Below are positions 1-64,000 of a DNA stretch of 64,000 nucleotides, in pieces; positions within the stretch are counted from its first letter, which is position 1; the number at the start of each line of letters is the position of its first letter. Source of the DNA: Mesostigma viride (taxonomy: Eukaryota > Streptophyta > Mesostigmatophyceae > Mesostigmatales > Mesostigmataceae). The translations under genes and the position numbers were made by a program. The stretch lies in assembly GCA_009746045.1 (NCBI GenBank), contig RPFO01000026.1, forward strand, positions 4,886,649 through 4,950,648. Reading direction: 5' to 3'. The notes under the pieces were generated by a model. It had not been told where the DNA came from and ran no database searches. It saw nothing but the letters and a program-made list of their open reading frames with translations.

Positions 1-1464
1 AAACGATAATGGTGACTAAGTACAGCTGTGAATTTTTCGGGAGATGGTCTTCGTACTTGCCACTGATGGCGGACAATTGTGATGGAAAATGTTCAGGAAT
101 GGCCTCTGCAACAGATCCCGTCACCTCTACCTGAATTTATTTGACGCATTTCTTGTGCCCCTTTGGTACCGGTAAACTATGCAAGTAGTGCCTGGTTGCT
201 TTAGGCTATCGGGTGAATCTCGGCACTCCATTTCTGGCCTGCGCCTTTGCGAAATTATCGTATACCAGTTAATTATCAAACTGCGATCCGTAGCGTATCG
301 CAGGTGTCGTATGTGACAGAATTTTGCTGCCCGAATCTAAGATGCATAAAGATGTTTCGAGCCATGACTGGACTCGTGACAAGTGGCCGAATAATACTGG
401 CATTGGGCGGATCCCCTCGTGCTGCCCCCTGCAACGCAACCTTGTGTCGTGCAGCCAACATTTACATGGGCCGTTTGCATGGCCGACGGTAATGCAGGCG
501 GTCGCTGAGTAGCATAGCCTAGCCGCCATGGCTATGGCTAAAGCTTTTGTTGACGTCTCACCTAATAAAGAACTAGACAAAGTACATTTGCAAGCAAAGT
601 AAGGTCGCTTACAGAATACAAGTCTACGTGCACCACTGCTTGCTGCGTGGTGGGTACGTGCAAGCAGTACAGCACACGGTCAAATTAGCTCGGGAAGCTT
701 TCCTCCAATGCACGCTTATGCAGACAGTACACGAAATACGAAACATATAGCACAGCCACCCGACAATTATTTGCATTGCTGCGGTGGTGCCTGATGCGGC
801 TAATCGATGGGGCGTTTATAGCTACCGTAGCGCTCAATCACTAACTAATGATGCACGCATGGCCTTCTGCCACCCAGACAGATGCTCTCCATCAAAATCT
901 CGATGCCAGGTAAGCCGAAATGCCATCAGTGCCAAGATAATCAACAAGTGGGCATGGCGTGCCGGCGCGGCATTGGCATATGTTATCAGAGAACTTACAG
1001 GCTAGTCAGGGAATACATAGAAGACCAGGAGCTTGGAATGGTGCCAGAGACCAGAGTGCTTATAAAAACACTGCAAGTTTCAGATGCACAAATGAATGAT
1101 GAGATCTTGCATGGTGTGAGCAATTTTATATCAGCGACAGCAAGCAGTCGGAGATAATTGACCAAATACTATCTAAGCAACAGGATAAGGTCGATCGATG
1201 TCTGAATACAATCTTGATACACTCCAGAAAGTACGCAGCTGAGGCCACTACATGGAGTACTGTCCGTACACTTCCGGTATCAAGGCAGCTGCGTTGGTGG
1301 CCTGCATATATATGGGGCGAGAGGACCGAGAGGATGTGGTGACGGTGCGTTTGATTGACAGAAGATGAGCCACACCCTCACCACGCAAATGGCAAGTGGC
1401 TGTGGTTGCCCAGCACGATTAAGTCGCACTCCAAACAACCGCCGTTGTCAGGTGGATGGTGCAG

Positions 1465-1780
1465 CCACACCGCCACCGTGCTTCCCGGCAGCCACAAACA
1501 CACTCACCACACATCTCCTCACCCCACCACCACCACCACGGCCACCCCATGCCCCTCCCCCCGCACCTCCCACCCACAACCCCCCCACCCTGCCCCGCCC
1601 ACGGGCAACCCCCCCACCACCACCACTCCACTCACCCACCTCCCCAACCCCCCAGGTCCCCCACCCCCCACAAACTCACAAATCTGCACACCCGCGGCAC
1701 CAGCGGCACACACCCACCTGCCCACCTCCCTACATGCACAAACATGCCCGCACATAGACACCCACACACATATATCACCC
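1465..1780. repeat. C-rich CCA/CAC low-complexity tract
   Basis: About 300 bases made almost wholly of C and A on the plus strand (CCACC, CACCACCAC, ACACACAC). Several frames are open through it on both strands, giving Pro/Thr/His-rich or Gly/Trp-rich products. These follow from the base composition and are not evidence of genes. Confidence 0.85.
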
Positions 1781-1920
1781 CCACTACAGCAGTAGGATTC
1801 GTAATACATAAGCCACCAAGCCAGCACCATCAGCCTGCCACCTGAGGAGGCTACACATACACAGAGGCAGAAGAGGCAGGTCATGCACGGCATAATGGCA
1901 CATTGCAGAGTATATACCTC

Positions 1921-2098
1921 CATATTGTTCAGGTTATGGGGCATTGGGTATACTTCCAATTTTCTATAGTAGATTATGGGGCACTGAAACTACACTGACA
2001 TGTTGTTCAGATTATGAGGAATTGGGTATATTGTAATTGGGTATAAGCATGTACAATTTGTTCAAATTAGGGTGCAACACACTTACATATTGTTCAGT
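1921..2098. repeat. Imperfect short repeats (TTGTTCAG / TTATGGGGCA / ATTGGGTATA)
   Basis: Three or four imperfect copies of a segment containing TTGTTCAG, TTATGGGGCA and ATTGGGTATA lie here at roughly 50-90-base spacing. No coding or structural role is evident. Confidence 0.5.
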
Positions 2099-3702
2099 TC
2101 ATCAAGGTTGCGGAAGGAATCCGGAAGAAAGCCTGACAGGGGAGTATCGACGATTGAACTGCCCAGCCATGCAGAGTCCAGTGCATCCGGGTCATGGCAA
2201 ATGAGGAGTAATTGCCGCAACACCGCGCACAGCATACATAATAGGGATAAGTTGTCTTCTCCAACAGCAAGAAAACTCAAAGGCTTGCTGCGCGTGCAGT
2301 ACACACTGGCACAAAATGACACGCTACTTGAAGACTCTGCGGACGAGGCCTGTTAAGGTGTTTGTACACTCTGCCATAACTATAAAACCATACGCAAGTA
2401 AAAAAAGAAATCAATTATAACATGTGCACATGGTCAACATCATGTTTTGTCAACAACAATTTCGTAAACGAGTGCATGCCAGGGTGCAAAGAAAGAGGTT
2501 ATTATGCTTAATCGGATACGGCAAATTGCCCCTACAGACTGTGCATGGCATCCCACTACCACTACCCTAAATGCAGACGTGCTTGTCGTCCAAGGATTAT
2601 ATGTACAACCATGTGTCATCATACATGTGTAGGCTGCATGCCATTGGTCACTTGCGCACAACAACTCAAGTCACTACATAGACTCAACACTTGTCCACAT
2701 ACGCTTGTATGTAGGGTAAGCACCACTTGATTGTTACACTGTCAAGTGGGGTGCCCTACTACATAGCAACCCTTGTCAATATTATAGGTGTGTCATAACA
2801 CTGTCATCAGACACTTGGCACACCACGAACACGCGTGGCCTCGGCTGGCCATAGTAGATAGGTCTAACCTTGTCCGTGAACATAGGACTAGATATAATAC
2901 ATGAGCGATTACTTTCTTTAGGGTTCTTCCTGTTTCGAAACTTTCCTTACGTTCCATGCCGATCTCACCTCCAACAATTTTCATTATCGATAAATATACA
3001 TATACATATGAGCGTGAACGTCTCAATCAGCCATGCAACAAGCTAACTAGGCTAATAAAACAACAAGTCTTATATGAACTCAAGCCCGTAGATATGACTA
3101 CAGTAATCTACATAATCAATAAATCAGGCGGAGATAATTGAATGAGCAACGTGGGTACTACTTAACGCTCACACACATGCAAATCAGATTGAAATAATAA
3201 ACTACTGTAAAACACTGATACACACATGCACGTTCGCAGATATGCCCACATGATCTAGGCACACACAGACACCCACGCAGATACACTACACATATGCACA
3301 AAGCCTAGTACTAAGCCCATGACCACTAAACAGCACAATGGCCGGGAATGAAGGGGCCTGGTGCTAGTGCTGTGGACAAGCGCACAGGCAGGCATTAAGG
3401 CCCAGGTTGTGGCACGAGCATACTTACAAATCTGTCATTATCGTCAGCCCGCTCAGATTCGGGACGGTGCCAGATATCTCGACTGTTTCCATGCTCCTGC
3501 ATGCTCAAACAAAGCCATGCCAAGCACCCGCGCTTGGGAAAAAAAATGCTGACGCCCCCACAATTAAGCAGTGTACGCATGTGCAATAGTGCATACATAG
3601 GCTACATGTATGTATACTACGCGGTAGCGTGCGGTTATGAGCATCCATATGGATAATTTAACCCAGGAGGTTCCTTGTTCTTGTCAGCTGGTCTGGGTTA
3701 TA

Positions 3703-3791
3703 TTGAGGGGCTATGACTTCATTAACTTGACTTTATCCCATACTTGGAAAGTATGGGATAAAGTCAAGTTAATGAAGTCATAGCCCCTCAA
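3703..3791. repeat. Perfect 43-bp inverted repeat, 3-base loop
   Basis: Bases 3703-3745 and 3749-3791 are exact reverse complements over all 43 positions, separated only by GGA. The arms are ordinary mixed sequence, not low complexity. A transcript from either strand would form a long perfect hairpin. No target duplication or transposon end is visible next to it. Confidence 0.95.
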
Positions 3792-4316
3792 TGATGCGAG
3801 CTGCAGCCGAGTTATCGGCTGCTAGATGCATGCTAATGATGTCACCGCCCAAAAAACCAACCACCAACACCCACGGTTAGGTGCAGGGTATGCCAGCAGG
3901 GATCCGTTAAACCGATTGCAAAATGCATTGTACTTCCCGACCAACCTTATATTATAACATGTTCGTGTTGTCACCTGAATACATATCCATGGTTGAGTGG
4001 GTATGCCAGTCGTCGCAAGTTGTACACCCTGGACACCCAGAGCCCATAAAATTGGTTCCATGCAACTGTTTCCTATGTTTAGCTCATGCAAATATCTCTC
4101 TATATACGTAGGGTGGCCACCATGATTGTGAGTCAAGGGACAGGAGTCCTTCAACCATTATACCTATGTCCTGTATACATAGTAGTATAAATATAAACGT
4201 CCTTCTTGATAGTCTGGACTGGATTTTCACCCTAGTGTTCAATCTTGCGGTTGGCAAACAAAAGCATTGTCCATAATAAAGACCATGACGGCGGCTATTA
4301 CTCATGCACCTTATTT

Positions 4317-4537
4317 GGTGAGCTATGCTCATTTTAGCTATGACTAACCTGCTGGGCCGAGAATGCAACGCCGTATAGCACAAAAAGAAAAAATAATTAT
4401 CAGAAAAAATATTTTTTGTTCTGGCACCTGTGCCCCAGCCACCCAGGTAGGGGTTGGCTGGACAGGTGGTTGCTATAGGATTGGCTCAGTGGACAGGTGG
4501 GCTTCCATTCTAGGGAAGCAGGTTGTTTCTTTTGCCT
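4317..4537 (+). repeat. F1 A1 repeat (5' split direct repeat)
   Basis: Begins GGTGAGCTATGCTCATTTTA and ends ...GGTTGTTTCTTTTGCCT. It matches A2 (9422-9618) and the A repeat at 13701-13937 with small indels. The first bases hold a short inverted repeat, GAGC-TAT-GCTC, which could be where the recombinase acts. It also carries the 5' end of the presumed transcript leader. Confidence 0.85.
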
Positions 4538-4608
4538 AAAACCTTACGTACATAACCACATCACTAAAAACAAAACGCAAGGCAACACATCAAGCAACAC
4601 AACCCACC

Positions 4609-5207
4609 ATGACCTCGACAGTGACAGCCCCAGAACGCACTTTCATCTAGCGAGACTCAAGCAAGCAGCCAAGGTGGGATGCACCCCAAAGGAGGCCGCC
4701 ACTACGCTTCAGAAGATCCTTGGGGCGGGGGTCTGGCTAGAGCGAATCAGGAATCTCGACAAGGGACGTGCCAAGAACGTCATGGATGCATTGGAGGAGA
4801 GGGGTATTGTCAGCGATTGGGATGGGGAGGAGGACCTGGTAGATGTGCTAGCAACGCGGCTGGCGGAGACTGTTGCAGAGCCGGATCCGCCAGCGTCAGC
4901 ACCTGTGCGGTGGGAACAAGGGGTGTTCCCCCTTTTGGCAGGTGGGAGCGGAGGGGCGGAGCATGGTTGGGCTGGCGGTGGGGAGGAGGATGGCGGCCCG
5001 GGGGCAACCGATCCGGACGTGGCGGACCTACTAGACCGAAACATAGGTCGGCTGCTGGGGACCGAAACGGGCTATGCAACCCCAGCTGGTGGCCTTCCAA
5101 CCCGGTCGGGCAACGCCTTCACTGGCGGAGATATCGGCGTCCTGATAGCGGCCATGTCGAAGCTGCTGGACCAAGCAATTAAGACTCCAACAGAGCTCTG
5201 CAATTAG
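4609..5207 (+). pseudogene. F1 gag-like protein, frameshifted
   Basis: The likely start is the ATG at 4609 in a CACC-ATG context, because the deleted copy at 14010 shows the same N-terminus followed by an open frame. Here two extra bases near 4645 shift the frame, so the original frame hits TAG at 4648. Downstream the protein continues in another frame to the stop at 5207. Recognisable stretches are the KQAAK..CTPKEAAT segment, a helix-rich part with LDKGRAKNVMDALEERG, and an acidic Gly-rich C-terminal half. No zinc knuckle is seen. Assignment as gag rests on position between A1 and the RT and on the repeat structure, not on a recognised domain. Confidence 0.6.
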
Positions 5208-6372
5208 CCCAGCAGCGCCGGCGACTGCTGGCAGGCTGGCGCGCACGAAGGATTGAGTGGCGCTGAGCGAGAATGCAGTGCCGCTCCTGTTGAGCAAGTT
5301 CATGCTGGAGGCAGTGCTCCTTGGGATGCTGGACTATGCGGAGAGCGTGGGAAGGAAGTCCATCCGTGCGTCGATAATGTTGACGATGCAGGGGGGCAGC
5401 ACAGCCAGCGGGGAGAGGCGCATGTTGATCCTATAGATGGCTGGCATCCTGGAAACAATCAACACGGAATTTGGCTACTGGGCAACGCCACGCTCCGATG
5501 TGATTCTGGAGCTGGCAGCAGCCGAGTACCTGGCGAATTACCTGATCAGCGATTGATCACGGCGTGTCAGCTGGTGGCTGTGGGGTCGACGGGCTGGATT
5601 AGGGCACTCCGTCGGCAATGCTGCCATTCCAGGAGGGTGGGGCAATGCTGGCGTCTCCGGCAGTCCGGGCCGCGATGAGCATGGGGAAGCTTCACAACAA
5701 ACTGGAGCAGGGCCCTGGCAAGAAGGGGGAGGGCGGCCCATCCAAAAACAGCCATAAGGGCATACATAAGGAAGCGGTGCCCTCTTCCACTGGCTCTTCC
5801 AGCGCCGCTTCTAGCTCGAGGTGGCAGGTGGCAGCGGGTATGCTCAGGCCGTAGGCGCGATAGGATGCGTCGAGCGTTGAATGCGCACATACTAGCCTGG
5901 CAAGCGGTTAGGGCTTTAACCTGGATGGGAGGGGAGGGGCGAGATCCGCCTGCTGTAGACTCAGCCCGTGTGCCCGGGCAACTGCAGCAGGCGGCCCTAG
6001 ATGGGATAGAAGATGCTTGCAGATCCTATGTATGTATGGTGGTTCCATAGCAGCGATGGTACATAGGATCTGTACGAGGACGGGGGTGAATACTGTACGT
6101 ACGCTGAAGGAGCCCCTTACGAACAATTAGTAGCCGCACGCTTGGCCTTTCCTGGTCCGGGGGAAGGCGGCCAAGTGGATGTGCTGAACTTACTCCCCCC
6201 CTCTTGGGAAGCAATTTTGAATGATGAGAGTAAGATGGTACGGAGGCTGAGCAGATCTTGCAGAAGTCGATGCCGATCTCGCGGGGGTGTAGCATGGAGG
6301 AGTTCGCGCGGGTTTGCACGGTGTGTGTGGAGAGGGGGATTTAGGGTGGATTTTTTTTAGGAGGAGCCACCT
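5208..6372 (+). other. F1 degraded spacer between gag and RT
   Basis: No frame stays open for long. A Lys/Ser-rich segment around 5680-5850 and Arg-rich pieces around 6140-6360 may be decayed gag C-terminus or the N-terminal part of the polyprotein, but the frames change too often to follow. Nothing independent of F1 is visible. Confidence 0.5.
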
Positions 6373-7950
6373 ATGGTGAATGGTACTCTTGGGGTCGGAA
6401 AGCCTGACGGCCGTATACAGCTGACAGTGGACAACCGTCGTGGCAACATGCCACTACCAGATCCTATGCCCGCTTTTTTACCACACCTTGGCGTGATTTG
6501 CGATTTGCCCACGTGCGCTGGGGAGGATGTTTTGGGGGGCGTATCAGATTTGAATTCCTACTATGTACAACAGACTCCGCCTGCCCACTTGCATGCGGCG
6601 GTACTAGCTGTGCCTAGACGCCGGTGTGGTCGGATCTTGTGGGCATTTAGTGGGCCGCGTCAGAATTAAGGTGTGGCCGTGGATGTTGTGCTGGCCAATG
6701 GGAAACAAGCTGGCCGTCGCTGTGGCCCAGTGCGTGCACCAGTCTGTGCTGTACCGCTGTGGCCCCAAGCCCCCGTTGGAGGCTAGTCGTGGCCTGAGCA
6801 TCGATATGTCTGCGGTGATTTGGTGGCGGAGGCTGACGAGGAGGGGCACACCGTCCGGCTGAGGCTGAAGGAGGACCCTGCTGCGCCCTTGGCGCCCCCG
6901 CCCTGTTTCGAATCTCGGCAGGATCTGGAAGGTATGCATGCCGTGACGATCGATGACCTCCATTTCACCCACTGTGCTTCGGTGGATGGAGTGAATCAGC
7001 AGCTAGATCATATTCAGGCTGCCTACGCCGCTGTTGGGCTGGTGCAGAAGTATGACCAGGTGGTAAGGGCGACAGCAGAACAGACTGGTGTGCAGGTGGT
7101 GGGTGTCATTCACCAGAGAGATGGTGATCTGGTGCCTGTTCCTGAGCGTGTGGTGGCGGTTCTCACCGCTACTCAAGAATCTTGGATCGCGGATTTACAT
7201 ACCACCGCGAACTTAGTTATGTGCTTGGGAAGTGGGTGTGGATGCACCTGCTTTGCCGCTCCATGCTCTCTGTGTGGTCGGAGACGTACCGGCTGTTAGC
7301 AGCCATGAACGCCTCCCTGCCTGGGCGCCGCTGGCGGCTCCCTGAGGGGGCCCATCGGGAGCTTCAGGCGGCGATCGACCTGGCCCCCTTCTTAAAAGCT
7401 GCCCGGGACCGGCCCCTTTCTGACCGGGTCGTCGCTAGTGATGCGAGCAGCTCCGGCGGTGGGGTGGCCTACAGGGACCTGCCTGGGGCCGATTGTGCCC
7501 GGCTGGCAACCCGGCGCGAAGCGCGGGGGTGGGGGACGACAGCCTTAACGTCTGGTGAGGACTGGGACCTAGAGCGCATGGAGGGGGACTATAGCCTGTT
7601 GGGCGGTGTCCACTGGCGTACGGCACTGTCCAAAAGGTGGCTGGGGCAACCTAACCACGTCAACGTCAAGGAGGCGATTGATGCGACGCAGGGGGTCGAG
7701 TGGTAGTGCCGGACGTGTCGAGATAAGCGAGTCGTCCGGCTCGTGGACTCTAGTGCTGCGGTGGGGCGTTTGTTGTCAGGGGGCGGTTGTCTTCCAACAT
7801 ACCGCCTCAACCAGCTGGTTTGGCGCTACAGTACTGCGCTCTGTCACTGGCTGGTGACAAGCAGAGCCACTGGGTCTGGGTGGCTACTTTCCACAACCTG
7901 ACTGACAAGGCCAGTCGGCATGGCGCCTGGATTCCTGACTTGACCCGGAG
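6373..7950 (+). pseudogene. F1 reverse transcriptase-RNase H, broken
   Basis: The polymerase of the element, spread over at least three frames. Frame one (6373-6640) has GVGKPDGRI..TVDNRRGN and GVSDLNSYYVQ, matching the fingers and first palm strand of DIRS-type RTs. A second frame (about 6640-6800) gives the WPMGNKLAVAVAQ segment, equivalent to the conserved PxG motif. A third (6820-7200) carries the catalytic TIDDLHF in place of the usual YIDD. RNase H follows: VVASDASSSGGGVAY (about 7430-7475), HVNVKEAID (about 7660), a DSSAAVGRLL segment (about 7745) and TFHNLTDKASRHGAW (about 7890-7935), typical of DIRS/PAT RNase H. Frame changes near 6640, 6810, 7200, 7706 and 7860 make it non-functional. 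RNase H and the recombinase are separated by about 480 bases of broken sequence. Confidence 0.85.
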
Positions 7951-8426
7951 CGCTCGGTGACGTGCATCCCACCCCTGGGCCTGAGGGGGCGCGACGCCCT
8001 CAGGACTTGGCACTGTTGGAGGGCACAGTGAACCATGTTTCTACCTTGCCAGCGTATGTACCAGCCCGCGGTGGCTGTTTATGTACGTGGCGTGGGCGCC
8101 GCCTAGCCCCGTTGACCCAGCTGACGCAGTAGCCATTTCCTGTTAGTGGATTTCTGCTGTCTACCATGCCAGATGTGGGAGGGGGCGTACATACCTTATG
8201 CCAGCACGCCAAGGCCTGTCTGAGCCTGTACTACTGTTCAGGGGTTCAAACCCCGACATTGTTCGCAATTGAATACTAACGGACCGCCTGCTATGTAGCA
8301 GGATGGCAGCGGCTTGATCCGGCTGTCAGCCCTCCACCTATGCATAAGCCGGCTGGCGCCTCTGCTATTTCACTGCCCTGTTGCTAGTTTCCCGTTGACA
8401 GGTGCATTTGAGTGCGTTGATTATTC

Positions 8427-9098
8427 TTGCTTTCCAGCAGTTTACGCATTAGCGAGGCGCTTGGGTTGCGGGTTTGGGATGTGGCCAATCCTGGCCACCC
8501 CCTTCTCGAGCCGGGGCCCATGGTCGGTGCCCTTCAGTGCTGCGCAACCCCAATATTGCGCATGCAGGGGGCGGCCCAGCACGTCCTCGTCCGGGATCCA
8601 CTTTCTTTGTGGCTCCTGCGACGTCTGACGGCTGGCCAGCCCCCGGATGCACCTCTTTTTGCGGTTTACATACAGTATTGTACAGCCAGGCTAGGCAGCA
8701 GTCCACGGGACGCTGTGCAGGCCCACATGGACATCCCAGGGATGTTTTCTTTTCACAGCCTCCGGCATGGGGGGGCCACGCACGACGCCACCACTGGCGA
8801 GTCCCCGGAGGCCATTCAGCTGTGCGGCCGATGGGCTTCGGCCCTCTCGGTCAAGCGCTACAGCAAGGTCAAGCAGCTGTACTGTACATTGGCCTCCACC
8901 GCAGCCTCCATGGCCGCAGCATGGGGCGGGACATTCCGCCAGCCCTCTGGGCTCAGGCCCTGGGTTTTGACCCAGCGCCTTTTCGCGCCACTTCGGTGGC
9001 GTCGAGTTTTGAAGTCTTCCAGGTTTTATCTCTCGTCTTTTAGCTATCAACTGACCTCACCTTTGCGTGGGAGGTCAGGGGGGAAATGGTTTATGTAA
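8427..9098 (+). pseudogene. F1 tyrosine recombinase (catalytic domain)
   Basis: The integrase-type enzyme that inserts the circular DNA copy. The first catalytic Arg lies in LRISEALGLRVWDV near the start of the open frame. The box-II signature is FHSLRHGGATH (His-x-x-Arg), followed by CGRWASALSVKRYSK, which supplies the Trp and the nucleophilic Tyr. All four key residue types (R, H-x-x-R, W, Y) are therefore readable in one frame. The N-terminal DNA-binding part, which should precede 8427, is not continuous; the open frame begins only about 20 bases before the first Arg motif. The ATG at 8427 is the first in the frame and probably not the real start. With a broken RT upstream, activity is unlikely, although this domain itself is open. 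Confidence 0.85.
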
Positions 9099-9206
9099 CT
9101 AAACCGAGGCTGATCCTGGGTCAAGGGACAAAGTACCCCCATAGCTAGGTAGTGATGTCATGTCCAACGTATTTTTTGGATGTTAGCCATGCATGTAAGG
9201 AGATGT

Positions 9207-9421
9207 GGGTAGAGCAGGGGCACAGATGCTGTGGGCTGGCCCTGCAAATTCACATAGTGTGCTCACCCTAGCATATACAAATGGCTGTGTTGCCATCTGG
9301 TAGACAAGTCTGTACTGTTATTCCACCGTACACATAGATGTATAGAGCTAGCACACATATTGTATAAATTTGATGTTTTGTGGTGATGCATGCAAAGCAA
9401 AGCAAGGCCAGAAATGGATTG
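9207..9421 (+). repeat. F1 B1 repeat
   Basis: Internal copy of the B repeat, beginning at GGGTAGAGCAGGGGCACAG and ending at CAAGGCCAGAAATGG just before A2. It matches B2, which starts near 9640 and resumes after the hAT insertion at 11092. Confidence 0.85.
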
Positions 9422-9618
9422 GGTGAGCTATGCTCATTTTATCTACAACTCACCTGCTGAGCGGAGAATGCAACGCCGTATATGTAGCACAAAGAAAAAA
9501 ATATTTCTGGTGCTGGCACCTGTACCCCAGCCACCCACGTAGGGGTTGGCTAGACAGGTGGTTGCCATTTATTAAAGGTGGGCTTTTATTCTAGGGAAGC
9601 AGGTTGTTTCTTTTGCCT
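9422..9618 (+). repeat. F1 A2 repeat
   Basis: Second copy of the A repeat, starting GGTGAGCTATGCTCATTTTA and ending CTTTTGCCT. Compared with A1 it lacks about 25 bases around the AAAAAATATT tract. It is followed by a CCCACCCATCCAC linker before B2, a linker type also found at the same place in F2 and F3. Confidence 0.85.
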
Positions 9619-9793
9619 CCCACCCATCCACACTGGCCAAAGGGGGTAGAGCAGGGGCACAGCTGCTGTGGGCTGGCCCTGCAAATTCACCTATAGTGTG
9701 CTCACCCTACTGTATGTAGCATACAGATGGCCGTGTTGCCATCTGGTAGACAAGTCTGTGTTATTCCACCGTACACTGTTGTATACTGTAGAG

Positions 9794-11091
9794 CCAGGTT
9801 GGCAAATACGTGCGTATTGTCAAAATAAATACGGCAATACGCGTTTTTTTTGGCCCGGACGTACTATACGCGTATTTTGTCAGGAATACGTGATTTGGAC
9901 TTAGAAATTTTCGAGGTTCGAGCTGGGGCAGCGCTTGGCGCCAGGCCAACCGGACCGTGGCGCGGCGCCTACCTTCACCAAGATTTTCTACTATGAACTA
10001 GGCTTTTCGCAAGTCCAGTAAATGACTTGGCAGTTGGCAAGCTAGCTGAAATTACACGGAGAGAGTGCCAGCACGATGAAAATGCCAGCTGTGCTGGGAA
10101 CGTGGTACTTATATGTAACACAGCCTGTATCATTAATATTGCACATGGCGGTGTGCCATTGGATTTTGTCGCCAAGGGCTGACGTGTTTTTGCAGCCATG
10201 CCAGAAAAAGGGCCAGAGCATAATTTTGTAACGAAAAGAACTGTCTTGGTGAAGGATGCTCTGGGGAAAACGGTTTCGCAGCTGAAGTTTAGCTGCTCAT
10301 TTTGCGGCCACAATTTTACCAGTGGCGATGGCAAGCAGATTAGTGCGACCCGGATGCGCGCACATTTTGCGGGCATAGCAGGGCAGGGCATAGATGCTTG
10401 CCCTGACGCAAAGATTGGGCTGAAACGGAGGTTAGAAATCCAGGAGTTGTGGAGCAAGAAGGCCAGGCTGAAGGCGAGGAAGCAGCAGCACCTTAGCTTC
10501 AGGACAATGGCGGAGAGCGGCCACGGCCTTGCTTCGGGGTCGGCAGGTGCAGGAGATCCTCGCCAGCAGACAATCACGAGGTTTGTGAACCCCATAATCG
10601 AAGAGGAATGCCATCTCCTGGTGGCGAACTTCTTTGTTGAGAATGCTATTTCCTTTCACGCGGCTCAGAGCCGCTGTTTCAAGGCGATGATTGCCGGCCT
10701 TAGTCAGTACAAAGGGCTGATCACTGCTCCCGGACTTGGCATGCACAATGAATGCTTGCAAGGAATGTGCACATGCAGTAATGGGTAAATTATGGTGGCA
10801 GGTTGGTAGGGAATAAGTGCAAGGAATGTGCACATACAGTGAAAACTTATGGCAGGCTGGTACTAGGGAATAAGTGCAAGGAATGGTGCAGATTAAATTA
10901 TGCCCTCCACCATAATTTACTGATATCCATGCACAACTATGCCCCTAAGGCCTAAACCCTAAAGGCCCATTCATAACCATGCTGCACACTGCCACGTATT
11001 CTGGTGACGTATTCTGCCAGTCTCCACGTATGTGAAATACTCGTATTTTGAGGCCGGCGTATTTGACGTACCGACGTATTGGCCAACCTGG
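9794..11091 (+). mobile_element. hAT-like DNA transposon with 8-bp target duplication
   Basis: The two ends are imperfect inverted repeats (CCAGGTTGGCAAATACG left; CCAGGTTGGCCAATACG reading in from the right) and the insertion is flanked by exact 8-base duplications CTGTAGAG (9786-9793 and 11092-11099). An 8-bp duplication is the hAT signature, and a central TA fits the nnnTAnnn preference described for the Buster branch. The insertion point is unambiguous because it splits a repeat whose intact copy (B1) is nearby. At 1298 bp it is too short for a full transposase and holds only a BED-finger protein, so it is non-autonomous. Subterminal sequence is rich in ATACG/CGTAT. Confidence 0.9.
10198..10788 (+). 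CDS. BED zinc-finger N-terminal part of hAT transposase
   Basis: A 196-residue open frame starting at an ATG that is well placed downstream of the left end. Residues 30-65 hold FSCSFCGHNFTS ... MRAHFAGI, and a CPDA follows, the Cys-Cys / His pattern of a BED-type DNA-binding finger. A basic linker (KKARLKARKQQ) follows. Residues 140-175 (FFVENAISFHAAQSRCFKAM) resemble the segment that starts the body of hAT transposases (usually FF...PF..A.S..F). The frame then ends about 20 residues later, with no DDE catalytic core or hATC dimerisation domain. It could bind transposon ends without cutting, as a repressor, or be an inert remnant. Confidence 0.75.
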   Translation: MPEKGPEHNFVTKRTVLVKDALGKTVSQLKFSCSFCGHNFTSGDGKQISATRMRAHFAGIAGQGIDACPDAKIGLKRRLEIQELWSKKARLKARKQQHLSFRTMAESGHGLASGSAGAGDPRQQTITRFVNPIIEEECHLLVANFFVENAISFHAAQSRCFKAMIAGLSQYKGLITAPGLGMHNECLQGMCTCSNG

Positions 11092-11170
11092 CTGTAGAGC
11101 TAGCACACATATTGTCATAAATTTGATGTTTTTATTGTGATGCATGCAAAGCAAATCAAGGCCAGAAATG

Positions 11171-13130
11171 GATATATGTGAATGTTGTTAAATTACATAT
11201 TGCTGCCAACACCCATCAGCCCCATAGATGTATGATCAGTATGTATATACTACTCTGTACTTAGTAATATAACCGTGTGCATGCTTTCACACACAACCAG
11301 CCTTGTGCTGCGCCATGTAACTAATTGAAATGTATCCATACCAAGTCAGTTGCAAATACCTGCCACATGCACTAAGAGGGCATACTGTAACCTGGGACAG
11401 TGACCAGGCTGCTGTCTGGAGCCTTGGCCCAAGAAATAGCCACCTCAGTATTAGATAGAGATCAAGAGGTGAAATCATGGAACAAGACTACAAGTAAGCT
11501 CCTCAGCCTGTACATAAGCTACTAAGCCTACAAGTTTACAGATCAACCCTAAAGCTGATCGATCGGCCAGAAAACTTCTTACCTACCAAGCATCATTGCA
11601 TGCAGACAGGCTCAAATATATATATGCACGGCCTGCATGGTAGCTGTGAAGAGCTACTGCAAAGACAGAAGCAATAGGTGGTACATCAGTAGTACATGTA
11701 GGCTCAAACAAAACGTGCTCAATGGAGCACCAGCCTCAGCAGTACAAAGTTATGTAACCCTATTTGCATTCATGAATATGAACTTTGAACACCACGATGG
11801 CATGCCAGAATATGAAGGTGCCAATGATGCACTTAACATTCCATAAACTCACCATTTAATGAGTCCTTGCATCTGGCCTAGTGAGGGTGGCAAGGTACCG
11901 GTTACGGGAACCTCAAGGAACCTGCAAGCACATCCCATGCATGGTAGCCACAATGCAAAAATACACAAAGCATCAGCATTTAATACTTGTGCCAATTATC
12001 GGTACAGTAATCGACTTTAGCAATCAAGTCTGAGTAATTGAGGCTTTGGATACATAATCGCTCGAGTCTTGAAAGAATGCCAAATATGTATGCAGTGCTT
12101 GCATGCAGTCAGCTGCCTAGTGTAGCCAATGTACATGTACATCTATAGGCACAGCTCGCACATACGTATGTACTACTATCGGATTTCTTCGAAAATAGTT
12201 TACAGTGTAGTGTAGTGGTACGAGAGAGACCGCCGCAGGCCGGGCGGCTGGGACAGCTGCTGGTTTTATGTCCCGCCGACCGCGCGGGTTTCAGGCGTCA
12301 GACAATTAAGTCATAAATTAAAGATGGGAAATTGTGGGCCGGCTGCCCTTGGTCAGGCCGCGCGCCACTAGTCCTTGGGCAGCTAGTACGGAATCTATTG
12401 TACGTCATTGCTGTGAAACCGGCGTCGCATGCTAGTGATGTCACGGTCGCCACTAGCTTGTCAGTGGCCACATTTGGTGACGAAAGCACTTAATTGCGTG
12501 CCAAGTCCTATTGGGCTTTGAAAGTAGGAGTAGGAATAGTTTAAAGCTTGTATAATTCGTAGGGAGTTTGTGACGCAAGTCTGACGTTGCACGGAAAGTG
12601 AATTACTGTTGTCGACGTCTGGGGAATATAGCCAAACACAGTTTGTCGTCTAGGTAGTTTCTTTCACCTGCCCACCCACCCAGGCTTTGTTCGCTAGCGC
12701 TGGGGGTATGCACTACGTGCTGAATTCTTTTCATATTCGGTTCCACCTTGCCATTCATTCATGATGGCCCAGTCCACTCATTGTTCTATGCAATAAGGAC
12801 TGGTGATTCTTGGGAGTGAACGGGTGTAATGCATATATATTAATTGAGAATGTTACGTTCAGATAATCCCAAGAACAATGCGACAGAAAAGAACCTAGCG
12901 ACCTACATAGACAGCGAGTAAAACCTGGCACGCAGACGCTACAGCGGAACTCAGACCGGTCCGACCGACTCAGAAGTCCCAAGGCCCGCTTATGTAGGGG
13001 GCCTGTACAGCGATAAAATCGGCCTGGGTGTGGCGAAACAGGAGGTCCGCAACTGCCCGGGTTAAAGCCATTGAAAGAGAGGCACTGCCGCGAATGGAAG
13101 GACCACTCTGGTACCCAGCCGTGTGAAGCT
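11171..13130. other. Gene-free interval
   Basis: No frame resembles a protein. The stretch is AT-rich with many TACATGTA/CATGCA words; a GC-richer patch at 12230-12430 has a TAGTGTAGTGG word that mimics a tRNA A box but has no matching B box or cloverleaf. I see nothing else supportable. Confidence 0.55.
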
Positions 13131-13420
13131 TGGGTGAATCTAGGGTTACTTCAGGGTGACCACTTTTCACCCTTCCTTTTTCACCGTGGAAAGTAGGGTG
13201 AATTTTTCTCACCCTAATTTCACCCATGATTCACGGCACGCATGGATTCGGAATGGACCTTGGGTGAAATTACTGTATGTAGGGTGAATTTTTCTCACCC
13301 TATATACTTTCACCCATGATTCACGGTGCCCGTGGACCCATGAATTCAGGGTGAACCTTGGGTGAAAAGCTTTCACCCTGAATTCACCCGTGATTTACGC
13401 ACTTTCACCCATCTTTCACA
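13131..13420. repeat. GGGTGAA/TTCACCC palindromic repeat cluster
   Basis: More than ten copies of GGGTGA(A) or its complement TTCACCC in 290 bases, many paired head to head. Two imperfect tandem units of about 100 bases share GTAGGGTGAATTTTTCTCAC and TTTCACCCATGATTCACGG. It can fold into several hairpins. No coding frame. Confidence 0.8.
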
Positions 13421-13540
13421 TGTCATGAACTGTACATGATTGTGGGCAAAAGTACACAGGGTGAAAGAGGCCTTGCGCCACTTTTTGCCTGGTCATGTAA
13501 GGCCACAGCTCATCACCGAATATATAGAGAGAGTCGAGGT

Positions 13541-13566
13541 GCATACCGCGTATTTGCCAACCTTGA
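13541..13566. repeat. Remnant hAT-type end
   Basis: ACCGCGTATTTGCCAACCTTG matches the right terminal sequence of the hAT element at 9794-11091 (CGTATTGGCCAACCTGG) with few changes. A similar piece lies near 29770. No partner end or target duplication is visible here. Confidence 0.5.
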
Positions 13567-13700
13567 TTTGGCAAAAATATTATCACATGTGTACATACTG
13601 AGGTAAAGTTAGATGGTTCAGGGCAATGTGTCCACCTCGCGTGCTCCCATATCCTCCTCAACTACATAGGACTTACTTACAGGTGGGTTCTTGAACAATC

Positions 13701-14353
13701 GGTGAGCTATGCTCATTTTATCTATGACTAACCCATGCTGAGCGGAGAATGCAACGCCGTATAGCACAAAGAGAAAAAATAATTATCAGAAAAAAATATT
13801 TTTGTGCACTACAAAATACACATATGTGTACATATGGCACCTGTACCCCAGCCACCCAGGTAGGGGTTGGCTGCCGACAGGTGGTTGCTATAAAAGGTGG
13901 GCTTCCATTCTAGGGAAGCAGGTTGTTTCTTTTGCCTGAGAACCTCACGTGACCACATCACTAAAAACAAAACGCAAGGTGCCCAACACATCAAGCAATA
14001 TAACCCACCATGACCTCGACAGTGACAGCCCCAGAACGGAATTTCATAGCGAAACTCAAGCAAGCAGCCAAGGAGAGATGCACCCCAAAGGAGGCCGCCA
14101 CTGCGGTTAAGAAGAGATCTCCTAGGGGAGGGGGGTTGGCTAGAACGAATCAAGAAGCTCAACAAGGGGCGTGCCAGGAACGTCATGGACGCATTGGAGG
14201 AAAGGGGATTTATCAGCAATTGGGATGGGGAAGAGGACCTGGTCGATGTACACACATGTAGAGAGCTCTAGCACACATAATAATTGTACAAAGTAAAAAA
14301 TTTGATGTTTTGTGCACCTGATGCATGCAATTAAGCGAAGCAAGGCCAGAATT
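13701..14353 (+). mobile_element. F1 deletion derivative
   Basis: An A repeat (13701-13937) nearly identical to A1 is followed by the F1 leader and the first part of gag, then the sequence jumps near 14262 straight into the last 90 bases of a B repeat (AGCACACATAATAATTG ... AAGCGAAGCAAGGCCAGAA). RT, RNase H, recombinase and the A2-B2 arrangement are gone. It keeps the intact gag start, which is what reveals the frameshift in the longer copy. Its 3' end touches the 5' end of F2 directly. Confidence 0.82.
14010..14262 (+). pseudogene. F1 gag N-terminal fragment
   Basis: Starts at the ATG at 14010 (CACC-ATG) with MTSTVTAPERNFIAKLKQAA, then CTPKEAAT as in the larger copy. The frame changes around 14115 (after AVKK); the LDKGRAKNVMDALEE-type segment continues in another frame. 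Coding is lost at the deletion junction near 14262. Useful mainly as evidence for the original gag start. Confidence 0.65.
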
Positions 14354-16556
14354 GTTGAGCTTCGCTCATTTTATATATGACGCGTGGACGGGCTCAAAGG
14401 GGACCGACCTGCCGTAGGTTGCGTAAGACTAGCGCTTGTCACGAGGGTACTGCACCGGCCGGCCCTTTTTGTGCCGAGGCTGAGTGTGGTTCCGGAGTGC
14501 AGGCCTAGGTATGTAGCTTCTAACGTATGTCACTAGACCTTGTACCTGCGCCAGCCGCCAGGCGTGGCACAACTGTGATGGGCAGTCAGTACACCTTGTA
14601 CCTGCGCCAGCCGGCAGGCCTGCGTGGCGCAATGTGAATGATAGTCAGTACTTAGAGTGGTGTAGGGGACGTATGTATGTAGGGAGGCCTCTTTTCAGCT
14701 TCGCAACTTGATCCTAGCATTTGCTGGCAAGGTCGGCTGGCCGCTATGGCGGCTGCGCTGAATGTAAGACGATGCTATCGGCCTCTCCGGGCGTGGAGAG
14801 GCCTAGAATAAATTTCTTTATGTTTGCCACAAACCGTTACAGGCCACAGTACATAATGGTTGTTGGGTGCCCAGGGGGCTCTACGATTTGAGTAAAAGGG
14901 TGTGATATCCAGCGCTGGGCCCACTGACGATTCCCCTCTACCCCTGGGTGCGGCAATCAGCAGCTTCCTGACACTGGGGAAGCTGCGTTTCAAGTCGGAC
15001 AACGTCAGGGAAGGAGCCATACAGGCCAGGGCCAGCGGCTACGGTGGAAAGAGTCACAGGTGGAGGCGAATCTGCCTTAAACGTAGAGATGGCTAGCGCG
15101 GGGTGCCAGGGTAGCCCATAGCTGCCAGGAGCCTGACAGCGGACCCGATCTTTCGGCCTGTGGCCAGACGGGAGTTTCGGGGAGGATGCGGGGCTGGAGC
15201 AAATCTTGGTGGGAGGAGCGCGCTCTTCATAATTGCCCAGTTTTTCAGCAAAGAATGTTCGCCTGGCGGGGCTGAAATTCTGGCTGTTTTATCGCCTTTG
15301 TTTTTATCCTGTATGATGCATTATAGGAAAGGCAATAAAGAGTTCAGTTCAGCCAGGGGGGCATATCTATGCCATAAAAATTTCCTACAAAAACACAAGC
15401 CCTGGTCGGGGCTAAATGGCTAAGCAGTTTCCAAGCCAAGGCCTTGGTAGGGTAGAGGGCCTATCGCCACAATGGCTTCAATGCCGGGGAATCCCAGCCT
15501 CAGGGGTGGGGCTGGTGATGGGTCCTGGGCTTGTGAGAGACGGTCCGGGGGCGTAAGGCCTAATGAGCAGCCGCTGGAAACCGCCCCCCTAACGGGGGGA
15601 ACGACATGGGTGCCGCCCTGCGTCTGCCGGGAAACCGTAGCGGCCACACGGGGGCGGCAGTACAGCCGCGGCAGCATGCGGGAGGGGGGCCAGGGGCGGA
15701 AAGAAACTCGGCACCAAGGTTGGCGACAGCCTTGGTGGCCAGGTAGGAGGTGTGGGGGCAACACCTTGTGTTCGAGTATGCTGGGCCCCCAACATGGTGC
15801 TACAATAACCAACTTGATAATGATGTGCACTGAGTTTGAAGGTGTGGTATAGGCTGTCCGTATAAAGCCTAGGTAGCACACAAAAATGTAAAATAAATGT
15901 TTCTCTTGGTGGGAAGGAACTCAAATTGACCAAAACCAAGAAATGTATTTGTTGAGCTTCGCTCATTTTATATATGACGCGTGGACGGGCTCAATTAAGG
16001 GGACCGACCTGCCGTAGGTTGCGTAAGACTAGCGCTTGTCACGAGGGTACTGCACCGGCCGGCCCTTTTTGTGCCGAGGCTGAGTGTGGTTCCGGAGTGC
16101 AGGCCTGGGTAGCTTCTGAGGTACGTCACTAGACCTTGTACCTGCGCCAGCCGCCAGGCGTGGCGCAACTGTGATGGGCAGTCAGTAGACCTTGCACCTG
16201 CGCCAGCCGGCAGGCCTGCGTGGCGCAATGTGAATGATAGTCAGTACTTAGAGTGGTGTACATACATATGTACACCACTAGTACTCTAACCCCTAAGTAC
16301 TGACTACTGTAGGGGACGTAGGGAGGCCTCTTTTCAGCTCCCACCCACCCACCCACGCTGCTAAGAGGGGCAACACCTTGTGTTCGAGTATGCTGGGCCC
16401 CCAGCATGGTGCTACAATAACCAACTTGATAATGATGTGCACTGAGTTTGAAGGTGTGGTATAGGCTGTCCGTATAAAGCCTAGCACACAAAAATGTAAA
16501 AAAAATGTTTCTCTTGGTGGGAAGGAACTCCAATGGACCAAAAACAAGAAATGTAT
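14354..16556 (+). mobile_element. F2: TOC1-like non-autonomous split-repeat element
   Basis: Same layout as F1 without a recognisable polymerase: A1 14354-14700, internal 14701-15754, B1 15755-15950, A2 15951-16339, a CCCACCCACCCACCCACGCTGC linker, B2 16367-16556. A begins GTTGAGCTTCGCTCATTTTA, with the inverted pair GAGC-TTC-GCTC; B carries AACACCTTGTGTTCGAGTATG and TTTCTCTTGGTGGGAAGG. The repeats contain a 60-base internal duplication (ACCTGCGCCAGCCG...). TOC1 of Chlamydomonas is the described example of a short non-coding element with such split repeats; F2 is likely mobilised by an F1-type enzyme. A2 carries an extra inverted duplication at 16241-16305. Confidence 0.8.
15580..15660 (+). 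other. Conserved block shared by F2 and F3
   Basis: Bases GGGGAACGACATGGG ... GTCTGCCGGGAAACCGTAG ... GGCCACACGGGGGCGG match 20125-20197 in F3, although the surrounding internal sequences of the two elements are far less alike. Both copies sit at a similar place, upstream of B1. It may be an RNA structure used in priming or packaging, or a remnant of shared coding sequence. Confidence 0.6.
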
Positions 16557-18770
16557 ATGGATATGAGTATTGTTGCAATTATTACAATTTCGGATGCCGG
16601 TTCTGTTTGTACTCAATGGAGTACAAAATGTGGACCTATGTATAGACAAGAAACCCCCCAACAATCAACCAGCAATCCTTTTCAAATGTTTCGATCTTTC
16701 AGAGGCCTGCATGCCGATTGGAATCATTGCCACCATCCATACATACACACGGCCAACTGCCAGACTCACCTGGCCGATTCGAGGGAAGCTAAAGTGCCCA
16801 GTGTGTCCGGAATGGTCCCGGCGACGCCCAAAAAACTGCAGGGGAACACGAACGCACATGGTATGCATGGTTCCAGGGAATAAGAATGCCAGTGAGCCCA
16901 GAAAATGAAATGTTTTCTGTATTGTAATGTATGCAGCAGCACCCGAAAAAGTTGGGTTTACCCCTGACTGAAGAATAGTCAGGATTATGCACAATTAAGG
17001 GGAGTAGTGTACTGTATTGAATAAATGTGCCATCAATTGCCCGGCCCCCCAAAAAATTCGCCATTTTCAAGCCCCCCAACCCCACCCCACGAATTACATG
17101 TAAGGCTTCCAAATGATGTTGGGTCCAACGCATGTACATAATACTGTAACTTTTAATCATTAAATCAAAGCATATGGGGGGTGACTGCAAACCCTAAGTT
17201 CTACTACATACACTGATCTAAATATAAGCTGCAAGAGTAACAACACAAACATACATACAGGAGAAGGCACTGTCACTAGATCAATGCCTTCTCTAGATCA
17301 ATACATACTAGCTCTTGAACCAGGTATTTAACGACACCGCTGCCGGCCCACCAGGCACCAGGCCTGAGATTGATCTATGTACATACACCGCATGGGTCAC
17401 GACAAAGTTGGCACCGCTTGCCCGGTATGTATGTGTGTACAATTGCAACCTGCAGCCTCAGGCACTATACAAGGCAGGAATCAATTTACCCATGATTAAT
17501 ACTTGGGCTGCATGCCAAATGTCCATCACAATCGAGCACGTACAGTACTTTTAGCTTATAGTTTGGACGGAGACCTTCAAATGCCCCACAGCACAAACTT
17601 CGGTTCTACACCAATGATGCTACACTGTAATAACATGTACCATGCAGCGATAACCACTTGCTGGCAACCTCAGAGTTTATTGCACAGTAAACTCGATCAT
17701 GTCACCGACGAGTCGTAATTATCGCTGGTAAAACATACATACATTGGTGGTACAAAATCCTTATAATATGTGCTGAGTGACCAGTTTCAGACTTGCTGAG
17801 TGGTTTCCATCCCACATATTTACCTACAGTAAGTCGTACTCTACGAACACGTGCACGTACGATGAAGAACTTGCAAAAGCCCCAGCCAGCACTTATACAT
17901 GTATTATATGTATGGTATGATGCAGGGCAGTACCATTAAGTACACTCAGTCAATTAACCCATTAACCTACGTACAATACACAACCATGGGCAGGAACGTA
18001 CTCTAGATTCAGGAACTTCAATTTGGGACGAGTAAACAGCGAGGTTGGGAGGGTGCCCGACAGCTGTGGCATCCTGACATATGTTGGAGCCGATGTGAAA
18101 ACACAGTCCACAGAGGAAAGGGGAATCATGCAAAATTGAAAGTTCCGGATTATCGATATGGATGTAAATTGTGAATGACTATCGCGTTGTGTCGATGGAC
18201 ATCATGGGTAGGTACGTATTCATGTAGGCTCAGAGAAATTATCAGTAGGCTGCATGGTCAATTTGAGACCATTTCCATCTATATAGTGCAAGTATAAGAA
18301 GCTCATACTTAGGCTCAACGCAGAAAATATTGCAAACGCCATGCATTATACGAGTAAGCGGCAGACTGGTTGTGGGCCAGCTGCTCTGTAGGCACTGAGA
18401 GGATCCATGCAAAGGCAAAATTCTTTACGCTTATGTTACATACAGGATACTATCCTCACTGTAACTCTTAAACTGTAGCAACTCAGTCCTTAAAATCGGA
18501 CTGAGTTTCACATCTTTGAAAATATTTTTCTCTATGGCCAAAAAAGAATTTCTGGCTACCCGTTGGTACCAAGCACCCATAAATTTATATATGTTGAATT
18601 TCTTGCGACTGGTCCCATATCTATGACGGTTGGGTGCCATTGAACCAAGGCCGGGGTACGGAAAAATTGGATGGGACATGTATGTATATAATGCATCTGA
18701 CAGTGGCTGTTTTTCAAATATATATTGTCGTCAAATATATATATGTATATGTTCAAACATATGGATATTT
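16557..18770. other. Gene-free interval
   Basis: Short overlapping frames only. There is a C-rich patch near 17040-17090, a GAGAAGGCA...TGCCTTCTC inverted pair at 17261-17295, and an ACTCAGTCC-N8-GGACTGAGT palindrome at 18481-18506 belonging to a dispersed set. I cannot support any gene here. Confidence 0.55.
18481..18506. repeat. ACTCAGTCC palindrome, copy 1
   Basis: ACTCAGTCC and GGACTGAGT flank eight bases; the arms extend by AA/TT on each side. The same arms recur at 48817-48842, 49169-49186 and 50471-50495. Confidence 0.7.
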
Positions 18771-19885
18771 TTTTAGCTATCTGCTCATTTTATAGTTACG
18801 TTGTGGCGGGCTCAAAGGGGGCCGATCTGCCGCCTGTAGCGTAGCTCTACCGTACGTCACCTACACCATGTAAGGTGCTTGTTGTTACTTAGGACTAGAG
18901 AGAAGGGGACCGGCGGTGCGCCGGGACTAGTGCCTACTGTCAACCGTGCCCGCCCTTGATTGAGGGGGGCGCGGCGCCTTGAGACAATGATGTGCTTTGT
19001 TTTCCATTTTCACACCGTACTTAGAGTGGTGTGGTGAACGTAGGGAGGCCTTTTTGCAGCTCGCAACTTTCCAATGTGAGGAAAGGTGGGCTGGCCGCTA
19101 GGGGGGCCGCTTTGCGGCCACTATGGCTGCTACGCCCATGCAATGTAAGTCAATGCTGCGAGCCTCCCCGTGTTACGGAGAGGTGACCCGCTGTTGTTCG
19201 AAATAATATTGGTGAAGGGTTGAAGTGCTGGTCCTAGGGTGTTCCCACATGGCGCTGGGGTGCGCCGGCCGGGCTCCAGTTGGGAGGCCGTAGTGACTTG
19301 AATTTCGAAAGTCAATGAAGAGGGAAGGCGGTTTTTAGAGAAGGCGGGTTTTGGCGGAGAGCCCTGCGAAAGGACAGTGCGAGGTGACGAGCCCTGAAGG
19401 AAGCGCTAGATTTGCCCTCGGGTAAAGTGTCCGCCGGGAATTTTGTATCCCTGTAGCGGCGTGCACGGGGGAAGCAGGGCGTTTTTCATAAAGATGGGGG
19501 TCAAAAGAAACCAGACGCGGAGGAGGGTGCACCAATGGCAGTGGCTGCCGTGGGTCGGGGGGGTCCTGTATGTAGGCATGGGGAGGTCGGCAGACGCCCT
19601 GTACTCTCTCGGCTCTCCGGCGAGCAGGCCCCTTCTGCCCTTGGCGATAAGGGAGAGGTGGGAAGCTGCGGTGAACCGTGGGTATTCATGCGCACATACA
19701 AAAATCTGGTTAAGAAACGCTACAGTGCCTGGCAAGCCTAGAAAAAAATTCTCCGCTACACCCGCCCAAAGGCGGCGGGCTCCGGACGCTTTGCCTTTGC
19801 CGTTTTCACGTGCGTGTGGAACCCGGCAGTGCGGGTCGGCTTTGGTTTAGGAAAATGCATTGTATACCATAATAAAGCTCCACTC

Positions 19886-19954
19886 GGCTGCGGCTGCGCC
19901 AAGGCTCGTGACACCATGGTGATGGTGAGCCTTGGCGCTAGGAGGTCCGCAGCC
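19886..19954 (+). repeat. Long hairpin inside F3
   Basis: A perfect 12-bp stem (GCGCCAAGGCTC at 19896-19907 with its complement at 19927-19938) encloses a 19-base loop containing CACCATGGTG. An outer 8-bp stem, GGCTGCGG with CCGCAGCC, extends it. Such a structure in a non-coding retroelement may act in the RNA. Confidence 0.8.
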
Positions 19955-20706
19955 ATCATTATCACCGCGATGGGGGGTAATAGAGCCGGTGGTGCCCAGT
20001 GGCTCTACCCTCGGGAAATCCCAGCGGCTTTGCCGGTGGGCTGGTGATGGTGGTTGGGTGAGCTGGAGAGACGTTCCGAGGTGGCATACATGTAAGTCCT
20101 AAAGCGGCAGCACTGGGATGCGCCCCTCTAAGAAGGGGAACGCATGTGGGTCCGCCCTGCGTCCGCCGGGAGACCGTAGCGGCCACACGGGGGCGGGAAA
20201 GGGGGCATCATCATGCCAACAAGAGCCCAGCATTCCAAGTGGTTGCAAGCGTTCCTACCACCAGGGCTGGAAACGGCCTGGGTGGCCAGAGATGGTGATG
20301 CGGGACAAGATTGGACCAAGGGGGCATGTGCTGGGCCCCAGCATGGTGAACTGGCCTAACTTGACAATGACTTGTACAATGATTTTGAGGGTGTGGCTAG
20401 GCTCAACTGTTAAAGCCTGCACACACTTGTTTCTCTGGTACTTGTAATAAACTTGTTTCTCTGGTAGGAAGGCACTCCAATGGACCTTAGCTTTGAACAG
20501 CACCTATTTTTTGAGCTATCTGCTCATTTTATAGTTATGTTGCGGCGGGCTCAAAGGGGGCCGATCTGCCGCCTGTAGCGTAGTTCTACCGTACGTCACC
20601 TACACCATGTAAGGTGCTTGTTGTTACTTAGGACTAGAGAGAAGGGGACCGGCGGTGCACCGGTACTAGTGCCTACTGGCAACCGTGCCCGCCCTTGATT
20701 GAGGGG

Positions 20707-21492
20707 CATTACAATTTGTTCAAGTGGCCCGCCGGAGCGGCTGTACAATTTTTCCCAGTGAGCGCGCTGCCAAGTGTACTTGTGGGCAAATTTTTAGGTG
20801 CTCCGTCACTTCGAGGTACTAAAAATTAGGCTACGGTACGAATTCAGCGAATTTCAGCGAATTTTCAGTCGAACGAAAGGAAGTGACGCCAACTACCAAA
20901 AAGTTTCCGTTACGAACTTTCAGCCCAACACTCGCGCAAAATGAAGTGACGGCAACTACCAAAACGTTTCCATTACGAATTTTCAGTCCCACACGCTTGC
21001 ACAAGAGGAAGTGACGGCAACTACCAAAAATTTTCCGTTACGAATTTTCAGTCCCACACTTTGCGCAAATTTTAGTAGGGCTGCACGCAAGCTACCTTTC
21101 AAAATTTTGCGCAAGTATGGAACGCATTTCATTCGTCTGGAGGAACGCTGCCCGCCAACTACCCCCGTTCAGAAATTTCCCTCGAACTTTACTTGAGATT
21201 TGGAAATCTGAACGTCCGCGCAAATTTTAGTAGGGCTGCATGCAAGCTACCTTTCAAAATTTTGCGCAAGTATGGAACGCAATTCATTCGTCCGGAGGAA
21301 TGCTGCTCGTCAACTGCCCCCGTTCAGAAAGTTCCGCCGAACTTTACTTGAGATTTGGAAATCTGAACGTGCGGTTGGAGTTTCGCGGGGAAACCCAAGT
21401 TCCCCAAGTAATTCACCAATGACGCGCTTCGAAAACTTGCCCGCTAAAACCTAAGCAGCCGCTCCGGCTGGCCACTTAAACGAAACAAGATG
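20707..21492. mobile_element. MITE inserted in F3 A2 repeat
   Basis: A2 matches A1 on both sides, so the extra 786 bases are an insertion. The ends are inverted repeats: AAGTGGCCCGCCGGAGCGGC near the left and, read from the right, AAGTGGCCAGCCGGAGCGGC, with a looser outer CAT...TTGTTT part. Inside are three tandem copies of a unit with GAAGTGACG.CAACTACCAA and two copies of a roughly 140-base unit with AAATTTTAGTAGGGCTGCA. The site is a G run, so the target duplication is unclear. No transposase; superfamily not assigned. Confidence 0.8.
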
Positions 21493-21825
21493 GGGCGCGG
21501 CGCCTTGAGACATGTGCTTTGTTTTCCATTTTCACACCATACTTAGAGTGGTGTGGTGAACGTAGGGAGGCCTTTTTGCAGCTCCCACCCACCCACCCTC
21601 GCTGCTTTTGGGGGACAAGATTGGACCAAGGGGGCATGTGCTGGGCCCCAGCATGGTGAACTGGCCTAACTTGACGATGACTTGTACAATGATTTTGAGG
21701 GTGTGGCTAGGCTCAACGGTTACAGCCTGCACACACTTATTGTAATAAACTTGTTTCTCTGGTAGGAAGGCACTCCAATGGACCTTAGCTTCAGCACCTA
21801 TGTATACATACGTTCAAGTATGTAT

Positions 21826-22497
21826 TGTCAGAAATTTTCATTTAATTCCTTGGTCGTCAAGACTGATTGAGACAATTGATAGACAGTTTATTCATTGCAT
21901 ATTTAGGTTACGGACTGCCACCGTTTCACCGCCAAAGGGCCATGGTGCGGTTCCCGGGTGGGGACCATAGCATCCATAGCCACACTGGGCTCGGACTGCA
22001 AGGTAAGTGCAACGTAGGTGTGTCACTTCCTTATCACTTAGGCACATTGGGGCAGCGGTGCACGTTCTAGAATATTCTGCACAAGTTGCCAGCTGTCGAT
22101 TATACAATTGACGATTAGGAGAACGCCAGATGTCAAGCAACTAACACGGCATACAATGCATCTAGAACTGGATTCAGTCATACGAAATATCCAACACGGA
22201 ATATTCGGCCGAGGATAGTACCGTCGGCACCTAAGGTACGCAAAGTATGTATTGTGCCGGAATTACAACTTCGGCACTACATAACTTTTGCTATACTGCA
22301 CTATATTCAGTGCTATAAGTTGTGCCGGAAAGCTCACGGCGGGCCCTACCAAGCCTATTTAACTATCGGCTAGAAAGACGGCAGGCGGGTGCGATTGTTA
22401 GGGACGCAACCCTAATACCTCCGTTTACAACATGATGGCCAGACACTACAAATGTAAACAGGCAGTTGGAAACACAGGGTGAAATTCACCTCTGACA
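21826..22497. repeat. Left LTR-like repeat
   Basis: 672 bases, TGTCAGAAATTTTCATTTAA ... CACCTCTGACA. Nearly identical to the right copy except for an extra AAAGGGCC at 21943 and small changes at the 3' end, which points to a recent insertion. Confidence 0.7.
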
Positions 22498-23389
22498 CCC
22501 CCCTTGCACAATGCCTCAAGTGAAGACACTACGCAGGTAGGGCAAACAGTCTCTCCCCCCTCAATTCAGGCAAGGGCCTAAAAGCTATAAGTAGGGCAGC
22601 CAGGTATAAACATACTCTGACGACCCCAGGCTTACATGGCTAGCCCGTCAAAACAGTGCTACCATTGCTATCAGCACGGGGAAGAAAACACATTGCTTGT
22701 GGCAAGGGCCACGGCAAAACCATTCCTGGAAAAAACGCAGCATAAAAGTTGATGTCGTCTTGGATGCATTGCCGAACTTGGCTCGATGAAGCAGCAAAGA
22801 ATTCTTGGTCTTGATGGAGTAGCACTTTGATCGTGCAGGTGGTAATGGCGGCGATACTCGGTGCAAGTTGCTCCCGGCCTGACCGCCTACTCTCGGTCTG
22901 ATCCCCTCGTTCTCGCATTGGGCATCTGCGTGGACTATGCACGTCTTATTAATCCCGCGATGAACGTCCGGTCAGCCGACCACATATTCCCCATACTGGC
23001 ATAGGCCAGTGACAGGTTCCGGCACAAAATTCGCTGCTCCACGCTGCGTTGCCCGAAAAAATACCAAAAAATTAGCTTGCGACATCGCCGGCAGCAGGAA
23101 TTGAACCTGAGCTCATTATATGGCTCCGGCTTCAACCAACGACGCCTGACGACATGTGAAATATTCCGGAAATTGTTTTATATAAACTTCCGCGACTCCA
23201 GCCGCGACTGGTTCCAGGAAACGCGCTGGCCAGCAGGACTTCAACAAGACGCCTGACCAGCAAATATTACGCGACTCACGGCCGCGAACTTCCGAACCAT
23301 AATAATGCATGAAATACATTACGTCTCTCGCCATTTTCAGGCGGGTCTCGCTAATTGACGTCCATGGGGTGAATTCTGTAATGGCTTTG

Positions 23390-24057
23390 TGTCAGAAATT
23401 TTCATTTAATTCCTTGGTCGTCAAGACTGATTGAGACAATTGATAGACAGTTTATTCATTGCATATTTAGGTTACGGACTGCCACCGTTTCACCGCCATG
23501 GTGCAGTTCCCGGGTGGGGACCATAGCATCCATAGCCACACTGGGCTCGGACTGCAAGGTAAGTGCAACGTAGGTGTGTCACTTCCTTATCACTTAGGCA
23601 CATTGGGGCAGCGGTGCACGTTCTAGAATATTCTGCACAAGTTGCCAGCTGTCGATTATACAATTGACGATTAGGAGAACGCCAGATGTCAAGCAACTAA
23701 CACGGCATACAATGCATCTAGAACTGGATTCAGTCATACGAAATATCCAACACGGAATATTCGGCCGAGGATAGTACCGTCGGCACCTAAGGTACGCAAA
23801 GTATGTATTGTGCCGGAATTACAACTTCGGCACTACATAACTTTTGCTATACTGCACTATATTCAGTGCTATAAGTTGTGCCGGAAAGCTCACGGCGGGC
23901 CCTACCAAGCCTATTTAATTATCGGCTAGAAAGACGGCAGGCGGGTGCGATTGTTAGGGACGCAACCCTAATACCTCCGTTTACAACATGATGGCCAGAC
24001 ACTACAAATGTAAACAGGCAGTTGGGCACACGGGGTGAAATTCACCTCTCAGTGACA
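23390..24057. repeat. Right LTR-like repeat
   Basis: 668 bases with the same start; it ends CACCTCTCAGTGACA, with five bases more than the left copy at this point. Confidence 0.7.
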
Positions 24058-24281
24058 AGTATATATCAAGGAGACAACCAGCGCAGGCCAGAAATCGGGA
24101 GAATCCAGACCATGGTACATAACTTTTACATCCGGGCATGAAATTTGGCCGGGTAAATTGCAGTGGATGCGCCTTTTGATGACGAACACGATGATATAAT
24201 TTTCAGCCGCCATCGCCCAAGATTTAGCGCAATATCAAAAAACGCAGCGCAGGCAGGGTTCGTATTTTCCCGGAACCAGCT

Positions 24282-25480
24282 ATGGCAGAAACTCCGTCAA
24301 CCGCCTCCCATACTCTCTCCGAGGGGGAAGCTTCAGCGCCCAACACGTTTACGCAACTAATTGCAGATGCGGGAACCATTGCGACGCAGCCCCGGGCCAG
24401 CGAGGCAGCCATTACCGCCTCCTCCAAGCGGCTTTGCGTCAACCGGGCAGCCGACGAGATGGATCGCCAGGTCCCTTTGCCACCGTCTTCTCAACCCAGC
24501 GAGGCCACCCCCATTGACGACGACGACGACGACGCTAACGACGCTGAGTTCGACCCAGCATCCTTCATGCCTGGCCAGGTTGTCGACGAGCAGCGGTTCT
24601 TTTCGCTTACCGCCGAGCAGGCGCAGGCTATCCTGCGCCACCTGCACGACAACGGCAAGGAGATATATTTTCCTTACGCGTCTGGCGGGACCATTCCAGT
24701 GAACGAGCTCGACGAATTGGACGAGCCACAGCTTCGACTTTCTGTTTTCTTGAGCCACGCGCAGGCCCCTTGCCTCCGGGCACTCTTTGCCGCTTTCAAG
24801 GACGCCGAGCACGGCACCGCCAACACCCCCGATGCTTCCCCGGAAGCAGCAGACCTGCACAAGCTCAATAAGAAAGTCGCAGACATGGCTGCCCAACTCG
24901 GCACCTTGTCCACCGCTATCCGTCAAGACACTGCTGAGCTCCGCTCCAGCATTGCCGAGGTCAAGGCCGCCCTGACCAGCCCGCCCCAACCAGCCGCTCC
25001 CGCACCGGCCACCAGCTACGCTAACCAGTACAAGAACAAGGGGTCGCCTGCCGACCCCGGCAACTACAGAGGGGTATGCATTCAAAGTGCCCCCCTCAAG
25101 CTTCTTATGCGGCTCATCCTGAACCGCCTGCGCACGGCCCTGGACGGTCACCTCAGCGAGACTCAGCACGGCTTCCGTTCAGGTCGCAACACAGTACAGG
25201 CGCTCTTCGCTACTCGCCGCCTGGTGGAGGAACTGCAACGCCTTCAGCCTGGTGAGTCCCCTTTGCACCTTGTGCTGGTGGACTTCATCAAAGCCTTCGA
25301 TTCGGTTTTCTGGCCTGCGCTTTGGGACATCCTCGAGTTGTTCCGGATCCCCCGCCCCCTGATTGCTGTCATCCGCAACCTGTATGAAGGGTCCACCACT
25401 TCGGTGCGCACTTCTTACGGGACCACGCCCCCATGCCCTTTACAGACGGGTGTGTGGCAGGGCTGCGTACGTGCTGTCGC
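24282..25480 (+). pseudogene. LINE ORF1 fused in frame to RT N-terminus
   Basis: Residues 1-245 look like a LINE ORF1 protein: Ser/Thr-rich start, a run of seven Asp (about residue 78), then a coiled coil at about 190-235 (LHKLNKKVADMAAQLGTLST and following). At residue 246 (near 25020) it passes without a break into RT: DPGNYRGV, HGFRSGRNTVQA, then DFIKAFDSV (motif A, catalytic Asp) and GVWQGC (motif B). ORF1 and RT are normally separated by the endonuclease domain, so a large deletion joined them in frame. About four extra bases at 25468-25475 (GTACGT) then throw the frame off just after GVWQGC. Confidence 0.8.
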
Positions 25481-26461
25481 CCTACCTGTTCATTATTGTT
25501 GTCGAATACGTAATGATTCAGGCACGCAAGCGATTTGCCCGCATCGTGGGCAGGGAACCAGGAGTGCTGGTTGCTAACAAATTCTGGCATGGCGGTGCGG
25601 ACACGGAGATTCGGCAGGCAGACATCATCTACGCAGACGACACCACCCTCTTCGAGGACACTGAGCACGTGCAGACATGGCTTGACTGCCTGGCTCTCGT
25701 GGCCGGTGCAGTGGGGCTTGAGGTCAGCAAGAAGACAGAGGCCCTGGCGGTTGGGCTCACCAACTCACCGCCGCCCCTCTATCTCCTAGACGGCTCTCGA
25801 GTCCAGTATCGGGACCGCGTTAAGCTGCTAGGCAGCCTGCTCCCCAGCTGCGAGGTCGATGTGGACCATCGCATCTCCCTCGCCTGGCACGCTTTACGCC
25901 AGTACCGGGCCCTGTGGCGCAAGCCCCTGGGCAAGATCGAGAAACAGGACCTGTTCAAGGTCCTCGTCCTTCCTGTTCTCACGTATGGGGCCGAGACGTG
26001 GACCCTCACCACCGACCTGGCCCGCAAGCTGGACGGCGCGGTCACCAGCATGCTGCGTTCCATTTTCAGAGTAGGATATGCTGCTCATGTCCGCAATGAG
26101 GACCTGTACCAGGGCATGCCCTATATCACCAGCACCATTAAGCAACGACGCCTGCAGCTAGTAGGGCACCTAGCTCGCACCAACCAGGTAGACACCTCAC
26201 GTGGCCCCCCCGCAGGACTGCGACCAGCCCAGCCTGGCCGGCACCTCCTGACGTGGGCTGGGCCCAGTGATGTTAGACGCCGCAAGGCCCGCACTTTCAA
26301 AGAACAGCTAGTAGAGGACATGGGGGGCCTAGGCATCTCCGTGATATGGAAGAAGATGATGGACAATTAAGGCCAAGTGGGCCCAGGTCATAGAGGACAA
26401 CGAGCCCCCCCCAGTGGGGAAGCGCCCGCGTGTGCAATCCCGTTGGAGGCACGCCAGATAG
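25476..26461 (+). pseudogene. LINE reverse transcriptase, C-terminal half
   Basis: Continues the RT after the frame break with LSPYLFIIVVEYV, the catalytic IIYADDTTLF (motif C) near 25630, then LGSLLPSCEVDVDHRISLAW, LPVLTYGAETWTLT and RRLQLVGHLAR, a standard LINE RT thumb series. The frame meets TAA at 26368; one base away another frame continues with KAKWAQVIEDNEPPPVGKR and ends at TAG 26461, which looks like the true C-terminus. The first ATG of this frame, at 25363, lies out of register over the previous segment and is not a start. Confidence 0.8.
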
Positions 26462-27162
26462 CTACCCTAGGGCAGCGTGCGGCTGCCTAGATAGATGTTG
26501 TAGTTACAATGCTGTTAGATAGATGTAGTATGTAGCCGATGTAGATAGATTAGACCGGTAGGACTGTTTGCACCCATCCATCCATCCATCGGGGTTAATG
26601 CTCCGTGACTCCCCAACGGGAGCACGAGTCTAATTAATTAATTAATTAATGGTACATAACTCGAGCCTGCCGTTATCTTGTCCGCGTGTTCGAGTCGTTC
26701 AGGATGATGAAGATGAATGGTGATGGAAATGTGTATCCTTGTGCATTGAAATTATGGCTGGCTTACGTGTAGAGCGACTAGATGACCTAGACGGTGGGGC
26801 CGGAAACAGCATGCTTGATCAGGGCGTGTGTTTCGAGCCTAACTGGCCGGGAGTGTCTAGAGGTGAGCAAAATTGCTGCGATCGCTCTCCCACCATTTAC
26901 GAGGAAATACCCACAAATGGAAAACCACTGAAAAGGTCTAGCTAGTCAGTCATCACGTTAGCCATGCCATGATTCCAAACGTCCAAGAACTGCACACGGT
27001 GCATGCAAAAAGTTCAAATACATATGTATATGTAGACGGGTCCTGGAATTTCGATGGCAGATGGAGATAATCCTAAGAAGGCCATAGGAACACCGACTTC
27101 ATGGAATGTTACAAATTAAAGCTCCACACGCCAGCTATATGTAGCAAATTCCCAAAGTGACT
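26462..27162. other. LINE 3' region and spacer
   Basis: Contains the presumed LINE 3' untranslated part with TAGATAGATG and CCATCCATCCATC repeats, a TAATTAATTAATTAATTAAT tail (26633-26652), and ATGATGAAGATGAATGG-rich sequence. No gene is seen between the tail and the next element. Confidence 0.55.
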
Positions 27163-27657
27163 CAGTCCTAAATGGTCTGGCAGCCGATTTTCCGCCAAAA
27201 ACTGAGTTACAGCTGATGCATCGGCCCCTAAATTCTCGGGCGACCAAATGCCGCGAAAACTATTGAGAATTTGGAAAAGTTTAGCTGAGAAGATCGAAGG
27301 TTTATAATTTTCCTTGAACAGCATGATACTGGGTTCGCATAGTCAAGAACTGACCATTAGTTACAAAGGTGTTCTGGCCAGTCAAAGTACAAGGGGTCAG
27401 GACTTTTTCACGTACAACGTGCATTCCGGAAAACGACAACCAGGCCATGGCGGCTTGCGCCCACGCATGGCATTTACCTTTTCGTTCCAATTTTCTGGCC
27501 AAACTGGAAATTGATTTTATATGTCCCAAAGATCATACAGGCCAATTTTTGGTTCGCGGGAATGCCATTTGATAGATGTCGGCAGCGCTCTTGCTGGAAA
27601 AAACTGCGATCAGGCCGGACGATAGAAACGTTGACAGCAGTACCTTTACGGCGTATT

Positions 27658-29364
27658 TTAACCCCTAAATGGTCTGGCTGCCGATTTTCCGCCTAAAACT
27701 GAGTTACAGCCGACACGTCGGCCCCTTCTCGGGGGACCAAATGCCGCGAAAACTATTGAGAATTAGGAAAAGTTTAGCTGAGAAGATCGAAAGTTTATAA
27801 TTTTCCTCACAGCATGGTACTAGGGTTTGCATACTTCTGACAAAGTTATAGAGGTGTTCTGGCCGGTCAAAGTACAAGGGGTCAGGGTACTTTTTCACGT
27901 ACAACGTGCATTCCGGAAAACGACGACCTGGCCATGGCGGCTTGCGCCCACGCATGGCATTTACGTTTTCGTTCGAATTTTCTGACCAAACTCAGGAAAT
28001 TGATTTTATACGTCCTAAAGATGATACAGGCCAATTTTTGGTTCGCGGGAATGCCATTTGATAGGTGTCGGCAGCGTTCTTGCTGGAAAAAACTGCGATC
28101 AGGCCGGACGATAGAAACGTTGACAGCAATACCTTTCCGGCGTATGTTAAAGGATATATTGGTTTCTTTGTACTTTTTATGATACATAGTAGTCGTAAAC
28201 GTGCAAGGGTGGGCAGAAATCGCTGAATCCAACGACCATGCTGCACAACTTTGGTGTGCCGAAATGCGCCATTTTGCGGCCACCGCCTGGGCCAAGGTAA
28301 CGCCATCCATGCCTGGTAAAGCTTAAGCATCGTTTTCCTATCGATGTTTGACGTTTATATATACGTTCTAGCTTGTGTAGCACATTCTTTTTGCATTATT
28401 CATGCTCTTTCTTGACCATGGCCTGGCCCCTTTCTAAAACACCCTTCTTAGATGCTTCCCTCAGTCAGTTGACCTGCCACAGGGTGATGGTGATAAGTTT
28501 TAGAGGCTGTATGGGTTTGAATACCTCCATATATGTTTGTTATACATTTCCCACACACATATTGCATGAGTGTGAGGCAGTTGGCTGGTCTCTGTGGCAT
28601 CATCAAGCACGTAACCGGTGAGTAGAAGCTTCCCATTGTCAGCATGTGCCACCAGGTGTGCTGGCCATCACCTGGCAAGCTATAGCAGCTTAGGCCTAGT
28701 TTATCCTTGCTAGGGCAAGCTGAAATAGGCTTAAAATCACTAGTTTGTTGGTGGCTTCCTCCTAGAATGCATGCCTTGCGTAGGGTATCCGTACCACGTT
28801 ACCTACGTGCATGGACAAGGTGGCACCTGCACATAGGTGCCATGTAAGGGCAGTGTGATGATGCAGTTATGTTTCCCCATCATTGTGGAAGGGAAATGTA
28901 TTGTGTGGCATGGTTGGGGGCCATATTAGTAGGTATTAGTAGGTAGTATGCCCACTCCTACCCCCTTGGTTGCTTTTTACCAACGGTACCCCTATGGGCT
29001 GTACTGGGTGTAACTGCTGGTATACCCACCCAAATGATGACCCCAATGGCTCAAACTGTTCAGCAACTAATTGTTTATCATCCCTGAAGTGGTAGGTGCC
29101 TAGCTCTTACAACATAACTCAAAATGCACATTCTACCAAAAATGAAAACGCTCGTCTTGACCCCCCTGACTTTGACGGCAGTTATACATGGCCTACCCTG
29201 CATATATGTAAGGTTGTGATATACCAACCCGAAGGGCAACTCATGGACATGCTTGGCCCCCAAGGACAGCCATTGGATATGGGTGGGTTGGATGGCATCT
29301 GGTTTGCAAAATTGTGAAGTTACAGCCGATGCATCGGCAGTATTTCTGCCCATTTAGGGGTTAA
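27658..29364. mobile_element. N1: 1.7-kb TTAA-flanked element nested in N0
   Basis: TTAACCCCTAAATGG at the left and CCATTTAGGGGTTAA at the right form 15-base inverted ends; both outer TTAA copies are present, as expected for piggyBac-type insertion. Subterminal palindromes GCCGACACGTCGGC (left) and GCCGATGCATCGGC (right) follow. It is almost identical to N2 along its length and has only short frames. The transposase must come from elsewhere. Confidence 0.9.
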
Positions 29365-29739
29365 AGGATATATCGGTTTCTTTGAACTTTCTATGATGAT
29401 TTGTAATCGTAAACGTGCAAGAGTGGCCAGAAATCGCCGAATCTAGCGCCCATGCTGCACAATTTTGGTGTGCCGCAATGCGCCATTTTGCGGCCACTGC
29501 CTGGGCCAAGGTAATGCCAGCCATGCCAGGTAAAGCTGAGGCGTCGTCTTCTTGTCGATGTATGATGTTTGTGTATACGTTCTAGCTTGTGTAGCACACT
29601 CTTTCTTCATTATTCATGCTATTTTTTGACCAATGATGGCCTCGCCCCTTCCCAAAACACCCTTCTTAGATGCTTCCCTCAGTCAGTTGACCTGCCATAT
29701 GGTGTGAAGGTGATAAGTTTTAGAGGCTGTACATATGGG

Positions 29740-29790
29740 TTTAGAGGCCCGTATTTTGGCGGCTCGGTACCGCGTATTTGCCAACCTGCA
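29740..29790. repeat. hAT-end scrap inside N0
   Basis: CGGTACCGCGTATTTGCCAACCTGC replaces part of the N sequence here. It resembles the right end of the hAT element at 9794-11091 and the remnant at 13541-13566. Confidence 0.5.
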
Positions 29791-29962
29791 TCATTGGCCA
29801 CCAGGTGTGCTGGCCATCACCTGGCAAGCTATAGCTGTGTAGGCCTAGTTTATCCTAGTTGCTAAGGAAAGCTGAAATAGGCTTAACATCCCTAGTTTGT
29901 TGGTGGTTGCCTCATAGAATGCATGCCTTGCGTAGGGTATCCGTAACAGTGACGTTACCTAC

Positions 29963-30653
29963 AGGAGCTGGGGGGACATCCCCCCCTAAAATCATACATG
30001 AGCATACTCCAGAGTTTGGCCTACCGCGCCGCCCGGCGCCAGCCAAAGTGAAAAGTGCTGGAGTGCACTCAGTCTGTCAAAAAGCTGCGCCGGACCGACT
30101 TGGGAGTGTGCTACGTGCTACGTGGCTTGTACGACACGTGGTACTTTTTGTAGAATCTCTTAGTAGAAGCTCTTAGTAAGCAATAGTATTAGCATATTCT
30201 CCAAGTAGAAGAATGATGTCAAGCCGGCGGAAATTCGATGCCTATTGCCTGACGCCAGGTCCGGTGTCAGAATCAACAACAACAACCTGACGCCTGCCTG
30301 AAAGTCGATACGTCTTCCTAGAATCAACCAATACTTGGTAAGTTCTCAGCGTAAGTTGTAAGTACAGCAGGGCCGAAGCGGACACCTGCACTTTAAAATC
30401 AAACGCCTGACCGAGCTAGCGGGATCACCAGAGCGCACTAGCGCACTCCTTTCCTAAAACCAGGTGCCGGACCGCCAAAAGGAGTTAGCTCCACAAAATT
30501 TTTCTTCGCGCCGCCCTAAAATTTTCGACTGGAGTACACTCCGTCGCAAAAAATTCTGCCGCCGGACACGTTTTTGGAGTTAGCTCCATGTTTGGAGGTG
30601 CCGCGCCGGACACACAAGTGAGTGTGCTGTTTTGGCTGGATGTCCCCCCTCCT
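29963..30653. mobile_element. MITE with 8-bp duplication inside N0
   Basis: Ends are AGGAGCTGGGGGGACATCC at the left and, read inward from the right, AGGAGGGGGGACATCC. Exact copies of TTACCTAC flank it (29955-29962 and 30654-30661). The other N copies lack it at this point. The inside has several CTCCA/GGAGTG-rich, GCCGGAC-rich imperfect repeats and no frame of note. The duplication length suggests hAT or Mutator-like mobilisation; the short ends favour hAT. Confidence 0.8.
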
Positions 30654-32867
30654 TTACCTACCTACGTGCATGGACAAGGTGGCACCTGCGCCTAGGTGCC
30701 ATGTAAGGTCAAGTGTGATGATGCAGTTATGTTTTCCCATCATCGTGCAAGGTATATGTATTGGATGGCATGGTTGGTGGCCATATTAGTAAGTAGTATG
30801 CATGCCCACCCCTACCCCCTTGGTTGCTTTTTACCAACGGTACCCCTATAGGCTGCACTGGGTGTAACTGCTGGTATACCCAACCAAATGATGACCCCAA
30901 TGGCTAAAACTGACAGTTCAGCAACTAAGTGCTTATCATCCCTCAAGTGGTAGGTGCCTAGGTCTTATTACATTATTCAAATCGGACATTCTACCAAAAA
31001 TGAAAACGCGCGTCTTGATCCCCCCAACTTTGACGGTAGTTTTCTATGGCCTACCCTGAATATATGTGAGGTTGTGATATGTCAATGCATGTCAGGGCAG
31101 TTCATGGGCATGCTTGCCCTCCAAGGCGAGCCCTTGGATGTTGGTATGTTGAGCTTGTGCCAGGTGGTGTACAATATTTAGTTAGTGATATTCACAGCCG
31201 CTTGATCGGCAGGATCTCCGCCCATTTAGGGGTTACTTGCGTCCTTCTAGAACTGCACCCGTCCCTCAACCTTATTCTACCAGGCTGTCCCCTCACAGCT
31301 TTTCTCCCACGCAATTGATAAAAAAGGTACACTAGACGTGAAAACAGTAAATAAAATTAAGGTACACCGTCACGCACGTACTAGGAAGCTATGCACTGTC
31401 ACGCAGTTATTTCAGCAATTTCGGCTCCACTGACAGGTTCCTGGGCGCGGCATTCCACTGACTTTACTGACTGACAGGTTCCGACCTAGGCCTCCTCAAT
31501 CTTGCGTGACACCTGCTAACTGCCGGTGCCCCTTGTATAGCTCCTTGTCGATTGGGCGCATTTGCTTGCGCCTACTATGTACAATTGGCACTTACCCCGT
31601 AAACTTAACTGATGCCAACTCAGGCATACTTCCAAATGCGTCCGGGAAGGTGCCTGTGACGGTCGAATATTGATAACTAGCGGCAAATCTCCTGCACAAA
31701 CAAAGAGGGCACATCCATAGACATATACGCCACAAGCCATCCACTCATGAAAAAATTATTCATCAATAGTGATCAAGAAATTGCAGGGAACCTAGATAGA
31801 CTTAGACAGTAACGACATAGAGAAACGTGGACGTCCAAGCAATATATACCAAAGGAATGCCAAAATCAGCCACGCATATGTATACTGTAATCCAGTATAT
31901 TGTCAGTATGAAACATTATGTACATGCTATCTTTAAGTAAAATCATCTTACTTCATTGTTGGCATTGCGCCACAAGCCTTGTACAATCCGTTCAGCAATA
32001 CATACATGTATTGTACGTGTAATGAACTGCTATTGTGTTTAATCATTTGCGCAAGCAAAACACAATCATAACAAGTCAATCACATAATTTGTGCGAGCAA
32101 AACGGTTTCTGACTCGTACCTAAAAACACCTCAACGGTCTCTGACTCGTACCTAGAATGATTCACTAGCTGCACTGTACGCGACAGGATCACGACCCCAT
32201 TCAGCCCAATGACATTATTTCTGGACCATACTAGCAACCAAGCATAAACATAAAAAGGCCCACCTAGGGGTAATATACAGTGGGTGTTCCCAGTACAGTC
32301 TAGGCCCCCCTGCTCCATAAATTGCCCACCCCCCCTCAGGGGGTACGGTCGGTGAGTGCACATGCGCGGTGACACGGTCCTTGTAATGGATGATACTCCC
32401 CTTTCCTTATTGAGCTTCAACCCTGCAAATGTTTTTGTACGCACATTTACTACCTGCGATGGCATCCCAGCAGTCTACTACTTGTAACTATACCCCAGGG
32501 AATCATCATGGCTGGTGCTAAATATGACTTTTTTTCCCCCTAAGTACTGTACCCAGACAGCTGTGCACCTGCAGGGTACCCCAGTACCCCCTTGACTGTG
32601 TCCACGGTGTTGATGCAGGGTGACACCCTGCATGGTCCGGTGGTCTACAGGTCTACATCCTGCGCAGGATGTCTGCCAATTACTGTAGTAGATTGTAATT
32701 GGCCGATAAAAACTAATATGTACATCTAGCTAAAAGCAATTCAACTGATACGGTCTGACAGACAAGCGTGCTACGGATACATAGAGTGAATCTAGATCTT
32801 TCCGTTGGTCTATGTAGTTGGTTACCGCCAAAACCTCCCTGCCAAAACCCTATATAGGGCGCACAAA

Positions 32868-32937
32868 CTCGTGCCGATCTTTTGCATTCATGAATCATGA
32901 GTCACGAGAAAAAATCGTGGTCGCAAATCGGCACGAG
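32868..32937. repeat. Hairpin with 11-bp arms
   Basis: CTCGTGCCGAT (32868-32878) and ATCGGCACGAG (32927-32937) are exact inverted copies around a 48-base interior that adds a TTTGC/GCAAA pairing. Confidence 0.75.
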
Positions 32938-35371
32938 GACGATTGAGAGGTTAAACTACAAGTATTGACAGTGATGCCAGCATACGAGCTTACCTACCTT
33001 TGTGTGATGACTCATGCCACAGGCTACTGTAGCTCTGCCCCCCAAATTACCCAAGTTACCTGCAAGTCTGACAAGTGGCCCCGGCCCCATGCACCAAGGG
33101 GCCCCCAACCCTTAAGTACTTTGCTAAACTGTCACAGACTCCTTCGCGCATTAACTTGAGTGTACCGGCGAGTGGTTATCGCCGGGTAAATAGTGCCACA
33201 CCTCATTCCCACAGTGACAAAACGGTAACGGCGCTATTTTCACATCTACTTTTAAGTTGTGTACCTCTACTCCACTCCTGCATACAGCTCAATCCTCTCT
33301 CTACATCCATCAGACTGTACAGCCTCCCATGTGCTTACAAAACATACATACAAAACATTGAAATAGAAGTTACCTGCCTGGGCTACTATTATTCTCGGTT
33401 AGACCATCTGTGCCCAATGTCGTAACATATATGTAATGTATTGAAACTCAACAATGGCCGTCTACATGTAAAGACTGAGGTGACAGTTATGGTGCATGCG
33501 TGGTGCCCAACGAAAGCGTACAGCATTTAATCCTAAACATCACTTTCATATGGTCGACCAATACAGTACTACTGAATGAGTCTCATGAAATCTGACAATA
33601 ATTTATGTAATGACGTGTTGTGTTCTTCAATTTGGTTGAGGACGCGCGCCACTGTGGGATACAATAGTAGCTGGGCTGACCATCGATCCTACATAATGCA
33701 TGGTCCTAACTATTTCTTACAATTGCAAGAGAGCAAGCTACATATAATTTGCTCCAGTCTTTAGCAAGTTCTGGCATTGAAGCTATATCATTATGTAACC
33801 CCAGGTCCCCAGCAACTACCTGACCTAACCCCCCTGAGCCTCTATAGCCCCGGCGGTCCCCCTGGACCCGCCAGACCCGCTCTAAGACCCGTTGGATACC
33901 CCTGACCACCGTGCCGTCCAAACAGAAACCCTGTTTCAATGCCATGCAGGGGTTGACAGACACTCACGCAGACCTGCTAGTCATTTCTAGCCAATATCTA
34001 TTTCTACCCAATTTGCACCCGCGCACATTGATGGTGGAGGGTGGGCGTTGCGTACCTCGAGGAAGCAAATGCTTATCATGAAGACAACATTTTCTTTACA
34101 CTTACAATTCTGTAAGGGTTGTAAGTAACCCGAGAGCTGCAGCATTGATGGTGCCGCCAACAGAAGACGCACCAACAAATAGGTCCAAAACTCTGCGCAT
34201 CATTCACCGCGTGAAAGCACATTGTTGGGCGTATACATGTGCAAGGTGCCGCCTCATAAATGTTTGCAGATGTATACCTATAGCATGGTATACATGCCAA
34301 CAAAATACAGCCAACACACGTACGTTCAAATATTATATACTATGACAATTGAAAACCGGTTTTGCAAACACGGTATGCGCGTGAACACGTGGGGGCTGAA
34401 AATACAAGTATATATGTTGGAGCTCCAAAATACGCGGCCCTAAAATGCGTCACTGTTTTGAAGGGAACTGCACTGTGCATTCACATGGAAAACACAACTA
34501 TGTAGCATGGATAATAGTCAACAAAGCTTCATGTCATTTCCAACTTATTCACCCATTATAGCACGTTGTTTATGACGTTGATCAAGGCGTATGGGTTGAG
34601 AATAATATTTGGTGTGCTTACTATTGGTGCATCATGCAGCATGACATTATATAACAATATCGCAACAGGTAAGCTACACAGGTGCCACGCATGCATGCAC
34701 CGTACATGCAATTAACCACTGACATGGCGTGGCCGCATGCATGGGGAAAAACATGCATGCCGTACCGATTGTCATGCAATGTATGATACAATACAATGCC
34801 AAGTGTTCTCACTTGTAATTGCATGCACTGAACATGGACGGACCAAAAGCACTAGCTGGGAGCAACTGTCATAGTAGTAAGCACGCAAATAATGGTATTA
34901 TGGGGATGATTCAAGGGCATGACGGGGACGATCAACAATTACAGAACAAACTACAAGTAAGCTCAGAAATGTGCGCCAAAAATGCCAGGCCCGAGAGATG
35001 GCATGTACGTGCAAGCAAAGGTTTCCACCCACCAACAGGATCGGGAAATGGGCGAAAGACTGCAGGAGTTTCAGTTCTTAAGGGTTAATTATTGATGCAT
35101 GGGTGATTTCAAGCAGCATACAGTGTATACTTATAGCTGATAATATACGCCATGCAGGATGGCCTGCAAGCCAAGGAAATCCTACATATCTAATCCCGGG
35201 AGAAAAATATCCATGCTACATAGTTGTGCCGGCAGCTTCATTCATCATGCATACATAATTGACTGACGTGCAAATTTACAGCATGCAAAAGACTGCCAGG
35301 ATATATTAATTAAAGACAAACTACATACATGCCTAAGCATGCACTATGAAGCAGTACAGAGTGCATATTTT

Positions 35372-35401
35372 GCACGCGGCTAGTACATATTAGCCGCGTG
35401 C
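35372..35401. repeat. Perfect 11-bp stem, 8-base loop
   Basis: GCACGCGGCTA, loop GTACATAT, TAGCCGCGTGC. It stands out as GC-rich inside AT-rich DNA. Confidence 0.85.
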
Positions 35402-35824
35402 GTCATATATCCGATGTATTTAGCTATCATCCATGCTTGATTTTAAGAACGAAACCTCTTAGTGGCAACAATGTCGTGGGGGTTCAGGAAGCCATGCATA
35501 CAGCACTGCACTGGTATACTATCTATTGGTCAATATTTAATGAATTAACTTACGCGTAAATCATCATTTATGGTATATACAATACTCTCAACCATGATCA
35601 ACACTGTATTGTTTAAGTAAGCTTGCCATGCATATAAGTACTGTCAATACTACGTACATTGATCAATAATATATACTTACATAAATCTTCAACATAATGC
35701 TGGGGAAAATATATGCAGGCCCATACTGTATCAAATTGGCTGGGAATACATACGGTTGATTCCAATTGATACGTACGCTGCCAATGTCAGACCAAAACTT
35801 TCCATTGAAGACCAACAACCTATA

Positions 35825-37531
35825 TTAACCCCTAAATGGTCTGGCTGCCGATTTTCCGCCTAAAACTGAGTTACAGCCGACACGTCGGCCCCTTCTCGGG
35901 GGACCAAATGCCGCGAAAACTATCGAGAATTAGGAAAAGTTTAGCTGAGAAGATCGAAAGTTTATAATTTTCCTCACAGCATGGTACTAGGGTTTGCATA
36001 CTTCTGACAAAGTTATAGAGGTGTTCTGGCCGGTCAAAGTACAAGGGGTCAGGGTACTTTTTCACGTACAACGTGCATTCCGGGAAACGACGACCTGGCC
36101 ATGGCGGCTTGCGCCCACGCATGGCATTTACGTTTTCGTTCGAATTTTCTGACCAAACTCAGGAAATTGATTTTATACGTCCTAAAGATGATACAGGCCA
36201 ATTTTTGGTTCTCGGGAATGCCATTTGATAGGTGTCGGCAGCGTTCTTGCTGGAAAAAACTGCGATCAGGCCGGACGATAGAAACGTTGACAGCAATACC
36301 TTTCCGGCGTATTTTAAAGGATATATTGGTTTCTTTGTACTTTTTATGATACATGGTAGTCGTAAACGTGCAAGGGTGGCCAGAAATCGCCGAATCCAGC
36401 GACCATGCTGCACAACTTTGGTGTGCCGAAATGCGCCATTTTGCGGCCACTGCCTGGGCCAAGGTAACGCCATCCATGCCTGGTAAAGCTTAAGCATCGT
36501 TTTCCTATCGATGTTTGACGTTTATATATACGTTCTAGCTTGTGTAGCACATTCTTTTTGCATTATTCATGCTCTTTCTTGACCATGGCCTGGCCCCTTT
36601 CTAAAACACCCTTCTTAGATGCTTCCCTCAGTCAGTTGACCTGCCACAGGGTGATGGTGATAAGTTTTAGAGGCTGTATGGGTTTGAATACCTCCATATA
36701 TGTTTGTTATACATTTCCCACACACATATTGCATGAGTGTGAGGCAGTTGGCTGGTCTCTGTGGCATCATCAAGCATGTAACCGGTGAGTAGAAGCTTCC
36801 CATTGTCAGCATGTGCCACCAGGTGTGCTGGCCATCACCTGGCAAGCTATAGCAGCTTAGGCCTAGTTTATCCTTGCTAGGGCAAGCTGAAATAGGCTTA
36901 AAATCACTAGTTTGTTGGTGGCTGCCTCCTAGAATGCATGCCTTGCGTAGGGTATCCGTCCCACGTTACCTACGTGCATGGACAAGGTGGCACCAGCACA
37001 TAGGTGCCATGTAAGGGCAGTGTGATGATGCAGTTATGTTTCCCCATCATTGTGGAAGGGAAATGTATTGTGTGGCATGGTTGGGGGCCATATTAGTAGG
37101 TATTAGTAGGTAGTATGCCCACTCCTACCCCCTTGGTTGCTTTTTACCAACGGTACCCCTATGGGCTGTACTGGGTGTAACTGCTGGTATACCCACCCAA
37201 ATGATGACCCCAATGGCTCAAACTGTTCAGCAACTAATTGTTTATCATCCCTGAAGTGGTAGGTGCCTAGCTCTTACAACATAACTCAAAATGCACATTC
37301 TACCAAAAATGAAAACGCTCGTCTTGACCCCCCTGACTTTGACGGCAGTTATACATGGCCTACCCTGCATATATGTAAGGTTGTGATATACCAACCCGAA
37401 GGGCAACTCATGGACATGCTTGGCCCCCAAGGACAGCCATTGGATATGGGTGGGTTGGATGGCATCTGGTTTGCAAAATTGTGAAGTTACAGCCGATGCA
37501 TCGGCAGTATTTCTGCCCATTTAGGGGTTAA
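35825..37531. mobile_element. N2: 1.7-kb TTAA-flanked element
   Basis: 1707 bases from TTAA to TTAA with the same ends and subterminal palindromes as N1, and very few differences along its length. This uninterrupted copy serves as the reference for reading the nested N0/N1 pair. No transposase. The flanks share nothing with those of N1 or N3, so it is a separate insertion. Confidence 0.9.
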
Positions 37532-38368
37532 ATCAAAAGTAGCTGGCCATCAATTGACATTCATTTACTCACAGTTTGGTCACCCCTTGGGGGTTGTTGC
37601 CGTTGCAAGTAACTCCAGACCAGGAATTCATGCATGGGTCAGAGCTATCCCATGAACTTAACCAAGAGTCTGTGTTGGTTAGCGAGGCCTTCAAGTCACG
37701 CAGGGCCTGTGCTTGCGTGGCTGGAAGCAGCACGTATCACAAGTCCACGCATACACAACAACAGACGCACATACATCAAATCAACTAGTATAGCATTATT
37801 ATTAGGTCAAATAAATACATATGCTGCTAGTGGAAATTAATATAAGTGAAAAAAATGCTTGGCACGGCATGGACACCTAGTCCAGGGGATATACATGGCA
37901 CAGGTGATGTCCATGACAGTTGTGTGCAAATATATATGTATATATATTTTTTACTAGCAAGAACTTCACATGTGGAGCACCACTGCACTGGAGTATAGTA
38001 CCCCGGCAGTAGTACAGGAGGTTGATAAGGGTCACAGGCGAAAACCATGCTGTCAGAGTGGAAACAACTATATTAGGAGGTCACATGCAGTGGCGAGGGT
38101 CGAGGGAATTAGAAAAAGGGGGGTGAATCTTGGAAGTTGTGGAGAGGAAAGCAGTTGCAGTAGTTTGGCAGCTAGGAACTTCATAGCTAGCGCTTGCAAC
38201 CTAATGCTGAGGCAAAATAACTACAAGTGCTGACATCCTCACACACTGGTACACAATATGTGCACAGTTACATGGATTACGGCATATGTACACTATGGTC
38301 ATGCGGTCAAGTACTACTAACATCCTAAGTCATGCTTTAACAAGTTGATCTACATACCCACCAGTGTA
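37532..38368. other. Spacer between N2 and N3
   Basis: No gene recognised. Contains a TATATATGTATATATATTTTTT run near 37930 and short frames only. Confidence 0.6.
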
Positions 38369-40080
38369 TTAACCCCTAAATGGTCTGGCTGCCGATTTTC
38401 CGCCTAAAACTGAGTTACAGCCGACACGTCGGCCCCTTCTCGGGGGACCAAATGCCGCGAAAACTATTGAGAATTAGGAAAAGTTTAGCTGAGAAGATCG
38501 AAAGTTTATAATTTTCCTCACAGCATGGTACTAGGGTTTGCATACTTCTGACAAAGTTATAGTCTGAGGTGTTCTGGCTGGTCAAAGTACAAGGGGTCAG
38601 GGTACTTTTTCACGTACAACGTGCATTCCGGAAAACGACAACCAGGCCATGGCGGCTTGCGCCCACGCATGGCATTTACCTTTTCGTTTGAATTTTCTGA
38701 CCAAACTCAGGGAATTGATTTTATACGTCGTAAAGATGATACAGGCCAATTTTTGGTTCGCGGGAATGCCATTTGATAGGTGTCGGCAGCGTTCTTGCTG
38801 GAAAAAACTGCGATCAGGCCGGACGATAGAAACGTTGACAGCAATACCTTTCCGGCGTATTTTAAAGGATATATCAGTTTCTTTTTACTTTTTATGATGA
38901 TTTGTAGTCGTAAGCGTGCAAGGGTGGCCAGAAATCGTCGAATCTAGCGACCATGCTGCACAACTTTGGTGTGCCGAAATGCGCCATTTTGCGGCCACCG
39001 CCTGGGCCAAGGTAATGCCAGCCATGCCAGGTAAAGCTGAGTTATCGTTTTCTTGTCGATGTTTGACGTTTATATATACGTTCTAGCTTGTGTAGCACAT
39101 TCTTTCTTCATTATTCATGCTCTTTCTTGACCATGGCCTGGCCCCTTCCTAAAACACCCTTCTTAGATGCTTCCCTCAGTCAGTTGACCTGCCATAGTGT
39201 GATGGTGATAAGTTTTAGAGGCTGTATGGGTTTGAATACCTCCATATATGTTTGTTATACATTTCCCACACACATATTGCATGAGTGTGAGGCAGTTGGC
39301 TGGTCTCTGTGGCATCATCAAGCATGTACCCGGTGAGTAGAAGCTTCCCATTGTCAGCATGTGCCACCAGGTGTGCTGGCCATCACCTGGCAAGCTATAG
39401 CAGCTTAGGCCTAGGTTATCCTTGCTAGGGCAAGCTGAAATAGGTTTAAAATCACTAGTTTGTTGGTGGCTGCCTCCTAGAATGCATGCCTTGCGTAGGG
39501 TGTCCGTACCACGTTACCTACGTGCATGGACAAGGTGGCACCAGCACATAGGTGCCATGTAAGAGCAGTGTGATGATGCAGTTATGTTTCCCCATCATTG
39601 TGGAAGGGAAATGTATTGTGTGGCATGGTTGGGGGCCATTTTTCGTAGGTATTAGTAGGTAGTATGCCCACCCCTACCCCCTTGGTTGCTTTTTACCAAC
39701 GGTACCCCTATGGGCTGTACTGGGTGTAACTGCTGGTATACCCACCCAAATGATGACCCCAATGGCTCAAACTGTTCAGCAACTAATTGTTTATCATCCC
39801 TGAAGTGGTAGGTGCCTAGCTCTTACAACATAATTCAAAATGCACATTCTACCAAAAATGAAAACGCTCGTCTTGACCCCCCTGACTTTGACGGCAGTTA
39901 TACATGGCCTACCCTGCATATATGTAAGGTTGTGATATACCAACCCGAAGGGCAACTCATGGACATGCTTGGCCCCCAAGGACAGCCATTGGATATGGGT
40001 GGGTTGGATGGCATCTGATTTGCAAAATTGTGAAGTTACAGCCGATGCATCGGCAGTATTTCTGCCCATTTAGGGGTTAA
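38369..40080. mobile_element. N3: 1.7-kb TTAA-flanked element
   Basis: Same ends and layout as N1 and N2 (TTAACCCCTAAATGG ... CCATTTAGGGGTTAA), 1712 bases, slightly more diverged (for example an extra TCTG near 38562). Same orientation as N2, 837 bases downstream of it. Confidence 0.9.
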
Positions 40081-41825
40081 GTGATAAAGTGATACAGTTC
40101 TATCACATGACAGCTGACAACCTGAGCACAGCGATGATATTCAGTGCCATAAGGGACGGATCATAATTGAACAGACTTAATCAACCCTGATCTTACTAGT
40201 TCTGAGCAAGCCAGTGACGTACGCTACCAACTTCCTCATGTCGTTCGACCGACATGGAAGAGGTGGTGTATTGTGGTACCTGACTGATGATCCTGGGGGA
40301 CGGGACGGCAGCCAAAGCAAATTGAGCACCAATCGGCATCACCATGCTGTGGAAAAAAAGGCTTAGAAAAGGATGCGGGGCATTATTAGAATGCCGGGCT
40401 CTGTGGTTACAGTCTGGGTAGAGGACGCCAACCAAACTTATAGCCTCCCAAGATATGTGATCATTTCAAGGCGCACTGTTGACTCTTGCACACATCACTT
40501 GGTTGGTATTTTGACTATATTAAACTCTATACTAATCTTTCTCAATCATTGGCCGCATTTCCTGACCACAAGGACCCCTCAAAAAGACCCAAAAAGTACG
40601 AAAATGGCCGGAGATAAGCCACAGGAAGGCCCGGGAGGTTTTTTATATGCTTAGATATCCATGTTGTTATGTACGCCGTACGGTTCGAATAAAATACTTC
40701 TGTACGCGTAGTTTACGCAGCGGATAAAATACGCGACTTGGACTTAGATTTTGGGGGGGGACCACGCTACCAGCGGGCAGCGCGGCACCTAGGTTCTTTG
40801 GCGCGGCGTCTACTTCCCCGTCCGCCGGAAAAATGTTTGCTTTGGGCCTAGGGGCAAGGAATTAAAAGTTGGCTTGATCATGATGATGAAGTTGGGTGCA
40901 AGGTGCGCGGGCCACTTGTACTTGCGAGAGTGGTTAGCGAAATCAGCAACATAGCACTTGCGAGAGAAATGCAAACCATGCAAATGCTCGAATGTTAAAG
41001 ACGATGAGTTCATGATATTTTATTGTGGCGGAGAGTAGATGGTTCATAATATCTCTGCTATCTTTTTATGCCATCGGCATCCAGGGGATACTATGCATTT
41101 GTTGGTCACGCGGAATCAAATAGAATTCATGATAGCGGCAGTAAATGCGTGGTTCTGGGGGGGGTTCTGACTGTGAAGGAGGCATTAGTATTGATAGCAT
41201 CGGATTCTAAACAGAACGGGTGCTTTGTGCCAAATTCACAGCGATTTTTGGCAAGTAATTATTGAGGCGTGCACAGTTCGTGCCTGCCATTTTTATCATA
41301 GAAGAACGGCCGTTGTTGCTCGCCTGGGCGAGGGATCTACGATGTCAAGACCTGTATAGATTTGTGGCGAACGTGATCTGCTTTCAGTGCTTTCCTCTAC
41401 GAGCTTGTCGTTCGAAGTCTTTTGCAAGCGTTCTTTTTGGGCGTTCTTGTTGTGTGAGAGTGCCGCACCCTTTCTTCGCAGCGGCATCACAGCGCTCAGA
41501 AGCTGAGTGGCCGCCAGCGGATTCTTTACGGTTTTATCGGGCAGGGAAATGAGTGATTTAATTGCTGGTGATCATATTGGATATTACATTAATTCATGTG
41601 ACTGCATCTAGACAGTGAGCTGCCACCATTAGTTTACTTGAGCATGCCCTTGTTATGATGATGTGACAACACTAAAATGTGCTTAGCCAACCATGGCTGA
41701 CATGGTTGACTGCATGCTTGAAGCCATGTATACCATGAAACTTCTTACTAATTACTATCGATGCAAGTGTTTTCCACGTGGATGCGCGCCCAAAACCACT
41801 TCAGTTAGAAACCCCGTCGCGTATT
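40081..41825. other. Spacer with a degraded hAT-like segment
   Basis: 40668-40840 shares AATACGCGACTTGGACTTAG and GCGCGGCGTCTAC with the left part of the hAT element at 9794, so an old relative probably inserted here. The rest has no frame that I recognise. Confidence 0.5.
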
Positions 41826-41841
41826 TTAACCCATAGTCCGG

Positions 41842-41867
41842 AAACAGTGCGATATATCGCACTGTTT
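41842..41867. repeat. 26-bp perfect palindrome near piggyBac left end
   Basis: A perfect palindrome centred on GCGATATATCGC, running AAACAGT to ACTGTTT, 13 bases inside the left TTAA. A plausible transposase-binding site. Confidence 0.85.
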
Positions 41868-41874
41868 GACCCCC

Positions 41875-41912
41875 GGTGGCGCGGCGCTTAACTCCAGGAG
41901 CGCCGCGCCACC
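41875..41912. repeat. 14-bp GC-rich stem near piggyBac left end
   Basis: GGTGGCGCGGCGCT and its exact complement enclose ten bases (TAACTCCAGG). Follows the first palindrome by seven bases; no counterpart found at the right end. Confidence 0.85.
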
Positions 41913-42077
41913 CGTGACGGATGTAAGTTGATCAGTGGATCCAGGAACATTCAACGAAGGTGCTGATATATGGGTTTCGGGGGTAATTTCGCCATATCCC
42001 AGTTGAAACAGCGTGCCATAGCTTAAGTATCACGTGACTTTTTGCGTAATTTTTGCTTTCGACGCGCGCGCCCGTTT

Positions 42078-44221
42078 ATGTCTGCTGCACTCCGTAAAAC
42101 TTGGAAAAATCGAGTTTTGCGCGTGCCTGGCGAGGTTTTCAAGACCCCAGATGTCACGTACACAGCCACTGTCACAAATGTCAGGCACGGGGGGGGCAGG
42201 GCTGACTATTCAGTCGAGCTTCTTTTCGATGATGATGGCGAGCACCACTGGTTCGAGATGGCAGTGGTCACAGAGTGGTGGGCAAGCCAAGGCTACCGCA
42301 ATTTTAGGGAGGAAGGCGACAATACCGACAGTTGCAGCCAGGCGGAATCTAGTTCCGGAACTGACAGTACCAGCAGTGACGAAGGAAATGCACAAGATAG
42401 TTCCAACACTAACGATGGAAACGATGCTGATGACGATGACGATGGCGACGACGAGCCTCGACCAAAACGCGGCCGACCTCCTGGCTCTCGTGGACGGGGG
42501 GCAGGCTCCCGAGTCGGGGCAGGGCCGGGGGGCCAGGCGGTCCGGAATGGCCAAGAAGCCAGCAACTTTGACTGGGGAAACGTCCATCTTGACAAGCCAC
42601 CTGCGGAAGACATCGCCCCTGCCTCGATGAGACTCAGATGCGAGAAATTTACCGCCATTGATTACTTCTGAACTCGCTGGTGACCCTGGAATTCATCCGC
42701 CAGATTGCGGGCTGGACAAACGAGAAGGCTGCCCAGCGTCGTGCCAAGCTTGATGAGGATAACAAGCAAGGGAGGCGCTGGAAGGATGTGACAGAATCAG
42801 ATATCCTTCGTTTCATTTCTTGCCTGCTCATCATGTGCATTCATTGGCATAGGGCCCGGGCATATGCTACTTATTGGGATAATGACCCTCTGGTTGGCAA
42901 TGCTTCCATCAAGCTCATCATGTCTCTCTTTACATTTGAGAATATCCTTCGCAACATCATGGCTAGGAATCCCACCGATGCGAGGCCAAGCAAGCATGAG
43001 GAGGGGTATGATCCGCTGTGGCACGTGAGGGTATTGTTCGAGCACGTGCAGGTGAAGCTGCTGCACAACTTTCAGCCCAGCGGGGTAGTGGCAGGTGATG
43101 AGAGCATGTGCTTTGACAGGGGCAAGAACCCCGTGCGGCAGTATATGAAGGACAAGCCTTCACGTAGTAGGTGGGGCACCAAGCATTGGGCACTAGCATG
43201 TGGGAGCACGGGCATTCTCATTTGCTTCATCCCTTACCTGGGCAAGGGGCAGTGGCCGATAGGCGCACCCTTGGAGGAGGACATGGACTTCTATGTGAAG
43301 GGCGGAGGCTTTGGGGCAGCATGCGTGGCTAGTATGGTGCACTTGTGCCATCATATCTTGCATGCCGAAACCACGGTGGTCGCAGACAACTTCTTTAGCA
43401 GCGCCAAGCTTGTTGAGTGGCTGGCAGAGAAGGGGTACACCTTTGTGGGCACTGTCAGGCGTGATCGCACGTGCTATCCCCGTGACATCAACATCACCGA
43501 GGCGGAGGCCAAGAGCAGGGGCATGACGCGGGGTGGCATGTTGCATAGGATGCGTGCTCTGCCATGTGGCATGTTGTCACTGCCCTCACCTACGTGGACA
43601 GCAAGATGGTCCGCTTCTACAGCTCACGCCATGGCAGCCCTGCCGAGGACGTACCCCGTGGTGCAGAAGGAGCGGTGGAACAAGGGCAAGGGAGAGTACG
43701 AGATGGTGGACATTCCTGAGATCAAGGAATTCTATGACACGTACAAGAGTGGGGTGGATAGGGTTGACCAGGTGGCAGCGAACCACCACTTCGAGATAGT
43801 AACCAAGCGCCCATGGCAGCGCAACTTCTTTTGGATACTGAATACTGAGGTGGTGACCGCTTACAACTATCAGCAAGTGGCCTTCCCGGACAAAGGACCA
43901 TTCAGCCAGAGGGAGTTCAGGGCTGCCTTGGCCAGGGAGCTGTTAGAGAAGGCAGAAGAACTGGATTCCAAGCGTAGGGAAAGCACGCTGGGCCGCAAGG
44001 GCCGGTGCTGGAGAAGGCCCTTTGGCGTCTTTGCCGAGGCTGCCAGCCATACACCGTGGGTGTCTGACACGCTGAACAGGTGTGCTGCATGCAAGGCGAA
44101 CAGCAACATCAAGAGCAAGTGTAAAGAATGTGATGTGCACCTGCACGCCGAGCCCGGCTGCTGGGAGCACTGGCATATGGCACGCCAGGGCAATTTTGAG
44201 CGCTGCCGGGGTGATGAGTAG
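42078..44221 (+). pseudogene. piggyBac transposase, three frame breaks
   Basis: Cut-and-paste transposase of the DDD type. The first part (42078-42671) has a compact beta-rich segment (VPGEVFKTPDVTYTATV ... HHWFEMAVVTEWW), loosely Tudor-like, then an acidic run and an AT-hook-like KRGRPPGSRGRG. A one-base shift near 42665 leads to the main body (42680-44221): GDESMCFDRGKNPVRQYMKD (first Asp), VVADNFFSSAKLVEWL (second Asp), YKSGVDRVDQ (third Asp), and a C-terminal Cys/His domain (CAAC...CKECDVHLH..PGCWEHWH) typical of the family. Between about 43563 and 43655 the frame is shifted and then restored; the missing VDSKMVRFYSS segment, the family's conserved W-x-D-x-K region, is readable in another frame. 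The three catalytic Asp are kept but the protein is probably inactive. Confidence 0.88.
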
Positions 44222-44725
44222 CGGCTTGTAGTATTGTCTTCCATGTTTTTTCCATGCTGGGTGCTCATATATTGACATAGGACATGAGTTTCCATCAAAT
44301 AAGTTATAATGGGTTGACAGTGCTTTTTTCCTGTTTTTGGCTGGCGATACCCATGTGTCAATATGAGCGTGGTGCACTCAATAAAATGCAATTCTGACTG
44401 AACATACCTTGTGTCATGATACCTAAACTATCTATTGACATTGTCCAACCCCAGAATAATTTTTTAGAACCCTCCCTGCAGGGGTAAACTACTAAGGTGA
44501 TTTCCCTTGCCTGAAAATGATCGTCTTTTGGCCAACTTTGACATTAAATATCTTGCAAACCACTTTATAAAGTCATGATATTATTGCATATTCTGAAAGC
44601 CCTTGAAGTGTAGATATTCCTAGCACCTTGGTTGGGGGTATTTGGAGTTGTGGTCTATGAGTTATGATTTTTTTCATTTTCAGGGGTCAAAAAATGCCAA
44701 AAACCCATTCCCGGACAATGGTTAA

Positions 44726-45860
44726 GCCCGCCTATTTTAAACCCCCCACATATATACTCGTATTTTAAACAAACCCCGTTTAAAATACCCCGTACCCGTA
44801 CATAACAACATGCATGGTTAGATATAGTCATAATATCCTAACACCTATACAAATCGAACTAGATGATCGTTTGTCGGATACTTAGCTAGCGGGAGTACCA
44901 CCGATAATTGTGATGCAAAAATCACCATTCGGGCATACTCGGGAGATCTCCGGAGAGGGAGGGACGAATCACAGATACACAGGCAAGCCGTCAGCTAGGC
45001 GCGCGGCCGCTTCAGCGGCCTCCTCTCGGCAAAGTGCAGCGAAGGAGCACGTTACTTCAAGCCTCTCCGGATCAGCGCAGCGATCGAAGGAGCATGTTAC
45101 TGCTAGGGAAAAGGGACAGAAGGAATCTCACGCCACGGGCGATGGGACCGGGGACACTAGCCACGAGCTGCTCTTTCCACGGGAAATTTCAGCAAGGGGC
45201 GGAAGGAATCTCAGGCGACGGGTGATGGACAAACGGGCAACTACCTAGCAACGGGCAATTTCAGCAGGCCACTGAAAGGAATTTCAACGGGCCACTACGT
45301 ACTCTGACTAGCCAGGAGCCACCGGGCCGATAGCCAGTACCGGGCCACGGGCGACGCGAAGGGCCACGGGCACCGGGCCAGGGACGAAAGGAGTTTCAGC
45401 TGGCCACTCCTCCCACTAGCCAGCTGGCCACTCCTCCCACTAGCCAGTACAGTAGCCCTACGCCACCAGGCCACTAGCCAGTACCGGGCCACGGGCGACG
45501 CGACTGGCCACGGGCACCGGGTGACGGGCACCGGGCCACGGGCACCGGGCCACGGGCACGGGCACGGGAATTTAGATTCTGCACAGCCGGACTTGAATAT
45601 GAGTCTCCAATAGTAGAGTCTAAAATAGTAGGGGGGTTGGCCCCCGCGGGGGCTACTTGTATGCAATAATTGCTACTAGTATATACTGCATGCACGGGGG
45701 TTACTGTACTGACAGTAGCAGTGTTTAAATAATATTTAGCAGTACTAGTGCACTAATATAACAACTAGTGCTAACAACGTTATCACGTGACAAAATTTGT
45801 TAGCAGCAATATTGGTCGCATAACGCGTTTGGTGCAGAACAAGACTACATATAACGTTAC
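44726..45860. other. Spacer with tandem GGGCCACGGGC repeats
   Basis: No gene recognised up to the possible exon at 45861. A GC-rich repetitive tract at about 45240-45565 is listed separately. A short CCCCGTTTAAAATACCCCGTA stretch follows the piggyBac end. Confidence 0.5.
45240..45565. repeat. Imperfect tandem repeats CCACGGGC / CACTCCTCCCACTAGCCAG
   Basis: Many copies of GGGCCACGGGCACC and two adjacent copies of TAGCCAGCTGGCCACTCCTC-type units. Minus-strand frames through it give Arg/Pro/Trp-rich products that reflect composition only. Confidence 0.75.
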
Positions 45861-46098
45861 CTATTGTTGGAGGCGTCAGAAGATTGCGACCCATCCGCGA
45901 TGTAGGCGTCGACCAAGGCGCCTCGACCGTTAGTGGTTCTGCCCACTCAGAATGTCTGGTCGTGTCAAATTCCGGCACCTGATCATGGCCGTGATCCAGC
46001 TGCTCGACCAGCTTGTCCATGTGAGCAGCCAGTATCATCACTGGCGAAAACCCCAGAAAAATCAGCACGACTAGACCGTATTGCTGCGCCATTTTCAT
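45861..46098 (-). CDS. Possible first exon of a secreted or membrane protein
   Basis: From the ATG at 46098 the frame codes a basic start and a strong hydrophobic stretch (YGLVVLIFLGFSPVMILAA), a good signal peptide or anchor, followed by an acidic soluble part (HMDKLVEQLDHGHDQVPEFD). The frame meets AG-GTAACG at 45861, a reasonable splice donor, leaving 79 codons plus one base. No downstream exon is identified and no family is recognised. It may be a host gene fragment or chance; a second signal-like frame lies at 46281-46478 but begins only with GTG. Confidence 0.25.
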
Positions 46099-46479
46099 CG
46101 TAAAGTACATTTCTGACCCGATCCAGCTGCGCGGCTCATACGACGACGACGTCGACGTTTAGTTTCCAAATCCGTCCGATCCAGTTATTCCGCGCGCTGC
46201 GGTCGCAAGGCGCCACATGCATATGGGCGCGGCTAGCTTCAAGCTTCAAGCTGTCAACGGCAAAGAAGAGGCTTGGTTGCTCAGTGCAACAACGTCGCAA
46301 TCAGCCGGGTAGATCGACCGCATGCATCGATTGCGGTGTCCTCGATATTCGTCTCACAATTCCATGGTGTTAATGTGCGCTGTGTTGACGGCGACGCGAC
46401 GACGCTCGGTTCACTGGTTGACGATGCGTGGCTCATCGCCATGCCAACAGCCAACAGAGCCAAGAGCCCAAGATCCACT

Positions 46480-46690
46480 AGGGTTGTGTCGAATCCTGGA
46501 TCGAATACATACCGAATATCACTCGATTACCGAATCGAATTTCGAATGTATTTGAATACGGCTGATGCCTCGCCGAACCGAATATATTCGGATTCGAATA
46601 CGGAGAAGGTGATCAGGAGTCGAATATATTCGATTCGAATACGTAAGGACCCACTATTCGACGAATATATTTCCGAATCGAGTACTACTG
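46480..46690. repeat. CGAATA / TATTCG palindromic cluster
   Basis: Within 210 bases there are about a dozen CGAATA or TATTCG words, including CCGAATATATTCGG, TCGAATATATTCGA and ATTCGACGAATATATT. The pattern is too dense for chance but has no obvious period. Possible protein-binding array or microsatellite-like decay. Confidence 0.65.
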
Positions 46691-48816
46691 TAATATCAAC
46701 GTGCATGTCGAGCATGCTCCACCGTTAGCCTGAAATGGACCAATCAGGTTACAGCATCACAAGGTCAGATTCTTTCGTCCCTCTAACTAGACACGTAACA
46801 GGAGAGCACACAAACCAGCCTGGCAGAATCCAGACGTGGAATCACCGAATCTTGATAAGCACTGGAGTCCTAAAGGATCATTTAAGAATTCCAGGTAAAT
46901 AGGTGTACGTTTATTCCAAATATAGCCAATAGGTAATCCCTGCTAAGCCTAGGGATCATTGGAATTGGCAGCAGGCAGAACCGACCAACTAATAACCCCA
47001 CGTGGATCAGGCCACGACCAATGAGGGTCTAAACAAGTCAGTTGACAAAGTCCAGGTCTCCAAATATCTCTGCACGTGGGACACAACGGTCCGAGACCCG
47101 CGGAAAACGGATTTCTAATTCCGTCACCAAATTGGCGCGAGATCCCGAAAATCTGGTGTGCGGGATCGTGCCGACGAGGCCAAAAGTCACGCAGCACCCA
47201 TAGCGGCCGTGAAAATCCTAGTGGCGGTTTTGAGATCACAGGAGGAAAGCGTTTGCATTTTAAGCCGTCATAACTCATCTACTTCACGTACATATTTTTT
47301 TTAACCTCAAGAAATCGGCCCATTTTCCCGGGGAAACAGGAAATAGGCAGGCAATTTCGCGGGCTCGGGTCAGGTCCGCTGCATTTTTCAGCGGACCCCC
47401 GAAAAGTCGCACCGGAAACTTATCGAACATGGCGATGAGTTAGCTCGAGGTAAGCCACTTGCACGATTCTGCGACTAATTCAAAAAATTTTTACCGAAAA
47501 ACTTTTTGTTAAAATGACTGCCATTGTAAATGCCGCGCTACCGCAGCAATTGGAGGTGCCAGGAGGGTACGTGCGGGGCTGATAATGGCAACGCACGTAA
47601 AAATATGCCACTTCTTTGTTTCTTTCATTTTTGTCATCCCATTTGCGCAGGGCGCTTAAATACCTTCTAGAGCGAGGCCCAGCCTGATCTTTCGCTGGCT
47701 CTGTAGTGTAGACCTGCGCGCATCACTGAATATCACAGCTGCGATCGTTGCGGAATGAAACATGAATACGCCTTGCGCTGGTTGAGTCGACGCTGTTTAC
47801 TGCAACCTGCTTTTTTGGCATCCCGATTGTAGGTAAGTGAAGCCAGCCCCGATTGCCATCCAGATTTTCTGCCTGGCTCTTTCCCCGACCCTCGTGGAAG
47901 CGCCTCGTTCATGTTACGCCGGACGCCTCGTCAAGCATCGCTGCTCGAGAGGGAGACGTAAGCCATGGCCAGCCTCCGCAAACAGCGTGATGTGCGCCTG
48001 TTCATGATTCCAAGTGAAAGTCATGGCGTAGGATGAAGCTGAGCCTGAAGACAACAAGCAGAAGCCCGTGTCCTCTAGTCAACATTCAGCATAGGTGTTG
48101 ATTTTCAACCCTGAAGTTTATCCAGCTTTGACAGGACATATAAATAAAACACGCTGCTGGGGCTCCACTTTAGTAGCGGAATGTTGGCAAGTATTTAAAC
48201 CTCTTTCCTTGGACAGATCATAATGCATTATGGTTATCGATGATTGGCGGCGTGTTGTAAACTGGGGCTGGGAGGCACGAAGAAACCAGCTGCGGGCACC
48301 CCAGGTATGTGAAGTTTGGTATGCTGTTCCTGCCTTGGGAAACAAAGGATTCATTTCCCTTGTTTATTCAGATATGTTGAAGCAGGCTGAGCTAAATACT
48401 ATACATGGAAAGGGGCTATTTTATCTTTGATATGGTTGCCGCCTATGATTAACATATTAATGCGAGCACAACAGAGTGCACTACGGGCATATAGCACTGC
48501 ATGAGAGGCATGAATCTCACCAAGACACCTTCTACGGGCTCACAACAACGTCACAATAACGATCACCACAAGTGCTTGCTGCCACACTAGCGCCGCGGCA
48601 CTCCCCACCACGGCCAACACACCTACCACTGATACGCCTTTGTTAGCACTGCCACGATTGCCTAGCATCACCAACATTCATGTTGTTAGCACGGAGGAAC
48701 CACCAGGTGAATCGTGTGCATATAACCATGTGACAGTTATTGTAGACTCCCACCAGCAGCAACGTCTACCACCATTACTCTCGCCTGTTGGTGTAATTAA
48801 CACGTCGTTTGTACCG

Positions 48817-48842
48817 ACTCAGTCCTCTGGAGAGGACTGAGT
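48817..48842. repeat. ACTCAGTCC palindrome, copy 2
   Basis: ACTCAGTCCTCT, spacer GG, AGAGGACTGAGT: 12-base perfect arms. Confidence 0.85.
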
Positions 48843-49168
48843 TGACCAACTTTGAGATCATGTAGCAGAAAGGGCAGGGGGGTACCCCATATGTTTGAGG
48901 TGCCTAATAGCAGTTAATATCTTGCTCTGTGTCTGGAATATGTGTAAAAAATCATACATGGACCGGATCATGTAGAATTTTACTCGGGTGTTGACCCTTA
49001 CTCGCGATTTGGCACTTTTTGATGTATAGGTGTGTATTAAAAAAATAAATCAATTCCGTATGCATGCACAAAAATCGTAAACATGTGCAAAATAAAGTTC
49101 TTGAAACGTGGCAAAAAACTGGGCTCAATTTGGCCACTGCCACTGCCTGAAACACGCCAAAAACTGCC

Positions 49169-49186
49169 AGTCCTCTGGAGAGGACT
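49169..49186. repeat. ACTCAGTCC palindrome, copy 3
   Basis: AGTCCTCTGGAGAGGACT, same centre as copy 2 but with shorter arms. Confidence 0.8.
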
Positions 49187-49539
49187 AAGCCTTTGCTAGC
49201 AAAATGCTAGCATGTAAGTGCGGTCATACTACACACCACCGTGGCCACCAACCATCCCAATCAACTCATTTCCCTTCAAGCATAACAGGACAACACACTT
49301 GCATCATCATATTGCAGTTATACTATACCTTATCATGTGTGAGAGCCTATGCCTGCACGTAGGGAATGGGTTTGGATACCTACCAACAAAGGGTTATATT
49401 ATAAGTGTCAACCACCAATATAATGGGTAGATTAAGCATATTTCATGTGTTTCTAACAAGAATAGATATGGCTAAAACTGTTTTGCATTGCCATGGTGTG
49501 GCCAACATAGTTGCTGGCACCTGATGGCAGTGGTTTATC

Positions 49540-50470
49540 ACCAAGACTTTTCACTCACCCGCATAAGCTTGAAAGCACCCTTGATGCAACCCATGGCCAC
49601 ATAACCATGCAGTATAAACGAAGCATAGGAATAACTAACATCTATGAAGGTGTTCAAACCTGTACAGCTCCTAAAAACCTGCACAACTACACTGGGGTAA
49701 GGCAAACGCCTGGTAACATCATCTGAAAATGGGGTTTTAGAGAGGGGCAGGCAACGGTCAAGAAAGAGCATCAAGACTTGAACCTGACAACTCCTTGCAA
49801 GCTTAAACTCATGTAGAAACATTAAGAAGCGATGAGGCGACGATATTCCAGCTTTACCAGGCACGGACGGCGTTACCTTGGCCCAGGCGGTGCCCGCAAA
49901 AGTGGCACTTTGCGGTACACAAACCATGACGTGACAGAGAGGTCGAAATCATCAAATCTATGCTTGCCACTCAATTTATTCTAATACTATGCACGATAAA
50001 AGGTAGAAAGAAACCTATAAACCCTCGAACTTGCGCCGGAACGCAATCACAGTCGTCAATTCCGTCGACCTATGTGATCGCAGTTTTTTCTAGCAAGAAC
50101 AGCGCCGACACCTGCTAAATCGCATCCCCGCGAGCCAAAAGTTGAGTTGTATCATCTATATGACATATAAAAGCTATTTACTGAGTTTGGCCAGCTAACT
50201 CTTCCGCAAACGTAAACTGCATGCATGGGCGCAAGCCGCCATGGCTAGGTCGTGCATTTCCGGAACGCACGTTTCACGGGAAAAAGTACCCTTACCACCT
50301 GTACTTTGACCGTACATTTGACCGCTCAAACCAAATTCAAAAAAATCCCAAAAATATGTCCAAGAAAGATCTTTTCACGTAGTATTTGAATAAATTTTGA
50401 GAGAATTTTTTTGTCAAACATTCTGACCGGGGCGAATTTTCTACGAAACCCAAAAACTCGATCCTCTGGA
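49540..50470 (-). mobile_element. N4: diverged relative of N0-N3, inverted
   Basis: Read on the minus strand it follows the N1/N2 sequence from GTACTTTTTCCCGTG ... CCATGGCGGCTTGCGCCCA ... TCTTGCTAGAAAAAACTGCG ... GCCTGGGCCAAGGTAACGCC in the same order, with heavy substitution. Clear CCCCTAAATGG ends and TTAA sites are not visible; the 50470 side instead runs into an ACTCAGTCC palindrome. An old copy or sister family. Confidence 0.7.
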
Positions 50471-50495
50471 GAGGACTGAGTTTAACTCAGTCCTC
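50471..50495. repeat. ACTCAGTCC palindrome, copy 4
   Basis: GAGGACTGAGTT, one T, AACTCAGTCCTC: 12-base perfect arms, opposite arm order to copy 2. Confidence 0.85.
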
Positions 50496-51647
50496 TCCAT
50501 AGGACTGGATACAAACGACGTGTTAATGCTGGCAGTGTCCCTATGACTCAGTATGGAATCTGCCATAAATGAGAATGCCAGGCCCTGCACCACTGCTGCC
50601 ACAATCTGCCATATTGACTTTGCCCCTCGCAGCCTTGATCATGATTGCAGCCACTAGTACCTGCCCCTCTTCATCCTTTCTATTATAGCACCAGAAACTG
50701 GGGCCACATTTGGCAGCATCGCCAGCTGATGTAGCTGGCACCTGTCACAACAGCAAGTGCAATTAGTATCAAAGAAGGCAACCTACTGCTCACCATTGCT
50801 ATCCATCACTGCCACGATCAATCTGTCACTACCACTTGCCAGAATGTCATGACCTGGTGTGTTGCCACGGAAATCTGAATGAAGGGCTTTCACCACAAGC
50901 CTACCCCAATGTGTTGCTTTGCACACTACACCAATGTTGGCTACACCCTGCCACCTGCCACATGAATTTTGCTTCCATCATGCAGCAGTAGCATCACAAC
51001 CTCAATGCTAGACCAAAACATATATGTGCATGACCGATAGCCTTCATGATCGCTGCCTGGTGCCACTGGCCATACTACTGCCATCTGTGCACATTACTTT
51101 CTACCATATGTGCCACTCTCTTCTGCATCACTAGGTCCCACTACTGCTGCCTAATCTGCCTGCTGCCAGCACCTTCGCTGGCATCAGCTCATGGCATGCC
51201 CATGGCCACATCCTCCATCTGCCGTGCATAGCCCATGCTTCACTAGGCATTGTTTGGCTAGGGTGTGATGAACAACGCATAAAAAAATGCCCATGATACC
51301 TTGAAAATTGTTTGGCATGAGAGCTAGCTGCCACTTGTTAATGTGCTAAAGATGTTAGATAGCAACTGCAAGCCAACAGTGCGCAGCCATGCGAGCCACC
51401 ATTTGACTTGCCAACTAGTTGCTCTCTCTTATACTCAACACACACCACACTTGCAATGTCGGTAGTTCCAACTATTAATGCATGTCCATGATGAAGTGCG
51501 TGCGACATTAATTAATTAATTAAGTAGTTTCCATCATCATTCCGTCATCATTCCGTCATCGCGACTATGGGAAGTGCACCACCCTTATGCTGGCATCTGC
51601 CACCCCTATAGTGACCCTATAGTGACCGCGGCCTAGGATGGGTCTCA
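50496..51647. other. Gene-free interval
   Basis: CTGCCAC/CATC-rich sequence with imperfect repetition of GCCACTA and TGCCATC words, an ATTAATTAATTAATTAA run at about 51508 and a duplicated CCTATAGTGAC. No gene seen. Confidence 0.55.
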
Positions 51648-51679
51648 CCCTAAGCCCTAAACCCTAAAAACCCTAAACC
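51648..51679. repeat. Short interstitial telomere-type repeat
   Basis: CCCTAA, GCCCTAAA, CCCTAAAAA, CCCTAAACC: about four units of the complement of TTTAGGG, the telomere repeat of plants and many green algae. Confidence 0.65.
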
Positions 51680-51785
51680 ACTTGCAAAAACAGAAGTGCC
51701 CCCCTGCCACCACTGCTCACCAGGTTGTGACATTTAGGCTGGCATCTGTCACCACCCCGGCAGTTGTGATGGTGTGTTGGGGGTG

Positions 51786-52390
51786 TGACAAGGATGGCGA
51801 AAAATTGCACGTACTTACTCTTATATAAAGAACGCCCAATTTTTCGCCACCCTGCCACCCCTTGGCGCGGGTCATAGGAGGTGTTTGTCAAGGTGTGAGA
51901 GTGATGGCGAAAAATTGCACGTACTTACTCTTATATAAAGAACGCCCAATTTTTCGCCACCCTGCCACCCCTTGGCGCGGGTCATAGGAGGTGTTTGTCA
52001 AGGTGTGAGAGTGATGGCGAAAAATTGCACGTACTTACTCTTATATAAAGAACGCCCAATTTTTCGCCACCCTGCCACCCCTTGGCGCGGGTCATAGGAG
52101 GTGTTTGTCAAGGTGTGACAAGGATGGCGAAAAATTGCACGTACTTACTCTTATATAAAGAACGCCCAATTTTTCGCCACCCTGCCACCCCTTGGCGCGG
52201 GTCATAGGAGGTGTTTGTCAAGGTGTGAGAGTGATGGCGAAAAATTGCACGTACTTACTCTTATATAAAGAACGCCCAATTTTTCGCCACCTTCCCCCAC
52301 TGGCCGGCGCTGAGGTGGCGTGGGTTGTTGGATGTGGCGAAAAATTGCACGTACTTACTCTTAAGAAAAGACCGCCCAATTTTTCGCCAT
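51786..52390. repeat. 110-bp tandem array, each unit with a TATA hairpin
   Basis: The core starting GGCGAAAAATTG recurs at 51796, 51906, 52016, 52126, 52236 and 52336, a period of exactly 110 bases for the first five and 100 for the last. Each core is bounded by perfect 12-base arms (GGCGAAAAATTG ... CAATTTTTCGCC) around 29 bases including CTTATATAAAG; the last unit has lost the TATA. Between cores lies CCCTTGGCGCGGGTCATAGG. Units are nearly identical. It ends about 350 bases before the viral gene block. Confidence 0.92.
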
Positions 52391-52749
52391 GGCCTCGCAG
52401 GGTGAGGGAGCCGGCGAGGGCCGCGCGGCGGGGTGTGCAGAGTGTCATTTTATTACTCTGTGTAACCTCTGGAAACTCAGACGACCTATGCAAGAATCCC
52501 ACACGACCTGTGTCGATGCATAAGAGGTTTACTCTGGATTTTTAACCTGCAGTTAGCACTGCATTTCGAGACGAAATGAAAATTGTTTTCAACATGCATT
52601 GACGCGTTTTATACTGCATAAACGATTTCATTAAAAATTATAACACGTTTACATTCGTTATCAGCTCAACAAGAGCGAAATGGCAAGCTCGTTGCCGTCG
52701 TCAACAAGACGACAATCTACTCCTTGTCATTGGAGTGTCCAGTCGGGCT
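52391..52749. other. Junction between tandem array and viral block
   Basis: No gene or terminal inverted repeat recognised. An AT-rich part (52560-52660) precedes the 3' end of the first minus-strand viral gene. Confidence 0.5.
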
Positions 52750-53294
52750 CTACATAACGTACGAGGCGGACCGCTTTTTGTCGCCATGGCCGTGGGAGCT
52801 TGACGCTTCCTCGCGGCTCCTCTTCCTGCCATTGGAAGTGGCGGTCTTTGCGTCCTCGAAACCCTTCTTTGCCTCCTCCCATGCCTTGTAGAGGGCAATG
52901 GGGGAAATGCCTGGCTGGCGCTTGGACAATTGGAGAAGCCATTGAGGAATTCGTCAACCATCTTAACGCATCCGTCGGCTTGGTCGAGGCGAATCCACTC
53001 GCAGCGGTCCTCGACCTTCCTCGGCTTTGCCGCATTCTTCTCGTAGACCCACTCGACGCAAATTTTTGGCGTCTTGCGGTCGACATCGTCATATCCGGCG
53101 TCGTGAATCTTGAAGACCTCGCAGGTAGGTCTGGTGCCTCCAACAGCACCTTCGTTTCCGGAAAGAAGGGAGACCTTGTGCGTCAGGTGTGCGAGCTGGT
53201 CAGATATCTTTGTCTGGCCGTCCTCGAGACCATCGAGGATTTTTCCAAGCATTGCCAACGCCTTCTCGCAAGGCCCTGCGTTTCGGGAAGCCAT
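52750..53294 (-). pseudogene. Unknown PLV-block protein with coiled helix and basic tail
   Basis: Starts at the ATG at 53294 (MASRNAGPCEKALAMLG). Residues 10-50 form a heptad-like helix (ILDGLEDGQTKISDQLAHLT), the middle is mixed (KICVEWVYEKNAAKPRKVED), and after DEFL near 52935 the frame shifts by one base to QWLLQLSKRQPGIS, KAWEEAKKGFEDAK and a Lys/Arg/Ser-rich end (KRSREEASSS, DKKRSASYVM) closing at TAG 52750. The basic tail suits nucleic-acid binding or nuclear entry. No family recognised; membership in the viral block is inferred from strand and position. 53295-53641 holds no gene. Confidence 0.45.
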
Positions 53295-53641
53295 GGCTAC
53301 CGGCAGAGAGCTTGGCAACGTGAGATGCGTGACTTGCACGTGATTTTGCCTATTTGTGCACAATGTGCCAAGGTCCGTTACGTCTGCTGGCACGGCCTAG
53401 CTGGACAGGACGCGAAGGTGGCTGGACTTGTACAAGTGTCGAACTTGGCTAAATTTCGGAGCGATGCAAGTCTAAGGTGGCCTCTACCACGTGGCGAGTT
53501 CTGGGACGTGAATTTAGGTAAAAAGACTCGTAAGCGTGCGAGTAATCAACTGGGTCACTTGTCAAGCGCCTGAACGAAGATTCTAGAGTGTCCACGAGAG
53601 TGAATTTTCCGAAGCAACCACCCATATATAATTCATAGAAA

Positions 53642-54147
53642 TTACTTGCCATGGCAGGAACATTTTTTTTTCTCTAGTCCTCGGACTTTCTCGAAACGCA
53701 AAATTACAACGAATTTCGCCACAGCCGTTGGGACCGTGTAAGAATCATCACCAGCAGCCCTGTCGAGGTGCACGAGGCTTAAAGATAAACGACCACCATT
53801 CCGAAACAGATATGGATCAGTCAGGTTCATATAATTGTGATCGTTGACGCATGTGTAAGTCGTAGCTACAGCCCCACCAGAGCAGAATTCTGAAAAAAGC
53901 ACTGCGTGCTCATCCAAATTGTTCTCGGCCCCTCGAAAGTTAGGCGAGGTCACGCCAAGTATACTCTTCCCCGCTGCTCCCTGGATGTTAACTAGATAGG
54001 CTGCATGCCCACCTCCTCGCCAGTCCTCGTCGATGATGGGGCTCTCGGGTCTGGCTTGATGACAAATTCTGCCCGTCTCGTTGTGGCGTCAAAGGAGAGT
54101 GCCTTGTTGCTGTCTAGTAAAATCTGATAAAAAGTGGGATACTCCAT
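53642..54147 (-). pseudogene. Unknown PLV-block protein, possibly structural
   Basis: ATG at 54147 (MEYPTFYQILLDSNKALSFD), about 30 residues, then a one-base shift near 54050 into ESPIIDEDWRGGGHAAYLVN, followed by an open frame to 53642. The body is beta-rich (SILGVTSPNF, GGAVATTYTCV, KFVVILRFEKVRG) and ends in a basic Cys-containing tail. The closing VVILRF strand resembles the last strand of single-jelly-roll penton-type proteins, but this is weak. TCTATATATCAC about 15 bases upstream of the start is a possible TATA box. Function unknown. Confidence 0.45.
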
Positions 54148-54200
54148 GCTTTATTGTGATATATAGAAGAGATATTTAGTTCTTGTCTTGCATCCTATGT

Positions 54201-55328
54201 CTATGGGGGCGGTGTTGCAGGAGTGCCCCACTTGGCCACGAGGTACCCGCGGATCAGCTCCAACTCGGCGGAGGTCTTGGCGGTATTGTAGATGAGGATC
54301 TCGCCGATCCACCCGTCAAAGGCGCGGACTGCGTTAGTGGTATCGCCACCAACTATGAGATTGCCTGTGTACGTTTCGGGATTTGACCCGGCAGTTGCGT
54401 TTGCGGTACGCCCGTCGAATCTGGTAGTGCAAGTGTTCAATACCGTGTCGATCGAAAGCGCGAGGACATGCTGCTTGTTGTCGAAAAAATTAGGTCTTGA
54501 TGCCATCGTGACAAATATCTGGGTTGTCCCAGGACCCCGTGTCGTGGCTACGACGTTAGTCGACGCCACCTGGTACACCATGGCGTTCGATCTCACTGTT
54601 GTGCTTCCTATCATGTAGCCTCTGATGACGTCCGTGGTCCCGGGGTTGTTGGTATCAGGGTAGGTAGCGTCGTCAGCTGTTTGGCGACCATCACCATGCA
54701 CGACTGGTCCCGATAGATCCCCAGAATGTAGAAGGCGAGGTCAGAAGTCCCGAGCGGAGGTTGATGAAGCGGAGGGACGTCTTCCCGTTGAGCTCGGTGG
54801 TGTCCAGAATGGGCGTCTTCGCGGAATTGGACTGCGTTAAGTGATATCCCGAGGCCAGGTTCTTCTTGTCGTTCATCCGCAGCACGTCCCCGCCCGCGGT
54901 GCTCTGGACGGCGGTCCCCGTGGTGTCGCTGAACAGGGTGCTGCCGTCCGACGGGTCGTACCACGCGTACAGCGCGGGGTCGGCGGGGTCGTACGAGTAC
55001 GTGAACGAAAGCGTATTGGAGGCCGCGTTGCCACTCCCCCACGATGCGTCTATCACCGTGTTTGCACCACGTTTACAGTCGTTGAGAAGTTGGCCATAGT
55101 TGGAGTGACGTCGAACGTGTAAGAGTTTCCACTTCCCAGGAGATTGGAGGCCGCCCCATTGGTAACGGTGATGTCGCCCAACACAAAACCAGTTACAGGC
55201 CTGTTAAATGTGGCAGTCACGGTCACTGGAACAGCAGTAGGCGTTGGGCTGCCAGTCGTGAGGGTTACAGTATTCTTGGCACGCCTCTTCCGCGTGAGTA
55301 GTGGGCAAATGCTATAATCAAACGACAT
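54201..55328 (-). pseudogene. Ig-like plus LamG/lectin-like surface protein
   Basis: Probably a virion spike or host-adhesion protein. From ATG 55328: short basic start (LLTRKRRAKN), then an Ig-like beta-sandwich of the bacterial type (VTATFNRPVTGFVLGDITVT, YTFDVTPTMANFSTTVNV). A one-base shift near 55055 leads to DASWGSGNAASNTLSFTYS and a concanavalin-like module (LYAWYDPSDGSTLF, NGKTSLRFI). Another shift near 54700-54760 leads to its second half (FFDNKQHVLALSIDT, FDGWIGEILIYNTAKTSAEL, GYLVAKWGTP), whose WIGEI.IY and YL..KWG pattern is typical of LamG-like domains. The domain order Ig then lectin is a plausible fibre layout. The two frame breaks make a product unlikely as read. It lies immediately downstream of the capsid gene in the same direction. 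Confidence 0.7.
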
Positions 55329-55563
55329 CAAACTAATCTACAATATCATGACACTATTTTTTTGGATTTTTGTGGCAGTGGATATTGAAACTTACCAACC
55401 AGAACCGGCCCTTGTTTTGCTGGCAAAAGTGAGGCCCTGCCATCATCTGCTAGGTTTGGCGTATCGAAGATCAGTATCTAGCTGCCTATTTAAGGGGTTG
55501 GCAACTATCCTAGGGTCTTTGAGATAATCCATCGAAGACACAGTATACTAGAGAGGGAGATTT

Positions 55564-56778
55564 TTACAGCTGAACGACGGCCTGGCGACCCGCGCCGATG
55601 TCCATGCGCGACTCGGACTCGGCAAAGATGTACAAGACGAGGTCCGTGCCGCCTGTCTTGGAGACGCGGAGAGTGACGACGCTGGCCGTGCCCCTCAAGT
55701 CGAGACCTGACTGCCACCCCTCTCCAGCGGATGGCATGTTAAGGTGCGCGGCCATGGTGAAATGTCGCGTAGGCCAGTTCGCCTCGGTAACGGTGGTGCC
55801 GGCAGGAGCTCCGATGTTGCCCTGGTCACCAAAGCATGACAAAAGGTTTACCGATGCCTCTGTAGGACCCATAGCGTATGCAGGGGTTTGGTAGTTCCCA
55901 TTAATGTCAAATTGGAACGAAGTGAGATCATCGTCTTGGTGGTAGAACATAATATTGTTGACTCCGTTAGCAACGTCATCGCCACTGTCGACCTGGACTG
56001 CCAGGAGCTTAGAGGCGCTCATGGCGGATAAGCTAGCCTTCATGGCGTACGTGTTGCCAGCACCCAGTGACTGCTTCGTCGACGTCCACGTGTTCCAGGT
56101 GTATGGGATAGTCCCGCCCTGGGCCAACCGACTAGACAATACCTGCCCAATGACATCCTCTTGGAATCTGTACACTTCAATGGACCAGTAAATATCCTTC
56201 AGGGTATACGATAGCCCAGCCCCCGTTGCACTAAAAATAAGAACGCCGGCAGCTGCCAGTGTCACCCGTACTTCTATCGGCGGCATGAGAGACATGTCCA
56301 CAATCCTTGGATTGCCAGACAAGAAACCGATGAAGTGATCAATGCACCCTGGTTTAGCGTCGGCTTCCGCGATATTCGCCGTAGGGGCCGCTACAGCGTT
56401 GTCAGCCCAGCCAGCTGGCCTTTGAGTTTGGGTGTAGCTCGCCCCTCCGTGACTTGCGAGGAGGGTGTAGTACAACTGGTTGTAGTCGTTGATGTTGTCT
56501 ACTTGCTGTCCTCCAACCAAGACCTCCAGTCGCTTGATGAGGCTCGAGGTATGTGGGGGGAACGAGGCGAAACCGGCGGTTGTAGAGGTCCATCCCTTAA
56601 AATTCATTGTGAGCGTGTGCAAGTCGTAGAACCCGGACGTCGGCAAGCGCACGCTGATAGTCGACCCGTGACGCACGTCCGTGGCCGCAGAGGTCGTGGA
56701 GAGCTGAACCCTCTGGGTCGTGTGCTGCCCGAGGGACTTGATGACGTGTTGCATGCTGCGGGGGATAGCGCGATCCAT
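55564..56778 (-). CDS. Major capsid protein, double-jelly-roll type (PLV-like)
   Basis: 404 residues from ATG 56778, fully open. The first half has the strand pattern and motifs of Polinton-like-virus capsid proteins: STISVRLPTSGFYDLHTLTM (about 38-57), IKRLEVLVGGQQ and VDNINDYNQLYYTLL (about 86-115), IGFLSGNPRIVDMSLMPPIE (about 150-170), then YWSIEVYRFQEDVIG at the middle. The second half repeats the beta-rich layout (TYAMKASLSAMSASKLLAVQ, NNIMFYHQ, FTMAAHLNMPS, DLVLYIFAESESRMD). Length fits the family. In virions such proteins form the trimeric capsomers. Upstream on the minus strand is AT-rich sequence (AAAATTATCTAAG). The open frame among broken neighbours suggests either recent integration or chance. 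Assignment is from motifs and neighbours; a structure search would settle it. Confidence 0.78.
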   Translation of the reverse strand: MDRAIPRSMQHVIKSLGQHTTQRVQLSTTSAATDVRHGSTISVRLPTSGFYDLHTLTMNFKGWTSTTAGFASFPPHTSSLIKRLEVLVGGQQVDNINDYNQLYYTLLASHGGASYTQTQRPAGWADNAVAAPTANIAEADAKPGCIDHFIGFLSGNPRIVDMSLMPPIEVRVTLAAAGVLIFSATGAGLSYTLKDIYWSIEVYRFQEDVIGQVLSSRLAQGGTIPYTWNTWTSTKQSLGAGNTYAMKASLSAMSASKLLAVQVDSGDDVANGVNNIMFYHQDDDLTSFQFDINGNYQTPAYAMGPTEASVNLLSCFGDQGNIGAPAGTTVTEANWPTRHFTMAAHLNMPSAGEGWQSGLDLRGTASVVTLRVSKTGGTDLVLYIFAESESRMDIGAGRQAVVQL

Positions 56779-56806
56779 CAATGTATACCCATGTGCTTAG
56801 ATAATT

Positions 56807-57094
56807 TTACCGTAAGATCTCTCCTAGTAATGGGTTGTTTTGTCGGTGAGCCTCGACCCTCTTGTCAAAGCTCGAGAGTGCCTTCAACCCAGCGTCCGCG
56901 AACCCCGCGATGTTGCTGAGCACCGGCGTGTTCCTCACGATTTCTCCTGGCACCCCTCCAAAAACGGCGTCCGCGGTCTTCAACAAAGCCTGTGCCGTGC
57001 GCGCGCCATGGCCGACCTTTCGAATAGCATCCCCCGCAGCATGGCCGACTTTACGAACGACAGAGGCGACCTTTCCGAAGACTCGATCAAACAT
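56807..57094 (-). CDS. Small basic, amphipathic virion-type protein
   Basis: 95 residues from ATG 57094, fitted between the capsid and penton-like genes with gaps of 28 bases and 1 base. It starts MFDRVFGKVASVVRKVGHAA and repeats KVGHxA(G/R) in a long amphipathic helix, followed by Ala/Gly-rich hydrophobic stretches (LLKTADAVFGGVPGEIV, LSNIAGFADAGLKAL) and a polar tail. Small basic amphipathic proteins of this sort occur in the capsid modules of Polintons and adenoviruses (core or membrane-lytic peptides). I infer a virion role from sequence character and position; no specific family is recognised. Confidence 0.55.
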   Translation of the reverse strand: MFDRVFGKVASVVRKVGHAAGDAIRKVGHGARTAQALLKTADAVFGGVPGEIVRNTPVLSNIAGFADAGLKALSSFDKRVEAHRQNNPLLGEILR

Positions 57095-57095
57095 T

Positions 57096-57923
57096 TCAAC
57101 TTTGATATGGTATAGGCTGAGAAAATTTGTCGTCTGGGTCCTTGAGCGCGACGTACTTCAAGACCCGCGATATCTTGCGGGCCTCTGAGCCGATCACTTT
57201 CTGCGGCGAGATGCGGAAGGCTAGCTGAGCAACCCAGTCGGTGTACACGTCTATCGGCTGGTCATCCTCGTCCAACAACCGCAACGAGATGGAAGTTGGC
57301 GACTCTCTCAAATGCTGCCACAGAGGCTGGTACGACATCCACACTATGGGCTCCAGGTACTGCGACATCACTGGCAGGACGGCAAGGAGCCCGCCATACT
57401 GGGCGCCCTGGGGGGAAGATACCACATTCCCGCGGACTAGGTCGGTGTACACGAACACGGAGCTCAACCGACCGTTTGTGGCAGGTCTGTTCGAAGTGAG
57501 AGACGTCGTGGATTGGTATGCTAGTGGGAGAAGGCCGAGTACCCTTCCTGCGTATTCAGAGACCTGGATGGAAAACGCATTGGGAGATGAAAAAGTGTAC
57601 TTGCTCTTCGCGCGATCGTATGTCACCGTCATCCAGGGTCGTGCACTCGTAGTGCGTTCTCAATGTTGGCCCTGTTCTCCAAACACGTGTATGAGCCGTG
57701 GGGGAGAAATATCTCATGGGTGTCTGATGTTACTTGTGTGGTGAAAAGGAACTTGTTATTTCTCGAAGTGATGTGCGCTTGCTCGTATGGGACTGAGAGT
57801 AACTCGAGACCCACGTCGTGGAAGTCGTCCAAAAGGCCCATGGGGATGTCCCACGTGGGAGCAGCCAAGTCACCCCTCGCCCTGTCAGCAGTTCTAAGGG
57901 TCAAAAGGATCGTCTCTGAACAT
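57096..57923 (-). pseudogene. Penton/minor capsid-like protein, split by an ATGA overlap
   Basis: Two consecutive frames read as one protein. The upstream part (best ATG at 57923, itself separated by a frame change from the long frame at 57904) contains FTTQVTSDTHEIFLPHGSYT and ENRANIENALR. It stops at TGA 57629-57631, whose bases overlap the ATG at 57632 of the second part: TVTYDRAKSKYTFSS, SVFVYTDLVRGNVVSS, YGGLLAVLPV, PIVWMSYQPLWQHLRES and SISLRLLDEDDQPIDVYTDW. The order 'I-x-x-G-x-Y ... IN/IEN-A ... strand ... LLRVLP-like ... PIW/VPL ... I-x-L-x-D-x-x-x-x-P ... V-x-L-x-F' is that of the single-jelly-roll penton proteins of Polintons and PLVs. It sits directly upstream of the capsid genes, as in those viruses. 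The ATGA overlap is either a mutation or a stop-restart arrangement. Confidence 0.65.
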
Positions 57924-57937
57924 GGTCTTTCATATGC

Positions 57938-58168
57938 TTAGCTCTCTACCATCAACTCCGATTTGATTTCGGGTCTATTCAGAACTACCACTTCGCCCTC
58001 TTTTGCGTCCTTGAAAGCGCGTTTGAGAGCGCGCTTTCCTTTCCCAGTCATAGGTTTCTTTCTACAATACAAAAACGCGGCCTCGATGAACTCTCGTGGC
58101 ATGCTAGGGTACAGTACCATCCACTGAGAAATCTCGATCAGGTCAGACTCTGTGAAAATTGGATCCAT
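57938..58168 (-). CDS. Small acidic/basic PLV-block protein, unknown
   Basis: 76 residues from ATG 58168, open, 14 bases upstream of the penton-like start. The N-terminal part is helical and hydrophobic (FTESDLIEISQWMVLYPSMP), the middle is Lys/Arg-rich (RKKPMTGKGKRALKRAFKDA) and the end acidic. AATATTAT and TAAAAAATATC lie within 45 bases upstream. Its place in a tight row of open same-strand frames argues that it is real. No family recognised. Confidence 0.5.
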   Translation of the reverse strand: MDPIFTESDLIEISQWMVLYPSMPREFIEAAFLYCRKKPMTGKGKRALKRAFKDAKEGEVVVLNRPEIKSELMVES

Positions 58169-58197
58169 TGCGTAATATTATCACACACAGATATTTT

Positions 58198-58941
58198 TTA
58201 GGCACGGATACCCGTAGCCATTCCCAAGGCAGCTAACCTGGCTGCTCTCAACCTCTCTCTTCCACCCGAGCCAACTACCACTGGCTCACCGCCCACCGTC
58301 CTGCCTTGGGGCCTTTTATGAATTCGGTTGATATGAGTCGTCCTTCCGCCTTGGCTTTTAAAGTCCCTCGTGCATCCAGGCTCGGTGCACGGAAACCGGG
58401 CAGGTCCGGTTCCGGTATCTGATGTCAAAGGTGGCGCTGGCTCTCTAGGCACCGCGGTCTCACCGAAGACAAACATGGGATCCGTTCCCATTTCCGCCGT
58501 CTCCTTCCTCCCACTCGCACCACCTCGGTATATCTTCAACCTTCTACCGACCCTGAGACCTGTTGCTCTAGCGGGAGCTGCCGGTGGCGCCACTACAACC
58601 GGCTCATCGGGTGTTGTAGCAGCTGCCGTCGTCGCGCCGCCAGCCGCGGTTGCTGGTGTGGCGACGCTTACGCCACCTCCTAATGAGTTGTCGATTGGCA
58701 TCATCGGGACGCGAACCGGTTGCGCGACGTTGGACAGGGCCGCCAACAGAATCGCGTCTCTGAACCCGCGAGCTTCCGCTACTTTCCCCTTGGCAGCGGG
58801 AGCTCTGTGTGGTCGCGAGTTGATTACGATCGTGTTCTTGACGGAATTGGAGGACCTAGAGGAGACTCTTGTGGACGTCGTAGTGGTAGGCGCGCGTTTT
58901 CGTCCTGAGCGTCTGCCGCGTTTTGTTTTCCTTGGTGGCAT
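58198..58941 (-). CDS. Basic protein with C2H2 zinc finger
   Basis: 247 residues from ATG 58941, open. The first 25 residues are strongly basic (PPRKTKRGRRSGRKRA), then Ser/Thr-rich. Residues 55-80 form a helix (GFRDAILLAALSNVAQPVRV), a long Ala/Pro/Thr linker follows, and residues 183-212 hold one classical C2H2 finger: Cys-x4-Cys-x12-His-x4-His in FPCTEPGCTRDFKSQGG ... HINRIHKR. The C-terminus is Gly/Arg-rich. Likely a DNA-binding protein of the virus, either a genome-condensing virion protein or a regulator. TAAAAATCTCTCGCATAAG lies just upstream. An antisense frame (58370-59062) is a shadow of its GC-rich codons. Confidence 0.65.
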   Translation of the reverse strand: MPPRKTKRGRRSGRKRAPTTTTSTRVSSRSSNSVKNTIVINSRPHRAPAAKGKVAEARGFRDAILLAALSNVAQPVRVPMMPIDNSLGGGVSVATPATAAGGATTAAATTPDEPVVVAPPAAPARATGLRVGRRLKIYRGGASGRKETAEMGTDPMFVFGETAVPREPAPPLTSDTGTGPARFPCTEPGCTRDFKSQGGRTTHINRIHKRPQGRTVGGEPVVVGSGGRERLRAARLAALGMATGIRA

Positions 58942-58962
58942 GTTTACTTATGCGAGAGATTT

Positions 58963-59711
58963 TTATGCGCTCGTCCACGTGATCGTCTTCGAGACAGCCG
59001 TTGCGGCGGTCCCAGCTCGGGATTTGCAGAAGTTGTTGGATAGTGTGATAGGGGCAGAGTAGCCAGTTGGTGGGATCCGGTTTAAATGTAGCAGGATTTG
59101 GAACTTGCCATCATCTTCTGTGTACCCGGGGACGACGGACCAATAAGGCGCGAATATCAGGAATGGGAGCCCGGTTCCCACTGCTTTTGCCTTCATTCGA
59201 TAAGGGTTAGAGAGGTCGAGGATCGTTGGTAAGGCACCCTTGAAATTGACGCGAAGGTACACGTGCTCCAAGGACGTTGGCAAAGTGAGCTCGCTTTGGT
59301 TGGCTGGGTCGTGGAATGACAGCGTGGCCGTGGGGGTACCGTGCCATAGCTGAGGGATGAAGTAGTCGTACACAGGAGGCCGCAGACCGGGGATGGTGTG
59401 GGATATCCTCCGTGTCTCGTTGATGTCAGTGAACTGGGCGACGTCCAACCCATGAGTTGTGCCTATTAGCACCAATGCGTTGTCATAATACCCACACACG
59501 CTCGTATCGAGGACAAGAGCACCGGGTCCAGAAAGAGTGGGACTGAGCATAGTGGCAAATGTGACCGTTGCAAGGTGAGTGAGCCCACCAACGACTGGTA
59601 CAAACGTGTTTGCGAGGGTGGACGTGATGGTTACCGTGTTTGTCCCTGGGGTGAAGACATTTGTACCCCCTGCCCACAGTTGAATGAGAGTTTACCACCG
59701 AGGGAATCCAT
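58963..59711 (-). pseudogene. Beta-rich PLV-block protein, one frame break
   Basis: ATG at 59711 (MDSLGG), then a one-base shift within about 20 bases (GGTAAACTC) to TLIQLWAGGTNVFTPGTNTV and an open frame to 58963. The protein is dominated by short strands and turns (VTITSTLANTFVPVVGGLTH, GALVLDTSVCGYYDNALVLI, TPTATLSFHDPANQSEL, HVYLRVNFKGALPTILDLS), ending in KTITWTSA. About 240 residues. The composition resembles capsid or fibre proteins, but no motif identifies it. CATTATAATAAAGG lies about 30 bases upstream. Confidence 0.5.
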
Positions 59712-60282
59712 GGCTCTTGCAGGAAAGTTGCCTTTATTATAATGAGCAAACACAGACGTAAGTCACGTCAGGTCCGAGACTGCACGTAGCACAGACGACA
59801 GGGTCGTTATGCCAAGAGAGCGTGCACGCAAGAGCTAGCGTCCCGGTGCGACCAAGTCACACATATAGCTTGCTAGGGACGCGTCCAAGTATTCAGCTGC
59901 ACTGTCACAGCTGAACTGTCAATCAATTGATTACACAGACTCTGGCACGCCTTTGGCGCGCAGATCTATCAATTGTCCATACGGCTAGTCCTGTGGACCT
60001 ATCCGTACACTACTCAGCATCAATTGTCTCATAGGTCCTGGCGCGCTACAGTGCGCCTACCTATCAATTGACCATCAAGTCCTGTACAAGTCCTGTCAAC
60101 GTCCTGCGGACTATCAAAGTGACACTTGTACATCCTGTGTCCGTACGCGCCCACAGTGGCGCGCCGGGTACTGTCGGCACAGCCTAGGAAACGTCATAAC
60201 TTTTACGTTCCTTAACCAAATGAGGCGTTCAAGGTGCCGTTGGAAAGAGCGTAACAATCTCTATCCATCTAACGTAAATCCT
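59712..60282. other. Non-coding gap with TCAATTG and GGCGCGC repeats
   Basis: Separates the two halves of the viral block. It contains five TCAATTG words (ATCAATTGATT, TATCAATTGTCC, CATCAATTGTCT, TATCAATTGACC and one more), several GTCCTG words and three GGCGCGC-type sites (59958, 60041, 60160 regions). No frame is open through it. It may be a promoter/origin region or the junction of two original viral segments. Confidence 0.6.
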
Positions 60283-61533
60283 TTACGTTAACTCCCACTC
60301 CGCTCCAAAGATACATGTAACCTGCCCGGCAACATTGCTCACTTTTGTCGGGTCGAACCCCATGACAACGCTGAACTTCTTAATGGCTTGACGGGCTGGA
60401 AGTACTCCATAGAGTTGGACAGGGTACGTCACGAGTTGCGCCTCATAAGACGTTGTTGGGCACTTGACCACTGTGTGAATCATGCTTTCATCTGTCAACG
60501 TGAGCTCCTTGAACCATAGATTGGTAGCTCCAGGCACTGGCTTTGTTACGGAATACTTGCCGAAGATGGAACAGTTCTGCCCCGCGGTGCCCCGGTGTCG
60601 TAGTTGAATCACATCTCCTCCCTTTGTACAGGTCCCGGAGGGGTTATTCGTGAAGATGGAATCTAGCTCAACACCCGTGAGATCGTCTTCGATGTTCGCT
60701 ATTTCAATGGCGTGGTATTCTCCTGACAGGTGCATAACTGGCCGTAGGGGCATTGGCACGTATGGATCAATGATATCTGTTGGCGTGGATGTGAAAATCC
60801 CGGCGCTGTTTGAGATTTTTGTCATCTGACTCATCCTAGTCGGGAGTGTCTTGGCTATATACCTCTCGACTATTCCGTCAGACCGTCGTCGAAACGCAAC
60901 CCAGTAACTCAACTGCTGCCTCCACGAGCTATTGAGTGTGTATCGCACTCTTGCCTTGAGGTTGTCATACAGGTCGAGAGCATAGTCGGAGTGGTGAAGG
61001 TTGACCCCAAGCATGGCCCAATGGGTCGTTTGAGCGTTTCTCCAATTTTAGTGTCCGTCCGTAACGGCCGGATGATACTTTCCAGATAAACTCATCGTGT
61101 TCTCAGCAAATGACACAAAAGCGTCATTGCTTCCAAGATACATGCGAAAACACATGCAGAACGGACCGTCTATTAACTCGTTCGCAAAAACGACACACTT
61201 TGATGGTCGAGCCGGCGTGACTGTTTTTATCAAATAAAAGCTCGTGGGGTCATTCGGTTCAAAGTAGTACTTCGATGACTCTGCCTGAGAAGTCGTGAAG
61301 ATATTACGAGAAAGGACGTCTAAACTGCGAAGGGTGTCATGAGTCCCTTCTACTGTCGCGTTCTCCCCAGAGAGGTTGGGGTAGTCTCTTGGGCATGTGA
61401 AGCTGTAATAAATGTCCGTATTAGCGCTTTCGTGGTCGGTTGGTGTGTACGTGAAATAGTTAATCCCTGACAAGGTTGCCTTGACACCCCCCTCTATATG
61501 CAAGTTGAAACTGACTGGGTTTTCGAGGTTCAT
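60283..61533 (-). pseudogene. Large beta-rich protein, C-terminal part, in-frame stop
   Basis: One frame of 416 codons from ATG 61533 to 60283 interrupted once, by TAA at 61048-61050; the following codons (NWRNAQTTHWAM...) continue without frame change into MLGVNLHHSDYALDLYDNLK. Strand-rich throughout: GVKATLSGINYFTYTPT, RPSKCVVFANELIDGPFCMC, VPMPLRPVMHLSGEYHAIEI, GQVTCIFGAEWELT at the end. Its ATG overlaps the stop of the upstream part (ATGA at 61530-61533). Probably the second half of one large structural protein with the next entry. No family recognised. Confidence 0.5.
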
Positions 61534-62690
61534 CCCCCACCCAACGACAGGGTCCGCGCCAGTGCTGTAATTGCTATCCTCATTGGATTCGCGTATGATA
61601 CGAACTTGCTCTTTGATCGTATCCCACTAGAGGTTGTAGAAAGTTTCGAGACACCTACCATGACCCCCGCCTTCCTAGTCGTAAACGAGGTAATGGTAGA
61701 GTCATCGAAGAGGTCTAGCTCGTAACTCAGCCATTTTCCCGTGTCGGTACTTGTCAAGTTGGTAACTAGAGCATCCTCACCACGCAGTCCTCCGTTCACA
61801 GATAGCGTGAACCCGCCAATCGTCGGAGAGGCCTCTGTGAGTCGAACGTTGTTGATGTACCATCGCAAAGGTAGTTTTCTCAGGTAGGCGCTAGGGACGC
61901 AATCTTTGATGCCTTGTACTATCGAAAGCCCGGGGATGCATTCATACGTCTGAAAAGGGTAGGTGACTACTAGCCAAGTGACAGCGTTCAATGCATCGAT
62001 CCTGCCAATTCTCCAGCTAGAGAGTTTTGCATAGGATCGGGTTATTGTGAAAGAACGCCCGGTTAGCGCGGCAGGGCGGTTGTGGTCTCTCATGGTGGAA
62101 AACGAGATTTGCTCGACTAGCAAAGGCCGCTACCCGAAAATTGCGTCCCGCCATATCCAAAATACAGGTCCTTGAAATACGGGTATCCGACATCTGGGTT
62201 AACCAAGTTGTTCCCCGCTGCATAAAATGAGGACTGGTAGTCTCTCGCGACAAAATCGCAAATTCCGCTCACTTCTCCGCTGTTGACGATGTATGGCAAC
62301 TCAACATGCACGTCTTGGTCATTGATGACGCTAAAGGCATTGTCATGAGAAGCCGTCGTTCCATCTTCATGCATAATGTATGACAAATGGCGCGTTTGGA
62401 TTTGTCAGAGTAGTATAGCCGATACCCAAGTTGTCGAACAGAAAGTCTAGCTGTGTGCGGGTCGGTATTCGATGGCCTGGGTCTTGGAGCGTATCAGCGT
62501 CAAAATGGAATGACATGACCCCATTGCTCGGTGTCTCGATGTCTATGAAGCTGCTTTTTACGTACATGTTTTCGAATATGGCTTGGTCTTTAAATGTTGC
62601 GTGCCCGACCCTTGGAACGGGCGCAACAATGGAATAAATTATGTATTTTGGCTTGTTGTCATAGTCCGTAGGACTTTGGGACTCATTTCG
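61530..62690 (-). pseudogene. Large beta-rich protein, N-terminal part, frame-broken
   Basis: Coding character is continuous over three frames. 62690-62386 reads DNKPKYIIYSIVAPVPRVGH, SSFIDIETPSNGVMSFHFDA and LFDNLGIGYTTLT; 62386-62117 continues with SYIMHEDGTTASHDNAFSVI, VHVELPYIVNSGEVSG and KDLYFGYGGTQFSGSG; 62123-61530 with SFTITRSYAKLSSWRIGRID, RWYINNVRLTEASPT and KWLSYELDLFDDSTIT. The two internal joins lack an ATG, so they are frame breaks, not gene starts. The true start is uncertain: an ATG near 62680 lies in a different frame. With the entry downstream this would be a protein of about 800 residues, the largest in the block, perhaps a fibre, turret or second capsid-type protein. Confidence 0.5.
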
Positions 62691-62806
62691 GGACGTAATT
62701 TGGGAATTGTCCCTTGGTCAGGACTTTTGTATGGAACTATGATAGTTTGTGTGATTCGGACTAGTTATTTTGGGCCTAGGTTGATGTATGAGATCTTCTA
62801 GGGGCC

Positions 62807-63017
62807 GGCGCAGTCGCGCCGCGCTGCGTACTTTACAGCCGGTTAAGATCTTGTATTCATGCGTGGATTCTGTAGGTGAGGGTCGATGTCGACCCGAGGA
62901 TCTTGTGTGGACTGCATGTTTCGGAGTTCTCTGGAAGGTCGGCGCCATGTCGGCGCCTCTTGCCAGCTTGGTGGCAGACCTAGGTGAAATTGGTCCGAGG
63001 ACGAGAGTCTCGTCCTC
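62807..63017. repeat. Row of five perfect short hairpins
   Basis: GGCGCAGTCGCGCC (62807), GGGTCGATGTCGACCC (62880), GGCGCCATGTCGGCGCC (62941), TGCCAGCTTGGTGGCA (62961) and GAGGACGAGAGTCTCGTCCTC (62997): five stems of 5-9 bp with 2-6-base loops in 211 bases, next to the outer end of the viral block. Frames through it on either strand are not convincing. Confidence 0.75.
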
Positions 63018-64000
63018 TTGGTTCGGAATAAAGTGTGTGTTATCACCTGTCTGAACCTGGGGCATATATTCCAACTGCATTTGGTAGCTCCATCCTAAAT
63101 GTGGATTGTGTAGATTAATGCAATATTAATCACCGCGAGCCGTAACAGGCCTAAAGCCACGCCTGTTCCGTTAATCCCACTCCCAAAGAGTGGTCGTGGT
63201 TAGCCAAGAAGCCGGTGACAACCTACCTTAACAATAGGATCTTTCGCACGACCCGGATGGGTTCGTTACACTGGTTATCGGAGGTTAGGTTAGGGTGGTT
63301 TTACAGGGCGGCCCAAAGCCGTGTTTAGCTTAGCGCAGGCCCAGAGCCGACCGGCATCATCCCGCCCAGCATCGGCGGTTGCCAGATCCCGGGGACGCTC
63401 AGGACAGCTACAGCCACAGCCGGCACGCCATCCAAGACCTCTTAACCCTTTGAGGGGTGTCATAGGACGCTAGACGTCCATGCAAGTGGTAAGAATTCCC
63501 TGATTTCCTTCTTGCCCCCCCCCTGTCTTACCCACGCGCGTAGAAACGGGGTTTTTGTTCTTTGTCGTAATCCGTTTTCATGTCTGTAAACGTTTGTGAG
63601 CGGGTTGTCCCAAAGACAGCCCTCGTGAGCCGTGGGTGGACCCCCAAAGGGCAACGCTGCCTACGGCTCGAGGGTAGTCACCGGCTGGCCGTTGCCTAAC
63701 TGTGTTGCCGGTGGCTGGACCTCAACGTCTTTCGTACTGTTTGTGAACGTTTCGTTTCTGCCTTGTGTTTCTCTCTCGCTGTGAGCACGTCACCTGCACG
63801 TAGAGGTATCCTGGGTGGGCTTTCCTCCCTTTCTTTCCCCTTCCTGCATTGCATGCTTGAATACCGTGTGATATTGCTTTACACCTAATCGGTAGTTCAT
63901 GGGAACCTCCCGCAGCAGACGTAATAATGAAGGAGGATATAGACGTATTAATCAAGGAGGTAGATCCCAATACCTATACTATGCAGTAGCACACGACGGG
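63018..64000. other. Structured non-coding end of window
   Basis: Further hairpins (AACAGGC...GCCTGTT at 63144-63167; CCACTC...GAGTGG at 63177-63193) and GC-rich sequence without a convincing frame. The style resembles a retroelement leader or structured RNA, but no coding region follows within the window, so it cannot be assigned. Confidence 0.4.

Follow-up and report, generated by a model that had tools for sequence, protein, structure and literature searches.

A row of closely spaced frames on one strand of Mesostigma viride DNA, near the end of the 64,000-nucleotide stretch of contig RPFO01000026.1 analysed here (the window), raises the question of whether these frames are the virion half of a Polinton-like virus (PLV) integrated in this streptophyte alga and, if so, how the element relates to its other copies in the genome. 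The first part had been proposed in an earlier note made from the letters of the window, and capsid relatives and fold, the packaging ATPase and the terminal inverted repeats (TIRs) now agree with it. Based on this analysis, the locus is very probably an integrated PLV of a family in which the capsid core and the replicon, i.e., the TIR array plus the replicase, have passed between elements with ~99% identity in the virion backbone.

Extent of the element and breakage of the window copy

The element spans from position 51507, the tip of the left TIR, to 28 kb beyond the window end, and is bounded by TIRs of ~930 nt, of which the left one lies at 51507..52437 and its inverted copy, 98.7-99.5% identical, at C887:4977758-4978689. 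Its size without the nested insertions is ~18.5 kb, which, like the presence of TIRs, is in keeping with the ~14-40 kb of PLVs. No obvious target duplication was seen at the element junctions. The genes form two blocks, with the virion module on one strand and, on the other, genes for the ATPase, for a protein resembling recombinases and for a primase-helicase. The element had been considered either partial or extending past the window; it does extend, and both the A32-like ATPase and the TIRs sought past 64 kb were found just beyond the window, whereas it is not partial, since both TIRs are present and nested transposons interrupt it.

The window copy is split by three insertions and several of its genes are broken. 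An insertion of ~616 nt (59678..60293), flanked by CCCAC at both sides and missing from the other aligned copies, lies in the gap of the frame row at 59.55-60.28 kb. Further on, a nested LTR retrotransposon occupies 62595..64000 and continues to C887:4968502, with 676-nt LTRs that are 99.9% identical and a 5-nt duplication at its junctions. Because this retrotransposon begins at 62595, the virion module stops at 62594, and the module end formerly placed at 62690 falls inside the retrotransposon.

Within the left TIR, a CCCTAAA telomere-type stretch (51648-51679) precedes a 110-nt tandem array (51782-52389). Such CCCTAAA runs are not unique to the PLV elements, as a four-unit 28-mer has 21,858 matches genome-wide (139 for the reversed control) and long arrays also occur away from capsid places. 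As for CCCTAAA as a possible telomere repeat of the host, none of the six contig ends read terminates in it, and one terminates in TAGGGG-like repeats.

Gene content of the virion module

The virion module comprises a double-jelly-roll capsid gene, a penton-position gene, a small basic protein, a lectin-like spike and about eight others, and its closely spaced minus-strand frames run from 53642 to 62386, within 53.6-62.6 kb. The frame row is more than chance: within the limits of the 9.9-kb piece taken from each locus, the gene order recurs in six of six loci with a capsid only 57-59% identical (L027, L028, L029, L030, L032 and L033), and likewise in L031 (capsid 84% identical).

All of the following genes lie on the minus strand. 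A conserved frame with a predicted protein (52701..53393), residues 1-154 of which are 97-99% identical in all five matching copies, is followed by a small virion-side gene of 103 aa (53642..53953), 100% identical in five copies and 46-49% identical in four distant loci. The lectin-like spike-type gene (54201..55331) gives a Pfam Laminin_G_3 match of 2.2e-5, just under the cut-off, consistent with the spike-like protein noticed before; however, it does not form an intact frame, being broken into several in the window copy, and gene model P0006 fuses it with the capsid end. Next to the capsid gene (55564..56778) lies a small basic amphipathic protein of 95 aa (56807..57094), which is 98.9-100% identical in five copies spanning the whole gene and 37-53% identical in distant loci.

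The penton-position gene (57096..57934), taken earlier as a single frame, is frameshifted in the window copy (two frames, 57096-57904). The gene is a single 279-aa frame in six close copies (L012, L013, L015, L021, L024 and L031), and a programmed frameshift was rejected on this ground. A penton protein is a candidate identity, drawn from the place, size and conservation of the gene; the structure model, built from two sequences, is too poor to use (pLDDT 32), and no PDB match was found for this protein.

Beyond it, proteins conserved in both close copies and distant loci comprise a 76-aa protein (57938..58168), a basic 247-aa protein with one C2H2-like finger (58198..58941; zf-C2H2 E 0.13, below the cut-off), a 195-aa protein (58963..59550), a 243-aa protein whose end is touched by the ~616-nt insertion (60283..61014), a 161-aa protein (61048..61533) and a ~190-aa protein (61530..62123). 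The retrotransposon splits the last gene, leaving its C-terminal part at 62117..62594 (frame 62117-62386) and its N-terminal part at L017:61-387; both parts fall in a single 211-aa frame in L020.

Major capsid protein

The 404-residue protein, intact from its ATG, had been read as a double-jelly-roll capsid, and this assignment has held. By profile, it has distant relatives of ~480 aa at E 1e-16 to 1e-20. The 50 PDB matches listed for the predicted fold, with TM-scores of ~0.3, are entries of double-jelly-roll-capsid viruses or the vaccinia D13 scaffold, so that similarity to this fold class, the lack of which would have counted against the reading, was seen in a model of poor confidence (pLDDT 51). 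The double-jelly-roll major capsid protein expected of a PLV is present, as judged by the fold matches of a low-confidence model together with profile relatives. Sequence searches of the capsid against Pfam, PHROGs and PDB gave nothing significant, its profile found no capsid in PDB, and neither a phage collection nor a viral contig collection (the latter scanned with the capsid sequence and with both its profile and that of the distant relatives) yielded a relative.

Packaging, recombinase-like and replication genes

The A32/FtsK-type packaging ATPase expected of a PLV appears to be present beyond the window, with matches that are weak but in keeping (Pox_A32 E 4.7e-4, below the curated cut-off; PHROG packaging family 2.4e-4). 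The primase-helicase, which a different copy encodes in a single 1,162-aa frame, gives a UL9-like helicase match of 2.2e-21, and its N-terminal part is putatively primase-like by motifs. The tyrosine-recombinase-like protein was likewise assigned by motifs only; it gave no family match, PDB match or usable structure.

Probable exchange of the capsid core and of the replicon

At least 104 capsid places were found in the genome (among the best 103 of 512 candidates scored, with one C1 gene counted twice as two pieces), 99 of them without internal stops; two further searches scored the best 124 of 364 and the best 51 of 306 candidates. Copies with ~99% identity across 3 kb diverge by 17-25% in a central 900-nt segment of the capsid gene (~55760-56660), with 223/901 or 151/901 differing positions there vs. 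19-31/2978 upstream. Such divergence is otherwise seen, in weaker form, only in the spike gene, and dN/dS in the core is 0.07-0.16 (rows of L002 and L003 excluded). Divergence of the core on a ~99% identical backbone, with dN/dS near 0.1, therefore points to allele replacement, and the sequences mean that the middle of the capsid gene was probably swapped between nearly identical elements through recombination. Adenovirus hexon recombination also exchanges the middle of a jelly-roll capsid gene while its ends are conserved. The PLV swap may work like it, as an analogy only: the hosts are unrelated, and the Mesostigma swap is known from sequence rather than from serotypes.

Two different replicases, each with its own TIR array, adjoin the same virion module, the UL9-like enzyme going with the 110-nt repeat and a D5-like enzyme with a 162-nt repeat, and their exchange is seen between elements ~98-99% identical in the virion half. 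A replicase lies on the expected side at 37 of the 104 capsid places, where chance would give 0.66. Replicase type assorts independently of capsid allele, in a tally that entered five of 63 class-D capsid places and did not use the D counts, and in which a single D5 gene may have been counted for two class-A places on C1579. At the few loci where TIR type was read, both types go with capsid allele A and both with allele B, a four-gamete pattern; in the stretch of C1746 that was read, the D5-type element showed no right TIR.

Alternative explanations

The best-surviving alternative, though rather unlikely, is that virions are no longer formed and the family spreads only as a capsid-bearing transposon, the mosaics being gene conversion between resident copies. 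Gene conversion would yield identical mosaics, and both the high copy number and the window copy, with several broken genes and three insertions, fit this explanation; however, nearly all capsid places lack internal stops, the low dN/dS of the core holds across deep divergence, and relatives from another source, listed with a 7,708-base contig, reach 78% for the capsid and 74% for the penton position. Far less probable are assembly errors among repeats, for which the repetitive family with its many copies on small contigs gives occasion, whereas allele B is on more than 10 contigs and allele C on five, and gene model P0001, from another source, also has this small-protein gene beside allele C and matches L031 at 393/393 positions. 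It is at least as improbable that the element is a virophage or a true Polinton/Maverick, which would share the double-jelly-roll capsid and TIRs: among 18 viral proteins and protein pieces scanned, a set without four small frames and from a copy that is broken, there was no protein-primed PolB or retroviral-type integrase, as in Polintons, and no protease, as in Polintons and the virophage morphogenesis set. Least probable of all is rapid adaptive divergence of the capsid core without allele exchange, since, for all that the differences cluster in the capsid middle and partly in the spike gene, synonymous sites diverged too (dS 0.5-1.6 in the core vs. 0.03 in codons 1-45) and the dN/dS speaks against rapid protein change.

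Comparison with known systems

The preferred reading, an integrated PLV with exchanged modules, was compared with described systems, among which endogenous PLVs and modular PLV replicases are already known; no earlier report of a capsid-core swap was found in the literature searched. In the portions of the PLV literature consulted (Yutin 2015, PMC4642659; Bellas 2023, PMC10120064), PLVs have a double-jelly-roll capsid, a packaging ATPase, TIRs and a tyrosine-recombinase route, and the hosts given for one capsid group include streptophytes. The Mesostigma family shares the first three features and has a putative recombinase for the fourth, with no protease found, and we note four differences from the PLVs described there: a shorter capsid (404 aa), two alternative replicases on one virion module, capsid-core alleles on one backbone, and telomere-type repeats inside the TIRs. 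Cryptophyte endogenous PLVs, in the part of PMC12220804 considered, have likewise expanded greatly in an alga and carry modular non-PolB replicases, one of them a primase-SF2 helicase, a recombinase (putative in Mesostigma) acting without target duplication, and Laminin_G_3 fibres, whereas replicase exchange there is inferred from conflicting trees rather than seen between nearly identical virion halves. A primase-like N-terminal part fused to a UL9-like SF2 helicase recalls the AEP-UL9-type proteins of mimiviruses, ASFV and mriyaviruses (PMC11253617, in part), but the Mesostigma version sits in a PLV. In the Cafeteria virophage/PLV EMALE02 (PMC8547959, in part), a morphogenesis module is likewise exchanged against a shared remainder; whole modules are exchanged there, whereas the Mesostigma PLVs exchange a segment inside the capsid gene, and the TIR array with the replicase.

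Implications

The family would replicate as linear DNA from its TIRs, be packaged by the ATPase into the double-jelly-roll capsid, integrate via the recombinase-like protein without target duplication, and evolve by recombination of capsid core and replicon. More speculatively, and with considerable doubt, algal PLVs may be a live recombining population of three cassettes: the virion backbone and, both open to exchange, the capsid core and a replicon whose TIR-array origin and replicase travel together. The telomere-type repeats would then serve the linear viral DNA or telomere-linked integration of the kind known in human herpesvirus 6.

Most comparisons of endogenous PLVs span deep divergence and take gene exchange from trees that conflict. 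With the present family, a streptophyte alga holding about a hundred capsid loci joins them, and its tens of close elements make exchange almost directly visible, both within the capsid gene and at the pairing of TIR and replicase. Whether capsid-surface variation and origin-replicase matching drive PLV evolution thus becomes testable.

The capsid gene and its neighbourhood

The window element is an endogenous Polinton-like virus (PLV) of a known kind, damaged in this copy; the earlier note had correctly recognised it as such, and the one-strand row of minus-strand frames that it described is present in the window. In the 440-Mb assembly the window occupies C887:4886649-4950648. Mesvir1 gene names are attached to three of the seven relatives of the 404-residue protein, which makes the streptophyte alga Mesostigma viride the most likely host. 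The 404-residue capsid protein (55564-56778, minus strand) gave no significant match against sequence libraries. A profile built from its close relatives retrieved five proteins of about 480 residues (E values of 1e-16 to 1e-20), all of which align with the capsid from the N-terminal motif through a common C-terminal GRQ. An AlphaFold model computed from seven input sequences was poor (pLDDT 51, pTM 0.44). The 50 PDB matches listed for this model comprise PBCV-1, iridovirus, PM2, PRD1/PR772, mavirus, faustovirus, STIV, melbournevirus, EhV and vaccinia D13 entries, all of which we take to be double-jelly-roll proteins or capsids made of such proteins. Many of the 50 rows listed from a viral structure library are named major capsid protein, some being unnamed or otherwise named, and they include proteins of Tetraselmis viridis virus S1, MELD virus and Qinghai Lake virophage. 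Given TM-scores of about 0.2–0.4, the model supports the double-jelly-roll fold class, not the details of the fold. All six loci fetched with a capsid as distant as 57–59% identity show the gene order of this minus-strand row again. For a capsid relative (P0002, 78%) and a relative of the penton-position protein (P0014, 74%), the listed contig measures 7,708 bases and comes from source lgn in both cases; the two may share a single contig, from a virus that is not part of this assembly.

Extent and state of the element

Comparison with other copies placed the terminal inverted repeats (TIRs) of this copy at window positions 51507-52437 and at C887:4977758-4978689, past the window on the same contig; they are about 930 nt long and 98.7–99.5% identical. 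Their tips match exactly, and the junctions show no obvious duplication of the target. The flank just beyond the right TIR (locus L018, near 390) resembles that of a TIR on contig C335 (L029:1815-1856), possibly a shared target or a neighbouring repeat. The element is interrupted three times: at 59678-60293 by about 616 nt, at window position 62595 by an LTR retrotransposon that extends to C887:4968502 and whose LTRs are 99.9% identical, and at C887:4968966-4971100 by 2.1 kb. Without these insertions it measures about 18.5 kb. The first is a member of a repeat family, with a 97% identical copy (588 nt; L024:1098-1685) adjoining another copy of the PLV in C1846. Three genes lie past the window on the strand opposite to the virion genes: one for an A32-like ATPase of 294 aa, one for a 420-aa protein that resembles tyrosine recombinases by motifs only, and one for a primase-helicase, which occupies three frames in this copy.

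This copy is a fossil. Its capsid frame is intact, the penton-position gene (57096-57934) is frameshifted, the spike gene (54201-55331) is fragmented, the LTR retrotransposon divides one gene in two and the replicase is broken; elsewhere in the genome the penton-position and replicase genes occur in unbroken form. There are at least 104 capsid places in the assembly, a lower bound in which one gene is counted as two pieces; 89 of the 104 cover at least 390 of 405 capsid residues, and 99 are free of internal stops. Three further stretches of the window were judged by eye: a 519-residue open frame (42662-44221) is a candidate piggyBac-type transposase, and the frames at 4479-9098, with a recombinase-like part, and at 24228-26370, LINE-like, are candidate reverse-transcriptase elements.

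Exchange of the capsid core

This copy differs from that on contig C968 at 19/2978 nt on the 5′ side, at 223/901 nt in the capsid core and at 10/341 nt beyond it. The corresponding counts are 27/2978, 151/901 and 11/341 against C1468, and 31/2978, 151/901 and 12/341 against C1846, while C1746, C1185 and C1989, which carry the same allele as the window, show 7–9 differences in the 901-nt core. Against C1468, dS is 0.03 over codons 1–45, 0.5–1.6 over codons 46–320 and 0.16 over the last 84 codons. Because core dS rises with the core differences and core dN/dS is 0.07–0.16, the sequences indicate alleles shaped by purifying selection and set onto one backbone. The spike gene holds a second, weaker variable stretch (82–86% identity vs. 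96–98% in its flanks). At the spike position of C968 the spike query found no match, and a different frame of 260 residues stands in its place. In P0001, a gene model from another source, capsid allele C is fused with the small basic protein that is encoded next to the capsid gene in this copy (56807-57094).

Exchange of the TIR array with the replicase

The left TIR comes in two types. A 110-nt array is found in this copy, C2211, C1713, C1412 and, at 77–98%, C335, and less firmly at C1:945405 (weakly, about 81%) and in C1215 (from the tip alone). A 162-nt array is found in C1746, C1185, C1468 and C1989, with a diverged copy in C1846.

Two different enzymes occupy the replicase position. The primase-helicase is a single 1,162-residue frame in another copy (L034), whose helicase part matches Herpes_ori_bp (4e-21) and, in the PDB, origin-binding proteins of herpesviruses (9e-10); this helicase (L034:45-3530) also matches CyRepA1, a cyanobacterial-plasmid replication family, at 7.5e-29 but below the cut-off, and the N-terminal part has AEP-like motifs only. 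At 37/104 capsid places (chance expectation 0.66) this UL9-like replicase has the expected side and orientation, and at 21 of these it is 11.0–11.6 kb from the capsid. A D5-like primase-helicase (D5_N 2.1e-13) takes its position in C1746, C1846 and C1989. Among the 41 places with capsid alleles A–C, none has both enzymes within 45 kb; the UL9-like one is present at 17, the D5-like one at 11 and neither at 13. The typed loci other than C1412, C1185 and C1468 (contig end or unreadable) could be compared: the UL9-like enzyme accompanies 6/6 110-nt arrays and the D5-like enzyme 3/3 162-nt arrays (p=0.012), or 4 vs. 3 without the weak and tip-only loci, for which the same formula gives 1/35.

Allele A, that of the window, occurs with the 110-nt array in this copy and with the 162-nt array in C1746, C1185 and C1989; allele B occurs with the former in C2211, C1713 and C1412 and with the latter in C1468 and C1846. 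All four combinations thus occur, which requires recombination between capsid allele and TIR type. If a single crossover took place on the side of the replicase and the TIR was then copied to the opposite end, array and enzyme would switch jointly, and we infer that this may account for their joint change. In the part of C1746 that was read, no right TIR of the D5 type was found.

Telomere-type repeats in the TIRs

At 11 of 12 tips examined, a run of at least two perfect CCCTAAA units lies about 140–150 nt inside the tip, oriented as at a chromosome end; the C335 tip has a decayed version only. Because CCCTAAA is also frequent in other parts of the genome, any role of these repeats is speculative. 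The right end of contig C1 (L042) carries TAGGGG-like repeats, not TTTAGGG. On contig C1 (G000:C1:7189354-7208354), inward-facing CCCTAAA runs 19 kb apart enclose a class-B capsid place and resemble the paired TIRs of a further copy.

Comparison with known systems

Endogenous PLVs of protists are known, and the hosts of one capsid group include streptophytes (PMC10120064); in cryptophyte PLVs the replicases are modular, a primase-SF2 helicase among them, and Laminin_G_3 fibres occur (PMC12220804); AEP-UL9 fusions occur in giant viruses and mriyaviruses (PMC11253617); and virophages exchange modules (PMC8547959). In the accessible parts of the open-licence literature we found no report of Mesostigma polintons or endogenous viral elements, of telomere repeats in PLV or virophage TIRs, or of intragenic capsid recombination in polintons. 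What is new here is the fine scale of exchange, of the capsid core and of the TIR array with the replicase, among close siblings.
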